The notes under the pieces: generated by a model | Databases searched by the model: none | Told to the model about the DNA's origin: nothing | Seen by the model: only the letters and a program-made list of their open reading frames with translations | Made by a program: the position numbers and the translations under genes | Assembly: GCF_003856975.1 (NCBI RefSeq) | Contig: NZ_CP033107.1 | Span: forward strand, 3,844,001 to 3,908,000 | DNA length: 64,000 bases | From: Plantibacter sp. PA-3-X8 | Lineage (GTDB): Bacteria; Actinomycetota; Actinomycetes; Actinomycetales; Microbacteriaceae | Direction of reading: 5' to 3' | Part shown: one piece after another, positions 1 to 64,000 of the stretch | How the letters are laid out: the number at the start of each line of letters is the position of its first letter | Position numbering within the stretch: the first letter of the stretch is position 1

Positions 1-480
1 AGCGAGGCCGGCGTGCTCCATCATTTCGCCGGAGTAGGCGATCTGCTGGAAGCCATCCTCGACCGCCATATGGCCGAGATTCTCGAGTGTGCAGCATGCG
101 ATCGGGTCTCGGGGAGAGCCAAGCTGCTCTGCCTGTCGGATCTCTTGGACTGCAGCCTGCGAGACCCCCACCTGGCGCATCTCTACCTCACGCGCACCAG
201 CGAACCTGGGTCGACGGCGAACAACGCTCAGCAGGCGTCGAACGCCTACACCGACGCCCTCCGCGAATGCTCGCGCCTGGGCTTCAAGCAATGCCACGAC
301 GAGGGCCAACTTCGATCAGGGGCCGATATGGACGCAGCGGTCGAGTCGCTGATCTCACTGGTCCACGGGCTCCAGCTCCGGGCGCTGCGAGAACCAGATC
401 TGAATGTGCGTGCGGTGTTGGAGACGCACATCGGCACCTACCTCCGCGACGGACCTCAGATGGCCTCCGCAGCGGGCTGA
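1..480 (+). CDS. TetR-family regulator, C-terminal part (cut by window edge)
   Basis: The reading frame is open from base 1, so the start and most of the DNA-binding domain lie outside the window. The first visible residues (SEAGVLHHFAGVGDLLEAIL) match the end of a TetR helix-turn-helix, where a G-x-x-x-x-x-F segment leads into the long helix of the ligand domain. The remaining roughly 150 residues are a helical ligand-binding domain with no recognisable specificity. It is co-directional with the UvrA-like gene 112 bases downstream, so it is probably that gene's local regulator; this is inference from position. The ligand is unknown. Confidence 0.8.
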   Translation, partial: SEAGVLHHFAGVGDLLEAILDRHMAEILECAACDRVSGRAKLLCLSDLLDCSLRDPHLAHLYLTRTSEPGSTANNAQQASNAYTDALRECSRLGFKQCHDEGQLRSGADMDAAVESLISLVHGLQLRALREPDLNVRAVLETHIGTYLRDGPQMASAAG

Positions 481-592
481 GCGATCGTTCGCCCCGAGCC
501 GGGTGCACTGGTGGCCGGGCATGGGTCGATCAGCTGGCATGAGACCGAGAACGACGAACGAGACTTCATATCCACGTAACCAGGAGGCGACT

Positions 593-3115
593 ATGTCAAA
601 GACTCGGCCAACGGCGATCTTGGTGCGCGGCGCCCGCGTGCACAATCTGAAGAACGTCGATGTGGACATCCCGTTGAATCAGCTCGTCGCAGTCGCGGGG
701 GTTTCCGGCTCTGGAAAATCCTCCCTGGCGCTCGGCGTGGTCTACGCGGAAGGATCACGCCGATACGTGGAAGCACTCTCCACCTACACCCGCCGACGCA
801 TGACGCACGCTGCCCGTGCCACGGTCGACTCGGTCACCTACGTGCCGGCTGCGCTTGCACTGCGTCAACGGCCGGGTGTGCCCAGCGTACGATCGACGTT
901 CGGCACGTCCACAGAGCTGCTGAACGTTTTGAGAGTCGCGTTCTCGCGGCTTGGGTCGCACCTCTGTCCCAATGGACACCGTCTCGCCCCGACGATCGAT
1001 GTCGCTGCGAACCTGGATCTCCAATGCCCAATCTGTGGAGCGACGTTCTATCCCCCCGGTGCCGAGTCCCTCGCCTTCAATTCAGACGGTGCGTGCTCGG
1101 TGTGCACCGGGACGGGATTCGTCCGCGACATCGACGACGCGGCGCTTGTGCCTGATCCGACGAAATCGATCAGCGAAGGCGCCGTCGCACCCTGGGGGAT
1201 GTTCGGTCTGTCCGTGATGCCGCAGGTCGCTGCTGAACTCGGAGTACGCATCGATGTGCCGTACCGCGACCTCACCGACGCGGAACGGAGCATTGTCCTC
1301 GATGGGGCCTCGGTCAAGCGCGAGATCCGAGTGCCCTCGAAATCCGGGAAGCTCTTCGACCTGAACTTCACCTACCGCAATGCCCGACTCGCGGTCCGCG
1401 AAGCAATGGACAAGGCAACGAGCGAAACGGGGCTGGCACGAGTCAATCGGTTCATCACGGCGCAGGAGTGCTGGTCATGCCACGGGAGCCGACTGTCGAA
1501 CGACGCTCTCGGTAGCGAGGTCGACGGAATCAACCTGGCCGCCGCGACCAGCAAGGACCTCAGCGCCGTCATGGACTGGATGGCCACGGTCCCGAGCCTC
1601 GTCTCGTCCGAGCTTCGCCCGATGGCGAGGCTGATCGCCGAACAATTCGCCGAGATGGGCACGCGTCTCCTCGAGCTTGGTCTCGGGTATCTCACCCTCG
1701 ACCGGGCGAGCTCGACCCTTTCCACCGGCGAGCGCCAGCGGGTGCAACTCGCTCGAGCTGTCCGTAACCAGACGACTGGAGTCCTGTACGTCCTGGACGA
1801 GCCGTCCATCGGGCTCCACCCGGCGAACATCGACGGTCTGGTCGGGGTGATGCGCGACCTACTGGACGATGGGAACTCGGTCCTCCTCGTCGACCATGAC
1901 GTGCAGGTGCTCCGCGAAGCCGATTGGGTGATCGAGATCGGTCCCGGTTCGGGCGGAAACGGCGGGACGGTGCTCGCTCAGGGAACCGTCGCGCAGATCG
2001 GCGCACATCCGAATTCACTGATCGGGGGCTACCTGGTCGGGGATGAGGACGTCATCGGCCGGAAGCGCGCCAAAGCCGATGAGATGTTCTCGATGGGCAC
2101 GATCCAGGTCGCAACGACGCCCGTCCACACGGTCCATGCGCTCGAGGTCGCGATTCCGAAGGGGCGACTCATCGCGGTCACCGGCATGTCCGGCTCGGGC
2201 AAGACCACGTTGGTGCTCGACAGCCTGGCAGCAGCCATCAATGCAAGCCGGGACGGCACGAAGATACCCGCGCACGTCCAGAGCTTGGGTGCTGCAGGCC
2301 TCTCGAGCGCGGAGGTGGTCGACGCGACTCCGATCGGCACCAACGTCCGGTCGACGGTCGCGACCTACAGTGGCATCCTCGACGAGTTACGCCGACTCTT
2401 CGCCGCCACCGATGTCGCACGGGCTCGAGGACTGGGCGCGGGTGACTTCTCGTACAACACCGGGTCCCTCCGGTGTTCCCGATGCGAGGGTACGGGGCAG
2501 GTCGTACTCGACGTCCAGTTCCTTCCGGATGTCGAGATCCCCTGTCCGACGTGTGTCGGAACCCGGTACGGGCCGGACGCCGACACCGTCAGGATCACCA
2601 CCAGTCGGGGTGACCGAAGTCTGCCGGAGCTCCTCGCCAGCACGGTCGAGGACGCTGGAGACATCTTGGCCGACCGTCCTCGCATCGCTCAGCGGCTCCA
2701 GACGCTCAGCTCTCTCGGCCTCGGTTATCTCACGCTGGGCGAGGACACACCGGCACTGTCCGGGGGCGAGGCTCAGCGGCTGAAGCTTGCAACCGAGCTC
2801 GGTCGGAAACATCGAGGCACGCTCTTCATCTTCGACGAACCATCTGTCGGCCTGCATCCTCGCGATATCTCGGTCCTCCTCGGCGTCCTGGATCGATTGC
2901 TGGCCACCGGCGCGACGGTGATCGTCATCGAACACGACCTGGACGTGATCTCGAACGCCGACTACGTGATCGACATGGGGCCGGGTGGAGGTGTCGAGGG
3001 AGGCAGGGTCGTGGCGACCGGCACTCCTGAGGAGGTCTGCCGCAACCCGGAAAGCGTCACAGGCCGATACCTGGGACCTGCCCTGAAGATCACTGGTGAG
3101 CGGACTGTCGGCTGA
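593..3115 (+). CDS. UvrA-like ABC protein (UvrA2 / drug-resistance type)
   Basis: This 840-residue protein has the twin-ATPase layout of excinuclease subunit A. It shows Walker A GVSGSGKS at residues 36-43, a first zinc module with CPIC near 145 and CSVC near 168, an ABC signature with LDEPSIGLHP near 375-410, a second Walker A GMSGSGKT near 530, a second zinc module CSRC/CPTC near 627-653, and a final signature plus DEPSVGLHP near 721-750. It is about 100 residues shorter than housekeeping UvrA, as expected for class II UvrA proteins that lack the UvrB-binding domain. Known relatives include antibiotic self-resistance proteins of the DrrC kind. The start was chosen at the ATG that follows AGGAGG; an in-frame extension upstream has no ribosome site. 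A TetR gene lies just upstream. Substrate or lesion is unknown. Confidence 0.88.
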   Translation: MSKTRPTAILVRGARVHNLKNVDVDIPLNQLVAVAGVSGSGKSSLALGVVYAEGSRRYVEALSTYTRRRMTHAARATVDSVTYVPAALALRQRPGVPSVRSTFGTSTELLNVLRVAFSRLGSHLCPNGHRLAPTIDVAANLDLQCPICGATFYPPGAESLAFNSDGACSVCTGTGFVRDIDDAALVPDPTKSISEGAVAPWGMFGLSVMPQVAAELGVRIDVPYRDLTDAERSIVLDGASVKREIRVPSKSGKLFDLNFTYRNARLAVREAMDKATSETGLARVNRFITAQECWSCHGSRLSNDALGSEVDGINLAAATSKDLSAVMDWMATVPSLVSSELRPMARLIAEQFAEMGTRLLELGLGYLTLDRASSTLSTGERQRVQLARAVRNQTTGVLYVLDEPSIGLHPANIDGLVGVMRDLLDDGNSVLLVDHDVQVLREADWVIEIGPGSGGNGGTVLAQGTVAQIGAHPNSLIGGYLVGDEDVIGRKRAKADEMFSMGTIQVATTPVHTVHALEVAIPKGRLIAVTGMSGSGKTTLVLDSLAAAINASRDGTKIPAHVQSLGAAGLSSAEVVDATPIGTNVRSTVATYSGILDELRRLFAATDVARARGLGAGDFSYNTGSLRCSRCEGTGQVVLDVQFLPDVEIPCPTCVGTRYGPDADTVRITTSRGDRSLPELLASTVEDAGDILADRPRIAQRLQTLSSLGLGYLTLGEDTPALSGGEAQRLKLATELGRKHRGTLFIFDEPSVGLHPRDISVLLGVLDRLLATGATVIVIEHDLDVISNADYVIDMGPGGGVEGGRVVATGTPEEVCRNPESVTGRYLGPALKITGERTVG

Positions 3116-3143
3116 CGGGAAGAACGAATTCGGGCCGGGCAGG

Positions 3144-3908
3144 TCATGGCGACGCGGTGACGATATGGGGGCGCCCGGTGATGGGGTGGTCGATGATGCG
3201 CGAATCGACGTGGAAAACGTCGTTGGTCAGCGACGGGGTCAGCGTCTGAGCCGGCGGACCATCGGCGTGGACACGACCGTCCTTCATGACGATGATGCGG
3301 TCGGCGTGGGAGACGGCGTGATCCAGGTCATGCAACACGATGATGCGGGTGAGCTCCACCGCAGCCAGGAGCTCGAGCAGCTCGTGCTGCGCAGTGACAT
3401 CGAGGTGGTTCGTCGGCTCATCCAGTAGGAGGACAGGCGCGTCCTGTGCAAGGGCACGAGCCAGGAGTACCCGCTGGCGCTCACCGCCCGACAACGTGCT
3501 GTAGCGGCGATCCGAGAGGTGAGCGGCTCTGCAGCGCTGCAAAGCAGACTCGATCACATCGCGATCTCGGACCGACTCACCACGAAACCACGGCTGGTGC
3601 ACATGACGTCCTGTGGCGACGATGTCACTCACGCGGAGACCGTCGTTGTTCGTCTGGTGTTGCGTGACCACGGCCCGCAACTTCGCAGCTTCCCGGGGTG
3701 ACGCCTCCCACACGTCTGTTGTGCCGATGATGATCTGCCCCGTGTCTGGCTTCAGCGCACGATACAGGGCGCGAAGTAGCGTCGATTTCCCTGAACCATT
3801 CGGTCCGACGATCGCGACGAACGCGCCCGGCTCGATATCCAGCGAGAGCTGCTCGATGAACGGCCGTCCTCCCACGCTGACCTGGAGCTCATCGATGGAG
3901 AGCTTCAT
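3144..3908 (-). CDS. Iron-siderophore-type ABC transporter, ATP-binding protein
   Basis: A 254-residue ABC ATPase of the FecE/FhuC group that powers uptake through the adjacent permease. Walker A GPNGSGKS is at residues 35-42, the signature LSGGE at 139-143, and Walker B with LLLDEPTNHLD at 160-170, followed by the switch histidine in LHDLDHA. It is the last gene of a three-gene minus-strand operon (binding protein, permease, ATPase), and its ATG overlaps the permease stop by four bases. It ends only 28 bases from the convergent UvrA-like gene, with no clear terminator between them. The family imports ferric siderophores, haem or cobalamin; which one cannot be read from the ATPase. Confidence 0.92.
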   Translation of the reverse strand: MKLSIDELQVSVGGRPFIEQLSLDIEPGAFVAIVGPNGSGKSTLLRALYRALKPDTGQIIIGTTDVWEASPREAAKLRAVVTQHQTNNDGLRVSDIVATGRHVHQPWFRGESVRDRDVIESALQRCRAAHLSDRRYSTLSGGERQRVLLARALAQDAPVLLLDEPTNHLDVTAQHELLELLAAVELTRIIVLHDLDHAVSHADRIIVMKDGRVHADGPPAQTLTPSLTNDVFHVDSRIIDHPITGRPHIVTASP

Positions 3909-4954
3909 GACCGCCCCTCCGGCGAACGCATCAACCAGAGGAAGAAGGGCCCGCCGACCAAAGCCGTGAAGATCGTGAGTGGATACTCGTTCGGGCTGCC
4001 AATGGTCCGCGCGACGAGATCGACGAGGACCAGGAAGACTGCGCCGGACAGCGCGGAGACGGGCAGCAGCCGCCGATGGTCCGCTCCGACCAGCATTCGA
4101 ACCGCGTGAGGGACGATCAACCCGACGAACCCGACGCCGCCTGCGACAGCCACCGTGACGGCGGTCAAGAGCGCAGCGACAAGCAGCAGTCCGAGTCGGA
4201 ATCGACGGAGATCGACTCCCACGGCGACGGCGTCATCGTCTCCGAGAGCAAGCGCATTCAACCCGCGCGCTTGAATGAGCAGCCAAGCACCAGCTCCGAG
4301 CAGAGCGACAGTGGGCAAGGCGAGCGTTTCCCAACGAGCCCCTGCTACGCTGCCCATCATCCAGAAGAGGATGCCCCGAACCTGTCCAGGCTCGGCCTGC
4401 AACTGCGCAAAGCTGGTTCCGGCCATCGCGACGTATCCCAACGCCACTCCTGACAGCACCAAACGGATGTCCGTGAACGAACCGGACCGCTGAGCGAACG
4501 CGAAGACGAGGAGAAGGAGAACCAGCGCACCGATGAAGGCCGCCGCCGGTGTGCTGAGTCCGAACAGCGCGCCGGAGCCGAATGACATGACCAGCACTGC
4601 CCCCAACGAGGCCCCGGACGACACACCGACGATGTATGGATCTGCGAGCGGATTTCGGAGCAACCCTTGGAGTGCGGCACCGGCCAGTGCGAGGCTGGCG
4701 CCCACGACGGCGGCCATGAGAACCCGGGGGACTCGCAGCTCCCAGACGATCTGCTGGTCGAGCGGATCGAGCCCTGCCGCTCGACCGGTGAGGTTCGCAC
4801 ACAACACGGCGATGACCCGGTCTGCGGAGATGTTGACGCTACCGAAACCGATCGCGAGCAGCGCCACCACCACGGTCACGCAGACCGTCGCCGCCAACCA
4901 CCATGCGAGTGGCGCATTTCCCCCCGAACGATGCGCGGCACTGGCCGCCGTCAC
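3905..4954 (-). CDS. FecCD-family ABC transporter permease
   Basis: A 349-residue inner-membrane permease of the FecCD (BtuC-like) family with about nine to ten hydrophobic segments. It has the conserved stretches RVPRVLMAAVVGASLALAGA and G-L-I-V-P-H near the C-terminal third, the latter belonging to the loop that contacts the ATPase. The frame stays open further upstream, but that would overlap the binding-protein gene by about 200 bases. A GTG start four bases after that gene's stop gives a normal-length protein and was preferred, although its ribosome site is weak. Translation is probably coupled to the binding-protein gene before it. It is a single permease, so it should work as a homodimer. 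Confidence 0.88.
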   Translation of the reverse strand: MTAASAAHRSGGNAPLAWWLAATVCVTVVVALLAIGFGSVNISADRVIAVLCANLTGRAAGLDPLDQQIVWELRVPRVLMAAVVGASLALAGAALQGLLRNPLADPYIVGVSSGASLGAVLVMSFGSGALFGLSTPAAAFIGALVLLLLVFAFAQRSGSFTDIRLVLSGVALGYVAMAGTSFAQLQAEPGQVRGILFWMMGSVAGARWETLALPTVALLGAGAWLLIQARGLNALALGDDDAVAVGVDLRRFRLGLLLVAALLTAVTVAVAGGVGFVGLIVPHAVRMLVGADHRRLLPVSALSGAVFLVLVDLVARTIGSPNEYPLTIFTALVGGPFFLWLMRSPEGRS

Positions 4955-4958
4955 CGTC

Positions 4959-6047
4959 CTAGAACGCGTCGGGATGTGCGGCACGGGCGATCTTGTCGAT
5001 GGCTGCCGCGTTCGTAGGGCCGACGTACACCCCGTCTGAGACCTTGACGTAGTTGTTGGTCCGTGAAGCCTCCCACTGGGGGTACGCGGCAAAGATCTTT
5101 GCGGCCGCGGCGTCGAGGTCCTCCCCCGGCATGAATCCACCGACGACGAGCAGCTGCACATCGGCTGCCGCCAACTGCTCTTCAGTGATGTTCTCGGTCA
5201 GGTCGGTGTCCGCGTTGGCGAAGGAACTCGTGACTCCGGCTCGCTCGAGCACATCGTCGAAAATACCGCCGGCCATGACCGCCGGAAGTCCGTTCGCACT
5301 CATCATCGACATCCCTGGGAACACGATGAGCCCGGTCGGTCGGTCCGCTCCGTCCACGGCCAGTGAGACGGCTTCGATCTGTTGACGTTGTTCATCGACG
5401 AGTGCCTGTGCCGCGGCCTGCACGTCGAACACGTTGCCGACAAGGTTCAAGAAGTCGAAGGACGACTCGATCGTGGCAGAGGCGAACGTCTCTCGTTCGG
5501 CGTCAGTCGCATCATCCTTCCCCATGGCACAGTTGGCAGGATTCACAATGGACTCGATACCGAGACCTGCGAGTTCCTCCCGCGTCGCCTGCCCGGCATC
5601 CGCGTCGAAACCTCCAGACCAGGTCGATATCACCAGGTCTGGTTTGAGCGCCAGGAGCTGTTCAGACGGGATGTCGAAACTCCCCATGTCGAGATTCGCT
5701 GTCGGCAGTGCGTCGATCTGCTCGACGAGTTCGGGACTGTCCGACATGCCGTAGTTCTGCGCGTTGGCGAGCACAGCATCGCTCAGCCCCAGCATGACCA
5801 TCGACTCGACTTCGCTGACCGAAGCGCCGTTGAGGAGCACGACCCGCTCAGGAGCTTTCTCGAACGTCTGCTCGTATCCGCAGTTGTCGATCGTGAAGGG
5901 ATAGCTGGTCGCTCCCCCGGTCAATTTCGTTCCGTCGGTAAGAGCAGCCTGGGGTGCTGCAGCTTGCGCAGAGCAACCAGCCAGTGCCGCTAGGAGGAAT
6001 GCCGATCCGACCGCGAGCGCGGTGCGTCGTTGACGGGGAGAGTTCAT
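4959..6047 (-). CDS. Substrate-binding lipoprotein of iron-siderophore-type ABC transporter
   Basis: A 362-residue extracytoplasmic binding protein of the type III (BtuF/FhuD-like) fold. The N-terminus has a basic start, a hydrophobic segment and a lipobox LAGC with the lipidated cysteine at residue 25. The motif APERVVLLN near residue 65 is the typical first strand of periplasmic binding proteins of metal-chelate importers. It is the first gene of the operon with the FecCD permease and ATPase. Two perfect CTAC-N5-GTAG palindromes lie 130-191 bases upstream of its start, and no DtxR-like box was seen there. This places the operon with the nearby copper/redox genes in regulation. Iron-siderophore is the family default; a copper- or haem-related ligand remains possible. 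Confidence 0.88.
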   Translation of the reverse strand: MNSPRQRRTALAVGSAFLLAALAGCSAQAAAPQAALTDGTKLTGGATSYPFTIDNCGYEQTFEKAPERVVLLNGASVSEVESMVMLGLSDAVLANAQNYGMSDSPELVEQIDALPTANLDMGSFDIPSEQLLALKPDLVISTWSGGFDADAGQATREELAGLGIESIVNPANCAMGKDDATDAERETFASATIESSFDFLNLVGNVFDVQAAAQALVDEQRQQIEAVSLAVDGADRPTGLIVFPGMSMMSANGLPAVMAGGIFDDVLERAGVTSSFANADTDLTENITEEQLAAADVQLLVVGGFMPGEDLDAAAAKIFAAYPQWEASRTNNYVKVSDGVYVGPTNAAAIDKIARAAHPDAF

Positions 6048-6176
6048 GAGCGAGATCGCCTTTCACAAGACACGAGTGCGTGGATGGCCCAACCACTGAT
6101 CGACGGAAGGACCCAGAGCGTGGAGAACACCCGTATAACGCCAAGGTCGAGCACGAGTGCATGATTCACGACGCTA

Positions 6177-6193
6177 CTCTACATCATGTAGAG
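6177..6193. promoter_or_regulatory. CTAC-N5-GTAG palindromic operator, site 1
   Basis: A perfect 17-bp inverted repeat: CTCTAC, then ATCAT, then GTAGAG. It lies upstream of the ABC-importer operon on the minus strand. It resembles the TACA-N-TGTA operators of the MecI/BlaI/CopY repressor family, and a BlaI-type repressor is encoded at 14301. Binding is inferred. Confidence 0.7.
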
Positions 6194-6221
6194 CACCGAT
6201 CCACGGAGCTCGGGGGGCTTG

Positions 6222-6238
6222 TTCTACGTGTTGTAGAA
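6222..6238. promoter_or_regulatory. CTAC-N5-GTAG palindromic operator, site 2
   Basis: A perfect 17-bp inverted repeat: TTCTAC, then GTGTT, then GTAGAA. Its centre is 45 bases from the centre of site 1, about four helical turns, so two dimers could sit on one face of the DNA ahead of the ABC-importer operon. The region between 6048 and 6399 holds no supported gene. Confidence 0.7.
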
Positions 6239-6399
6239 TTAGCTCGGATGCGATGTCGTCACCTCAGGAGCGTCACGTCCAATCGGAGGCCGGCCCTTCC
6301 GCTCGTCACGGAGACACACGGGTCGGCCTCCTCCCTCAAGGTGGTGCGCATCAGGGACGATGACCCCGGCCAGGTTCGAAGACACGTCCACGCCGGCAC

Positions 6400-7248
6400 T
6401 CAGATGCCGAGGTCCCCGAGCCATTCGTGCACCGCTCGAGGCCGCAGGCCCAACAGGCTCACAGCGGACACTGAACCGTCGGTCGCCCGACTCTGAACCT
6501 GAGCACGGTGCAGGCGGTCGACGACAGACTGGCCGGACACCGCGCCCCCGTCGGCGAACGCACTGAGCTCAAGGAACGCGTCCTGCGAGATGGCCTCGTA
6601 GGCGATCTCACGTTCGAAGTAGCGACTGAAACCAGCCGCGATGTCGGGACCAGACAGCCCCGGAGAGGCACCGACCAATACGCCCCCGCCGACGTGCTGG
6701 TGGAAGAGCTGGGTGACGGTGTCCGCGACATCGAGGTGCGAGCTCCAGCGGAGCCTTACGTCACGGTGCATCGGGAGCCGGAGCACCCCCTCGCGAAGCG
6801 CTGCGTCGAAGATCTGCGGCGCCAGCAGGTTCTCAAGCGAGATCTGCGGCTCGACGACGGCGAACGGGACACCGATGGCCTGCAGCTCATGATGCAGGAT
6901 GGCGATGGCCGAACCGGAGCCGGGGCCAATTGCGTGCCCGCTCGTGGACATGACGACGCGCCTGGGTCGAGCGACGCGAATGGCTCGGCTGACCGCCATC
7001 ATCTGCGCGCGATGGTCCTCCGGTCGTCCCTCAGGGAGGTGGATGAAGACGCCACCCGAACCGCGATAGGCCCGTATCAGAGCTTCGGTGGACGACAGAT
7101 CTACGACCATGGCCGGGCCTCCGATGCGAGTGACATCTCGGACAGCCCCGATCGCGTTGAAGCCGGCAGCGGTGAGCGCGGTCACGACGGGTGCTCCTTG
7201 CGCCCCTGTTGCACCGTGCACGATGTACCTCAGCGACGGACCACTCAT
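6400..7248 (-). CDS. NmrA-like NAD(P)-binding protein
   Basis: A 282-residue short-chain-dehydrogenase-like protein of the NmrA/HSCARG group. The N-terminal dinucleotide-binding loop is GATGAQG, with a second glycine-rich strand and a hydrophobic core typical of a Rossmann fold. The classical Tyr-x-x-x-Lys catalytic pair is not apparent, as expected in NmrA-like redox sensors and quinone-reductase relatives. The start was set at MSGPSLRY, which has a GTGAGG-like ribosome site; an ATG eleven codons earlier lacks one. It is the downstream neighbour of the DUF5134 gene on the same strand, 58 bases away. The substrate is unknown; a role in redox balance within the metal island is only a guess. 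Confidence 0.75.
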   Translation of the reverse strand: MSGPSLRYIVHGATGAQGAPVVTALTAAGFNAIGAVRDVTRIGGPAMVVDLSSTEALIRAYRGSGGVFIHLPEGRPEDHRAQMMAVSRAIRVARPRRVVMSTSGHAIGPGSGSAIAILHHELQAIGVPFAVVEPQISLENLLAPQIFDAALREGVLRLPMHRDVRLRWSSHLDVADTVTQLFHQHVGGGVLVGASPGLSGPDIAAGFSRYFEREIAYEAISQDAFLELSAFADGGAVSGQSVVDRLHRAQVQSRATDGSVSAVSLLGLRPRAVHEWLGDLGI

Positions 7249-7306
7249 CGGCCTCACCGACTTCCTCTGACACTCGCGCATTGGTCGACAAGCGACGTCG
7301 GCAGGT

Positions 7307-7906
7307 TCACCACACCGGCCAGAAGCCGAGGCACATACCGATCGCCATGAGCGCCATGAGGGAGAGGTTCAGACGAACGACAGAGGGAGCCCGTCGTAGG
7401 CGGATGAAACTTGCGAGGTACCAGATCGTCGACACACCGAAGGCGACCATGAACGACACACTGATGACGTTCTCGGCCGTCCACATGAGGCCCTGCGGCG
7501 GATCCATGTGCCCCTCGTCGTGGGACATGCCGTTCATCAGGACGCCCATGACGACCATCGCTCCCATCATGAACGCATGGAACCCGACCCTGGGCCAGCC
7601 AGCGTGATGATGACTCGAGATGGGCGAATCCGGGTCCGTGTGATGAGCCGGAGCGGGAGTGCCGAAGAGCAGCACCAGATAGAACAGGGTGGCCAACGAG
7701 AAGACGATGATCTGGATGACCGGAGGAAAGACGGCCATACCCCAGGACCATGGCATCGCGAGCATGGAGAAGCTCATGACCACGTGGAAGATGTCGCTGA
7801 GCCGCCCTACTGGGTCGCGATCTCGCGCGGCCCGGATGAGGTAGCCGACGCCGGTGACGAAGAACAGGACGGTCATGATGATCGCCACGGGGGTTGGGTA
7901 CGGCAC
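7307..7906 (-). CDS. DUF5134 membrane protein, His/Met-rich
   Basis: A 199-residue integral membrane protein with about six hydrophobic segments that matches the DUF5134 family of actinobacteria. It is rich in methionine and histidine. A loop near residues 85-105 has HH and HHH clusters, and another (MSHDEGHMDPPQ) combines both residue types, suggesting metal binding. The GTG start follows GAAGGGA at good distance. It lies 86 bases downstream of the PepSY gene on the same strand and is probably in its transcript, under the divergent promoter around 9508. DUF5134 genes are often found beside copper genes, so a role in copper handling at the membrane is likely but unproven. Confidence 0.75.
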   Translation of the reverse strand: MPYPTPVAIIMTVLFFVTGVGYLIRAARDRDPVGRLSDIFHVVMSFSMLAMPWSWGMAVFPPVIQIIVFSLATLFYLVLLFGTPAPAHHTDPDSPISSHHHAGWPRVGFHAFMMGAMVVMGVLMNGMSHDEGHMDPPQGLMWTAENVISVSFMVAFGVSTIWYLASFIRLRRAPSVVRLNLSLMALMAIGMCLGFWPVW

Positions 7907-7992
7907 GGTGTCCCTTCAGAACGTGGATACGGCGAACGTCGAGCAGATGCTGCGGGAGGTGGCGGCTTGGGATCGAGGTGTTCCTGAAACCA

Positions 7993-9438
7993 TCACGCTC
8001 GCGTCGCACGTCGTTGGAATTCCCCGACCAGCACGTCCGTGACGACGAAGGCGGCGAGACTCAGACCGAGCAGCGGAAGGAACAGCCCGATCACCAGCCC
8101 CCCGGCCAGGATCGCCAGCACTCCCCACCAGGGTGCGCGTGCAAGCACCTGTGAGGCCGGCGGCTTCCCGACGAGGCGCCCGCCGCCCGTTGGACGGCGC
8201 TTCCACCACATCAGGTACCCGAAGATGATCATTGCCATGATCCCGGCCGCGAGCACGAACAACGCCAGTTGATTGGGGAGCCCGAACATCGATCCCATGT
8301 GGGTGTCGATGCCCCAGCGCGTGAGCTTCGCCGCCAGTGGGAATTCCGAGAAATCCGTGCGGTCCGTCACTTGCATCGTCGCACCGTCGATGGCGACCGC
8401 GTCTACTTCCGTCGGAAAGCTGCGTTGAATCTCCTGGACCACCCACGCCGAGCCTGCCTCTGCGGGGGGCCTGATCTCCACCAACCCCGTGTTGACGTTG
8501 ACGCCTCGGGCGACAGCCAGTGCTCGCTCGAAATCCTCGGGAGAGGGTGCAGGAGCCGGAGTACCGCCGTCGGACGCACCGCCCCCGCCATGCCCAGCGT
8601 GCTCTCCGCTTGGAGATGAACCGCCGGAGAGGTCCGTCTGTACTGACGGAGTCGACCAATCGGACGCTTGACGAAGCGTGCTGAAGTTTCCCCCGCCCCA
8701 TTGCGACCACGAAATGCCCGTGGCCGAGAGGAACAGAGCGCCGATGAGTAGCCAGACTCCAGTGGATGCATGCCACGAGAAGATGCGGCGATATCCGCGC
8801 GCCGAACGATTGGGGCGGAGGAAGTCTCTTTTGGAGCGACTCCTCCGTATACGCGCTATCCACAGCCCGAGGCCTGCCAGGGCGATGATGCCAAGCCAGG
8901 ATGCGGCGAGCTCGCTGTACAGTCGTCCCGCATCGCCCAGGTGGAGATTGCGATGCAACTGATCGATCCATGTGCGGATCGGGAGAGCGCCACTCGTCCC
9001 ATAGGCGGTGAGGTCCCCGCGGATCTCCGCGGTCGAAGGATCGACGAAGATCGCTCTCGTCTCACTCTCCCCGAGACGGCCGTCCGCGTACATCACGCGG
9101 GTGGTATCACCCGGGCGAGGTGCCGGCCGCACTGCGACGATGGTCTCTGACCCACCGACAAAGGCCTCCGAGGCAGCAATCTGCTCGGCAAGTGGCACGG
9201 TGTGACCACGCACCGGCGCATGCAGCTGCTGGGCGTAGACCATCTGCTCCAACTGAGGCGTCAACGCATACAGAGCCCCACTGCCCGCAGCGACGAGGAT
9301 GAACGGCCCCACGAAGATGGCGGCGTAGAAATGCAGGCGGAGGAGAAAGGACGGAAACCAGCTGCGTCGGCGGGGCAGCCCCGCCGGAGGGCCCGCATCA
9401 GCGCCGCGTGCGTCCTGGCGGTCGTGCAACCTGGTCAA
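7993..9438 (-). CDS. PepSY-associated TM-region protein
   Basis: A membrane protein of about 481 residues with the layout of PepSY-TM proteins: an N-terminal segment RLHFYAAIFVGPFILVAAGS, a large extracellular PepSY-type domain, a central pair of membrane helices around LGIIALAGLGLWIARIRR and LLIGALFLSATGISW, and two C-terminal helices. A long loop near residues 275-300 is Gly/Ser/His-rich (GEHAGHGGGG) and could bind metal. The preferred start is a TTG preceded by AAGGAG six bases upstream; the longer open frame would begin inside the 33-bp operator palindrome at 9508. Family members are linked to ferric reduction and to copper or haem metabolism. It is transcribed divergently from the CopZ/CopA genes. 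Confidence 0.82.
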   Translation of the reverse strand: MTRLHDRQDARGADAGPPAGLPRRRSWFPSFLLRLHFYAAIFVGPFILVAAGSGALYALTPQLEQMVYAQQLHAPVRGHTVPLAEQIAASEAFVGGSETIVAVRPAPRPGDTTRVMYADGRLGESETRAIFVDPSTAEIRGDLTAYGTSGALPIRTWIDQLHRNLHLGDAGRLYSELAASWLGIIALAGLGLWIARIRRSRSKRDFLRPNRSARGYRRIFSWHASTGVWLLIGALFLSATGISWSQWGGGNFSTLRQASDWSTPSVQTDLSGGSSPSGEHAGHGGGGASDGGTPAPAPSPEDFERALAVARGVNVNTGLVEIRPPAEAGSAWVVQEIQRSFPTEVDAVAIDGATMQVTDRTDFSEFPLAAKLTRWGIDTHMGSMFGLPNQLALFVLAAGIMAMIIFGYLMWWKRRPTGGGRLVGKPPASQVLARAPWWGVLAILAGGLVIGLFLPLLGLSLAAFVVTDVLVGEFQRRATRA

Positions 9439-9507
9439 TACCTTCTCCTTCGGGCGCGTGGAGTCCCCGAGTTCCATGAGGATCTGCGGAAACCGAGAGC
9501 GTGCTGT

Positions 9508-9540
9508 CGCATGTGCTCTACAAATAGTAGAGCACATGCG
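9508..9540. promoter_or_regulatory. Perfect 33-bp palindrome containing CTAC-N5-GTAG, site 3
   Basis: Two 14-base arms (CGCATGTGCTCTAC and its exact complement) flank a five-base centre AAATA. It contains the CTAC-N5-GTAG core shared by the other four sites, but the symmetry extends much further. It lies 70 bases upstream of the PepSY start and 112 upstream of the CopZ-like gene, in a divergent promoter region. Confidence 0.75.
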
Positions 9541-9593
9541 GCGACCCTCCGTGGCAACGGAGCATCGGACAGGCGGGGTGACATACGCGCGTA

Positions 9594-9606
9594 CTACTGC
9601 TTGTAG
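9594..9606. promoter_or_regulatory. CTAC-N5-GTAG operator, site 4
   Basis: A CTAC-TGCTT-GTAG core, 46 bases upstream of the CopZ-like start codon and 74 bases centre-to-centre from site 3. Symmetry outside the core is poorer than at sites 1-3. Its position fits an operator for the rightward copper operon. Confidence 0.65.
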
Positions 9607-9651
9607 AGTAGACGAGGGCAGCTGCCCTCCATCGACTGAGAGAGGTACCTC

Positions 9652-9876
9652 ATGTCCGACATCACGACCACCTACTCGGTATCAGGTATGACGTGCGAGC
9701 ATTGCGTCGCGTCCGTGACCGAAGAGCTCTCCGAGATCTCCACAGTCCACGCGGTGGACGTCCACCTCGAATCCGGATCCGTGCAGGTGTCATCGACCGC
9801 GCCGCTCAGCGAAGCCGCCATCCGGAACGCCATCGAAGGCGTCGGCTACACCTTCAACGGCCTCGCCTCAAGCTGA
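9652..9876 (+). CDS. copZ: Heavy-metal-associated domain protein (CopZ-like copper chaperone)
   Basis: A 74-residue single HMA domain protein. It carries the metal-binding loop GMTCEHC near residues 12-18 and the ferredoxin-like beta-alpha-beta-beta-alpha-beta pattern ending in VGYTF. Such proteins carry Cu(I) in the cytosol and hand it to CopA-type ATPases; a CopA-type gene lies two genes downstream. GAGAGAGG gives a good ribosome site. It is the first gene of the rightward operon, with a CTAC-N5-GTAG palindrome directly upstream, which supports metal-responsive control. Confidence 0.92.
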   Translation: MSDITTTYSVSGMTCEHCVASVTEELSEISTVHAVDVHLESGSVQVSSTAPLSEAAIRNAIEGVGYTFNGLASS

Positions 9877-9885
9877 GGCGCCTCC

Positions 9886-11937
9886 GTGAACGACATCGCA
9901 GCGCGGGAGCGACCGAGCCATGTGCAGGCGCTTCGGCGTCCTTTGACCGCTGCGGTGGCACTGTCGGCGCTCATCGTGATCGGGGTGATCCTGGCGGTCG
10001 GTGATTCGAGTTACGTCGACCTCAGCAGAGGCGACCCGGGGCCAACCGTGTCTCTTGGGACCGGCGTCCTTCGGCTGATCGCCGAGTGGGCGGGCATCCT
10101 CTGCGTGAGTGCGCTCGTGTACGTGGCGTTCCTGCAGGTCCGAAGCGGGCGAGAACGAACCGTTGTCGAGAACATTGCCGAGCTCTCCGTCGTTCGGGTG
10201 AGCGCACTCGTCTGGACGCTCGCCGGAGGTGGGCTGGTCGTCTTCGACGCAGCGGATGCGAACGGGGTGACGCTCGAGCGCGTGCTGTCTCCCGGCGGCC
10301 TGCCCTACCTCGTGAGCGCGATGGATCTCCCGAAAGCCTGGATCCTCGTCACCGTCGCGGCGTTCATCATCTTCTGCGGCGCGTGGTGGACGCGATCCTG
10401 GACGACCACACTCGTCTTAGCGGCCGTGGCGGTCCTCGCCTTGATCAGTCCAGTCCTGGTTCATCAGGTCCTGGTCGGGCCCGGCCATGACTTCGGCAGT
10501 GATCTCGCAACCTTCGGCGTGCCGGCAGCCGGGATCGTAATCGGTGTGCCGATCGTACTCATCCTCGTCACGACGAGAGGCTTTGGGCTCCCGCCACGGA
10601 CGCTGCGGCGCGCCCGAGCCCTACTCCGAGGCGCCTGGGCCGTCGCGTTCGCGGTGGAGATCGGTTTGCTCCTCTTCAAGACCGTGTTGCTGAGATTCGC
10701 CCTCACACCGACAGCAGGACTGATCGCCGTCCGGCTCCTCGTCCTCCTGCTCGTCGCAGCGCTCGCGTCAGCACTCATTGCTCGGCTTCTGGATGCTTCC
10801 TCTCCGGACGCGTCGAGGGCGGTCGCCCTCCGGCACCTCTGGCCGCTTGCCCTGACGGCCGCCGTCTACATCGGCGTCACCGTCGCGATGACGAGGATCC
10901 CCCCGCCCCAGTACTTCATGCCCGTCAGCGCCATGGAAGTGCTGTTCGGCTTCGAGATGCTAAAGGCCCCAACGCTTGCCATCCTCTTCGGCGAATGGAG
11001 AGGCAACATCTTGTTCGCCGTCGTCGGTGCTGTGGCGGTCATCCTGTACCTCGGTGCCGTCATCAGGCTCCGCCGCCGCGGGGACGCATGGCCGGTCGGC
11101 CGCACCGTGGCCTGGGTCCTCGGTTGGGCCGTCATCGTTTTCGCGACGTCCTCCGGATTCGGATCCTATTCCGGCCCGTCGTTCAGCATCCACATGATGG
11201 TGCACATGGGTCTGAACATGTTCGGCCCAGTCCTCCTCGCGATGGGCGGCGTGGTCACCCTCCTCCTTCGGGCTACGCCCCCCGCCAAGCGACGAGACGT
11301 GGCTGGACCACATGAATGGTTGATCGACATCATCGGCAGCCCGATCGCCCGATTGGTGTTCAATCCGATACTCGTTTTCCTCGTATTCGTCGGGTCGTAC
11401 TACGCGTTGTACCTGTCGCCGTTGTTCGAGGAGGCGATGCGCTTCCACTGGTCGCATCAACTCATGAACATTCACTTCCTGGTCTCCGGGTACCTCTTCT
11501 ACTCGCTGATCATCGGCGTGGATCGCCCGCCGCGGCCGTTACCGCACCTCGGCAAACTCGGGTTCGTCCTCGCAGCGATGCCGTTCCACGCGTTCTTCGG
11601 AGTGATCGTGATGACGAGCACCACACTGATCGCCGGAAACTTCTACGCCTACATGAGGGCGCCCTGGCACGACGACTTGCTCGCCGACCAGCACCTCGGC
11701 GGGGGCATCGCCTGGGCTGCAGGAGAAATCCCGTTGCTCATCGTGGTGATTGCACTGTGCCTGCAATGGGCGCGTCAGGATGACCGAGAAGCGAAACGCA
11801 AGGATCGACACCTCGATTCCGGGGTGGACGAGGACTTCGACGCGTACAACGACATGCTGAAACACCTCGCCGACCGAGGTCGGCTCCAGCCCCAGCAGCC
11901 GACGGCATCCGCTCAACGAAAGGACACTGGATCGTGA
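9886..11937 (+). CDS. CopD-CtaG fusion membrane protein
   Basis: A 683-residue polytopic membrane protein. The N-terminal half (about residues 1-330) has eight or so hydrophobic segments of the copper resistance D (CopD/YcnJ) type. The C-terminal half (about 370-650) matches caa3-type cytochrome oxidase assembly factor CtaG, with conserved HMMVHMGLNMFGPVLL, HWSHQLMNIHFLVSGYLF and PFHAFFGV stretches rich in His and Met. Fused CopD-CtaG proteins are common in actinobacteria and are thought to move copper across the membrane for oxidase assembly or detoxification. The GTG start lies 9 bases after the CopZ-like gene, and the stop overlaps the CopA start in a GTGA, so the three genes are translationally coupled. 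Confidence 0.87.
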   Translation: MNDIAARERPSHVQALRRPLTAAVALSALIVIGVILAVGDSSYVDLSRGDPGPTVSLGTGVLRLIAEWAGILCVSALVYVAFLQVRSGRERTVVENIAELSVVRVSALVWTLAGGGLVVFDAADANGVTLERVLSPGGLPYLVSAMDLPKAWILVTVAAFIIFCGAWWTRSWTTTLVLAAVAVLALISPVLVHQVLVGPGHDFGSDLATFGVPAAGIVIGVPIVLILVTTRGFGLPPRTLRRARALLRGAWAVAFAVEIGLLLFKTVLLRFALTPTAGLIAVRLLVLLLVAALASALIARLLDASSPDASRAVALRHLWPLALTAAVYIGVTVAMTRIPPPQYFMPVSAMEVLFGFEMLKAPTLAILFGEWRGNILFAVVGAVAVILYLGAVIRLRRRGDAWPVGRTVAWVLGWAVIVFATSSGFGSYSGPSFSIHMMVHMGLNMFGPVLLAMGGVVTLLLRATPPAKRRDVAGPHEWLIDIIGSPIARLVFNPILVFLVFVGSYYALYLSPLFEEAMRFHWSHQLMNIHFLVSGYLFYSLIIGVDRPPRPLPHLGKLGFVLAAMPFHAFFGVIVMTSTTLIAGNFYAYMRAPWHDDLLADQHLGGGIAWAAGEIPLLIVVIALCLQWARQDDREAKRKDRHLDSGVDEDFDAYNDMLKHLADRGRLQPQQPTASAQRKDTGS

Positions 11938-14222
11938 ACTTCAGCGACGACTACCTCGAACTGAACGTCAGCGGAATGACCTGCGCCGCGTGCGCCGGCC
12001 GAGTCGAACGAAGCCTCAACAAGTTGGACGGCGTGACCGCCTCGGTGAACTACGCGACCGAACGAGCCGTGGTCGCCGGGCTCACGCCGGCGGAGTCCGA
12101 ACGTGCACTCGAAGCCATCACCAAGGCCGGCTACGGTGCGGTGGTCCGCACTGAGGGCGATGACGACTGGAACCGCCGTGCCACGGCGGACCGGATCGCC
12201 TCCCTGAGACGGCGCCTCACACTCTCCGCGATACTCACCATCCCCCTCTGCGACCTGACCATCATCCTGGCCCTCGTCCCCGATCTGAGATTTCCCCTGT
12301 GGGAACTCGTCTGCATCTTGCTGGCGTTGCCCATCGTCTTCTGGTGCGCATTGCCGTTCCACCGTGCCACGATCAGAAATCTGCGCCATGGCACCGTGAG
12401 CATGGACACCTTAGTATCGCTCGGCATCGTCGCCTCCTTCGGATGGGCGGTGACGACTCTCCTCATCGGCGGATCGGACGAGCCAGGCTATTGGCTCGGA
12501 TTCGGGATGACCCCGGCCGGGGCGGACTCGATCTACTTGGACGTTGCGGCAGGCATGACGACTTTCCAACTCGCGGGTCGATACTTCGAGACGCGTTCGC
12601 GCCGACGGGCGGGCGACGTCCTCTCAGCACTCGGCAACTTGGCCGCCACGGAAGCGAGAGTGCTGAGATCTGGCGTGGAACACGTCATCCCGACCATCGA
12701 GCTCCGCAAGGGCGACACGATCATCGTCCTCGCCGGCGAGACGATCGCCGCGGACGGCACCGTCGTCGCCGGTTCCGGTGTCGTCGATGCCAGCATGATG
12801 ACTGGCGAGCCGGTTCCGATAGAGGTCGTCCAGGGATCCCCCGTCGTCGGCGGCACGATCAACACCTCTGGCCGACTGACAGTGGAAGCGACCTCTGTGG
12901 GAACCAACACGCAGCTGGCACAGATGGCGTCGCTGGCTGAACAGGCCCAGGAACGAAAAGCCCGAGTACAGAAACTCGTCGACCGGATCATCACCGTCTT
13001 CGTTCCTGCGGTCATCTCACTGTCACTCGTCGTCGGATTCGCGTGGCTTGCGTTCGGAGCAGCACCTCGAGACGCCTTCGGCACGGCCATTGCGGTCCTC
13101 ATCATCGCTTGTCCGTGCGCTCTCGGCCTCGCAACCCCCACCGCGCTCATGGTCGGCGTCGGTCGAGGGGCCCAGATCGGAATCCTCATCAAGGGACAGG
13201 ACGCACTGGAAGCAAGTGGGCGAATCGACACCGTCGTCTTCGACAAGACCGGAACGGTGACGACGGGCCAAATGCGTGTTGCCGACGCCGTGATCGCAGG
13301 CTCTCACATGGAACGTGAGGTTCTCGCCATGGCACGGTCCGTCGAATCCGCATCGGAGCATGCGATCGCGAAAGCGCTGGTGGAGTACGCCGATGGACTC
13401 GGCGCCCATCATCTCGACGTCACCGACTATAAGACGCTCGCAGGGCTGGGTGCCCGAGGGAGGGTCAACGACAAGGAGGTCCTTGTCGGGAGCGAGAAGC
13501 TCGTACGCGCACACGGAGCGAGCCTCGATGACCTGCCGATCGGTGACCCGGAACACACAGCCGTGTACGTCGTCATCGACGGCACGACTGCTGCACGATT
13601 CGTGCTGACGGATGAGATCAAGCGCTCCGCTCGACCGACGATTGATCGACTCCGGAACCTCGGACTCCGAACCATCCTCCTCAGTGGAGACGCGACGACT
13701 GCGACGGAGCGGGTCGGCGCGCTCGTCGGTGTCGACGAGGTGATCGCCGGGGTCCTCCCGACTGAGAAGGCGGCCACGATCAGTCGACTCCAAGAGGAGG
13801 GACACGTCGTCGCGATGGTGGGTGATGGCATCAACGACGCAGCGGCGCTCGCGACCGCAGATCTCGGCCTCGCCATGGTTGAAGGCACCGACGTGGCGAT
13901 GAAGTCGGCGGACATTATCCTCGTGCGTGATGATCTCGGTGTCGTCGTCGATGCGGTCCAGCTGTCCCGGAAGACACTGAGCACCATCAAGGGCAACCTC
14001 ATCTGGGCGTTCGGCTACAACCTGGCGGCTATCCCCATCGCGGCAGCTGGTCTGCTCAACCCACTGATCGCCGCGGCCGCAATGAGCGTCTCGTCGATCC
14101 TGGTCATCTCGAACAGTCTGCGGCTGCGGAACTACCAGCCGACTCCCCCGACCAGGCCTGAGCGGGGGGTCGCACCGTCCGCTCGTGGTCAGCAGAACGC
14201 TGCCGGAGCTGGTGTGATCTGA
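11934..14222 (+). CDS. copA: Copper-exporting P1B-type ATPase
   Basis: A 762-residue heavy-metal P-type ATPase. In order it shows one N-terminal HMA domain with GMTCAACAGR (residues about 14-23), membrane helices, the actuator TGEP near 290, the CPC transmembrane metal site in CPCALGLATP near 393, the phosphorylated aspartate in DKTGT near 436, and the hinge GDGINDAAAL near 630. CPC with Asn and Met residues in the last helices (GYNLAAIP, MSVSS) is the Cu(I) subtype pattern. The usual HP dipeptide of the nucleotide domain reads SEHAIA here. It exports cytosolic copper using ATP, presumably loaded by the upstream CopZ-like protein. It overlaps the preceding gene by four bases and is followed by a strong terminator hairpin. 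Confidence 0.93.
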   Translation: MNFSDDYLELNVSGMTCAACAGRVERSLNKLDGVTASVNYATERAVVAGLTPAESERALEAITKAGYGAVVRTEGDDDWNRRATADRIASLRRRLTLSAILTIPLCDLTIILALVPDLRFPLWELVCILLALPIVFWCALPFHRATIRNLRHGTVSMDTLVSLGIVASFGWAVTTLLIGGSDEPGYWLGFGMTPAGADSIYLDVAAGMTTFQLAGRYFETRSRRRAGDVLSALGNLAATEARVLRSGVEHVIPTIELRKGDTIIVLAGETIAADGTVVAGSGVVDASMMTGEPVPIEVVQGSPVVGGTINTSGRLTVEATSVGTNTQLAQMASLAEQAQERKARVQKLVDRIITVFVPAVISLSLVVGFAWLAFGAAPRDAFGTAIAVLIIACPCALGLATPTALMVGVGRGAQIGILIKGQDALEASGRIDTVVFDKTGTVTTGQMRVADAVIAGSHMEREVLAMARSVESASEHAIAKALVEYADGLGAHHLDVTDYKTLAGLGARGRVNDKEVLVGSEKLVRAHGASLDDLPIGDPEHTAVYVVIDGTTAARFVLTDEIKRSARPTIDRLRNLGLRTILLSGDATTATERVGALVGVDEVIAGVLPTEKAATISRLQEEGHVVAMVGDGINDAAALATADLGLAMVEGTDVAMKSADIILVRDDLGVVVDAVQLSRKTLSTIKGNLIWAFGYNLAAIPIAAAGLLNPLIAAAAMSVSSILVISNSLRLRNYQPTPPTRPERGVAPSARGQQNAAGAGVI

Positions 14223-14229
14223 CGGATGT

Positions 14230-14258
14230 GGCCCGTCCCATACCGGACGGGCCGCTTT
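14230..14258 (+). terminator. Terminator after copA
   Basis: A 9-bp perfect stem, GGCCCGTCC with GGACGGGCC, around a 6-base loop, followed by a short T run (GCTTT). It lies 8 bases after the copA stop and separates copA from the BlaI gene. Confidence 0.8.
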
Positions 14259-14300
14259 GAGAAATATAGAATGACTTAGCGAACGAGCGACGGAGGACTC

Positions 14301-14690
14301 ATGGCGGGAGAACGTCTACGAGGGCGCGGCGAGCTGGAGAACACGGTGCTCAGGATCCTCTGGGAGAGTGACGAGGCGCTGCGCGTGCGCGAGATCCAGG
14401 AACGTTTCCCCGAGAAGCAGCCTGCGATCACCACGCTGCTGACCGTGCTCGAACGGCTGCGGTTGAAGGGGAGTGTCCTACGAGAGGCGGACGGGCCGAA
14501 AGGGAACCGCTTCGCCGCCAGCACCAGTGAATCCGGGTACGCCGCAGACGCCATGCTGAGTGCCTTGACCGGGGTCGGCGATCGATCCGCTGCGCTGGTG
14601 CACTTCGCTGGAGACCTCGATGACGACGACGTGGAGCTCCTCCGGTCAGCGCTCGACGCCAAAGCACGCCGCTCACGCCGTCAGACCTGA
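14301..14690 (+). CDS. BlaI/MecI/CopY-family transcriptional repressor
   Basis: A 129-residue winged-helix protein. The start MAGERLRGRGELENTVLRIL and the segment PAITTLLTVLERLRLKG correspond to the BlaI DNA-binding fold (helix 1 with W near residue 21, recognition helix TTLLTVLERL). The C-terminal part is the shorter dimerisation domain, the region cleaved in this family. GGAGGA precedes the ATG. It is followed three bases later by an M56 metalloprotease gene, the standard repressor/sensor-protease pairing. In mycobacteria such pairs act outside beta-lactam resistance. Five palindromes of the family type lie within 8.2 kb, near an ABC importer and the copper genes, so it is the best candidate for their regulator. 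None of the palindromes is directly upstream of this gene. Confidence 0.9.
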   Translation: MAGERLRGRGELENTVLRILWESDEALRVREIQERFPEKQPAITTLLTVLERLRLKGSVLREADGPKGNRFAASTSESGYAADAMLSALTGVGDRSAALVHFAGDLDDDDVELLRSALDAKARRSRRQT

Positions 14691-14693
14691 GCG

Positions 14694-15527
14694 ATGTTCC
14701 TCGTTCTCGCCTTATTGGGCTATGCCGCTCTCACGATCGTCATGGCTCCGCTCGTCCTCACACGGGGAATGTGGCGACTTCGATTTCCACGGACGGCACT
14801 TTTGCTCTGGCATGGCGCTTTCCTCAGCGGCATAGCGGCAGCTCTCATCAGCATGGTCGTCGCGGTCGTTCTTGCTGTCGGAGTCCACACCGCTGTACCC
14901 GACGGTCGGACCAATGTCCTGGAGCCGACGGTTATCGTCCTGGCTGCATGGCTGGCGCTAGGGACTGTCGGCGGATTGATCGCGCTGGTCTTCGCGAGAG
15001 CAGAGCCGCTCTTCGAGCTTGACCGTGAGGCCGAGGCATCGTTCTCGGAATTGCTTGGATCAGGCTTCGCGCGCGTGGAACACGTCGGCAACCTCACCGT
15101 GAGGTACATCGACTCCTCCCTGCCGGTCGCGTGCACGACACCGGGACGTCGACCGGAGGTGATCGTCTCGTCGCGCCTGGAGTATGCACTCACCCCTTGG
15201 GAGCTGCGGGCCGTCATCGAACACGAGCGCGCTCATGTCAGACATCGGCATGCATTCGCCAAGCGCCTCGCTCTACTCAACTCAGCCTGTCTCCCGACCG
15301 TCCGCGGCGCGACACAGTTCAAGCGTTCCACCAACCTGCTGATTGAACTCATCGCAGACGACAGCGCGGCTCGCGTCTGCGGGAGCGATCAGGTGGCCGC
15401 TGCTCTCGCACGCGTTGCGGAGCTGAGCGGAAGTGCCGGAACGGCCGTGAGATCCGAGCGGCTCCTCCAGTTGCCGGCGAAGCGACTGAGTGCCGCTGGC
15501 CGTCGGCTCTTGGTTGCGGGCGGTTGA
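14694..15527 (+). CDS. M56-family metalloprotease (BlaR1-like, no sensor domain)
   Basis: A 277-residue membrane zinc protease. It has two hydrophobic segments near residues 1-22 and 35-65, one near 78-100, the zinc motif HERAH at 177-181 and a downstream acidic ELIADDSA that can supply the third ligand. The family (BlaR1/MecR1, HtpX-like) cleaves its cognate BlaI-type repressor. Unlike BlaR1 it has no extracellular penicillin-binding domain, so its signal must be sensed by the membrane part or a partner. It starts three bases after the BlaI gene and is surely co-transcribed with it. A CTAC-N5-GTAG palindrome follows 28 bases after its stop. Confidence 0.88.
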   Translation: MFLVLALLGYAALTIVMAPLVLTRGMWRLRFPRTALLLWHGAFLSGIAAALISMVVAVVLAVGVHTAVPDGRTNVLEPTVIVLAAWLALGTVGGLIALVFARAEPLFELDREAEASFSELLGSGFARVEHVGNLTVRYIDSSLPVACTTPGRRPEVIVSSRLEYALTPWELRAVIEHERAHVRHRHAFAKRLALLNSACLPTVRGATQFKRSTNLLIELIADDSAARVCGSDQVAAALARVAELSGSAGTAVRSERLLQLPAKRLSAAGRRLLVAGG

Positions 15528-15554
15528 GCGTCCTGATCGCAGCCCTCGCCATCC

Positions 15555-15569
15555 TCTACAATATGTAGA
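15555..15569. promoter_or_regulatory. CTAC-N5-GTAG palindromic operator, site 5
   Basis: A 15-bp perfect inverted repeat: TCTAC, then AATAT, then GTAGA. It lies between the M56 protease gene and a small membrane-protein frame that begins two bases later, so it may control that frame or mark the end of the regulon. Confidence 0.65.
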
Positions 15570-15571
15570 AG

Positions 15572-15793
15572 TTGTTCGGCGTCCACCGCGAGTCGGACGG
15601 GGAGGGAAGTCGCATCTCCATACTCCTGGTTCTCACTCAGCTCATCGCCCTTTCTGGACTCATCATCCTCATCGGATTGGGATCACCTCCGAGGAACGAT
15701 GACGTGCCGGACCCCACGTTCGTCGAGGAGATCTCGGGATACGCCGAATCACTTCGCCGATGTCTGGCGCGGCTCAGGAGGCGGGACCACTGA
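15572..15793 (+). CDS. Small single-pass membrane protein, unknown
   Basis: A possible 73-residue protein with one strongly hydrophobic segment (LLVLTQLIALSGLIILIGLG, about residues 19-38) and a charged C-terminal tail ending in RRRDH. The only usable start in this frame is a TTG directly after palindrome site 5, with no good ribosome site. A GGGGAGGGA stretch lies further inside but is not followed by a normal start codon. No family was recognised. Its place after the M56 protease and the operator suggests a small accessory protein of the regulon, but this is inference and the frame may be spurious. Confidence 0.42.
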   Translation: MFGVHRESDGEGSRISILLVLTQLIALSGLIILIGLGSPPRNDDVPDPTFVEEISGYAESLRRCLARLRRRDH

Positions 15794-15880
15794 GGTGGCG
15801 ACCCAATACTAGAGTCGCCTCAGAGCTCACCAGACTCCTCAGCGCGACCCGTCGAGCTCCCGAGCGGGCCGCGCTGAGTG

Positions 15881-15898
15881 GTCGGAGATTACTCCGAC
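15881..15898. terminator. Hairpin between convergent genes
   Basis: A 7-bp perfect stem, GTCGGAG with CTCCGAC, with an ATTA loop. It lies between the rightward copper block and the leftward glycosidase gene and could terminate both. There is no clear T run. Confidence 0.5.
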
Positions 15899-15912
15899 GG
15901 AGAAACTGGCGA

Positions 15913-17385
15913 TCAGTAGACGACGTCGAACGTGGCATCCGCTCGATCAAGTACCGTCGAGATCCGCGTGAGCTCCAGTTGACCGTTGATGTGTCGGATG
16001 TAGCGATCCGGGTAGTTCACCGACCTGAAGGAGTCCCATCCGGCGTCGGCAAGCCCCGGGACTCTCGTGAAGGTTGCGTCTGCGCGGTAGCCGGCTGTCC
16101 CGTCGTTCGACGCCAGCACCAGCTTGAATCCCGAGTGACGGAGGAAATGCCCCGGGTAGTTCACGGACTCCAACGAGACCGCCGAGGGGTCCGACAATCC
16201 AGCGACGATCCGCCACTGCGAGTCAGCCTGAGGATCGAACGGAACCGCATCGATACGGGCTTTGAGACCCGCATGCCTGACGTACGAGCCGGGGTAGTTG
16301 AACGACTTCAGTCGCTCGCTTTGCGATCCGCCGAAGCGTCCGAGCAAGCGATCATAGTCGGCACGGGCGATCGGCTTGATGCTGTTGTGCTTCGACCCGA
16401 GCGGTGCGGTGAAGTCGGCACTGCTGACGGCGTTCCACGTTCCAGTCGTGATGTCGCCCTGCCAGCTGACGAACGTGCTGTTGGGGCAATAGTTGTCACC
16501 CCACAACGTCCAGGAACTAGGGTCGGTCAACGATCGCACCAGTGTCGGAGCCTCAGCACATCCGGGTAGGTTCGGGGCCTCCGAATATTGACGGAAACTG
16601 CCCGGCTCGAGCGTTGACGACCTCGCTCCCATGAGGCCTGCGTCGGGGTTCGGCCCTCGATAGTAGAGGTAGTTCTGGCCCCCGACACCCGTCACGACGT
16701 CGGAGTCGATCACACCGCCCCGTCCTCCGTTGTCGAAGAAGCGGACAGCCGGTGACGCCGTCCGGAAATCGGTGGTGTAGGAGACCATGATGACGCCTTC
16801 TGGCCCACCTGTCGGCGAGGCCGAGTAGGTGATCCCGTATTGCTGACGAACGGGGTCCCAATGGACAGCCGGCGCCCAGGTGTATGACCCGGGGTTCGCC
16901 GAGTTCACGCTCAGCAGCCGATCGGCCGACCAGGTGACGAGGTCGGGCGATGTCCAGACATGCAGGTTGGGATTCGCTTGGCCAAAGGGCACACCGACCT
17001 CGAGATCTGTCGCGAGGAGCACCCAGGTGCCGTCCTGCAGTCGATGGATGAACGGGTCGCGTATTCCGCCCGTACCCGCCGTCGGGTCGAGGATCGGCCG
17101 GTTGTCGTTGAGTGCCTGCCACTGCCTGCCATCGAGACTTACGGCCAGATGGACGTTGTTGGAGTTCCCGGTGCCGTCGAGGCTCTCCCGGAAGTAGGTC
17201 ATGACGTAGGCCGCGTCGGCGTCCGCAGCTGCTGCCGGGGATACCGGGCTTCCGGCTGTCACGAGGCCAGCAAGTATCGCGACGCTGCTGGCGAGCGCGA
17301 GGAGGGATCCTCGGCGCAGCCTGGTCGGCAGATGTCCGGTGTACTGACGCTGTCGCAGAACGTCCGGAGTGTGAAGTGGGAGCAT
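15913..17385 (-). CDS. Secreted GH43-like glycosidase with AbfB domain
   Basis: A 490-residue exported protein. The N-terminus has a twin-arginine-like RLRRGS and a hydrophobic segment ending in SPAAAADA, read as a signal peptide. Residues about 60-340 look like a five-bladed propeller hydrolase of the GH43 type (GIRDPFIHRLQDGTWVLLAT with the Asp of the first blade, and SYTWAPAVHWD). The last 140 residues contain repeated SVNYPGHFLRH- and SVNYPDRYIRH-type units, the beta-trefoil arabinose-binding AbfB (CBM42) domain. It probably removes arabinose from plant arabinan or arabinoxylan outside the cell. The start follows GGAAGGA; a longer frame has none. A remnant of another AbfB domain lies 74 bases upstream. 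Confidence 0.83.
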   Translation of the reverse strand: MLPLHTPDVLRQRQYTGHLPTRLRRGSLLALASSVAILAGLVTAGSPVSPAAAADADAAYVMTYFRESLDGTGNSNNVHLAVSLDGRQWQALNDNRPILDPTAGTGGIRDPFIHRLQDGTWVLLATDLEVGVPFGQANPNLHVWTSPDLVTWSADRLLSVNSANPGSYTWAPAVHWDPVRQQYGITYSASPTGGPEGVIMVSYTTDFRTASPAVRFFDNGGRGGVIDSDVVTGVGGQNYLYYRGPNPDAGLMGARSSTLEPGSFRQYSEAPNLPGCAEAPTLVRSLTDPSSWTLWGDNYCPNSTFVSWQGDITTGTWNAVSSADFTAPLGSKHNSIKPIARADYDRLLGRFGGSQSERLKSFNYPGSYVRHAGLKARIDAVPFDPQADSQWRIVAGLSDPSAVSLESVNYPGHFLRHSGFKLVLASNDGTAGYRADATFTRVPGLADAGWDSFRSVNYPDRYIRHINGQLELTRISTVLDRADATFDVVY

Positions 17386-17458
17386 GCTGGTTCCTTCCAA
17401 GGAGTTGCGTGATCGAGCGGTGTCGGGTCGAGAGCGCGTCGCGTTCCGACGCCCCTGA

Positions 17459-17662
17459 TCAGTCGATGGCGAACGTCGCATCGGCCGAACCGACCGTGCC
17501 GCTCACCCGCTCCACGTACAGGCGATAGTCGCGGTGCCGGAGGTAGGTTCCGGGTGTGGCGATGGACTCGAATGACGTCTTCGCGGCGTCCGCAAGCCCT
17601 GCACGAAGCGTGAACGAAGCCGCGGCCGCGAACGTCGGTGTGGACGACGCTGTCCGGATCAA
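17459..17662 (-). pseudogene. Remnant of an AbfB (CBM42) domain
   Basis: A short frame of about 67 residues (TTG start, stop codon four codons earlier) whose last 50 residues read as one AbfB unit: SFTLRAGLADAAKTSFESIA, then TYLRH, then SADATF. No catalytic part and no signal peptide are present. The neighbouring intact gene ends in the same kind of unit, so this is best read as the 3' end of a duplicated or replaced glycosidase gene that lost its front. Confidence 0.65.
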
Positions 17663-17751
17663 TGACAGCGCTCACGCAGGGCTGGAGATCGCCCTCCTCG
17701 ACCTGTTGCCGGTGCCGCGCATGACTCTGTGGCACGCCACTACCCGGCCGC

Positions 17752-18678
17752 TCACGAACTGACGTTCAGGAGCGAGAGGAGCAGGGGGATGGTCACACAA
17801 GCGAGGACCGTCTGGACACCGGTGATGGACGCCATCAGCCGCGCGTCTCCGCCCATGCGGGACGCGAGTACATAGGCCGACGGCGCCGTAGGGACGGCCG
17901 TGATGAGCAGGATGCTCGTCAGGGTCGGTCCGGTGATCCCGAAGGTGAAGGCGATGGCGACTGCGCCGAGCGGGAGCGCGATGAGCTTCACGATGGCCGT
18001 GATGCCGATATCGAGGATGTCTCGTCGGGAAAATGACCAGCGAAGCGCCGCACCGGAGATGAGTGTGCCGCAGACGAGGGCCGGAGCTGCGAGAAGCATG
18101 ATCGTCGAGGAGACCGGGCCAGGCAGTGATACCCCGGAGAGATTGACGATGAGGCCGAGGGCGACGCCCTGGATGAGTGGGTTCACGAGCATCTCTTTCC
18201 ACAGTGGCGGTTTGCGGCTGTCTCTTAGGCGGTCACCGAACCTGGACAGCGCACTGACGGAGATCACGTTGACGAGGGGCACGACGACCGCGCTGGCCAG
18301 AGCAAAGGTCGCCGTCCCCTCTGCCCCGTGGAGCGACGAGGCGAAGACGAGCCCGATATAGGTATTGATCCGGATCGAGCCTTGCACGAGTGACGTCAGC
18401 TGTGGACCGCCCGCGCGCAGCGGCCGCCGGAGAACGACGATCACTCCTGTTGCGACGAGGATGGGCGCAGCGACGCTCACAGCAAGCGGTCCGAGGGGGA
18501 CCGATCCGAGGTCCGTCGACGCCACAGAGGTGACGAAGAGGGCAGGGGTGAAGACCCGGTAACTCATCCACTCGAGGCCGCGCCAGAAGCTCGGGTCGCT
18601 GACGAACCAACGTCGGATGGCCGCCCCACCTCCCAAGAGCAGGAGTATCGGGACGATCGCCGTTGCCACACCAGTCAT
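17752..18678 (-). CDS. AEC-family (auxin efflux carrier-like) transporter
   Basis: A 308-residue membrane protein with about ten hydrophobic segments in two halves, split near residue 155 by the charged loop RFGDRLRDSRKPP. The N-terminal VATAIVPILLLLGGGAAIRR and the conserved N-x-Y-I-G-L stretch in helix 4 fit the AEC family. Members move organic acids, amino acids or similar anions, and the substrate cannot be predicted. It is divergent from a CGNR zinc-finger regulator gene, with 27 bases between the starts, so the two probably share a control region. Confidence 0.82.
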   Translation of the reverse strand: MTGVATAIVPILLLLGGGAAIRRWFVSDPSFWRGLEWMSYRVFTPALFVTSVASTDLGSVPLGPLAVSVAAPILVATGVIVVLRRPLRAGGPQLTSLVQGSIRINTYIGLVFASSLHGAEGTATFALASAVVVPLVNVISVSALSRFGDRLRDSRKPPLWKEMLVNPLIQGVALGLIVNLSGVSLPGPVSSTIMLLAAPALVCGTLISGAALRWSFSRRDILDIGITAIVKLIALPLGAVAIAFTFGITGPTLTSILLITAVPTAPSAYVLASRMGGDARLMASITGVQTVLACVTIPLLLSLLNVSS

Positions 18679-18705
18679 GAGAACCGACTGTGGTGCAATG
18701 GGTCA

Positions 18706-19293
18706 GTGCAGTTCAACCATGACAATATGACCGGCGCCTTCCTCGCCGCGGACCTCGTGAACTTGGCCCATCGACACTGGTCGCGATCAGCCCTCCTCGA
18801 CGTGCTCACCACGCACGAGATACGTCGTCGCGAGGTTACCGAATCAGGTTCGATGTCCCTTCGGGACTGGACCGGTCGCCTGCGACGAGTGTTCGACAGC
18901 GGCGAGGCCGACACACGGTGCACGGCAATCAATGATGTTCTCGATGCGGCGGTTTCCCGTGTCTACGTCACCACCCACAACGAGTTGCGCCCGCACCTGC
19001 ACTTCGTCTCGGACGAGCTGGATGTCGTCGCGCGTGTCAGAGCCGTCACCGCCGGCGGCCTCGCCATGTTCCTGGTCGAGGCGGGAGGCGAACGCCTCGG
19101 TCGCTGCGGCCGTGACGGCTGCGGTCTGGTTTTTGTGGACACCAGCAGAAACGGCCGGAGAGCCTACTGCTCGGCGCGCTGCGGGAATGCAGTCGCAGTC
19201 GCTCGTCATCGTGGCCGGGTCGTGCCGAAGGCTGAGACCGAGTCGGAACGACAAACACCCGCGAATCCGGGTTGGCCCTCGAGTCCGGCGTGA
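18706..19293 (+). CDS. CGNR zinc-finger transcriptional regulator
   Basis: A 195-residue protein of the CGNR (ABATE) group. The N-terminal half is an alpha-helical stress-response/ligand domain starting FLAADLVNLAH. The C-terminal zinc finger reads CGRDGCGLVFVDTS, then RAYCSARCGNAVAVARHR, with four cysteines and the eponymous CGN. The GTG start lies 27 bases from the divergent AEC transporter start. CGNR proteins are usually DNA-binding regulators, and the arrangement suggests it controls that transporter. Confidence 0.85.
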   Translation: MQFNHDNMTGAFLAADLVNLAHRHWSRSALLDVLTTHEIRRREVTESGSMSLRDWTGRLRRVFDSGEADTRCTAINDVLDAAVSRVYVTTHNELRPHLHFVSDELDVVARVRAVTAGGLAMFLVEAGGERLGRCGRDGCGLVFVDTSRNGRRAYCSARCGNAVAVARHRGRVVPKAETESERQTPANPGWPSSPA

Positions 19294-19365
19294 GGGACAC
19301 CTCAGCTTGCGACAAGGATCAACGCTGGTCGCCAGCGCCCCCGTCGATTCTGGACCGGACCGCCC

Positions 19366-19461
19366 ATGCCTGTTGAGAAGCTCATGCTCACTGCCGAAGA
19401 GGCTGCAGCACCCCTCGGGGTGGGCCGCTCCACGGGCGACGACCTCAAGAGGCTCGCTGCG
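19366..19461 (+). pseudogene. Decayed excisionase (MerR-like HTH) fragment
   Basis: The first 30 codons (MPVEKLMLTAEEAAAPLGVG, then RSTGDDLKRL) match the start of the intact excisionase at 26101 at about 22 of 30 positions. The similarity then stops: the expected SVKIGRARRIPV wing is missing and the frame runs into unrelated sequence. At the recognition helix V-Y is replaced by G-D, which would damage DNA contact. No integrase follows. Read as a remnant of an earlier integrative element. Confidence 0.65.
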
Positions 19462-19605
19462 CCATCCGCTGACCGCATCAAGACTCTGGGCGGAGCGACA
19501 GATCGACGAGGACCTGGAAGCCAGGGACGCCTTCGACGAGCTAGGGCCCGAGGAGGCGACTTCGGCGATCTGACTCGAGGCGGCTTGGTGCCGCCCCAGA
19601 GAGTC

Positions 19606-20232
19606 TCAGCTATTCGCGCCGCGCGTCGCCGAACTCGGGAGGTTGTCCTTCGGAAGACTCTCACCCGCTGCCAAGGCCTCGGTCCAGACTTCCGTGGTCG
19701 AGACGGCCGCGAAGTTCGAGTTGAGCAACGCCATGAGCGTGCCGTGCACGGTCCGAGCGTCCGCAGATCCGGCGTCGTTGGTGATGTTGATGGCCCCGGT
19801 CGCGTCGGAGAGGACTTCGGCCTCAAGGCCGAGTGTCTCGGACTGGGCCGCCGACGCAAGGATGCAGTTGTTCGTCATGTAGCCGACGAGTGTGACGGTA
19901 TTCACATCGTGCTCCTGGAGCCAGTCGAGCAGATCCGTTCCCGCGAAGACAGACCCGTACTGCTTGGTGATCGACTTCCATTCGGGCCGCTGGCGGCGCG
20001 CGATCTCGGGGTGCACGTCGAACCCGGTGGTGGCGGGGTTGAAGACCGGGGCACCCTCGCCCGCCGTGTGTTGGACGACCGCGACTGGGACGCCGGCCGC
20101 GACGGCAGCGTCGATCGCCGCGGTGATCCGAGGGAGAGACTCGGCGTGAGGCGGGAACTGGATCTCCAGTGGACCGGAGAAGTACTCCTGCTGTACGTCA
20201 ACGAGGATCAGCGCGCGTCGTGCGGTACTCAT
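19606..20232 (-). CDS. Isochorismatase-family cysteine hydrolase
   Basis: A 208-residue protein of the isochorismatase/nicotinamidase superfamily. The catalytic triad can be placed as Asp12 (LILVDVQQEYF), Lys90 (ITKQYGSVF) and Cys123 (YMTNNCILAS), and the cis-peptide region VGYMT precedes the cysteine. The superfamily hydrolyses amides, ureas or isochorismate; the substrate is unknown. It is divergent from a GlxA-type regulator starting 124 bases away, which probably controls it. Confidence 0.88.
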   Translation of the reverse strand: MSTARRALILVDVQQEYFSGPLEIQFPPHAESLPRITAAIDAAVAAGVPVAVVQHTAGEGAPVFNPATTGFDVHPEIARRQRPEWKSITKQYGSVFAGTDLLDWLQEHDVNTVTLVGYMTNNCILASAAQSETLGLEAEVLSDATGAINITNDAGSADARTVHGTLMALLNSNFAAVSTTEVWTEALAAGESLPKDNLPSSATRGANS

Positions 20233-20356
20233 GGTTTATTCCTTACGGTCAGATGTCGCCGTTCTGGCGACCTTCCTAGCCTTCGCTGTCGGCGCATGAT
20301 CGACAAGTGGCCCAGATACGCAATACTGATGAGATCAGGCCAAGATCGGAGCGCTC

Positions 20357-21313
20357 GTGAACATTGCTGTCTACGCTTTCGACGGCATCTCGCTGTTCCA
20401 CCTCTCGGTGCCGCAGATGGTCTTCGACGAGGTACGACGACTGGGACTCGGAGACTGGCGGCCAGTCCTGTTCGGCGATTCCCTTGGCCCGATTCGCACG
20501 GCTGAGGGCTACACGATCGAGGGGACTCAGGGGCTGGGCGCTGTCGACGCCGCCGACATCGTCGTCATTCCGTCCTGGACGGACGATGCCCGAGCCGTTC
20601 CGCCGAGCCTGCACGACTCCGTTGTCGGCGCACACCGAAGCGGTGCGATGGTCGTGGGCCTCTGCCTCGGAGCCATCGCTGTCTCCGATATGGGCCTCCT
20701 CACCGGTCGCAGCGCTGCTACCCATTGGCACGCCGTGGAGAGCCTCCGAGCCCGCCACCCCGACATCTCAGTCGACGCCGACAAGCTCTACGTGGATCAC
20801 GGCGATGTCCTGACCTCGGCCGGAACGGCCTCGGGTATCGATGCCTGTCTCCACATCGTGCGAACCAGACTCGGCGCGGAGGCTGCCAACCGCGTCGCAC
20901 GCAGCCTGGTCGTCGCCCCGCACCGCGAAGGTGGGCAGGCCCAGTACATCGAGCGGCCGATCCCGAGTGACACCGGCGAGGACCCCATCGCCCGGGCGTC
21001 CGCATGGGCTCTCGACCACCTCGACGACGATCTGTCTGTCGATCGTCTCGCCGCGGCTGCTCGGATGAGTCGTCGATCATTCGCGCGACTCTTTCGGATG
21101 GCGACCGGCGCGACGCCCGCCGCCTGGATCCGCGCGCGACGCCTGGACGAGGCCCGCCGGCTCCTCGAGATGACCGATCTCCCCATCGATCGCATCGCCG
21201 CGTCATGCGGATTCACACCGGTCACCTTCCGGCAGAACTTCGCAGCGACCTTCGGCAGCACACCGTCCGGGTACCGTGCCCGATTCGACGCGCGGCAGGC
21301 GGCGGCAGATTAG
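20357..21313 (+). CDS. GlxA-family regulator (DJ-1/PfpI domain plus AraC HTH)
   Basis: A 318-residue two-domain regulator. Residues about 1-190 form a DJ-1/PfpI-like domain beginning NIAVYAFDGISLFHLSVPQM, with the nucleophile-elbow region VVGLCLGAIAVSDMGLLTGR including a cysteine and the histidine of ATHWH. Residues about 215-310 are an AraC/XylS pair of helix-turn-helix motifs (SVDRLAAAARMSRRSFARLF, then IDRIAASCGFTPVTFRQNF). Such proteins usually activate neighbouring catabolic genes in response to small metabolites. The divergent isochorismatase-like hydrolase is the likely target. Confidence 0.9.
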   Translation: MNIAVYAFDGISLFHLSVPQMVFDEVRRLGLGDWRPVLFGDSLGPIRTAEGYTIEGTQGLGAVDAADIVVIPSWTDDARAVPPSLHDSVVGAHRSGAMVVGLCLGAIAVSDMGLLTGRSAATHWHAVESLRARHPDISVDADKLYVDHGDVLTSAGTASGIDACLHIVRTRLGAEAANRVARSLVVAPHREGGQAQYIERPIPSDTGEDPIARASAWALDHLDDDLSVDRLAAAARMSRRSFARLFRMATGATPAAWIRARRLDEARRLLEMTDLPIDRIAASCGFTPVTFRQNFAATFGSTPSGYRARFDARQAAAD

Positions 21314-21523
21314 CTGGCGGCTCTCGAGATCCCCGCGTCCCGTGACGGTTCACCCGATTCGACCTGAGCGGCCGACATGTCTGATCCGCTCATCGGAGTC
21401 GTTGGGTGAACCGGTACGATCGTCGCTCTCGGCGCACACGCGCTGCTGAACGCACACGAACTCAGCGCCAGACCAGAACAGTAGTTTTGGCGCGGAGGAC
21501 TGAATGATGGTCGACTGTCTTTT

Positions 21524-23578
21524 GTGAACGACACCCATCGCGGATCCGGCCGCCCTGCCCTGACGGCTCCTCGATCCCGGGGATGGCGAATGCTCGCCCT
21601 CGCGGTCGCGGGGGTGATCGCCTGCGGTGCCGCACCGGCCGCCGGATCGGCACTGGCGGTAGAACCCGCGGAGGTGACGCCTCAGGGCGAGACGGCCGCT
21701 TTGACCTCGCAGGATACGGCCGCGTGGCTCGACGGGATGCTGCCCGCCGCTCTCGAACGTGAGGGGATCGCCGGCGCCGTCGTGTCGGTGGTGAGCGGCG
21801 GCGAGATCCTGGCGGAGCGCGGCTACGGCGTGGCGAAGGCCGACACCGGGACGGCCGAGCCCACGGCGGTCGACGTCGACCGGACGCTGTTCCGGATCGG
21901 GTCCGTGTCGAAGCTGCTCACGGCGACCGCGGTCATGCAGCAGGTCGAAGCGGGTACCGTCGATCTGGACGAACCCGTCCAGTCGTACCTCGACTTCACC
22001 CTGCCGGTGATGTTCGACACCCCCGTCACCCTCCGTCACCTCCTGACGCACACCGCCGGCTTCGAGGATCAGCTGGGCGGCCTCATCGCCTCCGCGCCCG
22101 CTCAGCCGAAGCCGCTCCGCGACACGGTGTCCGTCGATCCACCCGTGCAGCTGTTCGAGCCGGGCACCACGCCGTCCTACTCCAACTACTCCAACGGGCT
22201 CGCCGCCTACGTGGTCGAACGCGTCACCGGACGACCGTTCGAGGAGTACGCCACCGAGCACATCCTCGAGGCAGCCGACATGGACGGCGCAACGTACGAA
22301 CAGCCACTCTCACCCGAACGGCAGCAGGACATGTCGGCCGGGTACCGGTTCGCCGGATCACCGGAGGTGCCCTTCGAAGTGGTCAGTCCGTCGCCAGCGG
22401 GTGCCGTCACCGGAACCGCCGGAGACCTGGCGAACTTCATGAACGCACAGCTCGGTCACCCCGCCGCCGACGGGCGCACCCTCCTCGCCCCTGAGACGCT
22501 CGACGAGATGCATGCCCCGGCGCTCGGCGAGGAACAGTTGGGGAACCTGGCGAACGGTCCACAGATGACCCTCGGTTTCTTCGAGCGGGACCGCAACGGA
22601 CACCGCGTCCTCAGCCACGCCGGCGACCTGACCGCCTTCCACGCTCAGCTCGAGATCTACCCCGACGACGACGCCGGGATCTTCATCTCCCTCAACAGCA
22701 CCGGTGTCAACGGTGACTCAACGACGGCGATCCGCGATGCGATCACGACCGGGTTCGCCGATCGGTACTTCCCCGAGGATCGCACGGCCCCCGGGGCCGT
22801 CGAGACGGCGGCGGACCACGGCGCCGCACTGGCCGGCACGTACCAACTGTCGCGACGAGGCGAATCGACGTTCGTGCGCCTGTTCTACATCCTGTCAAGT
22901 GTGGAGGTCACCGCCGAGCAGGACGGGGTGGTCACGATCTCCGCGATCACCGACAGCGCCGGGACGCCGCTCCGCTTCACCGAGGTCGAGCCGTGGGTCT
23001 GGCAGGAGATCGGCGGTCAGCGCCGGGTCGCCGCTGCGACGGACGGGGACGTCGTCACGGCAGTCGGGTTCGATCCGGCGTTCACGATGCAGCCCATGCC
23101 GACCGAGCGCGCGCTGGTCCCGACCGTCGCCGCCCTGTCGCTGATCATCCTCGTCCTCGCCCTGATAGCGTGGCCGCTCGGAGCCCTGCATCGCGCGGGC
23201 CGCGATCAGCCCATACCCTCCGATCGACGCGGGCGGGCGCTCACGTGGTGGACGCGGGGATCGATCCTCGCTCTGATCGCCGCGGCACCGTTCTGGGCCG
23301 TCGTCGCGCAGGCGCTCATCTCTGACGGACCGGCGCCGTCGGCGATCGTCATCCGGATCGCGCAGATCCTGACCGCCGTCGCGGTGCTCGGGTGTGTTCC
23401 GAGCGCTTGGCGGGCGATCCGGGCGGCGCGCGGCGCCGGATCGACCGAGGGCCAACGTCACCGTCGGATATCGACGCTGCTCCGCGTGATCGGCGCGACG
23501 CTCGTCTCGCTCGCCTTCATCGGCCTCGGCTTCATCGCGATCGTCGGAGGACTCCTCCTCCCCGACCTCAGCTACTGA
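21524..23578 (+). CDS. Membrane-anchored serine hydrolase (class C beta-lactamase-like)
   Basis: A 684-residue protein. A signal segment (MLALAVAGVIACGAAPAAGS, residues 23-42) leads to a beta-lactamase/esterase domain of about 350 residues with the catalytic S-x-x-K at 127-130 (SVSK), Tyr-Ser-Asn at 219-221 or three residues later, and HAGD replacing the K-T-G box. A second lipocalin-like domain occupies about 410-510. The C-terminus has four hydrophobic segments, so the enzyme is fixed to the membrane. Relatives include penicillin-binding protein 4*, D-aminopeptidases and esterases, so beta-lactam resistance should not be assumed. The GTG start lies 210 bases after the GlxA gene; no operon partner is seen. 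Confidence 0.85.
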   Translation: MNDTHRGSGRPALTAPRSRGWRMLALAVAGVIACGAAPAAGSALAVEPAEVTPQGETAALTSQDTAAWLDGMLPAALEREGIAGAVVSVVSGGEILAERGYGVAKADTGTAEPTAVDVDRTLFRIGSVSKLLTATAVMQQVEAGTVDLDEPVQSYLDFTLPVMFDTPVTLRHLLTHTAGFEDQLGGLIASAPAQPKPLRDTVSVDPPVQLFEPGTTPSYSNYSNGLAAYVVERVTGRPFEEYATEHILEAADMDGATYEQPLSPERQQDMSAGYRFAGSPEVPFEVVSPSPAGAVTGTAGDLANFMNAQLGHPAADGRTLLAPETLDEMHAPALGEEQLGNLANGPQMTLGFFERDRNGHRVLSHAGDLTAFHAQLEIYPDDDAGIFISLNSTGVNGDSTTAIRDAITTGFADRYFPEDRTAPGAVETAADHGAALAGTYQLSRRGESTFVRLFYILSSVEVTAEQDGVVTISAITDSAGTPLRFTEVEPWVWQEIGGQRRVAAATDGDVVTAVGFDPAFTMQPMPTERALVPTVAALSLIILVLALIAWPLGALHRAGRDQPIPSDRRGRALTWWTRGSILALIAAAPFWAVVAQALISDGPAPSAIVIRIAQILTAVAVLGCVPSAWRAIRAARGAGSTEGQRHRRISTLLRVIGATLVSLAFIGLGFIAIVGGLLLPDLSY

Positions 23579-24017
23579 CCACGGCACTCACCAACGAGGT
23601 TGGCCTGCCACTCGATGATCCTGAACCATCGGACGTCTGGACAACCGCCGCTGGTCACCGCTCCGACCCAGTGATGTGAGGCTTCGTCGACAGCTGAATG
23701 AAACCCGTTGCGCGACGGTTGGGAGCGAGTCACCCGGAACGACCGTGCGCGGGGTCGACTGGAGCCTGCGCGCGCTCGACGGGCCAGGGTCTCTTGAACC
23801 TCTACGAAACGGCGCTCGGGACACCGGCCGGGTCTCTCGTTCATCCGAATGCGTCAGCCGAGATGGATGGACCCTCGAAGCACTCGGGGTCCATCAGGGT
23901 GTCGTGGGCCTCCTGTCCGTCACAGCACTCCCGGCGAACCTGGGGCTGTGCCATGAAGGACCTGGAGATCCCCCGGCATCACCCTCGCTCTCAGATTGTT
24001 GGGATCGACTCAGCCAT
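23579..24017. other. Intergenic stretch without supported gene
   Basis: Several overlapping open frames cross this stretch, but none has a plausible ribosome site, domain or family pattern. The longest joins the downstream YrdC-like gene only because no stop intervenes. Nothing else was recognised here. Confidence 0.5.
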
Positions 24018-24044
24018 ACGATCGTCTAGCTCAGACGATCGTCT
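24018..24044. promoter_or_regulatory. Inverted repeat upstream of YrdC-like gene
   Basis: ACGATCGTCT (24018-24027) and AGACGATCGT (24033-24042) form a perfect 10-bp inverted repeat around AGCTC. The right half is also inside a 12-bp palindrome, AGACGATCGTCT (24033-24044). The element lies about 75 bases ahead of the start codon and looks like an operator for a dimeric, TetR-like repressor. The regulator is not identified. Confidence 0.55.
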
Positions 24045-24117
24045 AAGCAAACCGTATGAGATCAGGAGCATCCGCTCCTGGCCATCCGACGATTCATTGC
24101 ATATCGAACGGAGCCTC

Positions 24118-24897
24118 ATGAGCACCACGCCAATCCACTGGGCCGGCGGCACCCCAACCGAAGCGGTCGAGCTTCTGTCGGGAGCAGGCGGTATCGCGGT
24201 CGTCCCAACGAAAGTCGGGTACATCATCATGACGAGCGATCGTCGAGGGCTCGACCGCAAGTTCGACGCCAAGGAGCGCCACCGGAACAAGCCGGGCGTC
24301 GTCCTGGTGAGCTCACTCGACATGCTTCGCGAACTCGCCCAGCTCACCCCGGAGATCGACTCCCTCTACGAGCGGTGCTGGAACGAGGACGTGCTGCTCG
24401 GCTGCATTCTCCCGTGGAGCGACGCCGGGAAGAAGGCCATTCCGTCCGATGGGTCCCACCAGCTCATGATGGACGCCCGCGGCACGTCCTGCTTCGTCAT
24501 CAAGTTCGGTGTTCCCGCCGAGAACGTGGCCCGCCAACTCTACGAAGACCACGGCAAGATCGCATTCGCCAGCTCCGCGAACCCGTCTGGCCAAGGGAAC
24601 CGCGGGCTCGTCGAAGGAATCGGTGATCGCATCACGGAAGCTGCCGACGTGATCATCGAAGCCGACGACTACGTCGCCTCGATCCAACCAGACACGAGCG
24701 TGGACACTCGCTATGAGCAAGGCGTCATGGTGTCCATGGTCGACCCGTCGGGCGCCCTTGTACCCGAACAGAACGGCCAGCGATCGATCGCTCCCTGCCC
24801 GACGCTCATTCGCAAAGGACTCGCCGTCGACCGCATCATGATGCTTCTGGCCGACACCTTCACCAGCTGGGACTATCGCCAAGGCGAGTACTACTAG
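24118..24897 (+). CDS. Sua5/YciO/YrdC-family protein
   Basis: A 259-residue protein with the YrdC fold: the N-terminal strand-turn GGIAVVPTKVGYIIMTS (in place of the usual P-T-E-T-Y-G-L), a basic KERHRNKPG loop, and the nucleotide-binding S-S-A-N-P-S-G motif in FASSANPSGQGNRG. Classical members make threonylcarbamoyl-AMP for the t6A modification of tRNA. Here the substrate loops differ and the gene stands alone in an accessory region, so a carbamoyltransferase-like or other specialised role is as likely as tRNA modification. ACGGAG lies before the ATG. A palindromic operator sits 75 bases upstream, suggesting regulated expression. Confidence 0.72.
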   Translation: MSTTPIHWAGGTPTEAVELLSGAGGIAVVPTKVGYIIMTSDRRGLDRKFDAKERHRNKPGVVLVSSLDMLRELAQLTPEIDSLYERCWNEDVLLGCILPWSDAGKKAIPSDGSHQLMMDARGTSCFVIKFGVPAENVARQLYEDHGKIAFASSANPSGQGNRGLVEGIGDRITEAADVIIEADDYVASIQPDTSVDTRYEQGVMVSMVDPSGALVPEQNGQRSIAPCPTLIRKGLAVDRIMMLLADTFTSWDYRQGEYY

Positions 24898-25032
24898 GCC
24901 TGGAACAACGCGGGCCCTTCCGCTCCAGACGACTCACCCATGCGCAGCACATCCGACCATCCTGAGGAGTTCCATGCGACGCTGCAGCCTGCGATCACGA
25001 ACCGCCGGGATCACCCCGTTCCGGTGGATGGC

Positions 25033-25551
25033 ATGACCGAACCTCAGGTGCCCTCGGGGCCGAGGCTGTCTCGGGAGGACGCCTCCAGCCGGATCACGGC
25101 CTACGTCTACGGCAACATCGTGATCCTCGCCACGATCGCACCCCTCACGGCGGTGAACGCCGAGAACGGCGGCAGCTTCTGGTACGTGCTCGCTACGGCG
25201 TTCACCACCTTCCTGGCGCACACGTTCGCCGAATCGATCGGGCGACGCGCCAGGAGCGACGAGCGGTTGACGCCTGCGATCATCCGCGCTGAGCTGCGCG
25301 ACTCCCTCCCGGTGCTGACGTCGGCCTTCTTCCCGGCGGCGGTGTTGGGCCTGGCCTGGGTGAGTAACGTCTCCGGCTTCGTGGCGGAGGTCACCGCCCT
25401 GGCTTACCTGATCGTGCGGCTTGCGCTGATCGGCCCGGTCGTCGCTCGGATCCGGCAGGAGCGCCCGTCGTTCCGCACCTTCGCTGCCGGGATCCTGCTC
25501 GCCATGGTCGGTGCCGCGGTGGCGCTCGTCAAGGTCGTTCTCGGGTCCTGA
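25033..25551 (+). CDS. Integral membrane protein, unknown
   Basis: A 172-residue protein with about four hydrophobic segments: YGNIVILATIAPLTAV, FWYVLATAFTTFLAHTFAES, a long segment around SAFFPAAVLGLAWVSNVSGF, and TFAAGILLAMVGAAVALVKV. The charged helix between segments two and three (GRRARSDERL) is typical of small actinobacterial membrane proteins without assigned function. The start MTEPQ follows GGTGGA; the frame could begin 31 codons earlier. It lies 135 bases after the YrdC-like gene on the same strand and may be read with it. No function is proposed. Confidence 0.65.
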   Translation: MTEPQVPSGPRLSREDASSRITAYVYGNIVILATIAPLTAVNAENGGSFWYVLATAFTTFLAHTFAESIGRRARSDERLTPAIIRAELRDSLPVLTSAFFPAAVLGLAWVSNVSGFVAEVTALAYLIVRLALIGPVVARIRQERPSFRTFAAGILLAMVGAAVALVKVVLGS

Positions 25552-26100
25552 CCATCGGCTCCCCGATCACGAGCAAGGGTGGATGCCTCGGTATCGCATG
25601 TGGTCATGGACCGGCATCGCCGAAAGGGGGTCGATGTGAGCCTCGGTGACCATCTGAGATGACCGCCGCGGCGCTCCCAGGGCATACTGACCCGTTCGGA
25701 CTGAGAACGCACCTCGGCGGGTCAGTGTCCTGACTTTGCGGCACTCGCGCTGCAGTCAGCGCTCGGATCGGCGCGGACGGAGGCAGCGGGCCCAGTCCGC
25801 TTTGTGATCCGCCCGGCCAGGAATCGGAACTGCTGCCGGCGATGCCGTCGGTGCATGAGGTTCCGGCAACCTGCCGGAACCGCTGGCGCGCAGCCGTGCG
25901 AAGGGCCGGCCGGAACGGCATTCGGTCGAGCAGTCGACTCGGTTTAGGAAGCTTCCCCGGAGAAATCGTCTTCGAAGTGGAAGTGGCGTCTGAACGCTCA
26001 CTAGCTGACGCAATCCGCTGAAGTCCGCCGCTTCGTTCGCTAGCCAGCAAGAGCAGCCAAAGGGCATCCACTCGGCAGCCCAACGACTGATCGGATCATG
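25552..26100. other. Intergenic stretch before the integrase module
   Basis: No supported gene. Two inverted repeats stand out: ACTGACCCG/CGGGTCAGT (25686-25694 and 25718-25726), and a perfect 9-bp stem GGTTCCGGC/GCCGGAACC with loop AACCT (25859-25881). They may belong to the excisionase control region or terminate the preceding gene. A copy of the tRNA-Thr 3' end, which would mark the left attachment site, was not found here. Confidence 0.45.
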
Positions 26101-26289
26101 ATGCCAATCGACAAGCTCTTGCTCACCGCCGAAGAAGCAGCGGAATCGCTCGGAGTGGGACGATCCACCGTCTACGACCTCATGAGGTTGGGTCACCTTT
26201 CCAGCGTCAAGATCGGACGCGCCAGACGCATCCCCGTCGCAGCGCTGCACCGCTTTGCCCAGCACCTCGCAGGTGAAGACCAGGCGTGA
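26101..26289 (+). CDS. Excisionase / HTH DNA-binding protein
   Basis: A 62-residue MerR-like helix-turn-helix protein of the excisionase (BldC-like) type: LTAEEAAESLGVGRSTVYDL as the helix-turn-helix and SVKIGRARRIPVAALHRF as the wing. Its stop overlaps the GTG of the integrase gene, and the pair forms a recombination module. Such proteins steer the integrase toward excision and often repress it. There are two adjacent ATG codons; the second was chosen because it aligns with the remnant at 19366. Confidence 0.85.
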   Translation: MPIDKLLLTAEEAAESLGVGRSTVYDLMRLGHLSSVKIGRARRIPVAALHRFAQHLAGEDQA

Positions 26290-27440
26290 GTCAGCGGGCA
26301 AACGGCGAGGGGTCGATCTACAAGCGCACCGATGGGAGATGGACAGGTGCCACCTATGTGTTGGCGCCGGACGGATCACAGAAGCGCCGACAGGTCTACG
26401 GTCGCACCAAGGCAGAGGTCGCGGCCAAGGTCCGTGACCTCATCACGCAGACAGACAGCGGTGTGCCGACGGCAGTGTCGGGCTGGACGATGCAGACGTA
26501 CGCGGCGCATTGGATGCAGCACGTCGCTCCGACCGCGCTCCGCCCGACGACACGCGCCAACTACGAATGGATCCTTGGGAAGCACATACTGCCCGCGCTC
26601 GGGACAAAGAAGCTCGAGCAGATCACGCCAGCGCACGTGCGCGAGATGCACACCGCCATCGCCCGCACCGGCGTATCAGCGCACACCGTGCGACTCGCCC
26701 ACGCAGTGCTGAGAAGCATCCTCGCCGAGGCAGCCAGAGAACAACACATTGCTCGGAACGTCGCCTCGCTTGTCCGAGCACCGAAACTCGATGACTCAGA
26801 GGTTGAGCCCTGGACTGCCGAGGACGCCTCGACCTTCCTCGAGTCCAGTCGTGAGTCGCAGTTCGCCGAGATCTATACCCTGGCGCTCACCCTCGGTCTG
26901 AGGCGAGGCGAGCTCTTGGGCCTGCGCTGGATTGACATCAACGCCGAACGAACAGAGCTCCGGGTTCGTCAGACGGCACATCGCGCCGGCGTCGGCCAGG
27001 GCATGAGCATCGGCCCCACCAAGACCAAGCGCTCCCGACGAACACTCCCCCTGCCCGAACGTGCCGCCGATGCACTGAGACGGCGGCACGCAATCCAAGA
27101 CGGCGACCGCCGAGCCGCAGGACCAGCGTGGGACGACACGGGGCTGGTCTTCACGACGAAGATCGGCACACCGATCGAGCCCAGCAACCTGCGTCGAACC
27201 TTCGACAAGGACATCGCGGCCGCGGGCGTCCGCCGCATCCGTTTTCACGACATGCGCCACACCTGCGCATCCCTGCTCCTCTCGCAGGGCGTGCAGATGC
27301 GAGTCGTCATGGAGATCCTTGGACACTCGAACATGGCGATCACCTCCGACATCTACTCGCATGTTGCGCCGGCGACGCTGAAGAGCGCTTCTGCGGCGAT
27401 GAACTCCGCGCTCACCGACCGAGGCCCGAGCCTCGACTGA
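26286..27440 (+). CDS. Tyrosine-family site-specific integrase
   Basis: A 384-residue phage-type integrase. It has an N-terminal arm-binding domain (GEGSIYKRTDGRWTG), a SAM-like core-binding domain (about 65-165) and the catalytic domain with Arg206 (LGLRRGELLGLRW), the box HDMRHT with His321 and Arg324, His347 (LGHSN) and the nucleophile Tyr357 (DIYSHV). It points at tRNA-Thr(CGT), whose 3' end lies 192 bases beyond its stop, the classic arrangement for insertion into a tRNA gene. It overlaps the excisionase gene by four bases. No frameshift or missing catalytic residue was seen, so it may be active. Confidence 0.93.
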   Translation: MSQRANGEGSIYKRTDGRWTGATYVLAPDGSQKRRQVYGRTKAEVAAKVRDLITQTDSGVPTAVSGWTMQTYAAHWMQHVAPTALRPTTRANYEWILGKHILPALGTKKLEQITPAHVREMHTAIARTGVSAHTVRLAHAVLRSILAEAAREQHIARNVASLVRAPKLDDSEVEPWTAEDASTFLESSRESQFAEIYTLALTLGLRRGELLGLRWIDINAERTELRVRQTAHRAGVGQGMSIGPTKTKRSRRTLPLPERAADALRRRHAIQDGDRRAAGPAWDDTGLVFTTKIGTPIEPSNLRRTFDKDIAAAGVRRIRFHDMRHTCASLLLSQGVQMRVVMEILGHSNMAITSDIYSHVAPATLKSASAAMNSALTDRGPSLD

Positions 27441-27477
27441 CCACTGTCGTGCGCCGCGGTTCGTCGGCGTCCGTGGG

Positions 27478-27513
27478 CGTTGCTGTCAGCCGTTGCTGTC
27501 AGCGTTGCTGTCA
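27478..27513 (+). repeat. Three direct repeats CGTTGCTGTCA next to the integrase
   Basis: Exact copies of CGTTGCTGTCA at 27478-27488, 27491-27501 and 27503-27513, spaced 13 and 12 bases. They lie between the integrase stop and tRNA-Thr. Their place and spacing fit integrase arm-type binding sites of an attachment region; this is inference. Confidence 0.6.
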
Positions 27514-27631
27514 ATCGGGCCCAAAACCGCACCTGCCCGCCAGAATTGCGAGGCGATCGTGGATGGATCGAGGCAAGAAAAAAGCCGCTGACCTGGGTGT
27601 TCCAGGGCAACGGCCGGGTGGTGCTGATGGA

Positions 27632-27703
27632 GCCGCCCAAGGGAATCGAACCCTTGACCTTCTCATTACGAGTGAGATGCTCTGCCGACTGAGCTAGGGC
27701 GGC
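27632..27703 (-). tRNA. tRNA-Thr (anticodon CGT)
   Basis: A complete cloverleaf of 72 bases to the discriminator: acceptor GCCGCCC/GGGCGGC, a D-arm with AGCTCAGTCGGCAGAGC, anticodon stem CTCAC/ATGAG presenting CGT, and a T-arm with GGTTCGATTCC. CCA is not encoded. Its 3' end faces the integrase gene, so it is the probable attachment site of the element on its left. Confidence 0.95.
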
Positions 27704-27738
27704 GCGTGCGCTGGTCGCCCGGCGCACGAGTATCCATG

Positions 27739-28380
27739 TTAGCGCAGCTTTTGGACCGTCGTGTACAGCTCGGCGAAAGAACGACGGATCCGCTCGGCGA
27801 GGGACCCTGGCGTCGGCGCATCGGCCCAGCAGCGCCAGGCGTGACGCAGGCCGGCGAAGCCCACCATCGTCACCATCCAGCAGCGGTCGAACAGTGCCTC
27901 CGCGTCCTCCGCGAGCGTCGGGTCGTCGTTCAGCACCCGCCGCTCGACGACCTTGTACAGGCCCTCCTCGAAGCCTCGCATGCTCGCGATCCGCGCACCC
28001 AGCAGGTGCGGGTGGTCGCGCAGCACGTCCTTGCGGAGATGGTGGATCTCGACGTCCTCGTCGGCGTCACCGACGGTCCGGGCCAGGAGCTCCCCCAGAT
28101 CGGTGAGCACGTCGGTGGCGGGGCCAGCAGTGAGGAAGGCGTGGAGGGCGTCGCCGTCCGGGATCAGCGGGATGTCGCCGATCAGCGCCTCCTCCTTCGT
28201 CCCGAAGTAGTTGAAGAAGGTCCGCGGCGAGACCTCCGCCCGACGGCTCACCTCCTCGACCGTCACATTCTCGAGCCCCTGCTCACTCGCGAGCGTCAGC
28301 ACCGCGTGCTGGATCGCCCGACGCGTCGCGAGCCGCTTCCGCTCGCGGAGCCCGAGTTCAGCCGGCGCCGTCATGGTCAT
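27739..28380 (-). CDS. TetR-family transcriptional regulator
   Basis: A 213-residue regulator with a standard TetR helix-turn-helix at about residues 15-62 (ENVTVEEVSRRAEVSPRTFF, then NYFGTKEEAL). The C-terminal domain is helical with no recognised ligand signature. It is transcribed on the minus strand, 13 bases downstream of the secreted peptidase gene, so it could be read from that gene's transcript; a transporter target is not in the window. It marks the beginning of the core-like region right of the integration site. Confidence 0.88.
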   Translation of the reverse strand: MTMTAPAELGLRERKRLATRRAIQHAVLTLASEQGLENVTVEEVSRRAEVSPRTFFNYFGTKEEALIGDIPLIPDGDALHAFLTAGPATDVLTDLGELLARTVGDADEDVEIHHLRKDVLRDHPHLLGARIASMRGFEEGLYKVVERRVLNDDPTLAEDAEALFDRCWMVTMVGFAGLRHAWRCWADAPTPGSLAERIRRSFAELYTTVQKLR

Positions 28381-28393
28381 CAGGATCCCGCCG

Positions 28394-30019
28394 TCAACTG
28401 CACATCGGGTCCTTCGACGGCACCGTGCCGTCGATGAGGTACTGGTCGACCGCCTGGTTCACGCAGTCGCTGCCCTTGTTGTAGCCGGTGTGACCCTCAC
28501 CCTTGTAGGTGATCAGCTGACCCTTGTCGAGCTGCTCCGCGAGGTTCTGCGCCCAGACGTACGGCGTGGCCGGGTCGTTCGTCGTCCCGACGACGAGGAT
28601 CGGCGCAGCACCCTTCGCGTGGATCTCCCCACGCTCGGTCCGCGTCTGGTACGGCCAGTTGGCGCAGAACGTGTCGCCGTAGGCCATGTACTCACCGATC
28701 ACGGGAGCCGCCTCCTCCAGCTGCTTCGCCTCGTCGGCCATCTTCGTCTTGTCGTCGTCGTAGCTGTAGTCGAGGCAGTTGATCGCGTTGAAGGCCTCGG
28801 TCTGGTTGTCGGCGTACTTGCCGGACTCGTTGCGACCGTTGTAGCCGTCGGCGAACTGGAACGCGATGTCGGTCCCACCCTGCATGACCTCGGCGAACAT
28901 CTTGCTGAGGTATGGCCACGCATCGGCCTGGTACAGCGGGTAGATGATCGCCGTGAGCAGCGTGTTGCCGCCCAGCTCACGTCCGTCGTCGCCGGGGATC
29001 GGGTTCGCGTCGACCTCGTCGAGGAGCGTCTTGATCTCGGTCATCGCACTGTCGACGGAGCCCTTGAACGGGCAGTCCTTGCCCGTCATGCAGTCCTCGA
29101 GGTAGGCGCGCAGAGCACTCTCGAAGCCCTTGGCCTGCTCCTTGACGACCTCGAAGTTCGACGTCGACGGGTCGATCGCACCGTCGAGCACGAGGCGCCC
29201 GACGTTCTTCGGGAAGAGCTCCGCGTAGGTCGCTCCGAGGAAGGTGCCGTACGAGTACCCGAGGTAGTAGAGCTGCTTGTCGCCGACGGCCGCACGCAGC
29301 ATGTCGAGGTCCTTCGCAGCGCTCTGCGTGTCGACGAACTCGAGCATCTTGCCCGTCTCCTCCGCACACGCGTCGCCGAAGTCCTTCGCAGCCTTCTCGT
29401 TCGCGGCGATCCACTCGTCGGAGCCGCGCTTCCCCGGCGTCACGTCGTACAGGTACGCGTCCATCTCGGAGTCGGTCAGGCAGGTCACCGGCGTCGACTT
29501 GCCGACACCGCGGGGATCGAAGCCGACGACGTCGAAGTTCTCCTGGAGGTCCTTGTCGACCGCGAAGTCGAGGCTGTCGGCGACGAGGCTGTAGCCGGAA
29601 CCACCCGGTCCGCCGGGGTTCATGAAGAGCGAGCCGATCGGCTTGCCGTTCGTCGCCTGGTGACGCACGAGCGCCAGGGAGAGTTCGCCGTCCGAGGGGT
29701 TGTCCCAATCGATGGGCGCCTTCGCCGTGGCGCACTCGAAGCCGTCGGCACAGCCGCTGGTCTTCCAGTCGAGCTTCTGCTCGTAGAAGGGCTTCAGCTC
29801 GGCGGCGACGTCGCTCGTCGCCGGCGAGGAGGACGACGTCGTCGGCTCGGCGGCCTTCGGTGGCAGGAAGGCCGTCACGCACCCACTCAGGGTGAGTGCC
29901 GCGACCGCGAGACCGGCCACCAGGGCGACCCGCGCCGTACGGCGCGCACCGGGACCCCTGCGACGGGGCGCACCGGTCGATCCCGTCGAGTCCGACGGCT
30001 GCTGCCTGGGCGAAGTCAC
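28394..30019 (-). CDS. Secreted alpha/beta-hydrolase lipoprotein (tripeptidyl aminopeptidase-like)
   Basis: A 541-residue exported hydrolase of the Streptomyces SlpD/SlpE and tripeptidyl-aminopeptidase group. A hydrophobic segment ends in a lipobox LSGC with Cys47, so it is probably a lipoprotein. The oxyanion loop is MNPGGPGGSGYS (about 133-144), the nucleophile elbow GYSYG with Ser256, and near the C-terminus lie the Asp region VVGTTNDPATPY and the catalytic His in GEGHTGYN. The family releases short peptides from the N-terminus of substrates outside the cell. Eight to ten cysteines suggest disulfides. It starts 9 bases after the holB stop on the same strand. Confidence 0.88.
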   Translation of the reverse strand: MTSPRQQPSDSTGSTGAPRRRGPGARRTARVALVAGLAVAALTLSGCVTAFLPPKAAEPTTSSSSPATSDVAAELKPFYEQKLDWKTSGCADGFECATAKAPIDWDNPSDGELSLALVRHQATNGKPIGSLFMNPGGPGGSGYSLVADSLDFAVDKDLQENFDVVGFDPRGVGKSTPVTCLTDSEMDAYLYDVTPGKRGSDEWIAANEKAAKDFGDACAEETGKMLEFVDTQSAAKDLDMLRAAVGDKQLYYLGYSYGTFLGATYAELFPKNVGRLVLDGAIDPSTSNFEVVKEQAKGFESALRAYLEDCMTGKDCPFKGSVDSAMTEIKTLLDEVDANPIPGDDGRELGGNTLLTAIIYPLYQADAWPYLSKMFAEVMQGGTDIAFQFADGYNGRNESGKYADNQTEAFNAINCLDYSYDDDKTKMADEAKQLEEAAPVIGEYMAYGDTFCANWPYQTRTERGEIHAKGAAPILVVGTTNDPATPYVWAQNLAEQLDKGQLITYKGEGHTGYNKGSDCVNQAVDQYLIDGTVPSKDPMCS

Positions 30020-30028
30020 AGAGGCTCC

Positions 30029-31162
30029 CTACCGGACCGCCGACACGAGCATGGCCTCCAAGGCCAGCGCCGGGGCGACGTTCCCTTCGATTCGTGTGCG
30101 GGCGACGGAGATCGCCTCCAAGGTTTCGATCGTAACCGCAGGCGTCGTCCGGCGAGCGGCTTCCTCGAGTTCCGGACGCAATTCACGGTTGATGATCGTG
30201 GCGTCGTGCCCCAGCTGCAGGAGCACGATGTCGCGGTACAGCGAGAGCAGGTCGACCATGATCCGGTCGAGCCCGTCGCGCAGGCTGCGGGTGGCGCGCC
30301 GCTTCTGGTCCTCCTCCATCGCCCGCACCTGCGAGCGGAGGGCCGGTGGGACCGATTGACCGGGCTCGACGCCGAGTGAGCGCAGGGTGCTCTCCCGCTC
30401 GGCCTCGTCGCGGAGCGAGGTGTACGCCTTCGCGTCATCGCCCGCCAGCTCGAGGAGGCGACCCGCGGTGACGACCGCCTGGCCGGCGCTCCGGATGTCG
30501 AGCACCGCACGGAGCGTGGACTCACGGCGCTGCCGTGCGCCGGGGTCGGTCGCGAGGCGGTGGGCCATGCCGACGTGGCTCTGCGCCTCACGGGCGGCAC
30601 GCTCGGCGAGGTCGGGCTCCACACCGTCGCGCCGTTCCAGCAGCTCGGCGACGTCGTCGATGGTGGGGACGCCGAGGCGGACCGAGCGGACGCGCGACCG
30701 GATGGTGGGCAACAGGTCGGCCTCGCTCGGCGCGCACAGGACCCAGATCGTGCTGCTCGGCGGTTCCTCGAGCGACTTCAAGAGCAGGTTGGAGGTGCGC
30801 TCGGTCATGCGGTCGGCGTCCTCGACGACCATGACGCGGAAGCGACCGACGGACGGCGCGCGGTAGGCGTTGCGGACGAGGTCGCGGACCTCGTCGATCG
30901 TGATGATGACGCGATCGGTACTCAGTGCGGAGAGGTCGGGATGGGTGCGCGCCTCCACCTGACGACGGGTGACGTCGTCGCCCCCGGGCTCACGACTGAG
31001 CAGCGCGGCGGCGAACGCGTAGGCGAGGGTCGACCGGCCGGAACCGGGCGGCCCGGTGATGAGCCAGGCGTGGGTGAGGCCCTTGGGCGTGACCGGGTCC
31101 GACGCCGACTGGAGGAGCTCGATCGCGTCGCGTTGACCCGTCAAGTCGGTCCAGGAAGCCAT
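30029..31162 (-). CDS. holB: DNA polymerase III subunit delta'
   Basis: A 377-residue clamp-loader AAA+ protein that helps load the beta clamp at replication forks. The N-terminus has THAWLITGPPGSGRSTLAYA with a P-loop-like GPPGSGRS at 37-44, where the usual lysine is arginine, as is common in delta-prime subunits that do not hydrolyse ATP. The segments EDADRMTERTSNLLLKSLEE and PSSTIWVLCAPSEADLLPTI match Walker B and sensor 1. No zinc cysteines are present. It belongs to the core minus-strand series topA-tmk-holB, a conserved actinobacterial order. Confidence 0.92.
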   Translation of the reverse strand: MASWTDLTGQRDAIELLQSASDPVTPKGLTHAWLITGPPGSGRSTLAYAFAAALLSREPGGDDVTRRQVEARTHPDLSALSTDRVIITIDEVRDLVRNAYRAPSVGRFRVMVVEDADRMTERTSNLLLKSLEEPPSSTIWVLCAPSEADLLPTIRSRVRSVRLGVPTIDDVAELLERRDGVEPDLAERAAREAQSHVGMAHRLATDPGARQRRESTLRAVLDIRSAGQAVVTAGRLLELAGDDAKAYTSLRDEAERESTLRSLGVEPGQSVPPALRSQVRAMEEDQKRRATRSLRDGLDRIMVDLLSLYRDIVLLQLGHDATIINRELRPELEEAARRTTPAVTIETLEAISVARTRIEGNVAPALALEAMLVSAVR

Positions 31163-31201
31163 GCGTCCAGGATACCGGGCGGCACCGACCTGAGCCGGCG
31201 G

Positions 31202-31345
31202 GCCCTTCGACAGGCTCAGGGACCGGGAGGATGTGCGCTCAGGGACGGGAACGGTGTGCGCTCAGGGACCAGGAGGATGTGCCCTTCGACAGGCTCAGGA
31301 ACCGGAGTGGGGTGCGCTCAGGGACCGGGAGGGCATGCGCTCAGA
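31202..31345. repeat. 23-bp tandem repeat with CTTCGACAGGCTCAGG units
   Basis: Six units starting GCTCAG at 31214, 31237, 31260, 31293, 31316 and 31339, mostly 23 bases apart (one step is 33 because an extra CTTCGACAG is inserted). It fills the gap between holB and tmk, and the last unit contains the tmk stop codon. The core CTTCGACAGGCTCAGG recurs near 56.0-56.2 kb. Confidence 0.85.
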
Positions 31346-31976
31346 GGAGCGGTGCGATGCGGGCCTGGATGTCGGCGGCGAGTTGCTCGGGTGGGAGCGA
31401 CGCGTCGACGACGAGGAACCGCTCGGGCTCCGCTGCCGCGAGGGCGAGGAACGACTCCCGCACCCGGGTGTGGAAGTCCTGCGCCTCGGCCTCGAGCCGG
31501 TCGAACCGCTTGTTGGCGTTGTCGAGACGACCACGGGCGACGGCGACGTCCAGGTCGAGGAGCACGGTCACGTCGGGCAGGAGGTCCTCGGCGGCCCAGA
31601 GCGAGATACCGCGGATCTGCTCGGCGTCGAGCACGCGCCCGCTGCCCTGGTAGGCGACCGACGAGTCGAGGTACCGGTCCTGCAGGACGACCTCGCCCCT
31701 CGCGAGGGCCGGGCGCACCACGGTGGCGATGTGGTGAGCACGGTCCGCTGCGTAGAGCAGGGCCTCGGCACGCGGGCTGATGTCGCCTCGGTGATGCAAC
31801 ACGATCTCGCGGATCTCGACACCGAGCTCACTGCCGCCCGGCTCACGGGTTCGGACGACCGTCCGCCCCTGCTGCTCGAACCAGTCGCTCAGGAGTCGAG
31901 CCTGCGTCGACTTCCCGACACCGTCGCCGCCCTCGAGGGTGATGAACAGGCCCCGAGGGCGTCCTCCCTCGCTCAC
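31341..31976 (-). CDS. tmk: Thymidylate kinase
   Basis: A 211-residue dTMP kinase that converts dTMP to dTDP. P-loop LEGGDGVGKSTQ (about residues 13-24), the DR-x motif in VLQDRYLDSSVAYQG, and the lid region around ANKRFDRLEAE are present. The GTG start overlaps the topA stop in a GTGA, and the stop lies inside a 23-bp tandem repeat. Order topA-tmk-holB is conserved in the group and links nucleotide supply with replication genes. Confidence 0.95.
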   Translation of the reverse strand: MSEGGRPRGLFITLEGGDGVGKSTQARLLSDWFEQQGRTVVRTREPGGSELGVEIREIVLHHRGDISPRAEALLYAADRAHHIATVVRPALARGEVVLQDRYLDSSVAYQGSGRVLDAEQIRGISLWAAEDLLPDVTVLLDLDVAVARGRLDNANKRFDRLEAEAQDFHTRVRESFLALAAAEPERFLVVDASLPPEQLAADIQARIAPLL

Positions 31977-34870
31977 GTGACGGCGTCGGCCTTCGCCGCA
32001 GCCGCCTTGTTCGCAGCGCGGGTCGCGGCAGCCTTCTTCGCCGCTTCCGAGCGGGCGGTCGACGTGGCCGTCGCGGACTTCGTGGCCGCCGTCTTGGCGG
32101 TCCCCGTCTTCGCCGCGGCGGTCTTCTTGGCCGGAGCCTTCTTCGCGGGTGCCTTCTTCGCGGGAGCCTTGCGACCGGCCTTCGGCTTCGCCGGGCCCTT
32201 CGCGCGCTTGTCCGCGAGGAGCTGGACCGCTCGCTCGAAGTCGACGTCGTCGACCTCCTCGCCACGCGGGATCGTCGCGTTGGTCACGCCGTCGGTCACG
32301 TAGGCGCCGAAGCGGCCGTCCTTGATCTTGATCGGCTTCCCGCTCTCGGGGTCGGCCTCGAACTCCTTGAGGGCGCTCGACGCCTTCCGGGCTCCGTACT
32401 TGGGCTGTGCGAACAGCTCGACGGCACCGGCGAGGTCGACCGCGAAGATGTCGTCCTCGGAGGTGAGCGACCGGGTGTCGGTGCCCTTCTTCAGGTACGG
32501 ACCGTAGCGACCGTTCTGCGCGAGGATCTCCTCGCCCGACTCGGGGTCGGCTCCGACGACGCGAGGCAGGTCGAGGAGCTTGAGCGCGGTCTCGAGGTCG
32601 ATGGTCGCGAGGTCCATCGACTTGAAGAGCGACGCGGTGCGGGGCTTCTCGGCCGCCGCCTTCTTCTTGGCGGGGGCCTTCTTCTTGGCACCCGCAGCAG
32701 GCTCGGTCACCTCGCCGGTCGCCGTGTCGACGGAGAGCTCCGCCTCGGGCTCCGGGTCGACCTCGGTGATGTACGGGCCGAAGCGTCCGTCCTTCGCGAC
32801 GATCTCCTTGCCGGTCGTCGGGTTCACGCCGATGACGCGATCGCCGACGACGGGTGCGTCGATGAGCTCGTGCGCCTTCGCGGGCGTCAGCTCGTCGGGC
32901 GCGAGGTCCTCGGGCAGGTTGACCCGACGCGGCGTCGGTGCTTCCTCTCCCTCGGCCGGCGGCGGACCGTCGGGCGTGACCTCGAGGTACGGGCCGTACT
33001 TGCCGATGCGGAGCGTGACCCCGTCGTCGATGACGATCGAGTTGATGCGGCGGGCGTCGATGTCGCCGAGGTTGTCGATGACCTGACGCAGGCCGCGACC
33101 CGAGTCGTCGCCGAAGTAGAAGCCCTTGAGCCAGTCGACGCGGTCGACCGAGCCGCCGGCGATCCGGTCGAGGTCGTTCTCCATCTCAGCGGTGAAGTCG
33201 TACTCGACGAGTTCCTCGAAGTACTCCTCCAGGAGACGGACGACGCTGAACGCCACCCAGCTGGGGATGAGCGCCTGGCCGCGCTGCGTCACGTAGCCGC
33301 GATCGATGATCGTGGAGATGATCGATGCGAACGTGGACGGTCGCCCGATGCCGAGCTCCTCGAGCCGCTTCACGAGGCTGGCCTCGGTGTAGCGCGGCGG
33401 CGGCGAGGTCTCGTGCCCCTTCGCCTCCGGGTCCTCGATGCCGAGCTGCTGGCCTTCGGTGAGGGGCGGCAACTTCGCCTCGGACGCGTCGTCCTGCGAG
33501 TTGCGGTCCTCGTCCTGACCCTCTTCGTAGGCGGCGAGGAAGCCGCGGAAGGTGATGACGGTACCGGAAGCGGTGAACTCGGCGCGGCCCACGTCGGTCT
33601 TCGACTCGAGCGTGATCGTCGCCGTGGAGCCCTTCGCGTCGGCCATCTGGCTTGCGACGGTGCGCTTCCAGATCAGGTCGTACAGCTTGAAGTCGTTGCC
33701 GCGGAGCGTCGAGGCGAGCGAGGACGGCGTGCGGAAGGTGTCGCCCGAGGGACGGATCGCCTCGTGCGCCTCCTGCGCGTTCTTGCTCTTGCCGCTGTAG
33801 AGGCGAGCCTTGTCGGGCACCGTCTCGGCACCGTAGAGGGCAGCAGCCTGCTTCCGCGCCGCGTCGATCGCCTGCTTGCTCAGCGACGGCGAGTCGGTAC
33901 GCATGTACGTGATGTAACCGTTCTCGTACAGCGACTGCGCGACACTCATCGTCTGGCGAGCGGAGAAGCGGAGCTTGCGACCGGCCTCCTGCTGGAGCGT
34001 GGAGGTCGTGAAGGGAGCCGCCGGCCGGCGGGAGTACGGCTTGGACTCGACGGAGAGGACGGTCGCCTTGGACTGCTCGAGTGCTGCGGCGAGCGCCGTG
34101 GCCCGCTGTTCGTCGAGCGGGACGGCACTGCCCTTGAGCTGTCCGAGGTCGTCGAAGTCGCGGCCGGTGGCGACGCGGTCGCCGTCGAGCCGGACGAGAC
34201 GCGCGGTGAAGGGCGCTCCGGTGGCGTCGGCTTCGGGGAGGAAGCGGGCGATGACGTCCCAGTAGGAGGCGGCGCGGAAGGCGAGGCGCTCGCGCTCCCG
34301 GTCGACGACGAGTCGGGTGGCGGCGGACTGCACGCGTCCGGCGCTCAGTCCGGGGCCGACCTTGCGCCAGAGCACGGGCGAGATCTCGTACCCGTAGAGG
34401 CGGTCGAGGATTCGGCGGGTCTCCTGGGCGTCGACGAGGTCGGTGTCGAGGGGCCGCGTCTTGTCCTTCGCGGCGAGGATGGCGTCCTTGGTGATCTCGT
34501 GGAAGACCATGCGGCTGACGGGGACCTTGGGCTGCAGGACCTGCAGGAGGTGCCACGCGATGGCCTCGCCTTCGCGGTCCTCATCAGTCGCGAGGAGGAG
34601 TTCGTCGGCGTTCTTGAGCGCGCGCTTGAGGTCCGCGACGGTCTTCTTCTTCGCGTCGGAGACGACGTAGTACGGCTCGAAGCCGTTGTCGACGTCGACC
34701 GAGAACTTGCCGAGCGAGCCCTTCTTGAGCTCGGCGGGAAGGTTCTTCGGCTCGATGAGGTCGCGGATGTGACCGACCGAGGACAGCACCTCGTAGTCGT
34801 CACCGAGATATCCGGCGATCGACTTCATCTTGGTCGGTGACTCTACGATCACGAGTTTCTTGCCTGCCAC
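31973..34870 (-). CDS. topA: DNA topoisomerase I
   Basis: A 965-residue type IA topoisomerase that relaxes negative supercoils. The TOPRIM domain is at the N-terminus (KKLVIVESPTKMKSIAGYL, with D-x-D-x-E in DEDREGEA), and the active tyrosine is in YITYMRTDS near residue 310. The C-terminal third has four or so repeated topoisomerase units (GRFGPYITE, GRYGPYLKK, GRFGAYVTD), ending in a lysine/alanine-rich tail of KAPAKK repeats, usual in actinobacteria and involved in DNA binding. The GTG start after AAGGAG was chosen; the frame is open 55 codons further but without a ribosome site. Confidence 0.96.
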   Translation of the reverse strand: MAGKKLVIVESPTKMKSIAGYLGDDYEVLSSVGHIRDLIEPKNLPAELKKGSLGKFSVDVDNGFEPYYVVSDAKKKTVADLKRALKNADELLLATDEDREGEAIAWHLLQVLQPKVPVSRMVFHEITKDAILAAKDKTRPLDTDLVDAQETRRILDRLYGYEISPVLWRKVGPGLSAGRVQSAATRLVVDRERERLAFRAASYWDVIARFLPEADATGAPFTARLVRLDGDRVATGRDFDDLGQLKGSAVPLDEQRATALAAALEQSKATVLSVESKPYSRRPAAPFTTSTLQQEAGRKLRFSARQTMSVAQSLYENGYITYMRTDSPSLSKQAIDAARKQAAALYGAETVPDKARLYSGKSKNAQEAHEAIRPSGDTFRTPSSLASTLRGNDFKLYDLIWKRTVASQMADAKGSTATITLESKTDVGRAEFTASGTVITFRGFLAAYEEGQDEDRNSQDDASEAKLPPLTEGQQLGIEDPEAKGHETSPPPRYTEASLVKRLEELGIGRPSTFASIISTIIDRGYVTQRGQALIPSWVAFSVVRLLEEYFEELVEYDFTAEMENDLDRIAGGSVDRVDWLKGFYFGDDSGRGLRQVIDNLGDIDARRINSIVIDDGVTLRIGKYGPYLEVTPDGPPPAEGEEAPTPRRVNLPEDLAPDELTPAKAHELIDAPVVGDRVIGVNPTTGKEIVAKDGRFGPYITEVDPEPEAELSVDTATGEVTEPAAGAKKKAPAKKKAAAEKPRTASLFKSMDLATIDLETALKLLDLPRVVGADPESGEEILAQNGRYGPYLKKGTDTRSLTSEDDIFAVDLAGAVELFAQPKYGARKASSALKEFEADPESGKPIKIKDGRFGAYVTDGVTNATIPRGEEVDDVDFERAVQLLADKRAKGPAKPKAGRKAPAKKAPAKKAPAKKTAAAKTGTAKTAATKSATATSTARSEAAKKAAATRAANKAAAAKADAVT

Positions 34871-34980
34871 GAGGCTCCTTCCATCAGGCACACCATACAC
34901 ACGTGCACAGCAGGCTTGTCCAATCGTGGGGCGGCCACGCGCGTGTCCATCCCCTTGCGTTCTGCGGCGTTCGGAGCAGA

Positions 34981-35235
34981 ATGTCTGCCATGAGTACCCA
35001 GACGAGTTACACCGTGAAGTTGACCGACGGTCCACTGGAGGGCAAGACGATCAGCGCCCGACTCAGCGACCACGGATCACCGACGCCCACCGTCGACGTG
35101 CCGAGCGGCACCGCCGGCAAGGTCTACCGGTACGCCCGGACGACCGGCGAGGAGTACGACCACTCCGGTGCCCCGAGCGCCGTCGACTACCGCTTCCTGG
35201 AGGCGGTCTTCACGACCGACTCCGGTCAGGGCTGA
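34981..35235 (+). CDS. Small conserved hypothetical protein
   Basis: An 84-residue acidic, soluble protein starting MSAMSTQTSYTVKLTDGPLE with a beta-rich pattern (GKTISARLSDHG, GKVYRYARTTGEEYD). GGAG lies five bases before the ATG; a second ATG three codons on is an alternative. It is divergent from topA with 110 bases between. No domain was recognised and no function is proposed. It converges on the tad pilus genes, with a hairpin between them. Confidence 0.7.
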   Translation: MSAMSTQTSYTVKLTDGPLEGKTISARLSDHGSPTPTVDVPSGTAGKVYRYARTTGEEYDHSGAPSAVDYRFLEAVFTTDSGQG

Positions 35236-35243
35236 CCGATCGC

Positions 35244-35269
35244 ACCGCTACCTCTTAATAGGTGGCGGT
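35244..35269. terminator. Bidirectional terminator hairpin
   Basis: Stem ACCGCTACCT with AGGTGGCGGT (one G-T pair) and loop CTTAAT, between the convergent small-protein gene and the tad operon. It overlaps the last codons of the tad gene. Confidence 0.6.
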
Positions 35270-35677
35270 CACGGGCACCCCGACGACTGCGCCGGACGCC
35301 TCCGGAGGAGGTCCGGCTCTCGCAGCGACCGTGATGGCGCCGAAGGCCGTGTCGACAGTGGCGTCGACGAGGACGGTGACGCCCTCCACACTGCAGGTGC
35401 CGAGCGACGCGTCATTGCGCGCCGCGACCATGCGAGCAGTTTCGCAGGGGAAGCCTGGGAGACGGCCGGACGCGGTGTCGGCTGCCGCCAACGCGGCTGC
35501 GTCGGCCGCGTTGGCCGCTCGCTGATGAGCGGCGAACAGCGTCACGACGGGCAGACTCGCCAGGAGGACGGCGACCAGGGCGCCGAGGATGCCTGCCGCG
35601 AGAACCGACCCGGCCCCGCTCTCCTCCTGGATCCCGTCCTTCGCGTGGAGGACCAGGAGGCGCCACCTCACGCTCAT
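35255..35677 (-). CDS. TadE/TadG-like protein (Rv3654c type)
   Basis: A 140-residue membrane-anchored protein. One hydrophobic segment (VLAAGILGALVAVLLASLPV, about residues 25-44) follows a Gly/Ala-rich EESGAGSVLAAG start, and the AANAADAAALAAADTASGR helix after it is the signature of helicase/secretion-neighbourhood TadE-like proteins in actinobacteria. Two cysteine pairs follow. It is the last gene of the tad series, and its ATG overlaps the TadE stop. It probably is a minor pseudopilin or assembly factor. Confidence 0.78.
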   Translation of the reverse strand: MSVRWRLLVLHAKDGIQEESGAGSVLAAGILGALVAVLLASLPVVTLFAAHQRAANAADAAALAAADTASGRLPGFPCETARMVAARNDASLGTCSVEGVTVLVDATVDTAFGAITVAARAGPPPEASGAVVGVPVTATY

Positions 35678-36027
35678 CGGCCGCCGCCCATGGCGCACGA
35701 GGATGCCGACACCGGGACGACGCCGGCCAGGCCGGATCCGCCCACCGCGTCGACGCGCACGCAGACGAGGTCGCCCTCCACGCCGCTCGTCATGGTCGCC
35801 CCTGGGAGGACGCGCGCGACCCGACCCGCCGCGGTCCCGGCGTCGTCGCCTCGCCCCAGGCTCCGGGCGGCGTCCGCCGCCGCGTCGGTCGCGCGGAGCT
35901 GGGTCAGGCCGACCTGCACCGCGGAGAGCCCCATCGCCAGCACGAGGACGACGGCAGGGACGACGACCGCGAACTCCGCCGTCACGGCCCCGTCCTCCGA
36001 ACGGCATGTCGGAACCTTCAGCCGCAC
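35674..36027 (-). CDS. TadE-like pilus assembly protein
   Basis: A 117-residue protein with the type IV pilin-like start EDGAVTAEFAVVVPAVVLVL: a Glu five residues into the hydrophobic helix, as in TadE minor pseudopilins. The remainder is a small extracellular domain with two cysteines. The start is GTG with a weak ribosome site. It sits between the DUF4244 pilin-like gene and the TadG-like gene and belongs to the Flp/tad pilus system. Confidence 0.8.
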   Translation of the reverse strand: MRLKVPTCRSEDGAVTAEFAVVVPAVVLVLAMGLSAVQVGLTQLRATDAAADAARSLGRGDDAGTAAGRVARVLPGATMTSGVEGDLVCVRVDAVGGSGLAGVVPVSASSCAMGGGR

Positions 36028-36030
36028 GAC

Positions 36031-36243
36031 TCAACCGTTCGCCGTCAGGGCTCGTCGGATGAGGTCGGTGAGGATGCCCCGCACCTCGTCTCCGCGGAGG
36101 ATGGCGACGAGGAGTCCTGCGAACCCGACGGCCGCCATCGTGGCCACCGCGTACTCCGCCGTGGCGGATCCCCGTTCGTCCTGCAGGACGCGCCGCACCT
36201 CGCGCGTGACACGCTGCTCGACTCGACGACCGATCGTGATCAT
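36031..36243 (-). CDS. DUF4244 Flp-type pilin-like protein
   Basis: A 70-residue protein of the DUF4244 family, the actinobacterial counterpart of Flp pilin. The motif DERGSATAEYAVATMAAVGF holds the G-x-x-x-x-E-Y processing region and a single hydrophobic helix that would pack in the filament. The ATG follows GGAAGGA. It should be processed by a prepilin peptidase, which is not in the window. Confidence 0.82.
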   Translation of the reverse strand: MITIGRRVEQRVTREVRRVLQDERGSATAEYAVATMAAVGFAGLLVAILRGDEVRGILTDLIRRALTANG

Positions 36244-36418
36244 GATGTTCCTTCCCCGCACCGGAGTGCTGCGCTCGTGGCACGAACACCTCCATGTTCG
36301 GCGAACACGTCCAGCGACGCGCGGGCGGAGCCGACGACGGCGACAGGCCGGGTCGACAGGTCGGTTGTGGAGCGAACTCGCCTTGCACCCAGCGGCTATT
36401 CATGCTTGAGTAATAGTC

Positions 36419-36769
36419 ATGGATGAACAGTTGGCGGCACGCGACTCGCAACTCCTCCGGGGCGTGTTGCCGATGCTCATCCTGTCCACCGTGCACCGCG
36501 GCGAGACCTACGGGTACGAGCTCGTCGAACGACTCCGAGCCCTCGGCCTGGCCGACCTGGCGACCGGCGTCGTGTATCCGGTCCTCAGCCGGTTCGAACG
36601 AGACGGACTGGTGACCGCACATCGGGTCGCCTCCTCGGGCGGCCCAGCACGGAAGTACTACGCGATCACCGAACGAGGAGACGCGGCGAGGCTCGACGCC
36701 ATCGCCCGTTGGAGGGCGATGACCGACATCGCCGAACGAGGAATCGACCCTGAAGGAGCATCAGCATGA
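36419..36769 (+). CDS. PadR-family transcriptional regulator
   Basis: A 116-residue winged-helix regulator with the PadR pattern: LLRGVLPMLILSTVHRGETY, then GYELVERL, then GVVYPVLSRFERDGLV and the wing GGPARKYYAITERG. It is followed by a membrane gene that it overlaps by four bases. PadR/HAAS pairs are usually self-contained units in which the regulator represses its own operon. It lies on the plus strand inside the otherwise minus-strand tad locus. Confidence 0.9.
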   Translation: MDEQLAARDSQLLRGVLPMLILSTVHRGETYGYELVERLRALGLADLATGVVYPVLSRFERDGLVTAHRVASSGGPARKYYAITERGDAARLDAIARWRAMTDIAERGIDPEGASA

Positions 36770-37329
36770 TCGATCAGAAGCGCCCCACAGCGGACGACCT
36801 GCTCGCCGAGCGCGCTGCACGCGGACTGAGCCTCGCGGACCGCTGGCGACGTGACTCGTACCTGCAGCGCCTCGACTGGCACCTCGAGGCCGTGGTCACG
36901 GGGCGGGAACGCCGCTCGATCATCCGGTCGCTCCGAGACGAACTCTCGGTCGATCAGCGACTGATGACGATCGCCCTGGCCGACCTCGGCTCACCACGCG
37001 CCCTGGCCACCCGCTACGCCGACGACCCGGCCCGCTTGCGACCGACCTGGTCGATCGGGATCATCTGGGGCGGCGTCGCCATCCTCGCCTACTGGTTCTC
37101 GTTCGCCCTGTTCACCCTCGGGATGCTCGCGGTGGTCGAGCAGTCGACGCTCGATGAGGCGCACGCACGGTTCTTCTTCGTCGACGTACTCGCCTTCGCC
37201 AACGAGGACGGCATCGGCGTTGGCTGGTCCGGCGACGTCGCGTGGATCCTCGTGCCGATCGTGATCATCGCCGTCGCCGTGCTCATCGGAGCACGCTGCT
37301 GGCGCGCACTCCCACGCTCCCGCGGCTGA
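36766..37329 (+). CDS. HAAS-domain membrane protein
   Basis: A 187-residue protein. The N-terminal 80 residues are helical and match HAAS-type domains linked with PadR regulators (YLQRLDWHLEAVVTGRERRS, IIRSLRDEL, ALADLGSPRALATRYA). Two to three hydrophobic segments follow (IIWGGVAILAYWFSFALFTL and VAWILVPIVIIAVAVLIGA). It is coupled to the PadR gene by an ATGA overlap. Family members often act with a partner in envelope stress or signalling; no specific role is claimed. Confidence 0.8.
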   Translation: MIDQKRPTADDLLAERAARGLSLADRWRRDSYLQRLDWHLEAVVTGRERRSIIRSLRDELSVDQRLMTIALADLGSPRALATRYADDPARLRPTWSIGIIWGGVAILAYWFSFALFTLGMLAVVEQSTLDEAHARFFFVDVLAFANEDGIGVGWSGDVAWILVPIVIIAVAVLIGARCWRALPRSRG

Positions 37330-37374
37330 AGCAGTCCCGCGACGGAAGCAGGCAGTTCGGCGTCGACCGGATCG

Positions 37375-38439
37375 TCAGAACCCGAGCGTCGTCGAGGTGA
37401 TGACGCTGAGGAGGAGCGGAGCCACACCGACGAGAAGGAAGGCCGGCAGGATGCAGACCCCGAGCGGGATCATGAGGCGGGTCGCGAGGATCGCTGCAGC
37501 CCGCTCGCCATCGGACCGCGCCTGATCACGCTGCTGCTCCGCCTCGCTACGCAGCAGCTCACCGGCGGGGATGCCCGCCCTGGCCGACAGGGCGAGGACG
37601 CTCGTGATCGTGGCACCGTCGTAGGGGACGGCGAACCGCTCGCACGCTTCCTCGACGATCGACCGGGCCGCCGGCGCCGCTCCCCCACCCGCCATCGCCA
37701 CCGCGACGAGGTCGAGTGACAACCCCGGTGCGGGGTCGCGCCTGGCCGCCCGTGCACTGAGCGCCGAACTCCAGCGCGCGCCGAGGATGAGGAACGCCAC
37801 ACCGGCCGCGAGACAGCAGAGCCCAGGAGGCGTTGCGAAGAGCGTCCGCAGCGTGTCGAAGCCGAGGGCCATCCCGAGGAGGACGGCGACGAGCGGCAAC
37901 CAGAGCACCAGCCTCGCGGTCGCGGACGGCCCGGCGAGCGCCGTGCCGACATCCCGACCGATGCGGTCCAACTCGCGCAGCGACCCGGCGAGGTCCCGCA
38001 GACAGACACCGAGTGGTGCGCCGCTGATCGCAGCGACCTGCCAAGCGGCGGCCAGGCCCGCCCAGGCCGTCCGGGCGCCAGCACCCGGCTCCTGATCAGC
38101 GATGGCGGCGATCGCCGCCGGCAGGTCGCCCCCGTGCACTGCAGCGTCGGCCACCGCTGACAGCACCGCCGCGTCGGCTCGATGATCGCTCGTCGGGCCG
38201 GTTTCATCGTCCGGTTCATCGGTCGCGAGGCCGTCGGACACCGTCGCGGATCGGGTCCGCGCATCGGCGTCCGCTTCCAGGGCGAGATGCCTCCAGGCGC
38301 TGCCGGGTGCGACGCCGGCACCCAGCAGCACGGCCAGACGACGCGTGGTGCGCGCCACGCGGGCGGGACCGTCGTCGTCGGGTGGGGCCGCACCGGGAAG
38401 CGCGGCGGGCACCCGCCGCAGGACCCGTAGCCGGGTCAC
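37375..38439 (-). CDS. TadB/TadC-like type II/IV secretion F protein
   Basis: A 354-residue inner-membrane platform protein of the tad pilus. The N-terminal third holds the signature RRLAVLLGAGVAPGSAWRHL, the middle has two hydrophobic segments (VLWLPLVAVLLGMALG and LCCLAAGVAFLILGA), and the C-terminal GspF-like part reads LSARAGIPAGELLRSEAEQQ, ending in one helix (IPLGVCILPAFLLVGVAPLL). Where many tad loci have separate TadB and TadC, only this one gene is seen. Its GTG overlaps the TadA stop by four bases. Confidence 0.82.
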   Translation of the reverse strand: MTRLRVLRRVPAALPGAAPPDDDGPARVARTTRRLAVLLGAGVAPGSAWRHLALEADADARTRSATVSDGLATDEPDDETGPTSDHRADAAVLSAVADAAVHGGDLPAAIAAIADQEPGAGARTAWAGLAAAWQVAAISGAPLGVCLRDLAGSLRELDRIGRDVGTALAGPSATARLVLWLPLVAVLLGMALGFDTLRTLFATPPGLCCLAAGVAFLILGARWSSALSARAARRDPAPGLSLDLVAVAMAGGGAAPAARSIVEEACERFAVPYDGATITSVLALSARAGIPAGELLRSEAEQQRDQARSDGERAAAILATRLMIPLGVCILPAFLLVGVAPLLLSVITSTTLGF

Positions 38440-39470
38440 GGCAACTCCTTGACCGAGAGGCGGTCGTGTTCGTCGATCAGGAGACGGCCGACGGCGACCA
38501 CCTGCCGTCCGACGGGAAGTCGCGCCAGGTGCACGATGAGTCCGATGGCACTCGTCGCCTGACGGGCGACGGCCTCCTGACTCATGCCGGCGAGCGCACC
38601 GAGCGCCTCCAATCGGGCGGGAACGTCGGTCACGGAGTTCGCATGGAGGGTGCCGGCACCGCCGTCGTGCCCGGTGTTGAGCGCCGACAGCAGCTCGCGC
38701 ACCTCGGGCCCCCGGCACTCGCCGAGCACGAGCCGGTCGGGGCGCATGCGGAGGGCCTCGCGCAGCAGGCGCTCGAGGTCGATGCCGCCGGCCCCCTCCA
38801 GGTTGGCCTGGCGCGACTGCAGCGCGACGACATGGGGATGGAGGATCCGCAGCTCCGCGACGTCCTCGATCACGACGAGCCGCTCGGCGGGCGAGGCGAG
38901 GCCGAGCAGTGCGCCGAGCAGCGTCGTCTTCCCGGAGCCACCCGCACCGGTGATGAGGATGTTCGTCCGGGCCGCGACGGCGTCGCGCAGCAGCTCGGCG
39001 ACCGCCGCAGGGAACATCCCGGCGGTCTGCAACGCCTCGAACCCCAGCGCTTCGTCCCGCGGCACCCGGATGGACAGGAGCGTCCCCCGCGTCGACACCG
39101 GCGGTAACACCACGTGGACCCGCACCCCGTCCTGCAGACGCACGTCGACGCACGGCGTCGCCTCGTCGACATGCCGCCCGCCTCTCGCCACCAGGCGGAC
39201 CGCGAGCGCACGGATGGTCGCCTCGTCTGAGCGCCACCCCGCCTCGCGGACGAGCCCGGCACCGTGGTCGAGCCAGAGGCCGGACGAGCCGTTGACGAAG
39301 AGGTCGGTGACCCCCGGATCGGCGAGGTAGGGAGCAAGAGCCCCGAAGTCGGCGAGCGCCGTGACCCCGCGCGACTCGCCCGCACGCGCGGGTTCGGCGT
39401 CGACCGCCGCTTCCGGTGGGTCAGGCGGAGCGGCGTCGGGCGGGACGGAGACGACGAAGCGATCGGGCAT
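38436..39470 (-). CDS. tadA: TadA/CpaF-type pilus assembly ATPase
   Basis: A secretion ATPase of about 344 residues. The N-terminal domain has DFGALAPYLADPGVTDLFVN, and the ATPase domain has Walker A ITGAGGSGKTTLLGALLG, the Asp/Glu box VIEDVAEL, and Walker B VLGECRGPEVRELLSALNTG followed by GGAGTLHANS with the His box. It powers assembly of a Flp-type pilus. The start at MPDRFVVS is a choice among weak options; the frame is open 21 codons further. It is the first gene of the tad operon. Confidence 0.87.
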   Translation of the reverse strand: MPDRFVVSVPPDAAPPDPPEAAVDAEPARAGESRGVTALADFGALAPYLADPGVTDLFVNGSSGLWLDHGAGLVREAGWRSDEATIRALAVRLVARGGRHVDEATPCVDVRLQDGVRVHVVLPPVSTRGTLLSIRVPRDEALGFEALQTAGMFPAAVAELLRDAVAARTNILITGAGGSGKTTLLGALLGLASPAERLVVIEDVAELRILHPHVVALQSRQANLEGAGGIDLERLLREALRMRPDRLVLGECRGPEVRELLSALNTGHDGGAGTLHANSVTDVPARLEALGALAGMSQEAVARQATSAIGLIVHLARLPVGRQVVAVGRLLIDEHDRLSVKELP

Positions 39471-39581
39471 GTGGCGAGCGTAGAAGCGCCGGCTCGAGCC
39501 GCGAGGCTCGGGGCGCGGATCCCGCAACCTCACGCATCGGACCCCGGTTGTGGAGCGACGTCACGCGGACATCGACCCGTC

Positions 39582-40661
39582 TCAGCGGCCGATCGTCGAA
39601 GCGCGGATGACGAGGTCCGCACCGATCACCGGGGCGGGTGCCACCGTCCGGCCCTCGATCCGGGCGAGGAGTTGCTCGGCGCCTGCGCGACCGAGCGCCT
39701 CGCCGGGCAACCGCACACTCGTCAACGGCGGGTCGCTCACCACCGACGACGCCAGGTCGTCGAACCCGACCACCGCGAGCTCCCCCGGCACCGGCATGCC
39801 CATCGCCCGCGCCGACTGCAGCACCCCGTACGCGTGCGTGTCGGTTGCGCAGACCAGCGCGGTCACCCCGGCGTCGCGCCACCGCGGCCAGCTGTCGACG
39901 AACGCCGCGGCCGCCGCTTCGAGGTCGATGATGCTCTCCGCGCGATCGTCCGCATGCACCCGCATCCCGCGCACGGCGGCCTCACGCTCGAGCAGCAGTC
40001 GACGCAGGAGGAACGTGTCCGTCGCCGTCCGCCCACCGAGGTACCCGAGTTGACGGTGACCCAGGACGTGGAGGTGGTCGAGGAGCGCGCGAACACCGCC
40101 GAGGAGGTCGAAGTCGACGGAGACGGCACGTCGGTCGGCGGAGACGGCACCGGACGCGGCCTCCGCCGTGGTCGTCGGGAGGCGGGGTGCGTCGAGCAAC
40201 ACGAGCGCGGTGTCGAGCCGGAGCTCCTCCAGGAATGCCTCACTCGGCGCGTCGACCACGACCCCGGCCGGTCGGAGGGCCGCCAATCGGCCGAGCGCGG
40301 CCGCCGTGGGCACGTCGCCCTCCCCGGTCACCGAAACGAGCAGCTGGTACGCGTCGCCGAGGCCTGCCCTGAGCCCGCGGATCACCGCACCGAAGTAGGG
40401 GTTCGACGCATCCGGCGTCACGAAGACGACCAGGTTGCTCGAGCCGCTCGCGAGTGCCCGCGCGGCGTGGTCGGCGACGTAGCCGAGCTCGGCGATCGCC
40501 TGGCGCACCCGTTCGGCGTTCTGCGCCGACACATGCCCCGCATCCTTGCCGTTGGCGACGAGCGACACGGTCGCGACCGACGTCCCGGCCCGCTCCGCCA
40601 CCATCGCCGCGGTGACCCGACGGGCGGCGCGTGGCTGGGGATCGTTCGGTTCGAGGGGCAC
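39582..40661 (-). CDS. LacI-family transcriptional regulator
   Basis: A 359-residue repressor. The LacI helix-turn-helix (TAAMVAERAGTSVATVSLVA, hinge region ARALAS) is at about residues 17-65, followed by a periplasmic-binding-protein-like effector domain (NLVVFVTPDASNPYFGAVIR, VVGFDDLASS). It is divergent from a nucleoside hydrolase/MFS/ribokinase operon. Two AAGCGCTT palindromes of the LacI type lie between, so it very likely represses that operon and itself, with a nucleoside or ribose as inducer. The start is a GTG; the frame is open far upstream through the neighbouring operon, which is a codon-bias artefact. Confidence 0.9.
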   Translation of the reverse strand: MPLEPNDPQPRAARRVTAAMVAERAGTSVATVSLVANGKDAGHVSAQNAERVRQAIAELGYVADHAARALASGSSNLVVFVTPDASNPYFGAVIRGLRAGLGDAYQLLVSVTGEGDVPTAAALGRLAALRPAGVVVDAPSEAFLEELRLDTALVLLDAPRLPTTTAEAASGAVSADRRAVSVDFDLLGGVRALLDHLHVLGHRQLGYLGGRTATDTFLLRRLLLEREAAVRGMRVHADDRAESIIDLEAAAAAFVDSWPRWRDAGVTALVCATDTHAYGVLQSARAMGMPVPGELAVVGFDDLASSVVSDPPLTSVRLPGEALGRAGAEQLLARIEGRTVAPAPVIGADLVIRASTIGR

Positions 40662-40718
40662 CCGTCGATCGTATCGGCGCCGTGGAACCCTGAGCCGAAC
40701 GACCCGGTTTGGCGAACC

Positions 40719-40765
40719 TAAAGCGCTTGACGTAGGCTGCTCCCGGCGGACCTGAAGCGCTTTAC
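40719..40765. promoter_or_regulatory. Paired LacI-type operators
   Basis: TAAAGCGCTTGA (40719-40730) and TGAAGCGCTTTA (40753-40764) share the palindromic core AAGCGCTT; centres are 34 bases apart and the flanks are in mirror orientation. A TTGACG that could serve as a -35 box for the rightward operon overlaps the first. The arrangement suits one repressor tetramer or two dimers controlling both divergent promoters. Confidence 0.75.
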
Positions 40766-40811
40766 GTGCCGTGTCACCCGCTTCCCCAGCACCCCAACGA
40801 TGTGGAGAACC

Positions 40812-41759
40812 ATGCCCCGCAAGATCATCCTCGACTGCGACCCCGGCCACGACGACGCGATCGCGATCCTCCTGGCACACGGCAACCCCGAGATCGAGCT
40901 GCTCGCCGTCACGACCGTCGTCGGCAACCAGACGCTCCCGAAGGTCACCCGGAACGCCCTCGCCGTCGCCCGCATCGCAGGGATCACCGACGTGCCGTTC
41001 GCCGCCGGTGCCGACCGTCCGCTCGTACGTCCGCTCGAGAACGCGCCGGACATCCACGGCGAATCGGGCATGGACGGCCCCGTCCTCCCCGAACCCGCGA
41101 TCGCCCTCGACGACCGCCACGCCATCGACCTCATCATCGACCTCGTCATGTCGCACGAGCCGGGCGAGATCACCCTCGTCCCGACCGGCGGCCTGACGAA
41201 CATCGCCCTCGCGGCCCGCAAGGAGCCGCGCATCGTGGAGCGCGTCAAGGAGGTCGTCCTCATGGGCGGCGGCTACCACGTCGGCAACTGGTCGGCGGTG
41301 GCCGAGTTCAACATCAAGATCGACCCCGAGGCCGCGCACATCGTCTTCAACGAGAGCTGGCCCGTCGTCATGGTCGGCCTCGACCTCACACACCAGGCCC
41401 TCGCCACCCCGGAGGTCGTCGAGCGGATCGCCGCGATCGGCACCGGCCCGGCACGCTTCGTCGAGGAGCTGCTCGAGTTCTTCGGCACCACCTACAAGGA
41501 CGCGCAGGGCTTCGACAGCCCGCCCGTGCACGACCCGTGCGCGGTCGCCTACGTGATCGACCCGACGATCGTGCGGACCGTCAAGGTGCCGATCGACATC
41601 GAACTCACGGGCACGCTCACCCTCGGCATGACGGTCGCCGACTTCCGCAGCCCGGCTCCGGACGACTGCAGCACCTGGGCCGCGACCGAGCTCGACCACG
41701 CACGCTTCTGGGGCCTCGTCACCGACGCCCTCGAGAACATCGGGGAGATCGAGCTGTGA
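40812..41759 (+). CDS. Inosine-uridine-type nucleoside hydrolase
   Basis: A 315-residue N-ribohydrolase. The calcium- and ribose-binding motif DCDPGHDDA is at residues 8-16, and the second metal region VPTGGLTNIALA and the C-terminal VHDPCAVAYVID are in place. It splits nucleosides into base and ribose. In the operon the next genes encode an MFS transporter and a ribokinase, which gives a pathway from nucleoside uptake to ribose 5-phosphate. The start was put at MPRKII with GGAG four bases before. Confidence 0.92.
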   Translation: MPRKIILDCDPGHDDAIAILLAHGNPEIELLAVTTVVGNQTLPKVTRNALAVARIAGITDVPFAAGADRPLVRPLENAPDIHGESGMDGPVLPEPAIALDDRHAIDLIIDLVMSHEPGEITLVPTGGLTNIALAARKEPRIVERVKEVVLMGGGYHVGNWSAVAEFNIKIDPEAAHIVFNESWPVVMVGLDLTHQALATPEVVERIAAIGTGPARFVEELLEFFGTTYKDAQGFDSPPVHDPCAVAYVIDPTIVRTVKVPIDIELTGTLTLGMTVADFRSPAPDDCSTWAATELDHARFWGLVTDALENIGEIEL

Positions 41760-43192
41760 GCGACCTCCTGAACACCACGAAGCCCGCCGTCCGCATCGGC
41801 GCCCTCATGACGGCGTTGCTCGCCGCCTGCGTCGCCTTCCAGTTGAACGCCAGCATGCTGAGCCCCGCGCTCGTCAGCATGGCGCGTGAGCTGCAGACCG
41901 ACGACGCCACCATCGGCCTGTCGCAGACCATGTTCTTCACCACGGCGGCGCTGTTCTCCGTCTTCCTCCCCCGCCTCAGCGACATCATCGGCCGGAAGCG
42001 TGTCCTGACGGGCATGCTCGTCATCATGCTCGTCGGCACCGTCGTCGCGGCACTCGCCGTGAACGTCGAGATGCTGTTCGTCGGCCGCATCATCCAGGGC
42101 GTGTCCGGGCCGGTCGTGCCGATCACCCTGCTCATGCTGCGCGCCGAGGTCACCGACCCGAAGCGGTACGGCGCGATGATGGGCCTCATCACCGCGGTCA
42201 ACGGCGGCATCGCCGGGATCGACGCCCTCGCCGGCGGCTGGCTCGTCACGAACCACGGCTTCCGTTCCGTCTTCTGGACCATGGCCGTCGTCGCAGCCGT
42301 CGCGATCGTGTTCGTCGTCCTGTGGGCCGCGAACTCGCAGCCGTCGAAGGGCACGAGGATGGACTGGTGGGGCGTGCTCCCGCTCGTCGTGTCGATCGCG
42401 GCACTGCTCACCGCGTTCAACGAGGCCGGCAAGCTCGCGGCGGCGAACTGGTTGCTCGTCGGCGGGTTCATCGTGGTGGCCCTCGTCGCGTTCGCGATCT
42501 TCTGGACCGTCGAGAACCGCGTCGCCGAACCACTGGTGGCCACGAAGTACCTCCGCCAGCGGAGCACCTGGGCGCTCCTGCTCACGACGCTGCTCACGAT
42601 GACCGGTGTCTTCGCCGTCGCCAACGGCCTCGTCACCTCGATCGCCCAGAACGTCGACGCGGGCTTCAGCATGGAGGCCGACCTCGCCTCCCTCGCGTTC
42701 CTGACGCCGTACGCCCTCGTCGGCTGGCTCGTCGGCCCGTTCGCCGGTCGTCTCGCGCCAACGCTCGGCTACCTGAATGTGCTCCGCATCGGCCTCATCG
42801 GCAGCATCGTCTCGATCGTCATCATGGCGCTCGTCGGCGTGCACTCGCTCCCCGTCCTCATCGCGACGACCGTCCTCATCGGTGCGACCTACGCGGGCAT
42901 CGGCAACATCATGCTCAACGGGCTGGGCATCGTCCTGTCGCCGAAGGAGAACCCGGGCTTCCTGCCCGGACTGAACGCGGGCGCCTTCAACCTGGGCGCA
43001 GGCCTCAGCTTCGTCGTCCTCCCCGCCGTGCAGATCGCCGTCGCACCCGCCGGAGGGACGTCGACGGCCGGGTACACGAGTGCCATGCTGGTCGGCGCGG
43101 GCATCACCGCTGTCGCCCTGCTGGTGTCGTTCCTCATCCCGAAGCCCGCGGGCGCCGAGGTCCGTCCGGCCGAGACCGCCTCGGCAGCCTAG
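41756..43192 (+). CDS. MFS transporter (14-helix-type, probable nucleoside or sugar)
   Basis: A 478-residue major facilitator with about fourteen hydrophobic segments. Characteristic stretches are the loop 2-3 motif PRLSDIIGRKRVLTG, the helix-4 start LFVGRIIQGVSGPVVPITLL (motif B-like R) and a motif-C-like G-x-x-G-x-x-x-G-G in helix 5 (TAVNGGIAGIDALAGGWLV). Fourteen-helix members are often drug exporters, but the position between nucleoside hydrolase and ribokinase argues for nucleoside or ribose transport. Its GTG overlaps the preceding stop by four bases. Confidence 0.82.
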   Translation: MSDLLNTTKPAVRIGALMTALLAACVAFQLNASMLSPALVSMARELQTDDATIGLSQTMFFTTAALFSVFLPRLSDIIGRKRVLTGMLVIMLVGTVVAALAVNVEMLFVGRIIQGVSGPVVPITLLMLRAEVTDPKRYGAMMGLITAVNGGIAGIDALAGGWLVTNHGFRSVFWTMAVVAAVAIVFVVLWAANSQPSKGTRMDWWGVLPLVVSIAALLTAFNEAGKLAAANWLLVGGFIVVALVAFAIFWTVENRVAEPLVATKYLRQRSTWALLLTTLLTMTGVFAVANGLVTSIAQNVDAGFSMEADLASLAFLTPYALVGWLVGPFAGRLAPTLGYLNVLRIGLIGSIVSIVIMALVGVHSLPVLIATTVLIGATYAGIGNIMLNGLGIVLSPKENPGFLPGLNAGAFNLGAGLSFVVLPAVQIAVAPAGGTSTAGYTSAMLVGAGITAVALLVSFLIPKPAGAEVRPAETASAA

Positions 43193-43202
43193 GAAGGTCA
43201 CC

Positions 43203-44126
43203 ATGCAGAGTCCACGCATCGTCGTCGTCGGGTCCTTGAACGCGGACCTCGTCGTCCGCACGGCACGCTTCCCGCAGCCCGGGGAGACGCTCACGGGATC
43301 CGAACTCGCCGTCATCCCCGGCGGCAAGGGCGCCAACCAGGCCGTCGCCGCGGGCAGACTCGGCGGCGACGTCACCATGGTCGGCGCGGTCGGCGACGAC
43401 GCGCACGGGTCCCTCCTGCTCGAGTCGCTCTCGAGCTCCGGGGTCGACGTCACCCGGATCGCCCGACGTGACGACGTCGCGACGGGCACCGCGGTCATCA
43501 CCGTCGACGACGCCGGAGAGAACACGATCATCGTGTCGCCCGGGGCGAACGGCACCCTCACGCCGGATCGGATCGGCGAGGCGTGGACGGCGCTCGACGG
43601 TGCCGGCGTCGTCTGCCTGTGCCTCGAGGTGCCGATCGACACCGTGCTCGAGACGGCCCGGCGGGGCGCTGCGGCCGGCGCGCTCGTGCTCCTCAATCTC
43701 TCCCCCTACGGTCCGGTGCCGGAGGAGCTCCTCCAGGCGACCGGCGTCCTCCTCGTGAACGAGCACGAGGCGGCCGACCTCGCAGGGGTCGACCCGGAGG
43801 AGGCCGGGTGGGAGGCGACCGCCACGGCGCTGCGCAGCCACGGCATCCGACGAGCCGTCGTCACGACCGGGGCCGCAGGCAGTGTCGTGATCGACGGCGA
43901 GGCCGACCCGACGTCGGTTCCGTCGCCGACGGTGGACGCCGTCGACACCACCGGCTGCGGCGACGCGTTCATGGGCGCCCTCGCGCTGCGACTCGCTGCC
44001 GGAGACGAGCTCGTCGACGCGGCTCGATTCGCCTCGACCGTCGGCAGCTACGCGGCGACCGGGGCCGGCGCCCAGGCGTCGTACCCCGATCAGGAGCAGC
44101 TCGCAGCGTTCCTCGAGCAGCGATGA
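43203..44126 (+). CDS. rbsK: Ribokinase (PfkB family)
   Basis: A 307-residue sugar kinase. The N-terminal VVGSLNADLVVRTARFPQPG and the dipeptide region GGKGANQAVAAGRLGG are typical of ribokinase. The catalytic motif near the C-terminus is DTTGCGDAFMGAL, with Cys where Ala is usual next to the base Asp. It phosphorylates ribose released by the nucleoside hydrolase. AGGAAGG lies before the ATG, 10 bases after the transporter stop. The operon ends in a strong hairpin. Confidence 0.9.
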   Translation: MQSPRIVVVGSLNADLVVRTARFPQPGETLTGSELAVIPGGKGANQAVAAGRLGGDVTMVGAVGDDAHGSLLLESLSSSGVDVTRIARRDDVATGTAVITVDDAGENTIIVSPGANGTLTPDRIGEAWTALDGAGVVCLCLEVPIDTVLETARRGAAAGALVLLNLSPYGPVPEELLQATGVLLVNEHEAADLAGVDPEEAGWEATATALRSHGIRRAVVTTGAAGSVVIDGEADPTSVPSPTVDAVDTTGCGDAFMGALALRLAAGDELVDAARFASTVGSYAATGAGAQASYPDQEQLAAFLEQR

Positions 44127-44128
44127 GG

Positions 44129-44164
44129 CACGGGGTCCCGCGTGAACCGACGCGGGACCCCGTG
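44129..44164. terminator. Bidirectional terminator hairpin
   Basis: A perfect 15-bp stem (CACGGGGTCCCGCGT with its complement) and loop GAACCG, between the convergent ribokinase and membrane-protein genes. Confidence 0.85.
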
Positions 44165-44169
44165 GCGCC

Positions 44170-44967
44170 TCACCCGGCCGCGATCACCCAGAGGTAGAGC
44201 ACCGCACCAGCGGCGATCGCCCAGCTCGTGAAGCTGCCGACGAGGAACTCCTCCGCCTTGCCACCGACACCGCGATCCTCGGAGATCTCCGGGAAGCGCA
44301 CGATGCCCTTGGCCGCGACGAGGGCGGCGATCACCATGCCGGTGCCACTCAGCGCGAGGACGACGATGAAGACCCGTTCGAGCGGGCCGATGAGTCGGCC
44401 ACCGAGCAGCTGCGTCGTCGGACGCAGCGGCGTGCCGCCCTGCTCGACGCTCCCCAACTCTCGACCGCGGATCCTGACCGTCCAGGCGGAGGCGGGTGCC
44501 GCGGCCGGTTGCGGCTCATCGTCCTCACGCGCGCGGCGCAGCGACGCCCGCACGATGAGATTGCTGCTCCGGGTGAGGAAGACGAGGGTCGACCCGGCTG
44601 CGACGGCGAGGGCCAGGGGCACCTCCTGCAGCACGCCGAGGTCGAAGCCCGCGTAGACCTGCGCTGCGGCGCTGTCGGCCGTCCCGCCCGCCCCGAACAC
44701 GAGCGTGGAGGCGACGACGAGGAGACCGAGCAGCAGCACGGGCCAGAGTCCGCGCGGTCGCGAGGTGTCCGAGGACGGCATGGTCACGAGCCACCCGAGG
44801 GCGATGAGGCCGGCCAGTGTCGGCCACCACCAGTCGAGCCCGAGGCCCAGCACGGCGAACAGCCAGACCACCACCAGCCCGATGGCCGGGGACCAGCGCG
44901 GGCCACGGATCAGACCACGACAGATGTCGGCGACCCCGATCATGAGCAGCAGGACGGCCGTGATCAT
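44170..44967 (-). CDS. Membrane protein in SatD operon
   Basis: A 265-residue protein with about seven hydrophobic segments, including SPAIGLVVVWLFAVLGLGLD, GLWPVLLLGLLVVASTLVFG and VFIVVLALSGTGMVIAALVA, and a soluble loop near 140-175 rich in charged residues (RRAREDDEPQ). Genes encoding such proteins regularly follow SatD-family regulators; the ATGA overlap here supports one operon. The function is unknown; a role as transporter or envelope factor cannot be decided from sequence. Confidence 0.75.
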   Translation of the reverse strand: MITAVLLLMIGVADICRGLIRGPRWSPAIGLVVVWLFAVLGLGLDWWWPTLAGLIALGWLVTMPSSDTSRPRGLWPVLLLGLLVVASTLVFGAGGTADSAAAQVYAGFDLGVLQEVPLALAVAAGSTLVFLTRSSNLIVRASLRRAREDDEPQPAAAPASAWTVRIRGRELGSVEQGGTPLRPTTQLLGGRLIGPLERVFIVVLALSGTGMVIAALVAAKGIVRFPEISEDRGVGGKAEEFLVGSFTSWAIAAGAVLYLWVIAAG

Positions 44968-45608
44968 CGAGTCGGTGCTCCGGCGAGCAGGTCGAGGGCC
45001 GAGACGAGCGCGGCACCGCCCGATCGTTGCAGGTTCTGCGACACCGCGGACTGTGAGATGCCGACATCGGCCGCCATCGACTCCTGCGATCGGCCGAGGA
45101 GCGCACCCGCGGCGAGCTGTCGCTGTCGAGGGTTCCGCATCTGATCGATCGTGTGGTCGCGCAGGGTGAGGAGTGCGTTCACGATGGCGTCTCCGTCCTG
45201 GGGCGATTCGCCCTCGAACCACGATCGCAGGTACGGCTGACGTTTGTCCTCCCGCCGATGCGCCTCGTCGATGGCGGCTCGGGCCCGCCACCAGGCGGAA
45301 CCGTCCTGGATGAGCGCGTCCTGCCCGGCGTCGATGTCCGTGACCTCGCCCCAGCCGAGGCCGAACCGGCAGTCGACCTCCGCGGGGAACAGGAGTCGCG
45401 CGAGGGTGGTGGCCCGCAGTGCGGTCGCGACGTCCGCGTACACGACCTGGAACTCGTCGCCGACCGTGGGACGCAGCGGCTGCTCGGCGGGCCAGGTGGC
45501 CTCCACCTGGAGGAAGACGTCCTGGATCGCGCGCTGAGCACTGGTGCGATCGACGAGACGGCGGGAACCGACGATGTCGACGACGACGGCCAGGAGGAGA
45601 TCGGTCAT
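44964..45608 (-). CDS. SatD-family protein (HTH-containing)
   Basis: A 214-residue protein of the SatD family. The N-terminal part (LLLAVVVDIVGSRRLVDRTS, PTVGDEFQVVYAD) resembles a cyclase-like alpha/beta fold with Asp residues, and the C-terminus has a helix-turn-helix (QESMAADVGISQSAVSQNLQ, then RSGG). SatD proteins are associated with acid-stress or signalling operons and often regulate their own gene. An ATAGT/ACTAT inverted repeat lies 19 bases upstream of the start. It is coupled to the downstream membrane gene. Confidence 0.85.
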   Translation of the reverse strand: MTDLLLAVVVDIVGSRRLVDRTSAQRAIQDVFLQVEATWPAEQPLRPTVGDEFQVVYADVATALRATTLARLLFPAEVDCRFGLGWGEVTDIDAGQDALIQDGSAWWRARAAIDEAHRREDKRQPYLRSWFEGESPQDGDAIVNALLTLRDHTIDQMRNPRQRQLAAGALLGRSQESMAADVGISQSAVSQNLQRSGGAALVSALDLLAGAPTR

Positions 45609-45626
45609 CTCAGAAGCATAGAGCTG

Positions 45627-45642
45627 ATAGTGGCAGAACTAT
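45627..45642. promoter_or_regulatory. ATAGT-N6-ACTAT inverted repeat before SatD gene
   Basis: A 5-bp inverted repeat, ATAGT and ACTAT, spaced by 6 bases and located 19-34 bases upstream of the SatD-type start within AT-richer sequence that should hold the promoter. It is a possible autoregulatory operator; the evidence is weak. Confidence 0.35.
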
Positions 45643-45700
45643 AAGCAATATTCGAATACTCCCCGGCGGCCCCCCGCAGCCGGCGCCGGAGACAGAAGAA

Positions 45701-45768
45701 GGCGGCACCCATTGGGGGGAATGGGTGCCGCCTCTACAGTGCCGGATTGGGGGGAATCGCTGGCACTG
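45701..45768. other. Two adjacent hairpins with identical G6 apical loops
   Basis: Hairpin 1 (45701-45732) has a perfect 13-bp stem, GGCGGCACCCATT with its complement. Hairpin 2 (45737-45768) has outer stem CAGTGCC/GGCACTG and inner stem GATT/AATC. Both present GGGGGG as the loop closed by ATT/AAT, giving two exact copies of ATTGGGGGGAAT 35 bases apart. They lie in the 411-base gap between the SatD gene and acs, about 250 bases before acs. They may be terminator/leader structures or a G-rich RNA element; nothing known was recognised. Confidence 0.6.
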
Positions 45769-45955
45769 CATGCACGAATGTGTATTCGGCCGGGTCCAAG
45801 TGTACGCCAGTAGACGGGGAACACAAGCACTCAGACGACCCCAGATCGAGTGGTTTCCCTACCATGCCCAGATCATTCACAGACTGGGCCCGTGAATTTG
45901 TTCGGATGAGTGACAAATCCGCAACCGAGAACGCGCTACGCTCGTGCATGGCACG

Positions 45956-45983
45956 GACTCGACCCGCCTCGGCAGGTCGAGTC
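45956..45983 (+). promoter_or_regulatory. Leader hairpin before acs
   Basis: A perfect 9-bp stem, GACTCGACC with GGTCGAGTC, around a 10-base loop, 36 bases upstream of the acs start. It could act in the mRNA leader or as an operator. Confidence 0.4.
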
Positions 45984-46019
45984 AGGAACGCGGATTCGCA
46001 AGGGAGCGAGACACACACG

Positions 46020-48011
<1,992 letters not shown>

Positions 48012-48029
48012 GTCCTCGCAGCGTCGCAG

Positions 48030-48094
48030 CAGGAGATCCGCTCCGCAGCAGGAGAACGTAGTCACGTTGGTCCTGCTGCGGGGCGGATCTCCTG
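48030..48094. repeat. 65-bp palindromic repeat, copy 1
   Basis: Arms of 24 bases (starting CAGGAGATCCGCTCCGCAGC) pair almost perfectly, with a second stem AACGT/ACGTT inside, loop AGTC. It follows the acs stop by 18 bases. A nearly identical element lies at 49016, on the other side of the DUF559-like gene. It could terminate acs but has no T run. Confidence 0.85.
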
Positions 48095-48181
48095 TGCTCC
48101 ACAGGGCAGACTCGCGGGCACCTCATCCCCAGCACTCCTGAGTGGGGCATGTGGCCGCCCCCGGCCCGCGAAGCTGAGGTG

Positions 48182-49012
48182 ATGGACCTCACCCCGTGGA
48201 TCGACCGGCGCGACGGGATCGTGCATCGTCTCGACGCGCTCGATGCCGGAGCGACCAAGCACGGTATCGAACAAGCAAAGCAATCAGGCTCGGTCCGAGT
48301 CGTGAGACGTAACTGGCTCGTGACCGAGGCGTGTGATCCTCAACTCCTCTTCGCGGCGACGCGCGGAGGACGATTGACGTGTCTGACGATCGCCGGTCGT
48401 CGCGGCTGGTGGAACCTGGCTGACGGGTTCGTCCACCTCTCCGTCCCTTCGACGTCTGCAGCGACGACTGAAGCAGGGCTGCGGCTCCATTGGAGCGCGA
48501 CACCGGCGCCGGTGTCCACCCGCACACTGGTGCAGCCACCGGTGAATGCGCTCGTCCACATCGCCGAGTGCCAACCGTTCGAACGCGCGCTCGCGGTCTT
48601 CGAATCGGCTGTCCGCGTCGGCGACGCCGACCTCGACCGACTCAGACTCATACCGATCCGTTCCCGACGGTTCAGCAGAGTGATCGACCGCGTCAGCCAC
48701 CTCTCCGACTCGGGCATCGAGTCGATACCGCGCATCCGTCTCGCGCGGATCGGCATCCACATGAGCCAGCAGGTCGTGGTCGACGGTCACCGGGTCGACG
48801 GACTCATCGGCGAACGCCTCATCCTGCAGTTCGATGGACACGCTCCTCATCAGGATGCGTCACAACGGAGCCGCGATCTCGCGCAGGATCGCCGTCTCGC
48901 GCTGTCCGGCCACACCGTCCTGCGGTTCAGTTACCGGCAGGTCATGCACGAGTGGACACTCGTCGAGCGCGAGATCTCAGACGCGATCGCGCAAGGCAGG
49001 CATGAGTGGTGA
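48182..49012 (+). CDS. DUF559-like protein (Vsr/endonuclease-fold relative)
   Basis: A 276-residue protein of a type very common in Microbacteriaceae. The N-terminal 90 residues resemble an AbiEi-like winged-helix (IVHRLDALDAGATKHGIEQA, SVRVVRRNWLV). The C-terminal 100 residues resemble DUF559: GERLILQFDGHAPHQDASQR, then SRDLAQDRRLALSGHTVLRF, which aligns with the E/D-D-x-H and L-x-x-x-G-x-x-V-L-R-F signature of Vsr-type nucleases. The catalytic acid is Asp in LQFDGH, while the preceding Glu/Asp is replaced by Gln. Function is uncertain. The gene stands alone between two copies of the same palindromic element. Confidence 0.7.
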   Translation: MDLTPWIDRRDGIVHRLDALDAGATKHGIEQAKQSGSVRVVRRNWLVTEACDPQLLFAATRGGRLTCLTIAGRRGWWNLADGFVHLSVPSTSAATTEAGLRLHWSATPAPVSTRTLVQPPVNALVHIAECQPFERALAVFESAVRVGDADLDRLRLIPIRSRRFSRVIDRVSHLSDSGIESIPRIRLARIGIHMSQQVVVDGHRVDGLIGERLILQFDGHAPHQDASQRSRDLAQDRRLALSGHTVLRFSYRQVMHEWTLVEREISDAIAQGRHEW

Positions 49013-49015
49013 ACG

Positions 49016-49080
49016 CAGGAGATCCGCTCCGCAGCAGGATGAACGTGGTTACGTTCTCCTGCTGCAGAGCGGATCTCCTG
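49016..49080. repeat. 65-bp palindromic repeat, copy 2
   Basis: The same structure as the element at 48030: 24-base arms (one C-A mismatch), inner stem AACGT/ACGTT, loop GGTT. It begins 3 bases after the DUF559-like stop. The left arms of the two copies are identical over 24 bases; differences lie in the right arms and loops and mostly keep pairing. Confidence 0.85.
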
Positions 49081-49095
49081 TTGTGACGCCGCGCG

Positions 49096-49566
49096 CTACG
49101 CGAACTCGACGATGAGCTCCACCTCGACGGGCGAGTCGAGCGGCAGGACGGCGACGCCGACGGCGGAGCGGGCGTGCACGCCGAGGTCGCCGAAGATCTC
49201 GCCGAGGACCTCTGACGCACCGTTGATGACGCCGGGCTGGCCGGTGAACGCCGGGTCGGAGGCGACGAAGCCGACGACCTTCACGATGCGGGTGACGCGG
49301 TCGAGCGAACCGATCTGGCTCTCCACCGCGGCGAGCGCGTTGAGGGCGCACGTCCGGGCGTAGGTCTTGGCGTCCGCAGGCGAGACGAGCCCGTCGCCCT
49401 CACCCACCTTGCCGGTGGCGGGGAGCTTGCCGTCGGTCATGGGCAGCTGGCCCGAGGTGAAGACGTGCTCGCCGGAGACCACCGCTGGGATGTAGGCGGC
49501 GACGGGCGGGACGACGGTGGGCAGGGTGATACCGAGCTCGGCGAGTCGGTCGGCGATCTGGGACAT
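49096..49566 (-). CDS. ridA: RidA-family protein
   Basis: A 156-residue member of the RidA/YjgF/UK114 family, which hydrolyses reactive enamine/imine intermediates such as 2-aminoacrylate. The conserved stretches are SGEHVFTSGQLPMTDGKLPA, NALAAVESQIGSLDRVTRIV and the C-terminal VELIVEFA. The classical active-site Arg (usually in the loop before strand five) is not in its common position; ARSAVGVAVLP carries the nearest Arg. GGAGG lies before the ATG. It is preceded by a small DUF4177 gene on the same strand. Confidence 0.87.
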   Translation of the reverse strand: MSQIADRLAELGITLPTVVPPVAAYIPAVVSGEHVFTSGQLPMTDGKLPATGKVGEGDGLVSPADAKTYARTCALNALAAVESQIGSLDRVTRIVKVVGFVASDPAFTGQPGVINGASEVLGEIFGDLGVHARSAVGVAVLPLDSPVEVELIVEFA

Positions 49567-49589
49567 GGGGGTTCCTCCGGGACGTCGGG

Positions 49590-49745
49590 TCAGTCGGCGA
49601 TGGGGCGCTTGAGGTAGGCGACGAGCCCACCCTCCGGACCGGTGACGACCTGGACGAGCTCCCAACCCTCCCCGCCCCAGTTGTTCAGGATGGCAGCCGT
49701 GTTGTGGATCATCAACGGCGTGGTGAGGTACTCCCAGCGGGTCAT
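49590..49745 (-). CDS. Small DUF4177-type protein
   Basis: A 51-residue protein starting MTRWEYLTTPLMIHNTAAIL, with the motif WGGEGWELVQVVTGPEGGLV characteristic of DUF4177-like short proteins. Function is unknown. It is directly upstream of ridA and divergent from the first penicillin-binding protein gene. This pairing recurs in related actinobacteria, supporting a real gene. Confidence 0.75.
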   Translation of the reverse strand: MTRWEYLTTPLMIHNTAAILNNWGGEGWELVQVVTGPEGGLVAYLKRPIAD

Positions 49746-49853
49746 GTCTCTCCTCGATCGGGCGCTCCGCACGGAGAGGCGGAGGCGCAGGGGATGTTCA
49801 TGGCGAGCCCCAAGTGAAGCTCGCTCACAGTTTCCCCGCTTACCTTCGATCCT

Positions 49854-52217
49854 ATGCCTGAACCACGTACCCCCGCGAAGACGGTCGCGCAGAGCGTCCT
49901 CGGCTTCGTCGGCTTGAGCGTCGCCGCCGGTGTGCTCGCCACCGCCGCGGTCACCCCTGCCATCGCGATGACCGGTCTCGCCACCTCCACGGGCATCTCC
50001 GTCTTCGACGGCCTCCCCGACTACCTCCAGCTCGACTCGCTCGCCCAGAAGTCGAGCATCTACGCCAAGGACTCCGCCGGCAACCCGGTGCTCCTCGCCT
50101 CCTTCTACGACCAGAACCGGATCGAGGACAGCTGGGACCAGATCTCCCAGTTCGCGAAGGACGCCGCGGTCTCGGCCGAGGACCCCCGCTTCTTCGAGCA
50201 CGGTGGCATCGACCTCGCGGGCACCGTCCGCGCGGTCGTCAACAACGCCGCCGGTGGATCGACGCAGGGTGGTTCGTCGATCACCCAGCAGTACGTGAAG
50301 AACGTCCTGGTACAGAAGGCCGAGGCGATCCCAGACAAGAAGGAGAGCGACGCGGCCTACGAGGAGGCGACCGCGACGACCCCGGAGCGCAAGCTCAAGG
50401 AGATGCGACTCGCGATCGGCCTCGAGAAGACGTACGGCAAGGAGGACATCCTCCGCGGGTACCTCAACATCTCCGGCTTCGGCGGACGCGTCTACGGGAT
50501 CGAGGCGGCGTCCAACTACTACTTCAACACCACGGCGGCGAACCTCACGCTGGAGCAGGCGGCGACGCTGCTGGCGATCGTCAACAACCCCGAGAACCTC
50601 AGGATCGACAAGCCCGACAGCGCCGACAACGGCGCGGCCAACGGCTACGCCCTGACGAAGACGCGACGGGACTACGTCCTCGACCAGATGCTCAAGGAGC
50701 AGAAGATCTCCAAGGAGCAGCACGACACCGCCGTGGCGATCCCGATCACGCCGACGATCGTGCCTCCCGTCACCGGCTGTTCCGCGGCCGGGTCGTCCGC
50801 CTACTTCTGTGATTACGTGACGAACGTGCTGCAGAACAACGAGATCTTCGGCGCCACACAGGACGAACGGTGGACGAACTTCAAGCGCGGCGGGTACAGC
50901 GTCTTCACGACCCTCGACCTCGACCTCCAGAGCGCCTCGCAGGCGGCCATCGACGAATACGTCCCGAAGACGACCACTGAACTCGACCTCGGTGCCGTCT
51001 CGGTGAGCGTGCAGCCAGGGAGCGGGCGGATCCTCGCCATGGCCCAGAACAAGGACTACTCGCAGGATCCCGACGTCCTCGCGACGGGCTCCAACTACAG
51101 CGCCATCAACTACAACACCGATCAGGCGTACGGCGGCTCGGCCGGTTTCCAGCCCGGTTCGACGTACAAGATCTTCACGCTCACGGACTGGCTGAAGTCG
51201 GGCAAGGGCGTCAACGAGTCGATCAACGCGAACCGCAGATCCGACTGGGGCACCTTCACCAACAGTTGCGTCCCGGGTGGGACGGAGCAGGCGGAGGCCG
51301 GATGGAGTCCGCGGAACGACGAGGGCGAATCGGGGTCCTACACCGTGAGACGCGCCACGCAGCAGTCGATCAACACCGCGTTCATCGCGATGGCGCAGGA
51401 GCTCGACCTCTGCGACATCAGCAAGACCGCTGAGTCGATGGGCGTGCACCGTGCCGACGGCGCGCCCCTGAACAACTCCCCCGCGACCGTGCTCGGCACC
51501 AACGAGGTCGCTCCGCTGAGCATGGCGACGGCCTTCGCGACGCTCGCCGCCGGCGGCAAGACGTGCGACCCGATCGCGATCGACTCGATCACGAAGCCCG
51601 ACGGTTCCACCGCCGAGGTCCCCTCGGCGAACTGCCGTCAATCCGTCGATGCGAAGGTGGCGGCCGCGGCCGACGACGTCCTCCAGGGCGTCGTCTCCAA
51701 CGGCACCGCGTCCGCCTCGGGTGCCCGCACCGACGGCGTCGGTGAGCTGATCGGCAAGACCGGGACCACCGACGACGCCGAGGCGACCTGGATGAGCGGC
51801 GCGAGCACGACGGTCGCGACGGTCGTCGGCACCTTCAACGTCAGCGGACACGTCAACCTCCGCGACACCTACATCGGTGGCACCCAGGTGGCCTCCATGC
51901 GGCACTACATCTGGCCGGCGGTCATGTCGGCCGCGCTCGCCAAGTACCCGGGCGGTGACTTCCCCGAGGCGGATCGCGCCACGCTGCAGGGCGACGGTTC
52001 CGGCAGCAGCGGCGAGGACTCGACACCGACCCCGACGCCGACGGCCGACCCCACGCAGGCACCGAGCGAGGCGCCGACACCGGCTCCGGGTGACGGCGGG
52101 GACACCGATGGGACCGGCGAGGACGGCGGGCCTGCGGCGCCGGGGAACGGCAACGGGAACGGCGGCGGCGCCGGGAACGGGAACGGGAACGGGAACGGGA
52201 ACGGCGCACCCGGATGA
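49854..52217 (+). CDS. Class A penicillin-binding protein (transglycosylase/transpeptidase), copy 1
   Basis: A 787-residue bifunctional peptidoglycan synthase. One N-terminal membrane helix (VLGFVGLSVAAGVLATAAVT) is followed by a GT51 glycosyltransferase domain (SAEDPRFFEHGGIDLAGTVR, GGSSITQQYVKNVL) and a transpeptidase domain with S-x-x-K in PGSTYKIFT, S-x-N in QSINTAF and K-T-G-T in IGKTGTTDD. The C-terminus is a Pro/Thr/Glu-rich stretch and then a Gly-Asn repeat tail (NGNGNG). A close paralogue follows; this copy has no PASTA domains. Confidence 0.93.
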   Translation: MPEPRTPAKTVAQSVLGFVGLSVAAGVLATAAVTPAIAMTGLATSTGISVFDGLPDYLQLDSLAQKSSIYAKDSAGNPVLLASFYDQNRIEDSWDQISQFAKDAAVSAEDPRFFEHGGIDLAGTVRAVVNNAAGGSTQGGSSITQQYVKNVLVQKAEAIPDKKESDAAYEEATATTPERKLKEMRLAIGLEKTYGKEDILRGYLNISGFGGRVYGIEAASNYYFNTTAANLTLEQAATLLAIVNNPENLRIDKPDSADNGAANGYALTKTRRDYVLDQMLKEQKISKEQHDTAVAIPITPTIVPPVTGCSAAGSSAYFCDYVTNVLQNNEIFGATQDERWTNFKRGGYSVFTTLDLDLQSASQAAIDEYVPKTTTELDLGAVSVSVQPGSGRILAMAQNKDYSQDPDVLATGSNYSAINYNTDQAYGGSAGFQPGSTYKIFTLTDWLKSGKGVNESINANRRSDWGTFTNSCVPGGTEQAEAGWSPRNDEGESGSYTVRRATQQSINTAFIAMAQELDLCDISKTAESMGVHRADGAPLNNSPATVLGTNEVAPLSMATAFATLAAGGKTCDPIAIDSITKPDGSTAEVPSANCRQSVDAKVAAAADDVLQGVVSNGTASASGARTDGVGELIGKTGTTDDAEATWMSGASTTVATVVGTFNVSGHVNLRDTYIGGTQVASMRHYIWPAVMSAALAKYPGGDFPEADRATLQGDGSGSSGEDSTPTPTPTADPTQAPSEAPTPAPGDGGDTDGTGEDGGPAAPGNGNGNGGGAGNGNGNGNGNGAPG

Positions 52218-52338
52218 TCGTCCGCGGCTGTCGGTCGAACGCAGACCGGCAGCCGCCCCGGGTCGCCCGGCGGCAACGATCGGGTTTCAACGCGTCGCTG
52301 AGCGGGCCTTTTTCAGGATTGTCGCTTAGCATCGATCC

Positions 52339-54891
52339 ATGCCTCAACAACATCGCACGGCCACCGGTGTGCTCGGCGGCTTCCTCGGCTTTCTCGGGCT
52401 GAGCGTCGCAGCGGGTGTCCTCGTCACCGCCACGGTCACGCCGGCACTCGCCGTCACCGGGATCGCGACCAACAGCACGATCAACGTGTTCGACGGTCTG
52501 CCCGACTACCTGGCCCTCGACGAATTGGCGCAGAAGTCGAGCATCTACGCGACCGACAGCGCAGGCAACCCGCAGCTGCTCGCGTCCTTCTACCAGCAGA
52601 ACCGCATCGAGGTCGGCTGGGACCAGATCAACCAGTTCGTCAAGGACGCGGCGATCTCGGCTGAGGACCCGCGCTTCTACGAGCACGGCGGTGTCGACCT
52701 CACCGGTACCATCCGTGCCGTCGCGATCAGCGCGACGGGACGCGACCTGCAGGGTGGTTCGTCGATCACCCAGCAGTACGTGAAGAACGTGCTCGTGCAG
52801 AAGGCCGAGGCCATCACCGACGAGGCCAAGATGAAGGCCGCGTACAAAGAGGCGACGAAGGCGACCCCGGAGCGCAAGCTCAAGGAGATGCGCATGGCCA
52901 TCGGCCTCGAGAAGCGCTACGGCAAGCAGGACATCCTGCGCGGCTACCTCAACATCGCCGGATTCGGCGGTCGCACCTACGGCATCGAGGCCGCAGCCAA
53001 CTACTACTTCGCGACGACTGCCGCCAACCTGAACCTCGAGCAGGCCGCCGCGCTGATGGCGATCGTGAACAACCCGGAGACGCTGCGCCTCGACCGGCCC
53101 GACAGCGAGACGAACGGCGCGGCCAACGGGTACGCCCTCACGCTCGAACGGCGGAACTACGTCCTCGATCAGATGATCAAGGAGGGCAAGATCACCGAGG
53201 AGCAGTACTTCTGGGCGTACCGCCAGCCGATCACGCCGACCATCAACCCGGCGAGCACGGGCTGCCAGACGGCCGTCAACGTCAGCCCGGGAGCCGGCTA
53301 CTTCTGCGACTACGTCACCCGGGTGTTCCAGAACAACCCGATCTTCGGCGCCACGGAGGACGAACGCTGGGCCGCGTTCAACCGCGGTGGCTACAGCGTG
53401 TTCACGACGCTCGATCTCGACGTCCAGGGTGCCGCACAGGCGGCGATCGACGAGCTCATCCCGCGGGTGAGCGACCAGCTCGACATCGGCGCGGTGTCCG
53501 TCACCGTGCAGCCCGGAACGGGCCGCATCCTCGCGATGGCCCAGAACAAGGACTACTCGAACGACCCAGACGTCCTGGCCACCGGTGCGAACTACTCCGC
53601 GGTCAACTACAACACCGACGTCGATTACGGCGGGTCCACGGGCCTCCAACCCGGATCGACGTACAAGACCTTCACGCTCGCCGAATGGCTCAAAGAGGGG
53701 CACGGCCTGAACGAGGGCGTCGACGGCCGGAAACGGTCCCCGTGGGGCACGTTCAAGGACTCGTGCGCCGACGGCGGCACGGTCTACGCCGGCTCCGACT
53801 GGAACCCCGGCAACGACGAGGGCGGCAACGGTGGCCAGTACACCGCGCTCCAGTCGACGAAGCAGTCCATCAACACCGGCTTCATCGCGATGGCGAAGCA
53901 GCTCGACCTCTGCGGCATCCGTAAGACGGCCGAGTCGATGGGTGTCCATCGCGCCGACGGCGGTCCGCTGCTGCAGTCCCCGGCGACGGTCCTCGGCACC
54001 AACGAGGTCGCTCCGCTCAGCATGGCGACGGCCTTCGCGACCTTCGCTTCGGGCGGCATCACCTGCGACCCGATCGCGATCGACCGGGTCGTGAAGCCCG
54101 ACGGCACCGAGATCCCCGTTCCGCCGGCGAACTGCCGGCAGGGCCTCGAAGCCAATGTCGCCGCTACGGCGAACGTCGCACTCCAGGCGACGTTCAACGG
54201 CGGCACGACGAGCTCGTCCCGCATCGGCGACGGCATCCCGCTCATCGGCAAGACGGGTACCACCGACAACAACGAGGCGACCTGGATGAGTGGCGCGAGC
54301 ACGAAGGCGGCGACCGTCGTCGGTGTCTTCAACGCGACCGGCCACGTCAACCTGCGGCGCACCTACTTCGACGCCGGGCAGGCCGCGACGATCCGTCACA
54401 AGATCTGGCCGCGGGTCATGGCGACCGCCAACGCGAAGTTCGGCGGCGACGCATTCGGCGACCCCGACCCGTCGCTCATCAACGGCCAGTCGGTCCAGGT
54501 GCCCGACGTGGCCGGGAAGACCATCGAAGAGGCGCAGAAGCTGCTCGAGGACGCCGGCTTCGGTTTCGAGAACGGCGGCGCGGGCGACTCCGCCCTGCCG
54601 GCCGGCCAGGCGGCGAGCACCAACCCGTCCGGCACGGTGCCGAAGGGCTCCATCGTCACGGTCTACACGAGCAACGGGCTCCTGGGTGTCATCCCCGACG
54701 TCAGCGGAGCGGGCAACTTCGACGCGGCGAAGGCGGCCATCCAGGGCGCCGGGTTCACGAACGTGGGTCAGAAATGCGCGGTCGATCCCGCTGCCACGAC
54801 ACCGAAGGTGACCGGCGTCGATCCACCAGCCGGCACCGCAGCGCGCAAGGACGGCAAGGTGACGGTGACGGTCTCGAAGACCAGCTGTTAG
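52339..54891 (+). CDS. Class A penicillin-binding protein with PASTA domains, copy 2
   Basis: An 850-residue paralogue of the preceding protein, with the same order: membrane helix, GT51 domain (SAEDPRFYEHGGVDLTGTIR, GGSSITQQYVKNVL) and transpeptidase (PGSTYKTFT, QSINTGF, IGKTGTTDN). The tail differs: two PASTA units (VQVPDVAGKTIEEAQKLLED and VIPDVSGAGNFDAAKAAIQG) that can bind peptidoglycan or muropeptides. The gene begins 121 bases after copy 1 with its own start and ends in a strong terminator. The tandem pair likely arose by duplication. Confidence 0.94.
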   Translation: MPQQHRTATGVLGGFLGFLGLSVAAGVLVTATVTPALAVTGIATNSTINVFDGLPDYLALDELAQKSSIYATDSAGNPQLLASFYQQNRIEVGWDQINQFVKDAAISAEDPRFYEHGGVDLTGTIRAVAISATGRDLQGGSSITQQYVKNVLVQKAEAITDEAKMKAAYKEATKATPERKLKEMRMAIGLEKRYGKQDILRGYLNIAGFGGRTYGIEAAANYYFATTAANLNLEQAAALMAIVNNPETLRLDRPDSETNGAANGYALTLERRNYVLDQMIKEGKITEEQYFWAYRQPITPTINPASTGCQTAVNVSPGAGYFCDYVTRVFQNNPIFGATEDERWAAFNRGGYSVFTTLDLDVQGAAQAAIDELIPRVSDQLDIGAVSVTVQPGTGRILAMAQNKDYSNDPDVLATGANYSAVNYNTDVDYGGSTGLQPGSTYKTFTLAEWLKEGHGLNEGVDGRKRSPWGTFKDSCADGGTVYAGSDWNPGNDEGGNGGQYTALQSTKQSINTGFIAMAKQLDLCGIRKTAESMGVHRADGGPLLQSPATVLGTNEVAPLSMATAFATFASGGITCDPIAIDRVVKPDGTEIPVPPANCRQGLEANVAATANVALQATFNGGTTSSSRIGDGIPLIGKTGTTDNNEATWMSGASTKAATVVGVFNATGHVNLRRTYFDAGQAATIRHKIWPRVMATANAKFGGDAFGDPDPSLINGQSVQVPDVAGKTIEEAQKLLEDAGFGFENGGAGDSALPAGQAASTNPSGTVPKGSIVTVYTSNGLLGVIPDVSGAGNFDAAKAAIQGAGFTNVGQKCAVDPAATTPKVTGVDPPAGTAARKDGKVTVTVSKTSC

Positions 54892-54906
54892 CGTCCTGAC
54901 CCGAGC

Positions 54907-54943
54907 ACGGAGGGCCCGATCGGTATTCGATCGGGCCCTCCGT
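54907..54943 (+). terminator. Strong terminator after PBP copy 2
   Basis: A perfect 16-bp stem (ACGGAGGGCCCGATCG with its complement), loop GTATT, 15 bases after the stop. Confidence 0.88.
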
Positions 54944-55040
54944 CGTCTGCGCCTGGCTCCCCTCCGGGCGTCTTCGGAGGGGCTACCGGTACGCTCGTGG
55001 GACGGTCGGCACCACTCGACGACCGAGGAGGAGACGATCG

Positions 55041-56015
55041 ATGGCGGCATCTATGAGCACCGGCGGCAGACTCGGTACGGCGGCAGCCGTCGTGGCGGGC
55101 CTCGGGGCCCTCACCTTCGGATACGCGTCGATCGTCGAGCGCAACGCCTTCACGCTCCGCAGGGTGACCGCTCCCGTCCTCCCGCCCGACGCCGAGCCGA
55201 TCACCGTCCTGCACCTGTCCGATCTCCACATGGCCCCCTGGCAGCGCCGCAAGCAGGCTTGGCTTCGGTCACTCGCCGATTTGCAGCCGGACGTCGTGAT
55301 CAACACGGGCGACAACCTGGGGCACGAGCAGGGCATCGACGGGATCCGAGCTGCGCTCTCCGTGTTCGCCGGTGTGCCGGGGGCGTTCGTGCACGGCTCG
55401 AACGACTACTACGGGCCGAGTGCGAAGAACCCGTTCAAGTACTTCGTGCAGACGTCCTCGAAGCACGTCTCCCCGACGACGCTCGACACGGCTGCGCTCG
55501 AGCGGTTCTTCATGGACGAGCTCGGCTGGATGGACCTCAACAACGCGGTCGGTGAGATCTCGATCCGGGGCACCCGCCTCGACCTGTTCGGCGTCGACGA
55601 CCCGCACAAGCACTTCGACCGGCTGGACACGCTGACGGCGCTCATCGACGAGCGACTGGACGCCGAGACGTTGGAGACCGACGACCCGTCGCTGGCCCAC
55701 ACGGTGACGGTCGGCGTGATGCACGCTCCGTATCGGCGGGGGCTCGACGCCCTCGTGACGCAGGGTGCGCAGTTCATCTTCGCGGGGCACACCCACGGTG
55801 GCCAGGTCTGTGTGCCGGGCTACGGCGCACTCGTGACGAACTGCGACATCCCCCGGCAGCAGGCGAAGGGGCTCAGCGTCTGGCGGCATGCCCTGCGCTC
55901 GGCGTATCTGAACGTGTCGGCGGGGATCGGGACCTCCATCTACGCGCCAGTGCGATTCGCCTGCCGGCCGGAAGCGTCGCTCGTGACCCTCCTCCCCCGC
56001 CGCACGGTGGTCTGA
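55041..56015 (+). CDS. Metallophosphoesterase
   Basis: A 324-residue calcineurin-like phosphoesterase. The metal-binding blocks are in order: LHLSDLHMAPWQ (D-x-H), NTGDN, HGSNDYY (G-N-D-type, here S-N-D) and GHTHGGQ near the C-terminus. A hydrophobic N-terminal segment (AAAVVAGLGALTFGYASIVE) suggests membrane attachment, as in YkuE/YaeI-type enzymes acting on lipid or nucleotide phosphates. GAGGAGG lies before the ATG. The substrate is unknown. Confidence 0.9.
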   Translation: MAASMSTGGRLGTAAAVVAGLGALTFGYASIVERNAFTLRRVTAPVLPPDAEPITVLHLSDLHMAPWQRRKQAWLRSLADLQPDVVINTGDNLGHEQGIDGIRAALSVFAGVPGAFVHGSNDYYGPSAKNPFKYFVQTSSKHVSPTTLDTAALERFFMDELGWMDLNNAVGEISIRGTRLDLFGVDDPHKHFDRLDTLTALIDERLDAETLETDDPSLAHTVTVGVMHAPYRRGLDALVTQGAQFIFAGHTHGGQVCVPGYGALVTNCDIPRQQAKGLSVWRHALRSAYLNVSAGIGTSIYAPVRFACRPEASLVTLLPRRTVV

Positions 56016-56030
56016 CCGGGCCCGACTGCC

Positions 56031-56179
56031 CTTCGACAGGCTCAGGGACCGGGACTCCCCGGCCCGCGCACCCTCCGCCGGTGACTGAGCACCCTCCGCC
56101 GGTCACTGAGCACCCTCCGCCGGTCACTGAGCTTGTCGAAGTGCCGCCCCTCGACAGGCTCAGGGACCGGGACTCCCCG
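56031..56179. repeat. CTTCGACAGGCTCAGG repeats with 21-bp tandem units
   Basis: Two copies of (C)TCGACAGGCTCAGGGACC extended by GGGACTCCCCG (56031-56061 and 56150-56179) enclose three 21-bp units GCACCCTCCGCCGGTSACTGA (56068-56088, 56089-56109, 56110-56130; S is G in the first and C in the others). After them GCTTGTCGAAG is an inverted partial copy that can pair with the second CTTCGACAGGC-type unit. The core repeats the element at 31.2 kb. Confidence 0.85.
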
Positions 56180-56187
56180 CCGGGAAA

Positions 56188-56252
56188 CAGAGAAGCCCGG
56201 TCAGACGATCTCTTGTCTGACCGGGCTTGTACTGTCGGGGTAGCGGGATGTG
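56188..56252. repeat. Truncated duplicate of tRNA-Pro 3' end and terminator
   Basis: From 56188 the sequence copies that from 56289 with an offset of 101 bases: the terminator stem AAGCCCGGTCAGA/TCTGACCGGGCTT and the tRNA 3' part TGTCGGGGTAGCGGGAT. Six bases in the terminator loop differ. It then reads GTGCAACCC where the true tRNA has TTGAACCC, and no further tRNA sequence follows. It is a partial tRNA gene copy, possibly an old attachment site. Confidence 0.8.
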
Positions 56253-56293
56253 CAACCCGCCAGCCCAGCGGACCGCCAACCCGGGGAACAGAG

Positions 56294-56329
56294 AAGCCCG
56301 GTCAGACGATTTCTCATCTGACCGGGCTT
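56294..56329 (-). terminator. Terminator of tRNA-Pro
   Basis: A 13-bp stem, AAGCCCGGTCAGA with TCTGACCGGGCTT, and a 10-base loop, 7 bases after the tRNA 3' end on the minus strand. Confidence 0.82.
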
Positions 56330-56335
56330 GTACTG

Positions 56336-56409
<74 letters not shown>

Positions 56410-56494
56410 ATGGCCCGAAGGCCTTGTCTAGGATAGCCGATTTTTCAGCGGCTGTTCGCCACTTCCTGGAATCGGTGGATCCCGGACCGGATCA

Positions 56495-56526
56495 GCCGGG
56501 CGCCGCCATCGCCGCCCGGCCGATCC
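56495..56526 (-). terminator. Terminator after cell-wall protein gene
   Basis: A GC-rich stem, GCCGGGCG with CGCCCGGC (56495-56502 and 56513-56520), extended outward by GGATC/GATCC, seven bases past the stop of the minus-strand gene. Confidence 0.55.
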
Positions 56527-56532
56527 GTGATC

Positions 56533-57072
56533 TCACGCCTGCTGGCGGCGACGCACGACCACGGTACCGAGCGCCGCAGCACCGACGGCGAGGAGCCCTC
56601 CGGCCACCCACGGGAGGGCGGTTCCGGCGAACCCGGTGTCGGCGAGGGCGTTGCCCCCGGCAGACGGGTCGGAGGCCGATGCAGCGGCCACAGCGGCGTC
56701 CGCGGGGTCCAGGACGGTGAAGTCGGACGAGTCGGTCACGGCACCCTGGGTCGCGGTCAGCGTGTAGGTGCCTGCGGGGTCAGCAGCCGTGTCGATGGAG
56801 ACCTGGATGTCGCCGGTCTCGCCCGCGACGGTCGACAGCGTGCGAGCGGAGACACCGGCTGCGGAGGACTCGATGGTGATCGACACCGTCTGGTTCGCCG
56901 CCCAGAAGTCCGAGCACGAGTAGGAGACCGCCGCGCCGCGCGCGACGCTCGCCGGCGTGATCGAGTTGCAGCTGCCAGGACCGTAGCTGTCGCCCTCGAG
57001 CGCGTTGGCTGCGGTGGGCAGCGCGACGACGGCGAGGAGGACGAGTGCGGCGGCGGAGAGAGTTCGTTTCAT
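56533..57072 (-). CDS. Cell-wall-anchored surface protein with LADTG sorting signal
   Basis: A 179-residue secreted protein. A signal peptide (MKRTLSAAALVLLAVVALPT, cleavage after ANA) is followed by a small beta-rich domain with a cysteine pair (SCNSITP, SYSCSDF) and an acidic stalk. The C-terminus has LADTG at 143-147, a hydrophobic helix (LPWVAGGLLAVGAAALGTVV) and RRRQQA. LAxTG is the recognition signal of class E sortases in actinobacteria, so the protein should be linked to the wall. No sortase is in the window. A paralogue lies directly upstream. Confidence 0.85.
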   Translation of the reverse strand: MKRTLSAAALVLLAVVALPTAANALEGDSYGPGSCNSITPASVARGAAVSYSCSDFWAANQTVSITIESSAAGVSARTLSTVAGETGDIQVSIDTAADPAGTYTLTATQGAVTDSSDFTVLDPADAAVAAASASDPSAGGNALADTGFAGTALPWVAGGLLAVGAAALGTVVVRRRQQA

Positions 57073-57331
57073 ATGCGGGCCCCTTGGTGTGCGGATGGCG
57101 CATGCGCTGCGTGATGCGACATGCGGACAGGGCCTGGAGCCGAGCGCTGATCACTCGTGGCCTCCATGGCCGTCATCATGCTAGGGCAGCCGCCATCTCG
57201 CCAGGGCTGGAAAACCGCGGAATTCCGCGGATGTGACCACCTTTGGGGGTACGACCTGTCCGCCTGACGCCAAGCCGGGCGAGGACCGTGCCACGCCGAA
57301 GCCCACGAGGGTGAGATGCCCTCCGGTCAGG

Positions 57332-57365
57332 CCGTGGTCCGAGCGGACGACCGCTCGGACCACGG
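57332..57365 (-). terminator. Terminator after paralogous cell-wall protein gene
   Basis: A perfect 15-bp stem (CCGTGGTCCGAGCGG with its complement), loop ACGA, 15 bases past the stop. It separates the two paralogous genes. The rest of the 308-base gap down to 57073 shows no gene. Confidence 0.85.
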
Positions 57366-57380
57366 ATCCCGGCTGACGGA

Positions 57381-57914
57381 TCAGGCCGTCTTGCGGCGAC
57401 GGATCGCCATCGCACCGATGACGCCGGCACCCACGACGAGGAGGCCTCCGCCGATCCACGGCAGGGCTCCACCGTCGAAGCCGGTCGAGGCGAACTCGCG
57501 CTCCGAGACCTGGAACGAGGCGCTCTCGGTGGTCGCGCCCTGGGTCGCCGTGACCATGCAGGTGCCGGAGGCGGTCCTGCTGGTCTCGATCGTCACCGCG
57601 AACGCACGGGCGGCGTCGGTGTTGAACGTGCCGGACGTCGGCACGGCGCTCTGCTCGGTCGCGCCGGCGGTGTTGGGCTTCGCAGCGGGAATGCTGCAGC
57701 CGGGCCCGGCGACGGTGACCGTCACCGGCGTGCCGGGATCGAAGGTGCCGTCGCAGCGGAAGACGGTCGACTCCCCCTGGGTCACCGACACCGGTGTGAG
57801 GGTCGCACAACCGGCAGGGCCGTAGGTGGACGAGTCGGTCGCTGCACTCGCGGCGGTCGGGGCCGCGAAGACTGCCAGGAGGCAGAGCGATGCTAGGGCA
57901 AGGGTGCGCTTCAT
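57381..57914 (-). CDS. Cell-wall-anchored surface protein with FASTG-type signal
   Basis: A 177-residue paralogue of the gene at 56533: the same signal start (MKRTLALASLCLLAVFAAPT), the YGPAGC and TPVSVTQGES opening of the domain, and the same tail (GALPWIGGGLLVVGAGVIGA, RRRKTA). The sorting motif reads FASTG at 141-145 rather than LAxTG. It has three cysteines more than its sister. The two were probably formed by tandem duplication and then diverged. The role at the cell surface is unknown. Confidence 0.82.
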   Translation of the reverse strand: MKRTLALASLCLLAVFAAPTAASAATDSSTYGPAGCATLTPVSVTQGESTVFRCDGTFDPGTPVTVTVAGPGCSIPAAKPNTAGATEQSAVPTSGTFNTDAARAFAVTIETSRTASGTCMVTATQGATTESASFQVSEREFASTGFDGGALPWIGGGLLVVGAGVIGAMAIRRRKTA

Positions 57915-58037
57915 GTTGATATCCCCAAGGAACGTCGAATACCCCCTGCGTCCGCCGATTTCGGGTGGGCGTCCGCGCGAGGTCCCCCAGGGTCACGAAT
58001 TCGGGTGCGTGGCTTCCTGCGGTGTTGTCATGCTATG

Positions 58038-59837
58038 TCAGGAGCCGCACCGAGGGAAGGCTGAAATGGTCGTTTTGCCCGTGATTCCGGGGGTTGTGAC
58101 CAGGTTTGGGGGTACGTCGGAGGCCTTCGGAGCGAGCACCGTGAAGACGAGTTCCGTTGTCGCCCCCGGAGTGAGGGTCACGTCGGTCTGGGCGTAGAGA
58201 CGACCGTTCGGGTCGGTCACGGCCTTGACCGGCAGGTCCTCGCCGTCGCTCGCACCGAGCAGGGTTGCGCCCAGCGGACCGTGGATCACGACGCGCGTCG
58301 CGATGTCTCCCGCGGGGGTGCCGAAACGCCCGCCCGCGGTCACGTAGTCCGGCAGGGAGGTCGCGGCATCCGCCGGCGCAGTGGACGTCAGGGTGACGGC
58401 GACGACGTATTCGGCGCCGTGCTTCGTGCACCGGGCGTCGCGGATGTCGACGTTCGTCTCCAGGTAGTAGTCCATCTTCGCGCGGGTCAGGTCCTCGAGG
58501 TAGACCCCGGAGTAGACCGCCGCGTCGTCGGTCGTCGGCGGGATCCCGGCGAGGCTCGTCTGGGCGATCAACGCCTGTTCGGCGGGGACCGCACTCCAGA
58601 CGTGAAGACGGTTCTCCGCGCCGGACTCGGACAGGGCCTGGACGAGCGCGGCGGGGTCGGGCGAGCGGGAGATCATCCCCTCGAACACCGCACCCGAGAC
58701 CGCGGCGAAGAACGCGTCCTGCACGAGCCGGTCCGGGAACCGGGCGTAGACGTCGCTCAACAGCGTCTTCGCCGCGTTGTCGGCGGTGAGCTCGGTGCCG
58801 TCCGGGAGGGCCACAGGCCCGGTCGCCTCCAGCAGGTGCGCGAGGACGTAGGGATCGACGGCGACCACGGTGTCGATGGGCACGCCGAACACCTGGGTCC
58901 CCATGGCTGCGGCGAGTTCCCCGGTGCGACTGAAGTCGACCGTGAGGTTGGTGTCCTGGATGTACCGGCCGAGGTTGTCGGTGTAGACGTTCTGCTCGAA
59001 CGGGGTGAGCGGCAGCACGGGGGCCGGGAAGCCGGAGAAGTCGTCGCTCCCCCGGGTACCGACGAAGGAGATGACGCCGTTCTCCGCGTGGATGAGGGCC
59101 ACCGCCCCGGCGATGCCGCCACTCGAGCGCAACTCCGCGTTGTTCTGGATCATCACCATGATGTTCCGAGGCCCGGCCCCGCCCGCCATGTCCGGCAGGA
59201 GCGCCGTGGCCCGCGCGGCCGTGTCGAGCATTGTGGACGCACCGGTGATCGTCCGGGTGAGCTTCTCGACGGCGTCGGCGACCACCGGCAGCGCACCGTC
59301 CGTGCCGATCGTGTCCACACGCCCGGCGATGGCGTCAGCCGCTACAGCCGCCTCGGCCACGGTCGGCGCGACGGCGCGGAGCGGCTCCGTCGCGATCGAG
59401 CCGTCCCCGGGGAGCAGGGACGACAGGTTGACGTGATCCGCGATCTCGACGACCTTCGGCACGACATCGACCGCGACGTCATCGGTCGCAGCGGCAGCCT
59501 GTCGCACCGCGGAGAAGTTCACGCCGAGGAACGGGACCGCCTCGGCCGCCCGCCAGATGGGATCACTCGTCAGCGACACCGCCTCGCCGGTGTGCTCCGT
59601 GAGGGCACGCTGCGTTGCCTCGGTGCCGCTCGCGTCACCCTTGAGTACGGCCGACTGGAGCGACTTCGCCTCCGACTGGGCGGCTTCGAGCGCGTTCTTC
59701 GCCAGGGACGCCCGGACGCCGACCCAGGCTCCGAGCGCGAGGACGACGAGGAGGACGGCGAGTGCGATCCACCACAGACGAGAACGCCGATGGCCGGGCA
59801 GGCGGATGCCGGCCGTCGCCGGGCGTGGGTCAGCCAA
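58038..59837 (-). CDS. DUF4012 envelope protein
   Basis: A 599-residue protein with one N-terminal membrane helix (RLWWIALAVLLVVLALGAWV) and a large extracellular part of the DUF4012 family (RNIMVMIQNNAELRSSGGIA, GDFS-like SRTGELAAAM, DPYVLAHLLEATGPVALPDG, TRAKMDYYLETNV). DUF4012 genes occur in surface-polysaccharide clusters of actinobacteria, and a UDP-sugar dehydrogenase lies 590 bases to the right. It is probably involved in polymer export or attachment; the exact role is unknown. Confidence 0.87.
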   Translation of the reverse strand: MADPRPATAGIRLPGHRRSRLWWIALAVLLVVLALGAWVGVRASLAKNALEAAQSEAKSLQSAVLKGDASGTEATQRALTEHTGEAVSLTSDPIWRAAEAVPFLGVNFSAVRQAAAATDDVAVDVVPKVVEIADHVNLSSLLPGDGSIATEPLRAVAPTVAEAAVAADAIAGRVDTIGTDGALPVVADAVEKLTRTITGASTMLDTAARATALLPDMAGGAGPRNIMVMIQNNAELRSSGGIAGAVALIHAENGVISFVGTRGSDDFSGFPAPVLPLTPFEQNVYTDNLGRYIQDTNLTVDFSRTGELAAAMGTQVFGVPIDTVVAVDPYVLAHLLEATGPVALPDGTELTADNAAKTLLSDVYARFPDRLVQDAFFAAVSGAVFEGMISRSPDPAALVQALSESGAENRLHVWSAVPAEQALIAQTSLAGIPPTTDDAAVYSGVYLEDLTRAKMDYYLETNVDIRDARCTKHGAEYVVAVTLTSTAPADAATSLPDYVTAGGRFGTPAGDIATRVVIHGPLGATLLGASDGEDLPVKAVTDPNGRLYAQTDVTLTPGATTELVFTVLAPKASDVPPNLVTTPGITGKTTISAFPRCGS

Positions 59838-60016
59838 GAGTGCTCCTTGTTCGGGTAGGCACAGCCTAACCGCCGGATGACGGCCTCCGAGGGTCGGTGC
59901 ACGCCCCCTTTCAGGGGTGGACGGCGCATGCGGCGACCGGGCTCCCGGCCACTCATGGCCTACGATTGCGGGATGCCGTCAGCACGCTCGTCGACCGATC
60001 TGGAGCCGCACCGCAG

Positions 60017-60454
60017 ATGACCCGCACGCCGCGCATCGTGATCGGGATCCTGCTGCTGCTCTGCCTGTGCGTCATGCTCGGCATCGCGTTCTGGCCCACG
60101 CCCGTCGACGCCGACGGCCGCACGACACTGCTCGCGATCCTCGACCGATTACAGGCCGCGGGCGCGCCGGACTGGTTCGACTACCGCTTCGTCGAATCGG
60201 CCGCGAACGTCGTGCTGTTCATCCCACTCGGCGCCCTGCTCGCCCTGGAGCTGCCCCTGCGGCTCTGGTGGATCGCACCGCTGACGACGACCCTGTTCTC
60301 GGTCGCGATCGAACTCGGACAGACCCTGCTCCCCGAGCGCGTCGCGACGATCGCCGACGTCTACGCCAATGCAGCCGGAGGGCTGCTCGGCGCGACGATC
60401 GTGCTCGTCGTCCGGCTACTCGTCGCCGGTCACGGGCGACCGAGACCGACGTAA
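60017..60454 (+). CDS. VanZ-family membrane protein
   Basis: A 145-residue membrane protein with four hydrophobic segments (IVIGILLLLCLCVMLGIAFW, ANVVLFIPLGALLALEL, LWWIAPLTTTLFSVAIELGQ, AAGGLLGATIVLVVRLLVAG). The N-x-x-x-F-x-P-x-G and E-x-x-Q motifs (NVVLFIPLGALL, AIELGQTLLP) are the VanZ signature. VanZ proteins affect glycopeptide susceptibility or envelope function in a way not fully known. Its 3' end overlaps the convergent dehydrogenase gene by 25 bases. Confidence 0.85.
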   Translation: MTRTPRIVIGILLLLCLCVMLGIAFWPTPVDADGRTTLLAILDRLQAAGAPDWFDYRFVESAANVVLFIPLGALLALELPLRLWWIAPLTTTLFSVAIELGQTLLPERVATIADVYANAAGGLLGATIVLVVRLLVAGHGRPRPT

Positions 60455-61740
60455 CGCCACCCGGCGCCCCGCCAGGCGTCCACGTCGAGGCAGTTGCGTC
60501 CGTCCACGATCGTCTTGCCCGCGGTCAACTCGGCGACGGCCGAGGGGTCCAGGGCACGGAACGCCTTCCACTCGGTCACGACGACGACGATGTCCGCGTC
60601 CGTCACAGCCTGCTCGGCCGAGTCTGCGAACGTCAGCTGCGGGTGGAGTCGACGCGCGTTGGGGACCGCTTCCGGATCGAAGGCGAGCACCTCCGCACCC
60701 AGGCCGTTGAGCCCGACGGCGACGTCGAGGGCCGGCGAGTCGCGGACGTCGTCGCTGTCGGGCTTGAAGGCGAGCCCGAGCACCGCGACCCGCTTCCGGT
60801 AGGCGCTCCCGCCGAGCTCCTCGACGACGAGGTCGATGACGCGCTGACGGCGACGCAGGTTGATCGCGTCGACCTCCTTGAGGAACGCCACCGACTCGCC
60901 ACGACCGAGCTCCTCGGCACGAGCGGTGAAGGCCCGGATGTCCTTCGGCAGGCATCCGCCGCCGAACCCGACACCGGCGTTGAGGAAGCGGCGGCCGATC
61001 CGGGCGTCGTAGCCGATCGCGTCGGCGAGCTCCGTGACGTCGGCGTCCGTGACCTCGGCGATCTCCGCCATCGCGTTGATGAAGGAGATCTTCGTGGCGA
61101 GGAACGCGTTCGCCGCGACCTTCACGAGCTCCGCGGTCGAGTAGCCGGTGGCGACGAGCGGCGTGCCGGTCGAGAGCGCCTGGGCGTAGACCTCGTCGAA
61201 GGCGGCTCGCGCGACGGCGGCGTCCTCGGGAGCCGGCGGCAGCCCGTACACGAGTCGGTCGGGCGCGATGGTGTCCTGCACGGCGAAGCCTTCCCGCAGG
61301 AACTCCGGGTTCCAGGCGAGCACGGCGCCGGTGGGGGCGACGAGTTCCGCAAGGCGCGCAGCGGTGCCGACGGGGACGGTCGACTTCCCGACGACGACGT
61401 CACCAGCCGACAGGTACGGCAGGAGGGCCGTCACCGCAGCGTCCACGTAGCGCAGGTCGGCCGCGTTGGAGCCGGCCTTCTGCGGCGTACCGACTGCGAC
61501 GAAGTGCATGGTCGCCCCGGCCGCGTCGGCCATGTCCGTGCTGAAGCGCAGGCGGCCCGACTCGACGCCGGCCAGCAGCAGCTCCGGCAGACCGGGCTCG
61601 AAGATCGGCGAGCGTCCTGCGGCGAGCGCCTCGATCTTGGCCGGGTCGACGTCGATACCGACGACCTCGTGCCCGATCGACGCCATGGCGGCCGCGTGCA
61701 CGGCCCCGAGGTAGCCGCAGCCGATGACGGAGAGCTTCAT
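60430..61740 (-). CDS. ugd: UDP-glucose/GDP-mannose dehydrogenase family protein
   Basis: A 436-residue sugar-nucleotide dehydrogenase. The NAD-binding start is MKLSVIGCGYLGAVHAAAMA, the central motif is STVPVGTA, and the catalytic cysteine is in GFGGGCLPKDIRAF with Lys and Asp partners (LGLAFKPDSDDVRDSPALDV). It oxidises a UDP- or GDP-sugar to the uronic acid for envelope polysaccharide. It overlaps the downstream end of the thymidine kinase gene by four bases (ATGA) on the same strand. UDP-glucose is the likely substrate. Confidence 0.92.
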   Translation of the reverse strand: MKLSVIGCGYLGAVHAAAMASIGHEVVGIDVDPAKIEALAAGRSPIFEPGLPELLLAGVESGRLRFSTDMADAAGATMHFVAVGTPQKAGSNAADLRYVDAAVTALLPYLSAGDVVVGKSTVPVGTAARLAELVAPTGAVLAWNPEFLREGFAVQDTIAPDRLVYGLPPAPEDAAVARAAFDEVYAQALSTGTPLVATGYSTAELVKVAANAFLATKISFINAMAEIAEVTDADVTELADAIGYDARIGRRFLNAGVGFGGGCLPKDIRAFTARAEELGRGESVAFLKEVDAINLRRRQRVIDLVVEELGGSAYRKRVAVLGLAFKPDSDDVRDSPALDVAVGLNGLGAEVLAFDPEAVPNARRLHPQLTFADSAEQAVTDADIVVVVTEWKAFRALDPSAVAELTAGKTIVDGRNCLDVDAWRGAGWRYVGLGRP

Positions 61741-62384
61741 GCGTGTGATCCTTCGCTGATGGGACGAACGGTGGGTGTGCTGGACAGTCGACCGCCGGAC
61801 TCCTGCAGGTAGCAGACGCCGCAGAGCGATTCGTAGGTGACGGTGGTGCCGTCGATGGCGACCTGGTCGCCGTCGAACACGAAGGTGTCGCCGAACCGGC
61901 GGCCGTTGAAGATCGCCTTCCGACCGCACCGGCAGATCGTCTTGAGTTCTTCGAGGCTGTGGGCGACTTCGAGGAGACGCCGGCTCCCGGGGAACGCGAC
62001 GGTCTGGAAGTCGGTCCGGATGCCGTAGGCGAGCACCGGGATGCCCTCGAGCAACGCGATGCGCAGGAGGTCGTCGACCTGCTCCCCGTGGAGGAACTGG
62101 GCCTCGTCGACGAGCAGACAGCTGACGTCCTCTCCGGTCTCCTGCGCGACGCGGCGACGGTGCTCCGCGAACACTCGGACGGCGTCGTCGTCAGGACCGA
62201 GCAGGAAGTCGGCGTCGCGGGTCACACCGAGGCGACTGACGATGGCGGCGTCGCCCTTCGTGTCGAGGGACGGCTTGGCGAGGAGGACGCGGTGGCCGCG
62301 CTCCTCGTAGTTGAACGCCGCCTGGAGCAAGGCGGTGCTCTTGCCGGAGTTCATCGCCCCGTATCGGAAGTACAGTTTCGCCAC
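61737..62384 (-). CDS. tdk: Thymidine kinase
   Basis: A 215-residue type II thymidine kinase: P-loop GAMNSGKST at residues 9-17, the DEAQF motif, the lasso region YGIRTDF, and four zinc cysteines (ICRCG and CGVCY). It phosphorylates thymidine in salvage. It is coupled to the ugd gene by overlap, an unexpected functional partner but common in actinobacterial gene order. Confidence 0.94.
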   Translation of the reverse strand: MAKLYFRYGAMNSGKSTALLQAAFNYEERGHRVLLAKPSLDTKGDAAIVSRLGVTRDADFLLGPDDDAVRVFAEHRRRVAQETGEDVSCLLVDEAQFLHGEQVDDLLRIALLEGIPVLAYGIRTDFQTVAFPGSRRLLEVAHSLEELKTICRCGRKAIFNGRRFGDTFVFDGDQVAIDGTTVTYESLCGVCYLQESGGRLSSTPTVRPISEGSHA

Positions 62385-62455
62385 CAGGCAAGCTTAGGGT
62401 CCCAAGCTTCACCTGTCGCATCCGAGGACGGACCGGGCGAGCGCCCGTGGGGCGG

Positions 62456-63922
62456 CTACAGCGAGATGTCGAGGGCCTCGGCGGTGCTCTCGAGGACCTT
62501 CGCGGCCGTCGCGGGGACGTCGTTCAGCGTCGAACCGTAGGTCGGGATCATCTCGCGGAGCCTCGGCTCCCACGCGGTCATCCGGTCGGGGAAGCACTTG
62601 CGCAGGACGTCGAGCATGATCGGTACGGCCGTCGACGCGCCGGGAGAAGCGCCGAGCAGTCCCGCGATCGTGCCGTCCGCACCCGTGATGACCTCGGTGC
62701 CGAACTGCAGGACGCCGCCCTTGGCCTTGTCCTTCTTCATCACCTGGGCGCGCTGCCCGGCCTCGATGAGGTACCAGTCCTCGTCCTTCGCCGTCGGCAG
62801 GAACTCGCGGAGGCTGTCCATCTTCTGCTTCCGGGACTGCAGGAGCTGCCCGATGAGGTACGTGATGAGGCTCGGGTTGTCCTTCGCGACCGCCAGCATC
62901 GGGAGGAGGTTGTGCGGGCGCACCTGGGTGACGAGGTCGAGCATCGATCCGCGCTTGAGGAACTTCGGGCTGAACGTCGCGTACGGGCCGAAGAGGAGGC
63001 TCGCCTGACCGTCGACGACGCGGGTGTCGAGGTGCGGGACCGACATCGGCGGGGCACCGACCGAGGCCTGGCTGTAGACCTTGGCCTGGTGCTTCGAGAC
63101 CACCGCGGGGTTGTCGGTGCGGAGGAACTGCCCGCCGATGGGGAAGACGCCGTAGCCCTTGATCTCGGGGATGCCGGACTTCTGCAACAGCTTGAGCGCC
63201 CATCCGCCGGCGCCGACGAAGACGAAGCGGGCGTTGATCTCCATCGGTGAACGACCGAGGGTCTGGCGGCCACGGATGCGCCATGTGCCGTCCTTCAGCC
63301 GCTTGAGCGACCGGACCTCGTGGTTGGTGCGGACGTGCGTGTTCGGTGCTGCACCGAAGAGCTTGTGCGTGAGCGAACCGAAGTCGACGTCGGTGCCCGC
63401 GGTGATCCGGGTGGCGGCGATGCGTTCGCCGACGGCACGACGGTTGATGAGGAGCGGAGCCCACTCGGCGATGACGGCCGGGTCCTCCGAGAACTCGATG
63501 CCGGCGAAGAGCGGCTGATCCTTCAGCGCCTCGTAGCGCTTCCGCAGGTATTCGACGTCCTTCTCACCGCGCACGAAGGTCATGTGCGGGGTCGGGTTGA
63601 TGAAGGTGTCGGGTGCGCCGAGCAGGCCCTCCTCGACGAGGTGAGACCAGAACTGGCGGCTGAGCTGGAACTGCTCGTTGATGCCGATGGCCTTCGCTGG
63701 GTCGACCTGGCCGTGGGCGTCCTGCGGCATGTAGTTGAGCTCGCACAGCGCGGCATGGCCCGTCCCGGCGTTGTTCCACGGGTTGGAGCTCTCGAGTGCG
63801 ACGTCGCTCAGGCGCTCGTACACCTCGACCTTCCAGTCAGGCTGCACCTGGTGGATGAGGGCGGCGAGCGTGGCGCTCATGATGCCACCACCAATGAGGG
63901 CTACGTCGATGGTTTCGGTCAC
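62456..63922 (-). CDS. mqo: Malate:quinone oxidoreductase
   Basis: A 488-residue FAD-dependent membrane-associated enzyme that oxidises malate to oxaloacetate and reduces quinone. The FAD-binding start is DVALIGGGIMSATLAALIHQ, and the family-specific NNAGTGHAALCELNYMPQDA and GAGGWALKLLQKSGIPEIKG are present. The C-terminal region LLGASPGASTAVPIMLDVL closes the FAD site. The start is a GTG near the right edge of the window. It stands alone; the remaining 78 bases to the window end show nothing. Confidence 0.95.
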   Translation of the reverse strand: MTETIDVALIGGGIMSATLAALIHQVQPDWKVEVYERLSDVALESSNPWNNAGTGHAALCELNYMPQDAHGQVDPAKAIGINEQFQLSRQFWSHLVEEGLLGAPDTFINPTPHMTFVRGEKDVEYLRKRYEALKDQPLFAGIEFSEDPAVIAEWAPLLINRRAVGERIAATRITAGTDVDFGSLTHKLFGAAPNTHVRTNHEVRSLKRLKDGTWRIRGRQTLGRSPMEINARFVFVGAGGWALKLLQKSGIPEIKGYGVFPIGGQFLRTDNPAVVSKHQAKVYSQASVGAPPMSVPHLDTRVVDGQASLLFGPYATFSPKFLKRGSMLDLVTQVRPHNLLPMLAVAKDNPSLITYLIGQLLQSRKQKMDSLREFLPTAKDEDWYLIEAGQRAQVMKKDKAKGGVLQFGTEVITGADGTIAGLLGASPGASTAVPIMLDVLRKCFPDRMTAWEPRLREMIPTYGSTLNDVPATAAKVLESTAEALDISL

Positions 63923-64000
63923 CAGAGCAGTCTAGTCGCGGCGAGGCCCGAGCTCTCCACCCGCGTGCTGTCGCTGATCGCGTGCCGTGAGATCGCTCGA

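What the first reader, a model, noticed from the sequence alone, without database searches (positions are those of the whole stretch)
6177..15569. Five CTAC-N5-GTAG palindromes define a BlaI-type regulon joining an ABC importer, PepSY/DUF5134 and copper genes
The core CTAC-N5-GTAG occurs at 6179-6191, 6224-6236, 9518-9530, 9594-9606 and 15556-15568, all outside supported genes. The extended consensus is roughly YTCTAC-N5-GTAGAR. A BlaI repressor and an M56 protease without a beta-lactam sensor domain are encoded in the same block. This suggests a protease-released repressor controlling copper/redox genes and a chelate importer, with an unknown signal. I did not find the motif again by eye in the rest of the left 27 kb.
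Basis: partly seen in the sequence, partly recalled or inferred. Interest (0 to 1): 0.75.

Follow-up and report, generated by a model that had tools for sequence, protein, structure and literature searches.

The report
BlaI operator regulon for copper uptake
A small repressor that textbooks link to penicillin resistance appears, in this actinobacterium and its relatives, to control copper-scavenging and respiratory-enzyme genes through one shared DNA signature, which offers a testable answer to how such bacteria notice copper shortage.

Summary
The five CTAC-N5-GTAG palindromes are real and not chance (5 seen, 0.09 expected). The fuller form TCTAC-N5-GTAGA occurs five times in the 4.08 Mb genome: four in this block, the fifth upstream of a second FecCD-type importer 10.8 kb left of the window. 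The block's BlaI is the only one found in the genome. In 150 same-family genomes motif and BlaI occur together (79 both, 54 neither, 17 discordant), and in 80 named CtiP-like loci too (21, 55, 4). In relatives the motif lies at copper genes, in the BlaI-cydA gap, and at haem, cytochrome c, oxidase and ATP synthase genes; in one, variant sites lie between CopZ and a FcoT/TauD pair resembling chalkophore synthesis.

Best reading: BlaI represses a copper-starvation and oxidase-maintenance regulon. A sensorless BlaR1-like protease probably releases it when copper, or working haem-copper oxidase, runs short. The operator assignment is strong; signal and cleavage are inferred. BlaI at cytochrome bd and ATP synthase promoters is already reported in M. 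tuberculosis (PMC5473688, citing Sala 2009); the copper arm was in no listing I saw. New variant of a known kind.

The parts
6178..6192 (.). operator-like palindrome TCTAC-N5-GTAGA, 131-145 bp upstream of the SBP start (6047)
6223..6237 (.). operator-like palindrome TCTAC-N5-GTAGA, second site upstream of the SBP operon
9517..9531 (.). operator-like palindrome TCTAC-N5-GTAGA in the PepSY<>CopZ divergent gap, about 40 bp upstream of the ATG at 9477
9593..9607 (.). operator-like palindrome ACTAC-N5-GTAGA, about 45 bp upstream of the CopZ start (9652)
15555..15569 (.). operator-like palindrome TCTAC-N5-GTAGA between the M56 stop and the small membrane ORF
3144..3908 (-). ABC importer ATPase (FecCD-type system)
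   Evidence: Pfam ABC_tran; the NCBIfam models shown are below their cut-offs
3905..5161 (-). FecCD permease
   Evidence: Pfam FecCD 319 bits
4959..6047 (-). substrate-binding lipoprotein, Peripla_BP_2
6400..7281 (-). NmrA-like protein, 25 bp behind DUF5134 on the same strand; may be co-transcribed
   Evidence: co-transcription inferred
7307..7906 (-). DUF5134 membrane protein rich in Met (18) and His (9)
7993..9477 (-). PepSY_TM protein, possible metal reductase (start moved from 9537)
   Evidence: Pfam; family role from PMC13038864
9652..9876 (+). CopZ-like HMA copper chaperone, 74 aa
9886..11937 (+). CtiP-like 683-aa membrane protein with C-terminal Caa3_CtaG domain
   Evidence: island type distinct from the genome's two other copies
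11934..14222 (+). P1B-type copper ATPase (CopA-like)
   Evidence: TIGR01511 491 bits over cut-off 397
14301..14690 (+). BlaI-type repressor, 129 aa, no cysteine
14694..15527 (+). BlaR1-like membrane metalloprotease without sensor domain; HERAH and ELIAD motifs
15572..15793 (+). small 73-aa one-helix membrane ORF (TTG start uncertain); resembles by eye a small ORF downstream of PCuAC-DyP in relative G121

Best explanation
BlaI (14301-14690) binds TCTAC-R-N3-Y-GTAGA palindromes that overlap or adjoin the promoters of a copper-acquisition regulon and represses it: two FecCD-type importers, PepSY_TM/DUF5134, CopZ-CtiP-like-CopA, and a small membrane protein. When copper, or copper-loaded terminal oxidase, runs short, the BlaR1-like protease next to it removes or cleaves BlaI, and the genes are expressed to import, reduce and deliver copper to cytochrome aa3. 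Related BlaI proteins use the same operator to switch on cytochrome bd oxidase and other respiratory-chain genes. Steps supported by computation: the sites, their clustering, BlaI-motif linkage, target identities. Steps inferred: binding, repression, the copper/oxidase signal, proteolysis, importer substrate.
For: Five exact sites in 4.08 Mb, four in the block and one upstream of a second FecCD importer; one BlaI. Co-occurrence in 150 genomes: 79 BlaI+motif+, 10 BlaI+motif-, 7 BlaI-motif+, 54 neither, Fisher 1.2e-22; the reversed pattern gives p 0.12. The two same-genus genomes sampled have neither BlaI nor motif. Of 40 fetched BlaI loci, 22 (18 genera) have cydA divergent from BlaI with 1-4 sites in the gap, and 7 of the 8 with an island-type CtiP have sites, mostly with one variant flank, at copper genes. 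Where BlaI is unlinked, the motif is still found at cydA (5 loci; 2 more, variant flank). Of 62 distal loci examined, 30 lie at copper, haem, cytochrome, quinone, ATP synthase or NO genes. Relative G121: paired variant sites between CopZ and TauD/FcoT. 80 named loci: 21/2/2/55, Fisher 5.9e-15. Copper deprivation of chalkophore-less M. tuberculosis induces cydABDC and ATP synthase genes (PMC12140626 passages), and BlaI is reported at these promoters there (PMC5473688 passages).
Against: No binding or expression data. Fisher values ignore shared ancestry. 10 of 89 BlaI+ genomes lack the exact motif (at least G006, G018, G067 and G100 of these have variant-flank sites) and 7 of 61 BlaI- genomes have it. 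28 of the 62 distal loci have neither such a target nor the recurrent DUF308 gene, the 62 came from capped lists and include sister genomes, and no random-gene control was run for the target classes. The control palindrome in the named set also leans to BlaI loci, 6/17/1/56. The window genome's own cydA has no motif. BlaI itself has no site upstream here. One copper-linked locus (L102) has no site. FcoT occurs in 1 of 150 genomes and not in this one, so the importers' ligand is unknown. CopZ-CopA is also the classical gene pair for copper excess.
Confidence: 0.68

Rival explanations
1. BlaI responds to respiratory-chain failure, nitric oxide or redox stress in general, and copper genes are only one output; copper shortage is not the primary signal.
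For: Motif at Hmp (3 loci), cydA, hemA, a histidine-phosphatase gene next to a thioredoxin-like gene read as cytochrome c maturation, quinone and ATP synthase genes. In M. tuberculosis oxidase inhibition and copper deprivation give similar responses (PMC12140626 passages).
Against: In the window and in 7 of 8 copper-linked loci the sites lie at copper import and delivery genes; CopZ, YcnI, PCuAC and DUF5134 recur.
Confidence: 0.2
2. A copper-excess (CopY-like) regulon: BlaI releases DNA when copper is high and turns on CopZ-CopA efflux.
For: CopZ and a CopA-like ATPase are in the regulated operon; CopY belongs to the same repressor superfamily (recalled).
Against: BlaI has no cysteine, so CopY's Cys-based sensing (recalled) is not possible. 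The same operon encodes a CtiP-like assembly factor, importers share the operator, and the genome has a separate CsoR and a second P1B ATPase.
Confidence: 0.08
3. A beta-lactam or cell-wall stress regulon as in classical BlaI/BlaR1.
For: BlaI next to a BlaR1-like gene; a PF00144 beta-lactamase-family gene lies 6 kb away at 21524-23578.
Against: No sensor domain; no motif near the PF00144 gene or elsewhere in the window.
Confidence: 0.03
4. The palindrome belongs to another regulator, and the BlaI link is indirect.
For: 7 of 61 BlaI- genomes carry the motif.
Against: Sites lie in the BlaI<>cydA gap in 22 of 40 loci from 18 genera, and co-occurrence holds in two data sets.
Confidence: 0.04

Closest known systems
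Mycobacterium tuberculosis BlaI (Rv1846c) / BlaR (Rv1845c)
   Same: Best PDB match of this BlaI is 2g9w (E 6e-11; labelled only 'conserved hypothetical protein', that it is the M. tuberculosis BlaI is recalled); mycobacterial BlaR lacks the sensor domain and BlaI is reported at cytochrome bd and ATP synthase promoters (PMC5473688 passages). Relatives of the window's BlaI have the motif at cydA and atp genes.
   Different: In this genome the exact-motif targets are copper acquisition genes and not cyd; I found no report of a copper arm in M. tuberculosis BlaI in the passages and listings seen. Sala 2009 itself was not read.
CopY copper repressor
   Same: BlaI/MecI-like superfamily (recalled); controls CopZ and CopA genes.
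   Different: This BlaI has no cysteine and a protease partner; the target set fits import and delivery.
Corynebacterium glutamicum CtiP, CopC, PCuAC copper delivery to aa3 oxidase
   Same: Same kinds of proteins: Caa3_CtaG membrane protein, PCuAC, CopC (PMC9145763 passages).
   Different: No BlaI operator is described in the passages seen; here the CtiP-like gene is an extra copy beside two less similar copies.
Bacillus subtilis ycnKJI copper-uptake operon
   Same: YcnI-type protein (DUF1775) under a repressor; in relatives here YcnI follows the motif.
   Different: YcnK is the repressor there (PMC8424229, abstract start in listing); here a BlaI.
S. aureus BlaR1-BlaI
   Different: No beta-lactam sensor domain, no motif at a beta-lactamase gene.

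Membership tests
BlaI/MecI-type repressors (PF03965) | Penicillinase_R domain above the curated cut-off | tested here: met
   60 bits against 22.6
BlaI/MecI-type repressors (PF03965) | binds a palindromic operator | not testable with these tools
   only co-occurrence and position
CopY copper repressors | Cys-x-Cys copper/zinc site (recalled) | tested here: not met
   0 cysteines in 129 aa
BlaR1 / M56 peptidases | Pfam M56 above cut-off | tested here: not met
   19.9 bits against 31; M48 passes at 27 against 20.3
BlaR1 / M56 peptidases | membrane HExxH protease with downstream Glu ligand | tested here: met
   H177, E178, H181, E218 invariant in 16 sequences; hydrophobic segments
BlaR1 / M56 peptidases | fold of BlaR1 TM and protease domain | tested here: inconclusive
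BlaR1 / M56 peptidases | extracellular beta-lactam sensor domain | tested here: not met
   277 aa, no such domain
CtiP (C. glutamicum) | C-terminal Caa3_CtaG domain in a long multi-helix protein | tested here: met
   269 bits, residues 386-631 of 683
CtiP (C. glutamicum) | internal CopD-like part | tested here: inconclusive
   no Pfam CopD match at E 0.001
M. tuberculosis-type respiratory BlaI regulon | operator at cydABDC | tested here: not met
   none at cydA in this genome; present in 22 of 40 fetched relatives' BlaI loci
chalkophore (isonitrile lipopeptide) system | FcoT thioesterase gene | tested here: not met
   no match in this genome; present in 1 of 150, G121

The most novel reading that the evidence does not exclude
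BlaI with a sensorless BlaR1-like protease is the general actinobacterial sensor-regulator of copper starvation and haem-copper oxidase failure, controlling chalkophore synthesis and copper-chelate import in some species, the cytochrome bd backup in others and both in a few, and the FecCD-type importers in this block take up copper-chelate complexes.
Probability: 0.33. Interest if true: 0.9.

Novelty: new variant of a known kind. Interest (0 to 1): 0.74.

Why it matters
Copper deprivation is reported to induce cytochrome bd and ATP synthase genes in chalkophore-less M. tuberculosis, and the passages I read (PMC12140626) name no transcription factor for it. A single operator that joins copper acquisition, oxidase assembly and the bd backup makes that question directly testable in harmless relatives. 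It also recasts an orphan BlaI/M56 pair, of a kind usually read as a beta-lactam system, and gives candidate copper-chelate importers and an operator for finding more.

Tried and rejected
Rejected: chance; copper-excess CopY (no Cys); beta-lactam regulon (no sensor, no motif at the PF00144 gene). A possible frameshift at the M56 C terminus was considered because the cyd-type proteases end with a further hydrophobic stretch; most copper-type relatives end without one (tails printed), so nothing need be broken. A scan of the genome with one mismatch gave 63 places, fewer than the reversed control's 132, so one-mismatch sites are mostly background. No motif at the genome's own cydA. CsoR and the second P1B ATPase are about 1.2 Mb apart and do not settle the copper-excess rival. 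FcoT search: only G121. The small-ORF query was in the wrong frame, so those BLASTs say nothing about its relatives; the likeness to G121's ORF is by eye. Other folds outside the listed rows were not tested. Literature searches; among the papers listed I saw none that joined BlaI to copper acquisition, but listings were partial (for example 40 of 113) and Sala 2009 was not read.
Full report
Observation. The core CTAC-N5-GTAG occurs exactly five times in the window, at the stated places; 0.09 are expected and none of 100 shuffles gave five. In the whole 4.08 Mb genome it occurs 14 times, the reversed pattern 205 times. The flanks separate the sites: four of the five read TCTAC-N5-GTAGA, the one at 9594 reads ACTAC-N5-GTAGA, and of the nine outside the window only one, at G000:C1:3833230, has the full form. 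TCTAC-N5-GTAGA without mismatch is found five times genome-wide; the reversed form is found 3 times, so clustering, not the count, is the signal. The outside site lies about 30 bp upstream of the ATG of a second importer operon: Peripla_BP_2, FecCD permease and ABC ATPase. One BlaI-family protein was found in the genome, the one in the block.

Genes. Left from site 6179: FecCD importer (SBP, permease, ATPase). Left from 9518: PepSY_TM, DUF5134 and an NmrA-like gene. Right from 9594: CopZ-like HMA protein, a 683-aa protein with a Caa3_CtaG domain (CtiP-like; Pfam found no CopD part), a copper P1B ATPase, BlaI, and a BlaR1-like protease. Site 15556 precedes a 73-aa one-helix ORF that resembles, by eye, a small ORF after PCuAC and DyP in relative G121.

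Co-occurrence. In 150 genomes of the same family (Microbacteriaceae, inferred from the likely identity of G070 with Pseudoclavibacter caeni), 89 have a BlaI relative and 86 the exact motif. Both: 79; BlaI only: 10; motif only: 7; neither: 54 (Fisher 1.2e-22; the reversed pattern gives 85/4/54/7, p 0.12). This is not corrected for ancestry. Of the 10, at least four carry sites with variant flanks. The two same-genus genomes sampled lack both.

BlaI loci. I fetched 40 BlaI loci from 40 of the 89 genomes. In 22, from 18 genera, cydA lies divergent from BlaI with one to four sites in the gap (21 exact, L109 a variant; in L114 and L115 BlaI is placed). In 8 an island-type CtiP lies in the locus, and 7 of these have sites, often with one variant flank, at CopZ/CtiP, DUF5134 or importer genes, L102 being the exception. 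The other 10 show neither; 5 of them have sites just upstream of BlaI. A 60-row BlaI tree separates 20 cyd-adjacent from 31 copper-linked rows with one change (99/97; 9 rows in no group). Many copper-linked rows came from the CtiP scan, so that label is partly by ascertainment. Two BlaI groups thus go with the same operator.

Other targets. I examined 62 distal exact-motif loci from BlaI-bearing relatives. They came from capped lists, not every listed site was fetched, and sister genomes are included. Thirty lie at copper, haem, cytochrome, quinone, ATP synthase or NO genes: a histidine-phosphatase gene next to a thioredoxin-like gene, which I read as the cytochrome c maturation cluster (6; 17-23 bp upstream), cydA (5), Hmp (3), YcnI (2), hemA (2), PCuAC (2), PLDc_N beside a TPP enzyme read as menD (2), ctaC (2), the atpI/atpB junction (2), ctaB, a ferric-reductase-like gene, CopZ/SBP, and an ABC-3-type metal transporter ATPase. 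A DUF308 protein recurs in 4. The other 28 have no such target, several of them inside ORFs; some recur within a genus (L141/L142, L169-L171, L187/L193, L151/L152). Pfam confirmed many; the rest are by tblastn or by eye. Two BlaI-lacking genomes' sites (L074, L075) showed no target.

Copper islands. In G056 all five W-flanked sites of a 2.9 Mb genome are on the contig with BlaI. In G121 paired variant sites lie between CopZ-CtiP and divergent TauD and FcoT genes, with an AMP-binding enzyme and a carrier/thioesterase protein about 25 kb away, nearer to BlaI. Genes of this kind belong to the mycobacterial nrp cluster for diisonitrile chalkophores (cluster and function: PMC9600254 passages; the FcoT and TauD match is recalled). 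FcoT is in 1 of 150 genomes and not in the window's. The island-type CtiP (492 bits or more; next best 301) is in 12 of 150; all 12 have a BlaI relative, 10 within 10 kb. Some CtiP-like match is in 148 of 150; the two same-genus genomes have only matches of about 32% identity. The block's GC is about 0.64, the nine other genome stretches I fetched 0.65-0.70, so it may be acquired; the left flank is also low.

Beyond the family. A scan of named genomes with CtiP gave 80 loci, the best 80 of 532: BlaI and W-flanked motif 21, BlaI only 2, motif only 2, neither 55 (Fisher 5.9e-15); a control palindrome gave 6/17/1/56, so it leans the same way, much more weakly. The 21 include Sinomonas, Brachybacterium, Tessaracoccus, Flexivirga, Brevibacterium and Microlunatus. 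In the Amycolatopsis and Nocardia loci of this set neither BlaI nor motif showed. FecCD lies in 12 of the 80 loci.

Mechanism. Where a start could be set, most distal targets have the site 13-92 bp upstream (cydA 63-172; for ctaC, ctaB and atp the start is uncertain), which fits repression at the promoter. The target set fits copper shortage or oxidase failure: import (FecCD, YcnI, CopC), reduction (PepSY_TM; a B. pertussis PepSY_TM protein, CrpH, is induced by copper starvation and supports haem-copper oxidases, PMC13038864 abstract and passages), delivery (CopZ, CtiP-like, PCuAC), and backup (cyd). In chalkophore-less M. tuberculosis copper deprivation induces cydABDC, qcrABC and ATP synthase genes and mimics oxidase inhibition (PMC12140626 passages); in a sigC mutant in copper-deficient medium, predicted BlaI-regulon members rose (PMC7924339 passages). 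Proteolytic release is inferred from the BlaR1 likeness only.

Novelty. BlaI at respiratory genes is known in M. tuberculosis. The copper arm, the shared operator across families and the chalkophore-like target were not in the papers listed by my searches, which were partial. New variant of a known kind.

Noticed in passing
L229, L230, L231 and G056:C61: Copper island with BlaI 90-97% identical to G056's in Brachybacterium tyrofermentans, Leucobacter sp. 7(1) and Frigoribacterium sp. JB110, and a His-rich substrate-binding protein identical over the 130 residues printed in G056 and G121: recent transfer, perhaps in cheese rinds (habitat recalled). The cheese gene-transfer paper PMC5526665 has no occurrence of 'copper' in the search count.
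   Followed up: partly
L207:7053-8476 (G121): FcoT and TauD genes divergent from CopZ-CtiP with paired variant operator sites, a possible chalkophore pathway in this family. Agrococcus casei LMG 22410 (L235) has the same site pair before CopZ.
   Followed up: partly
L067, L175, L183, L185: A DUF308 membrane protein of unknown role is a recurrent motif target in several genera.
   Followed up: no
L141, L142: An unassigned 260-aa protein lies 146 bp from the motif in two congeneric genomes.
   Followed up: no
L009 and six relatives: The string ACTACCGCTGGTAGT recurs in the window's genome and six relatives and looks like a conserved gene end, a source of false motif hits.
   Followed up: no
1-20000: Window genes UvrA-like (404-3115), NmrA, an AEC-type transporter and a CGNR-like protein have look-alikes around BlaI in G121 (the last two by eye); GC is lower than in the rest of the window: perhaps one mobile island.
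   Followed up: partly
21524-23578: Beta-lactamase-family (PF00144) membrane protein 6 kb right of the BlaI block, without the motif.
   Followed up: partly
15913-17481: AbfB-domain protein with weak GH43 match, arabinofuranosidase-like, next to the copper block.
   Followed up: no
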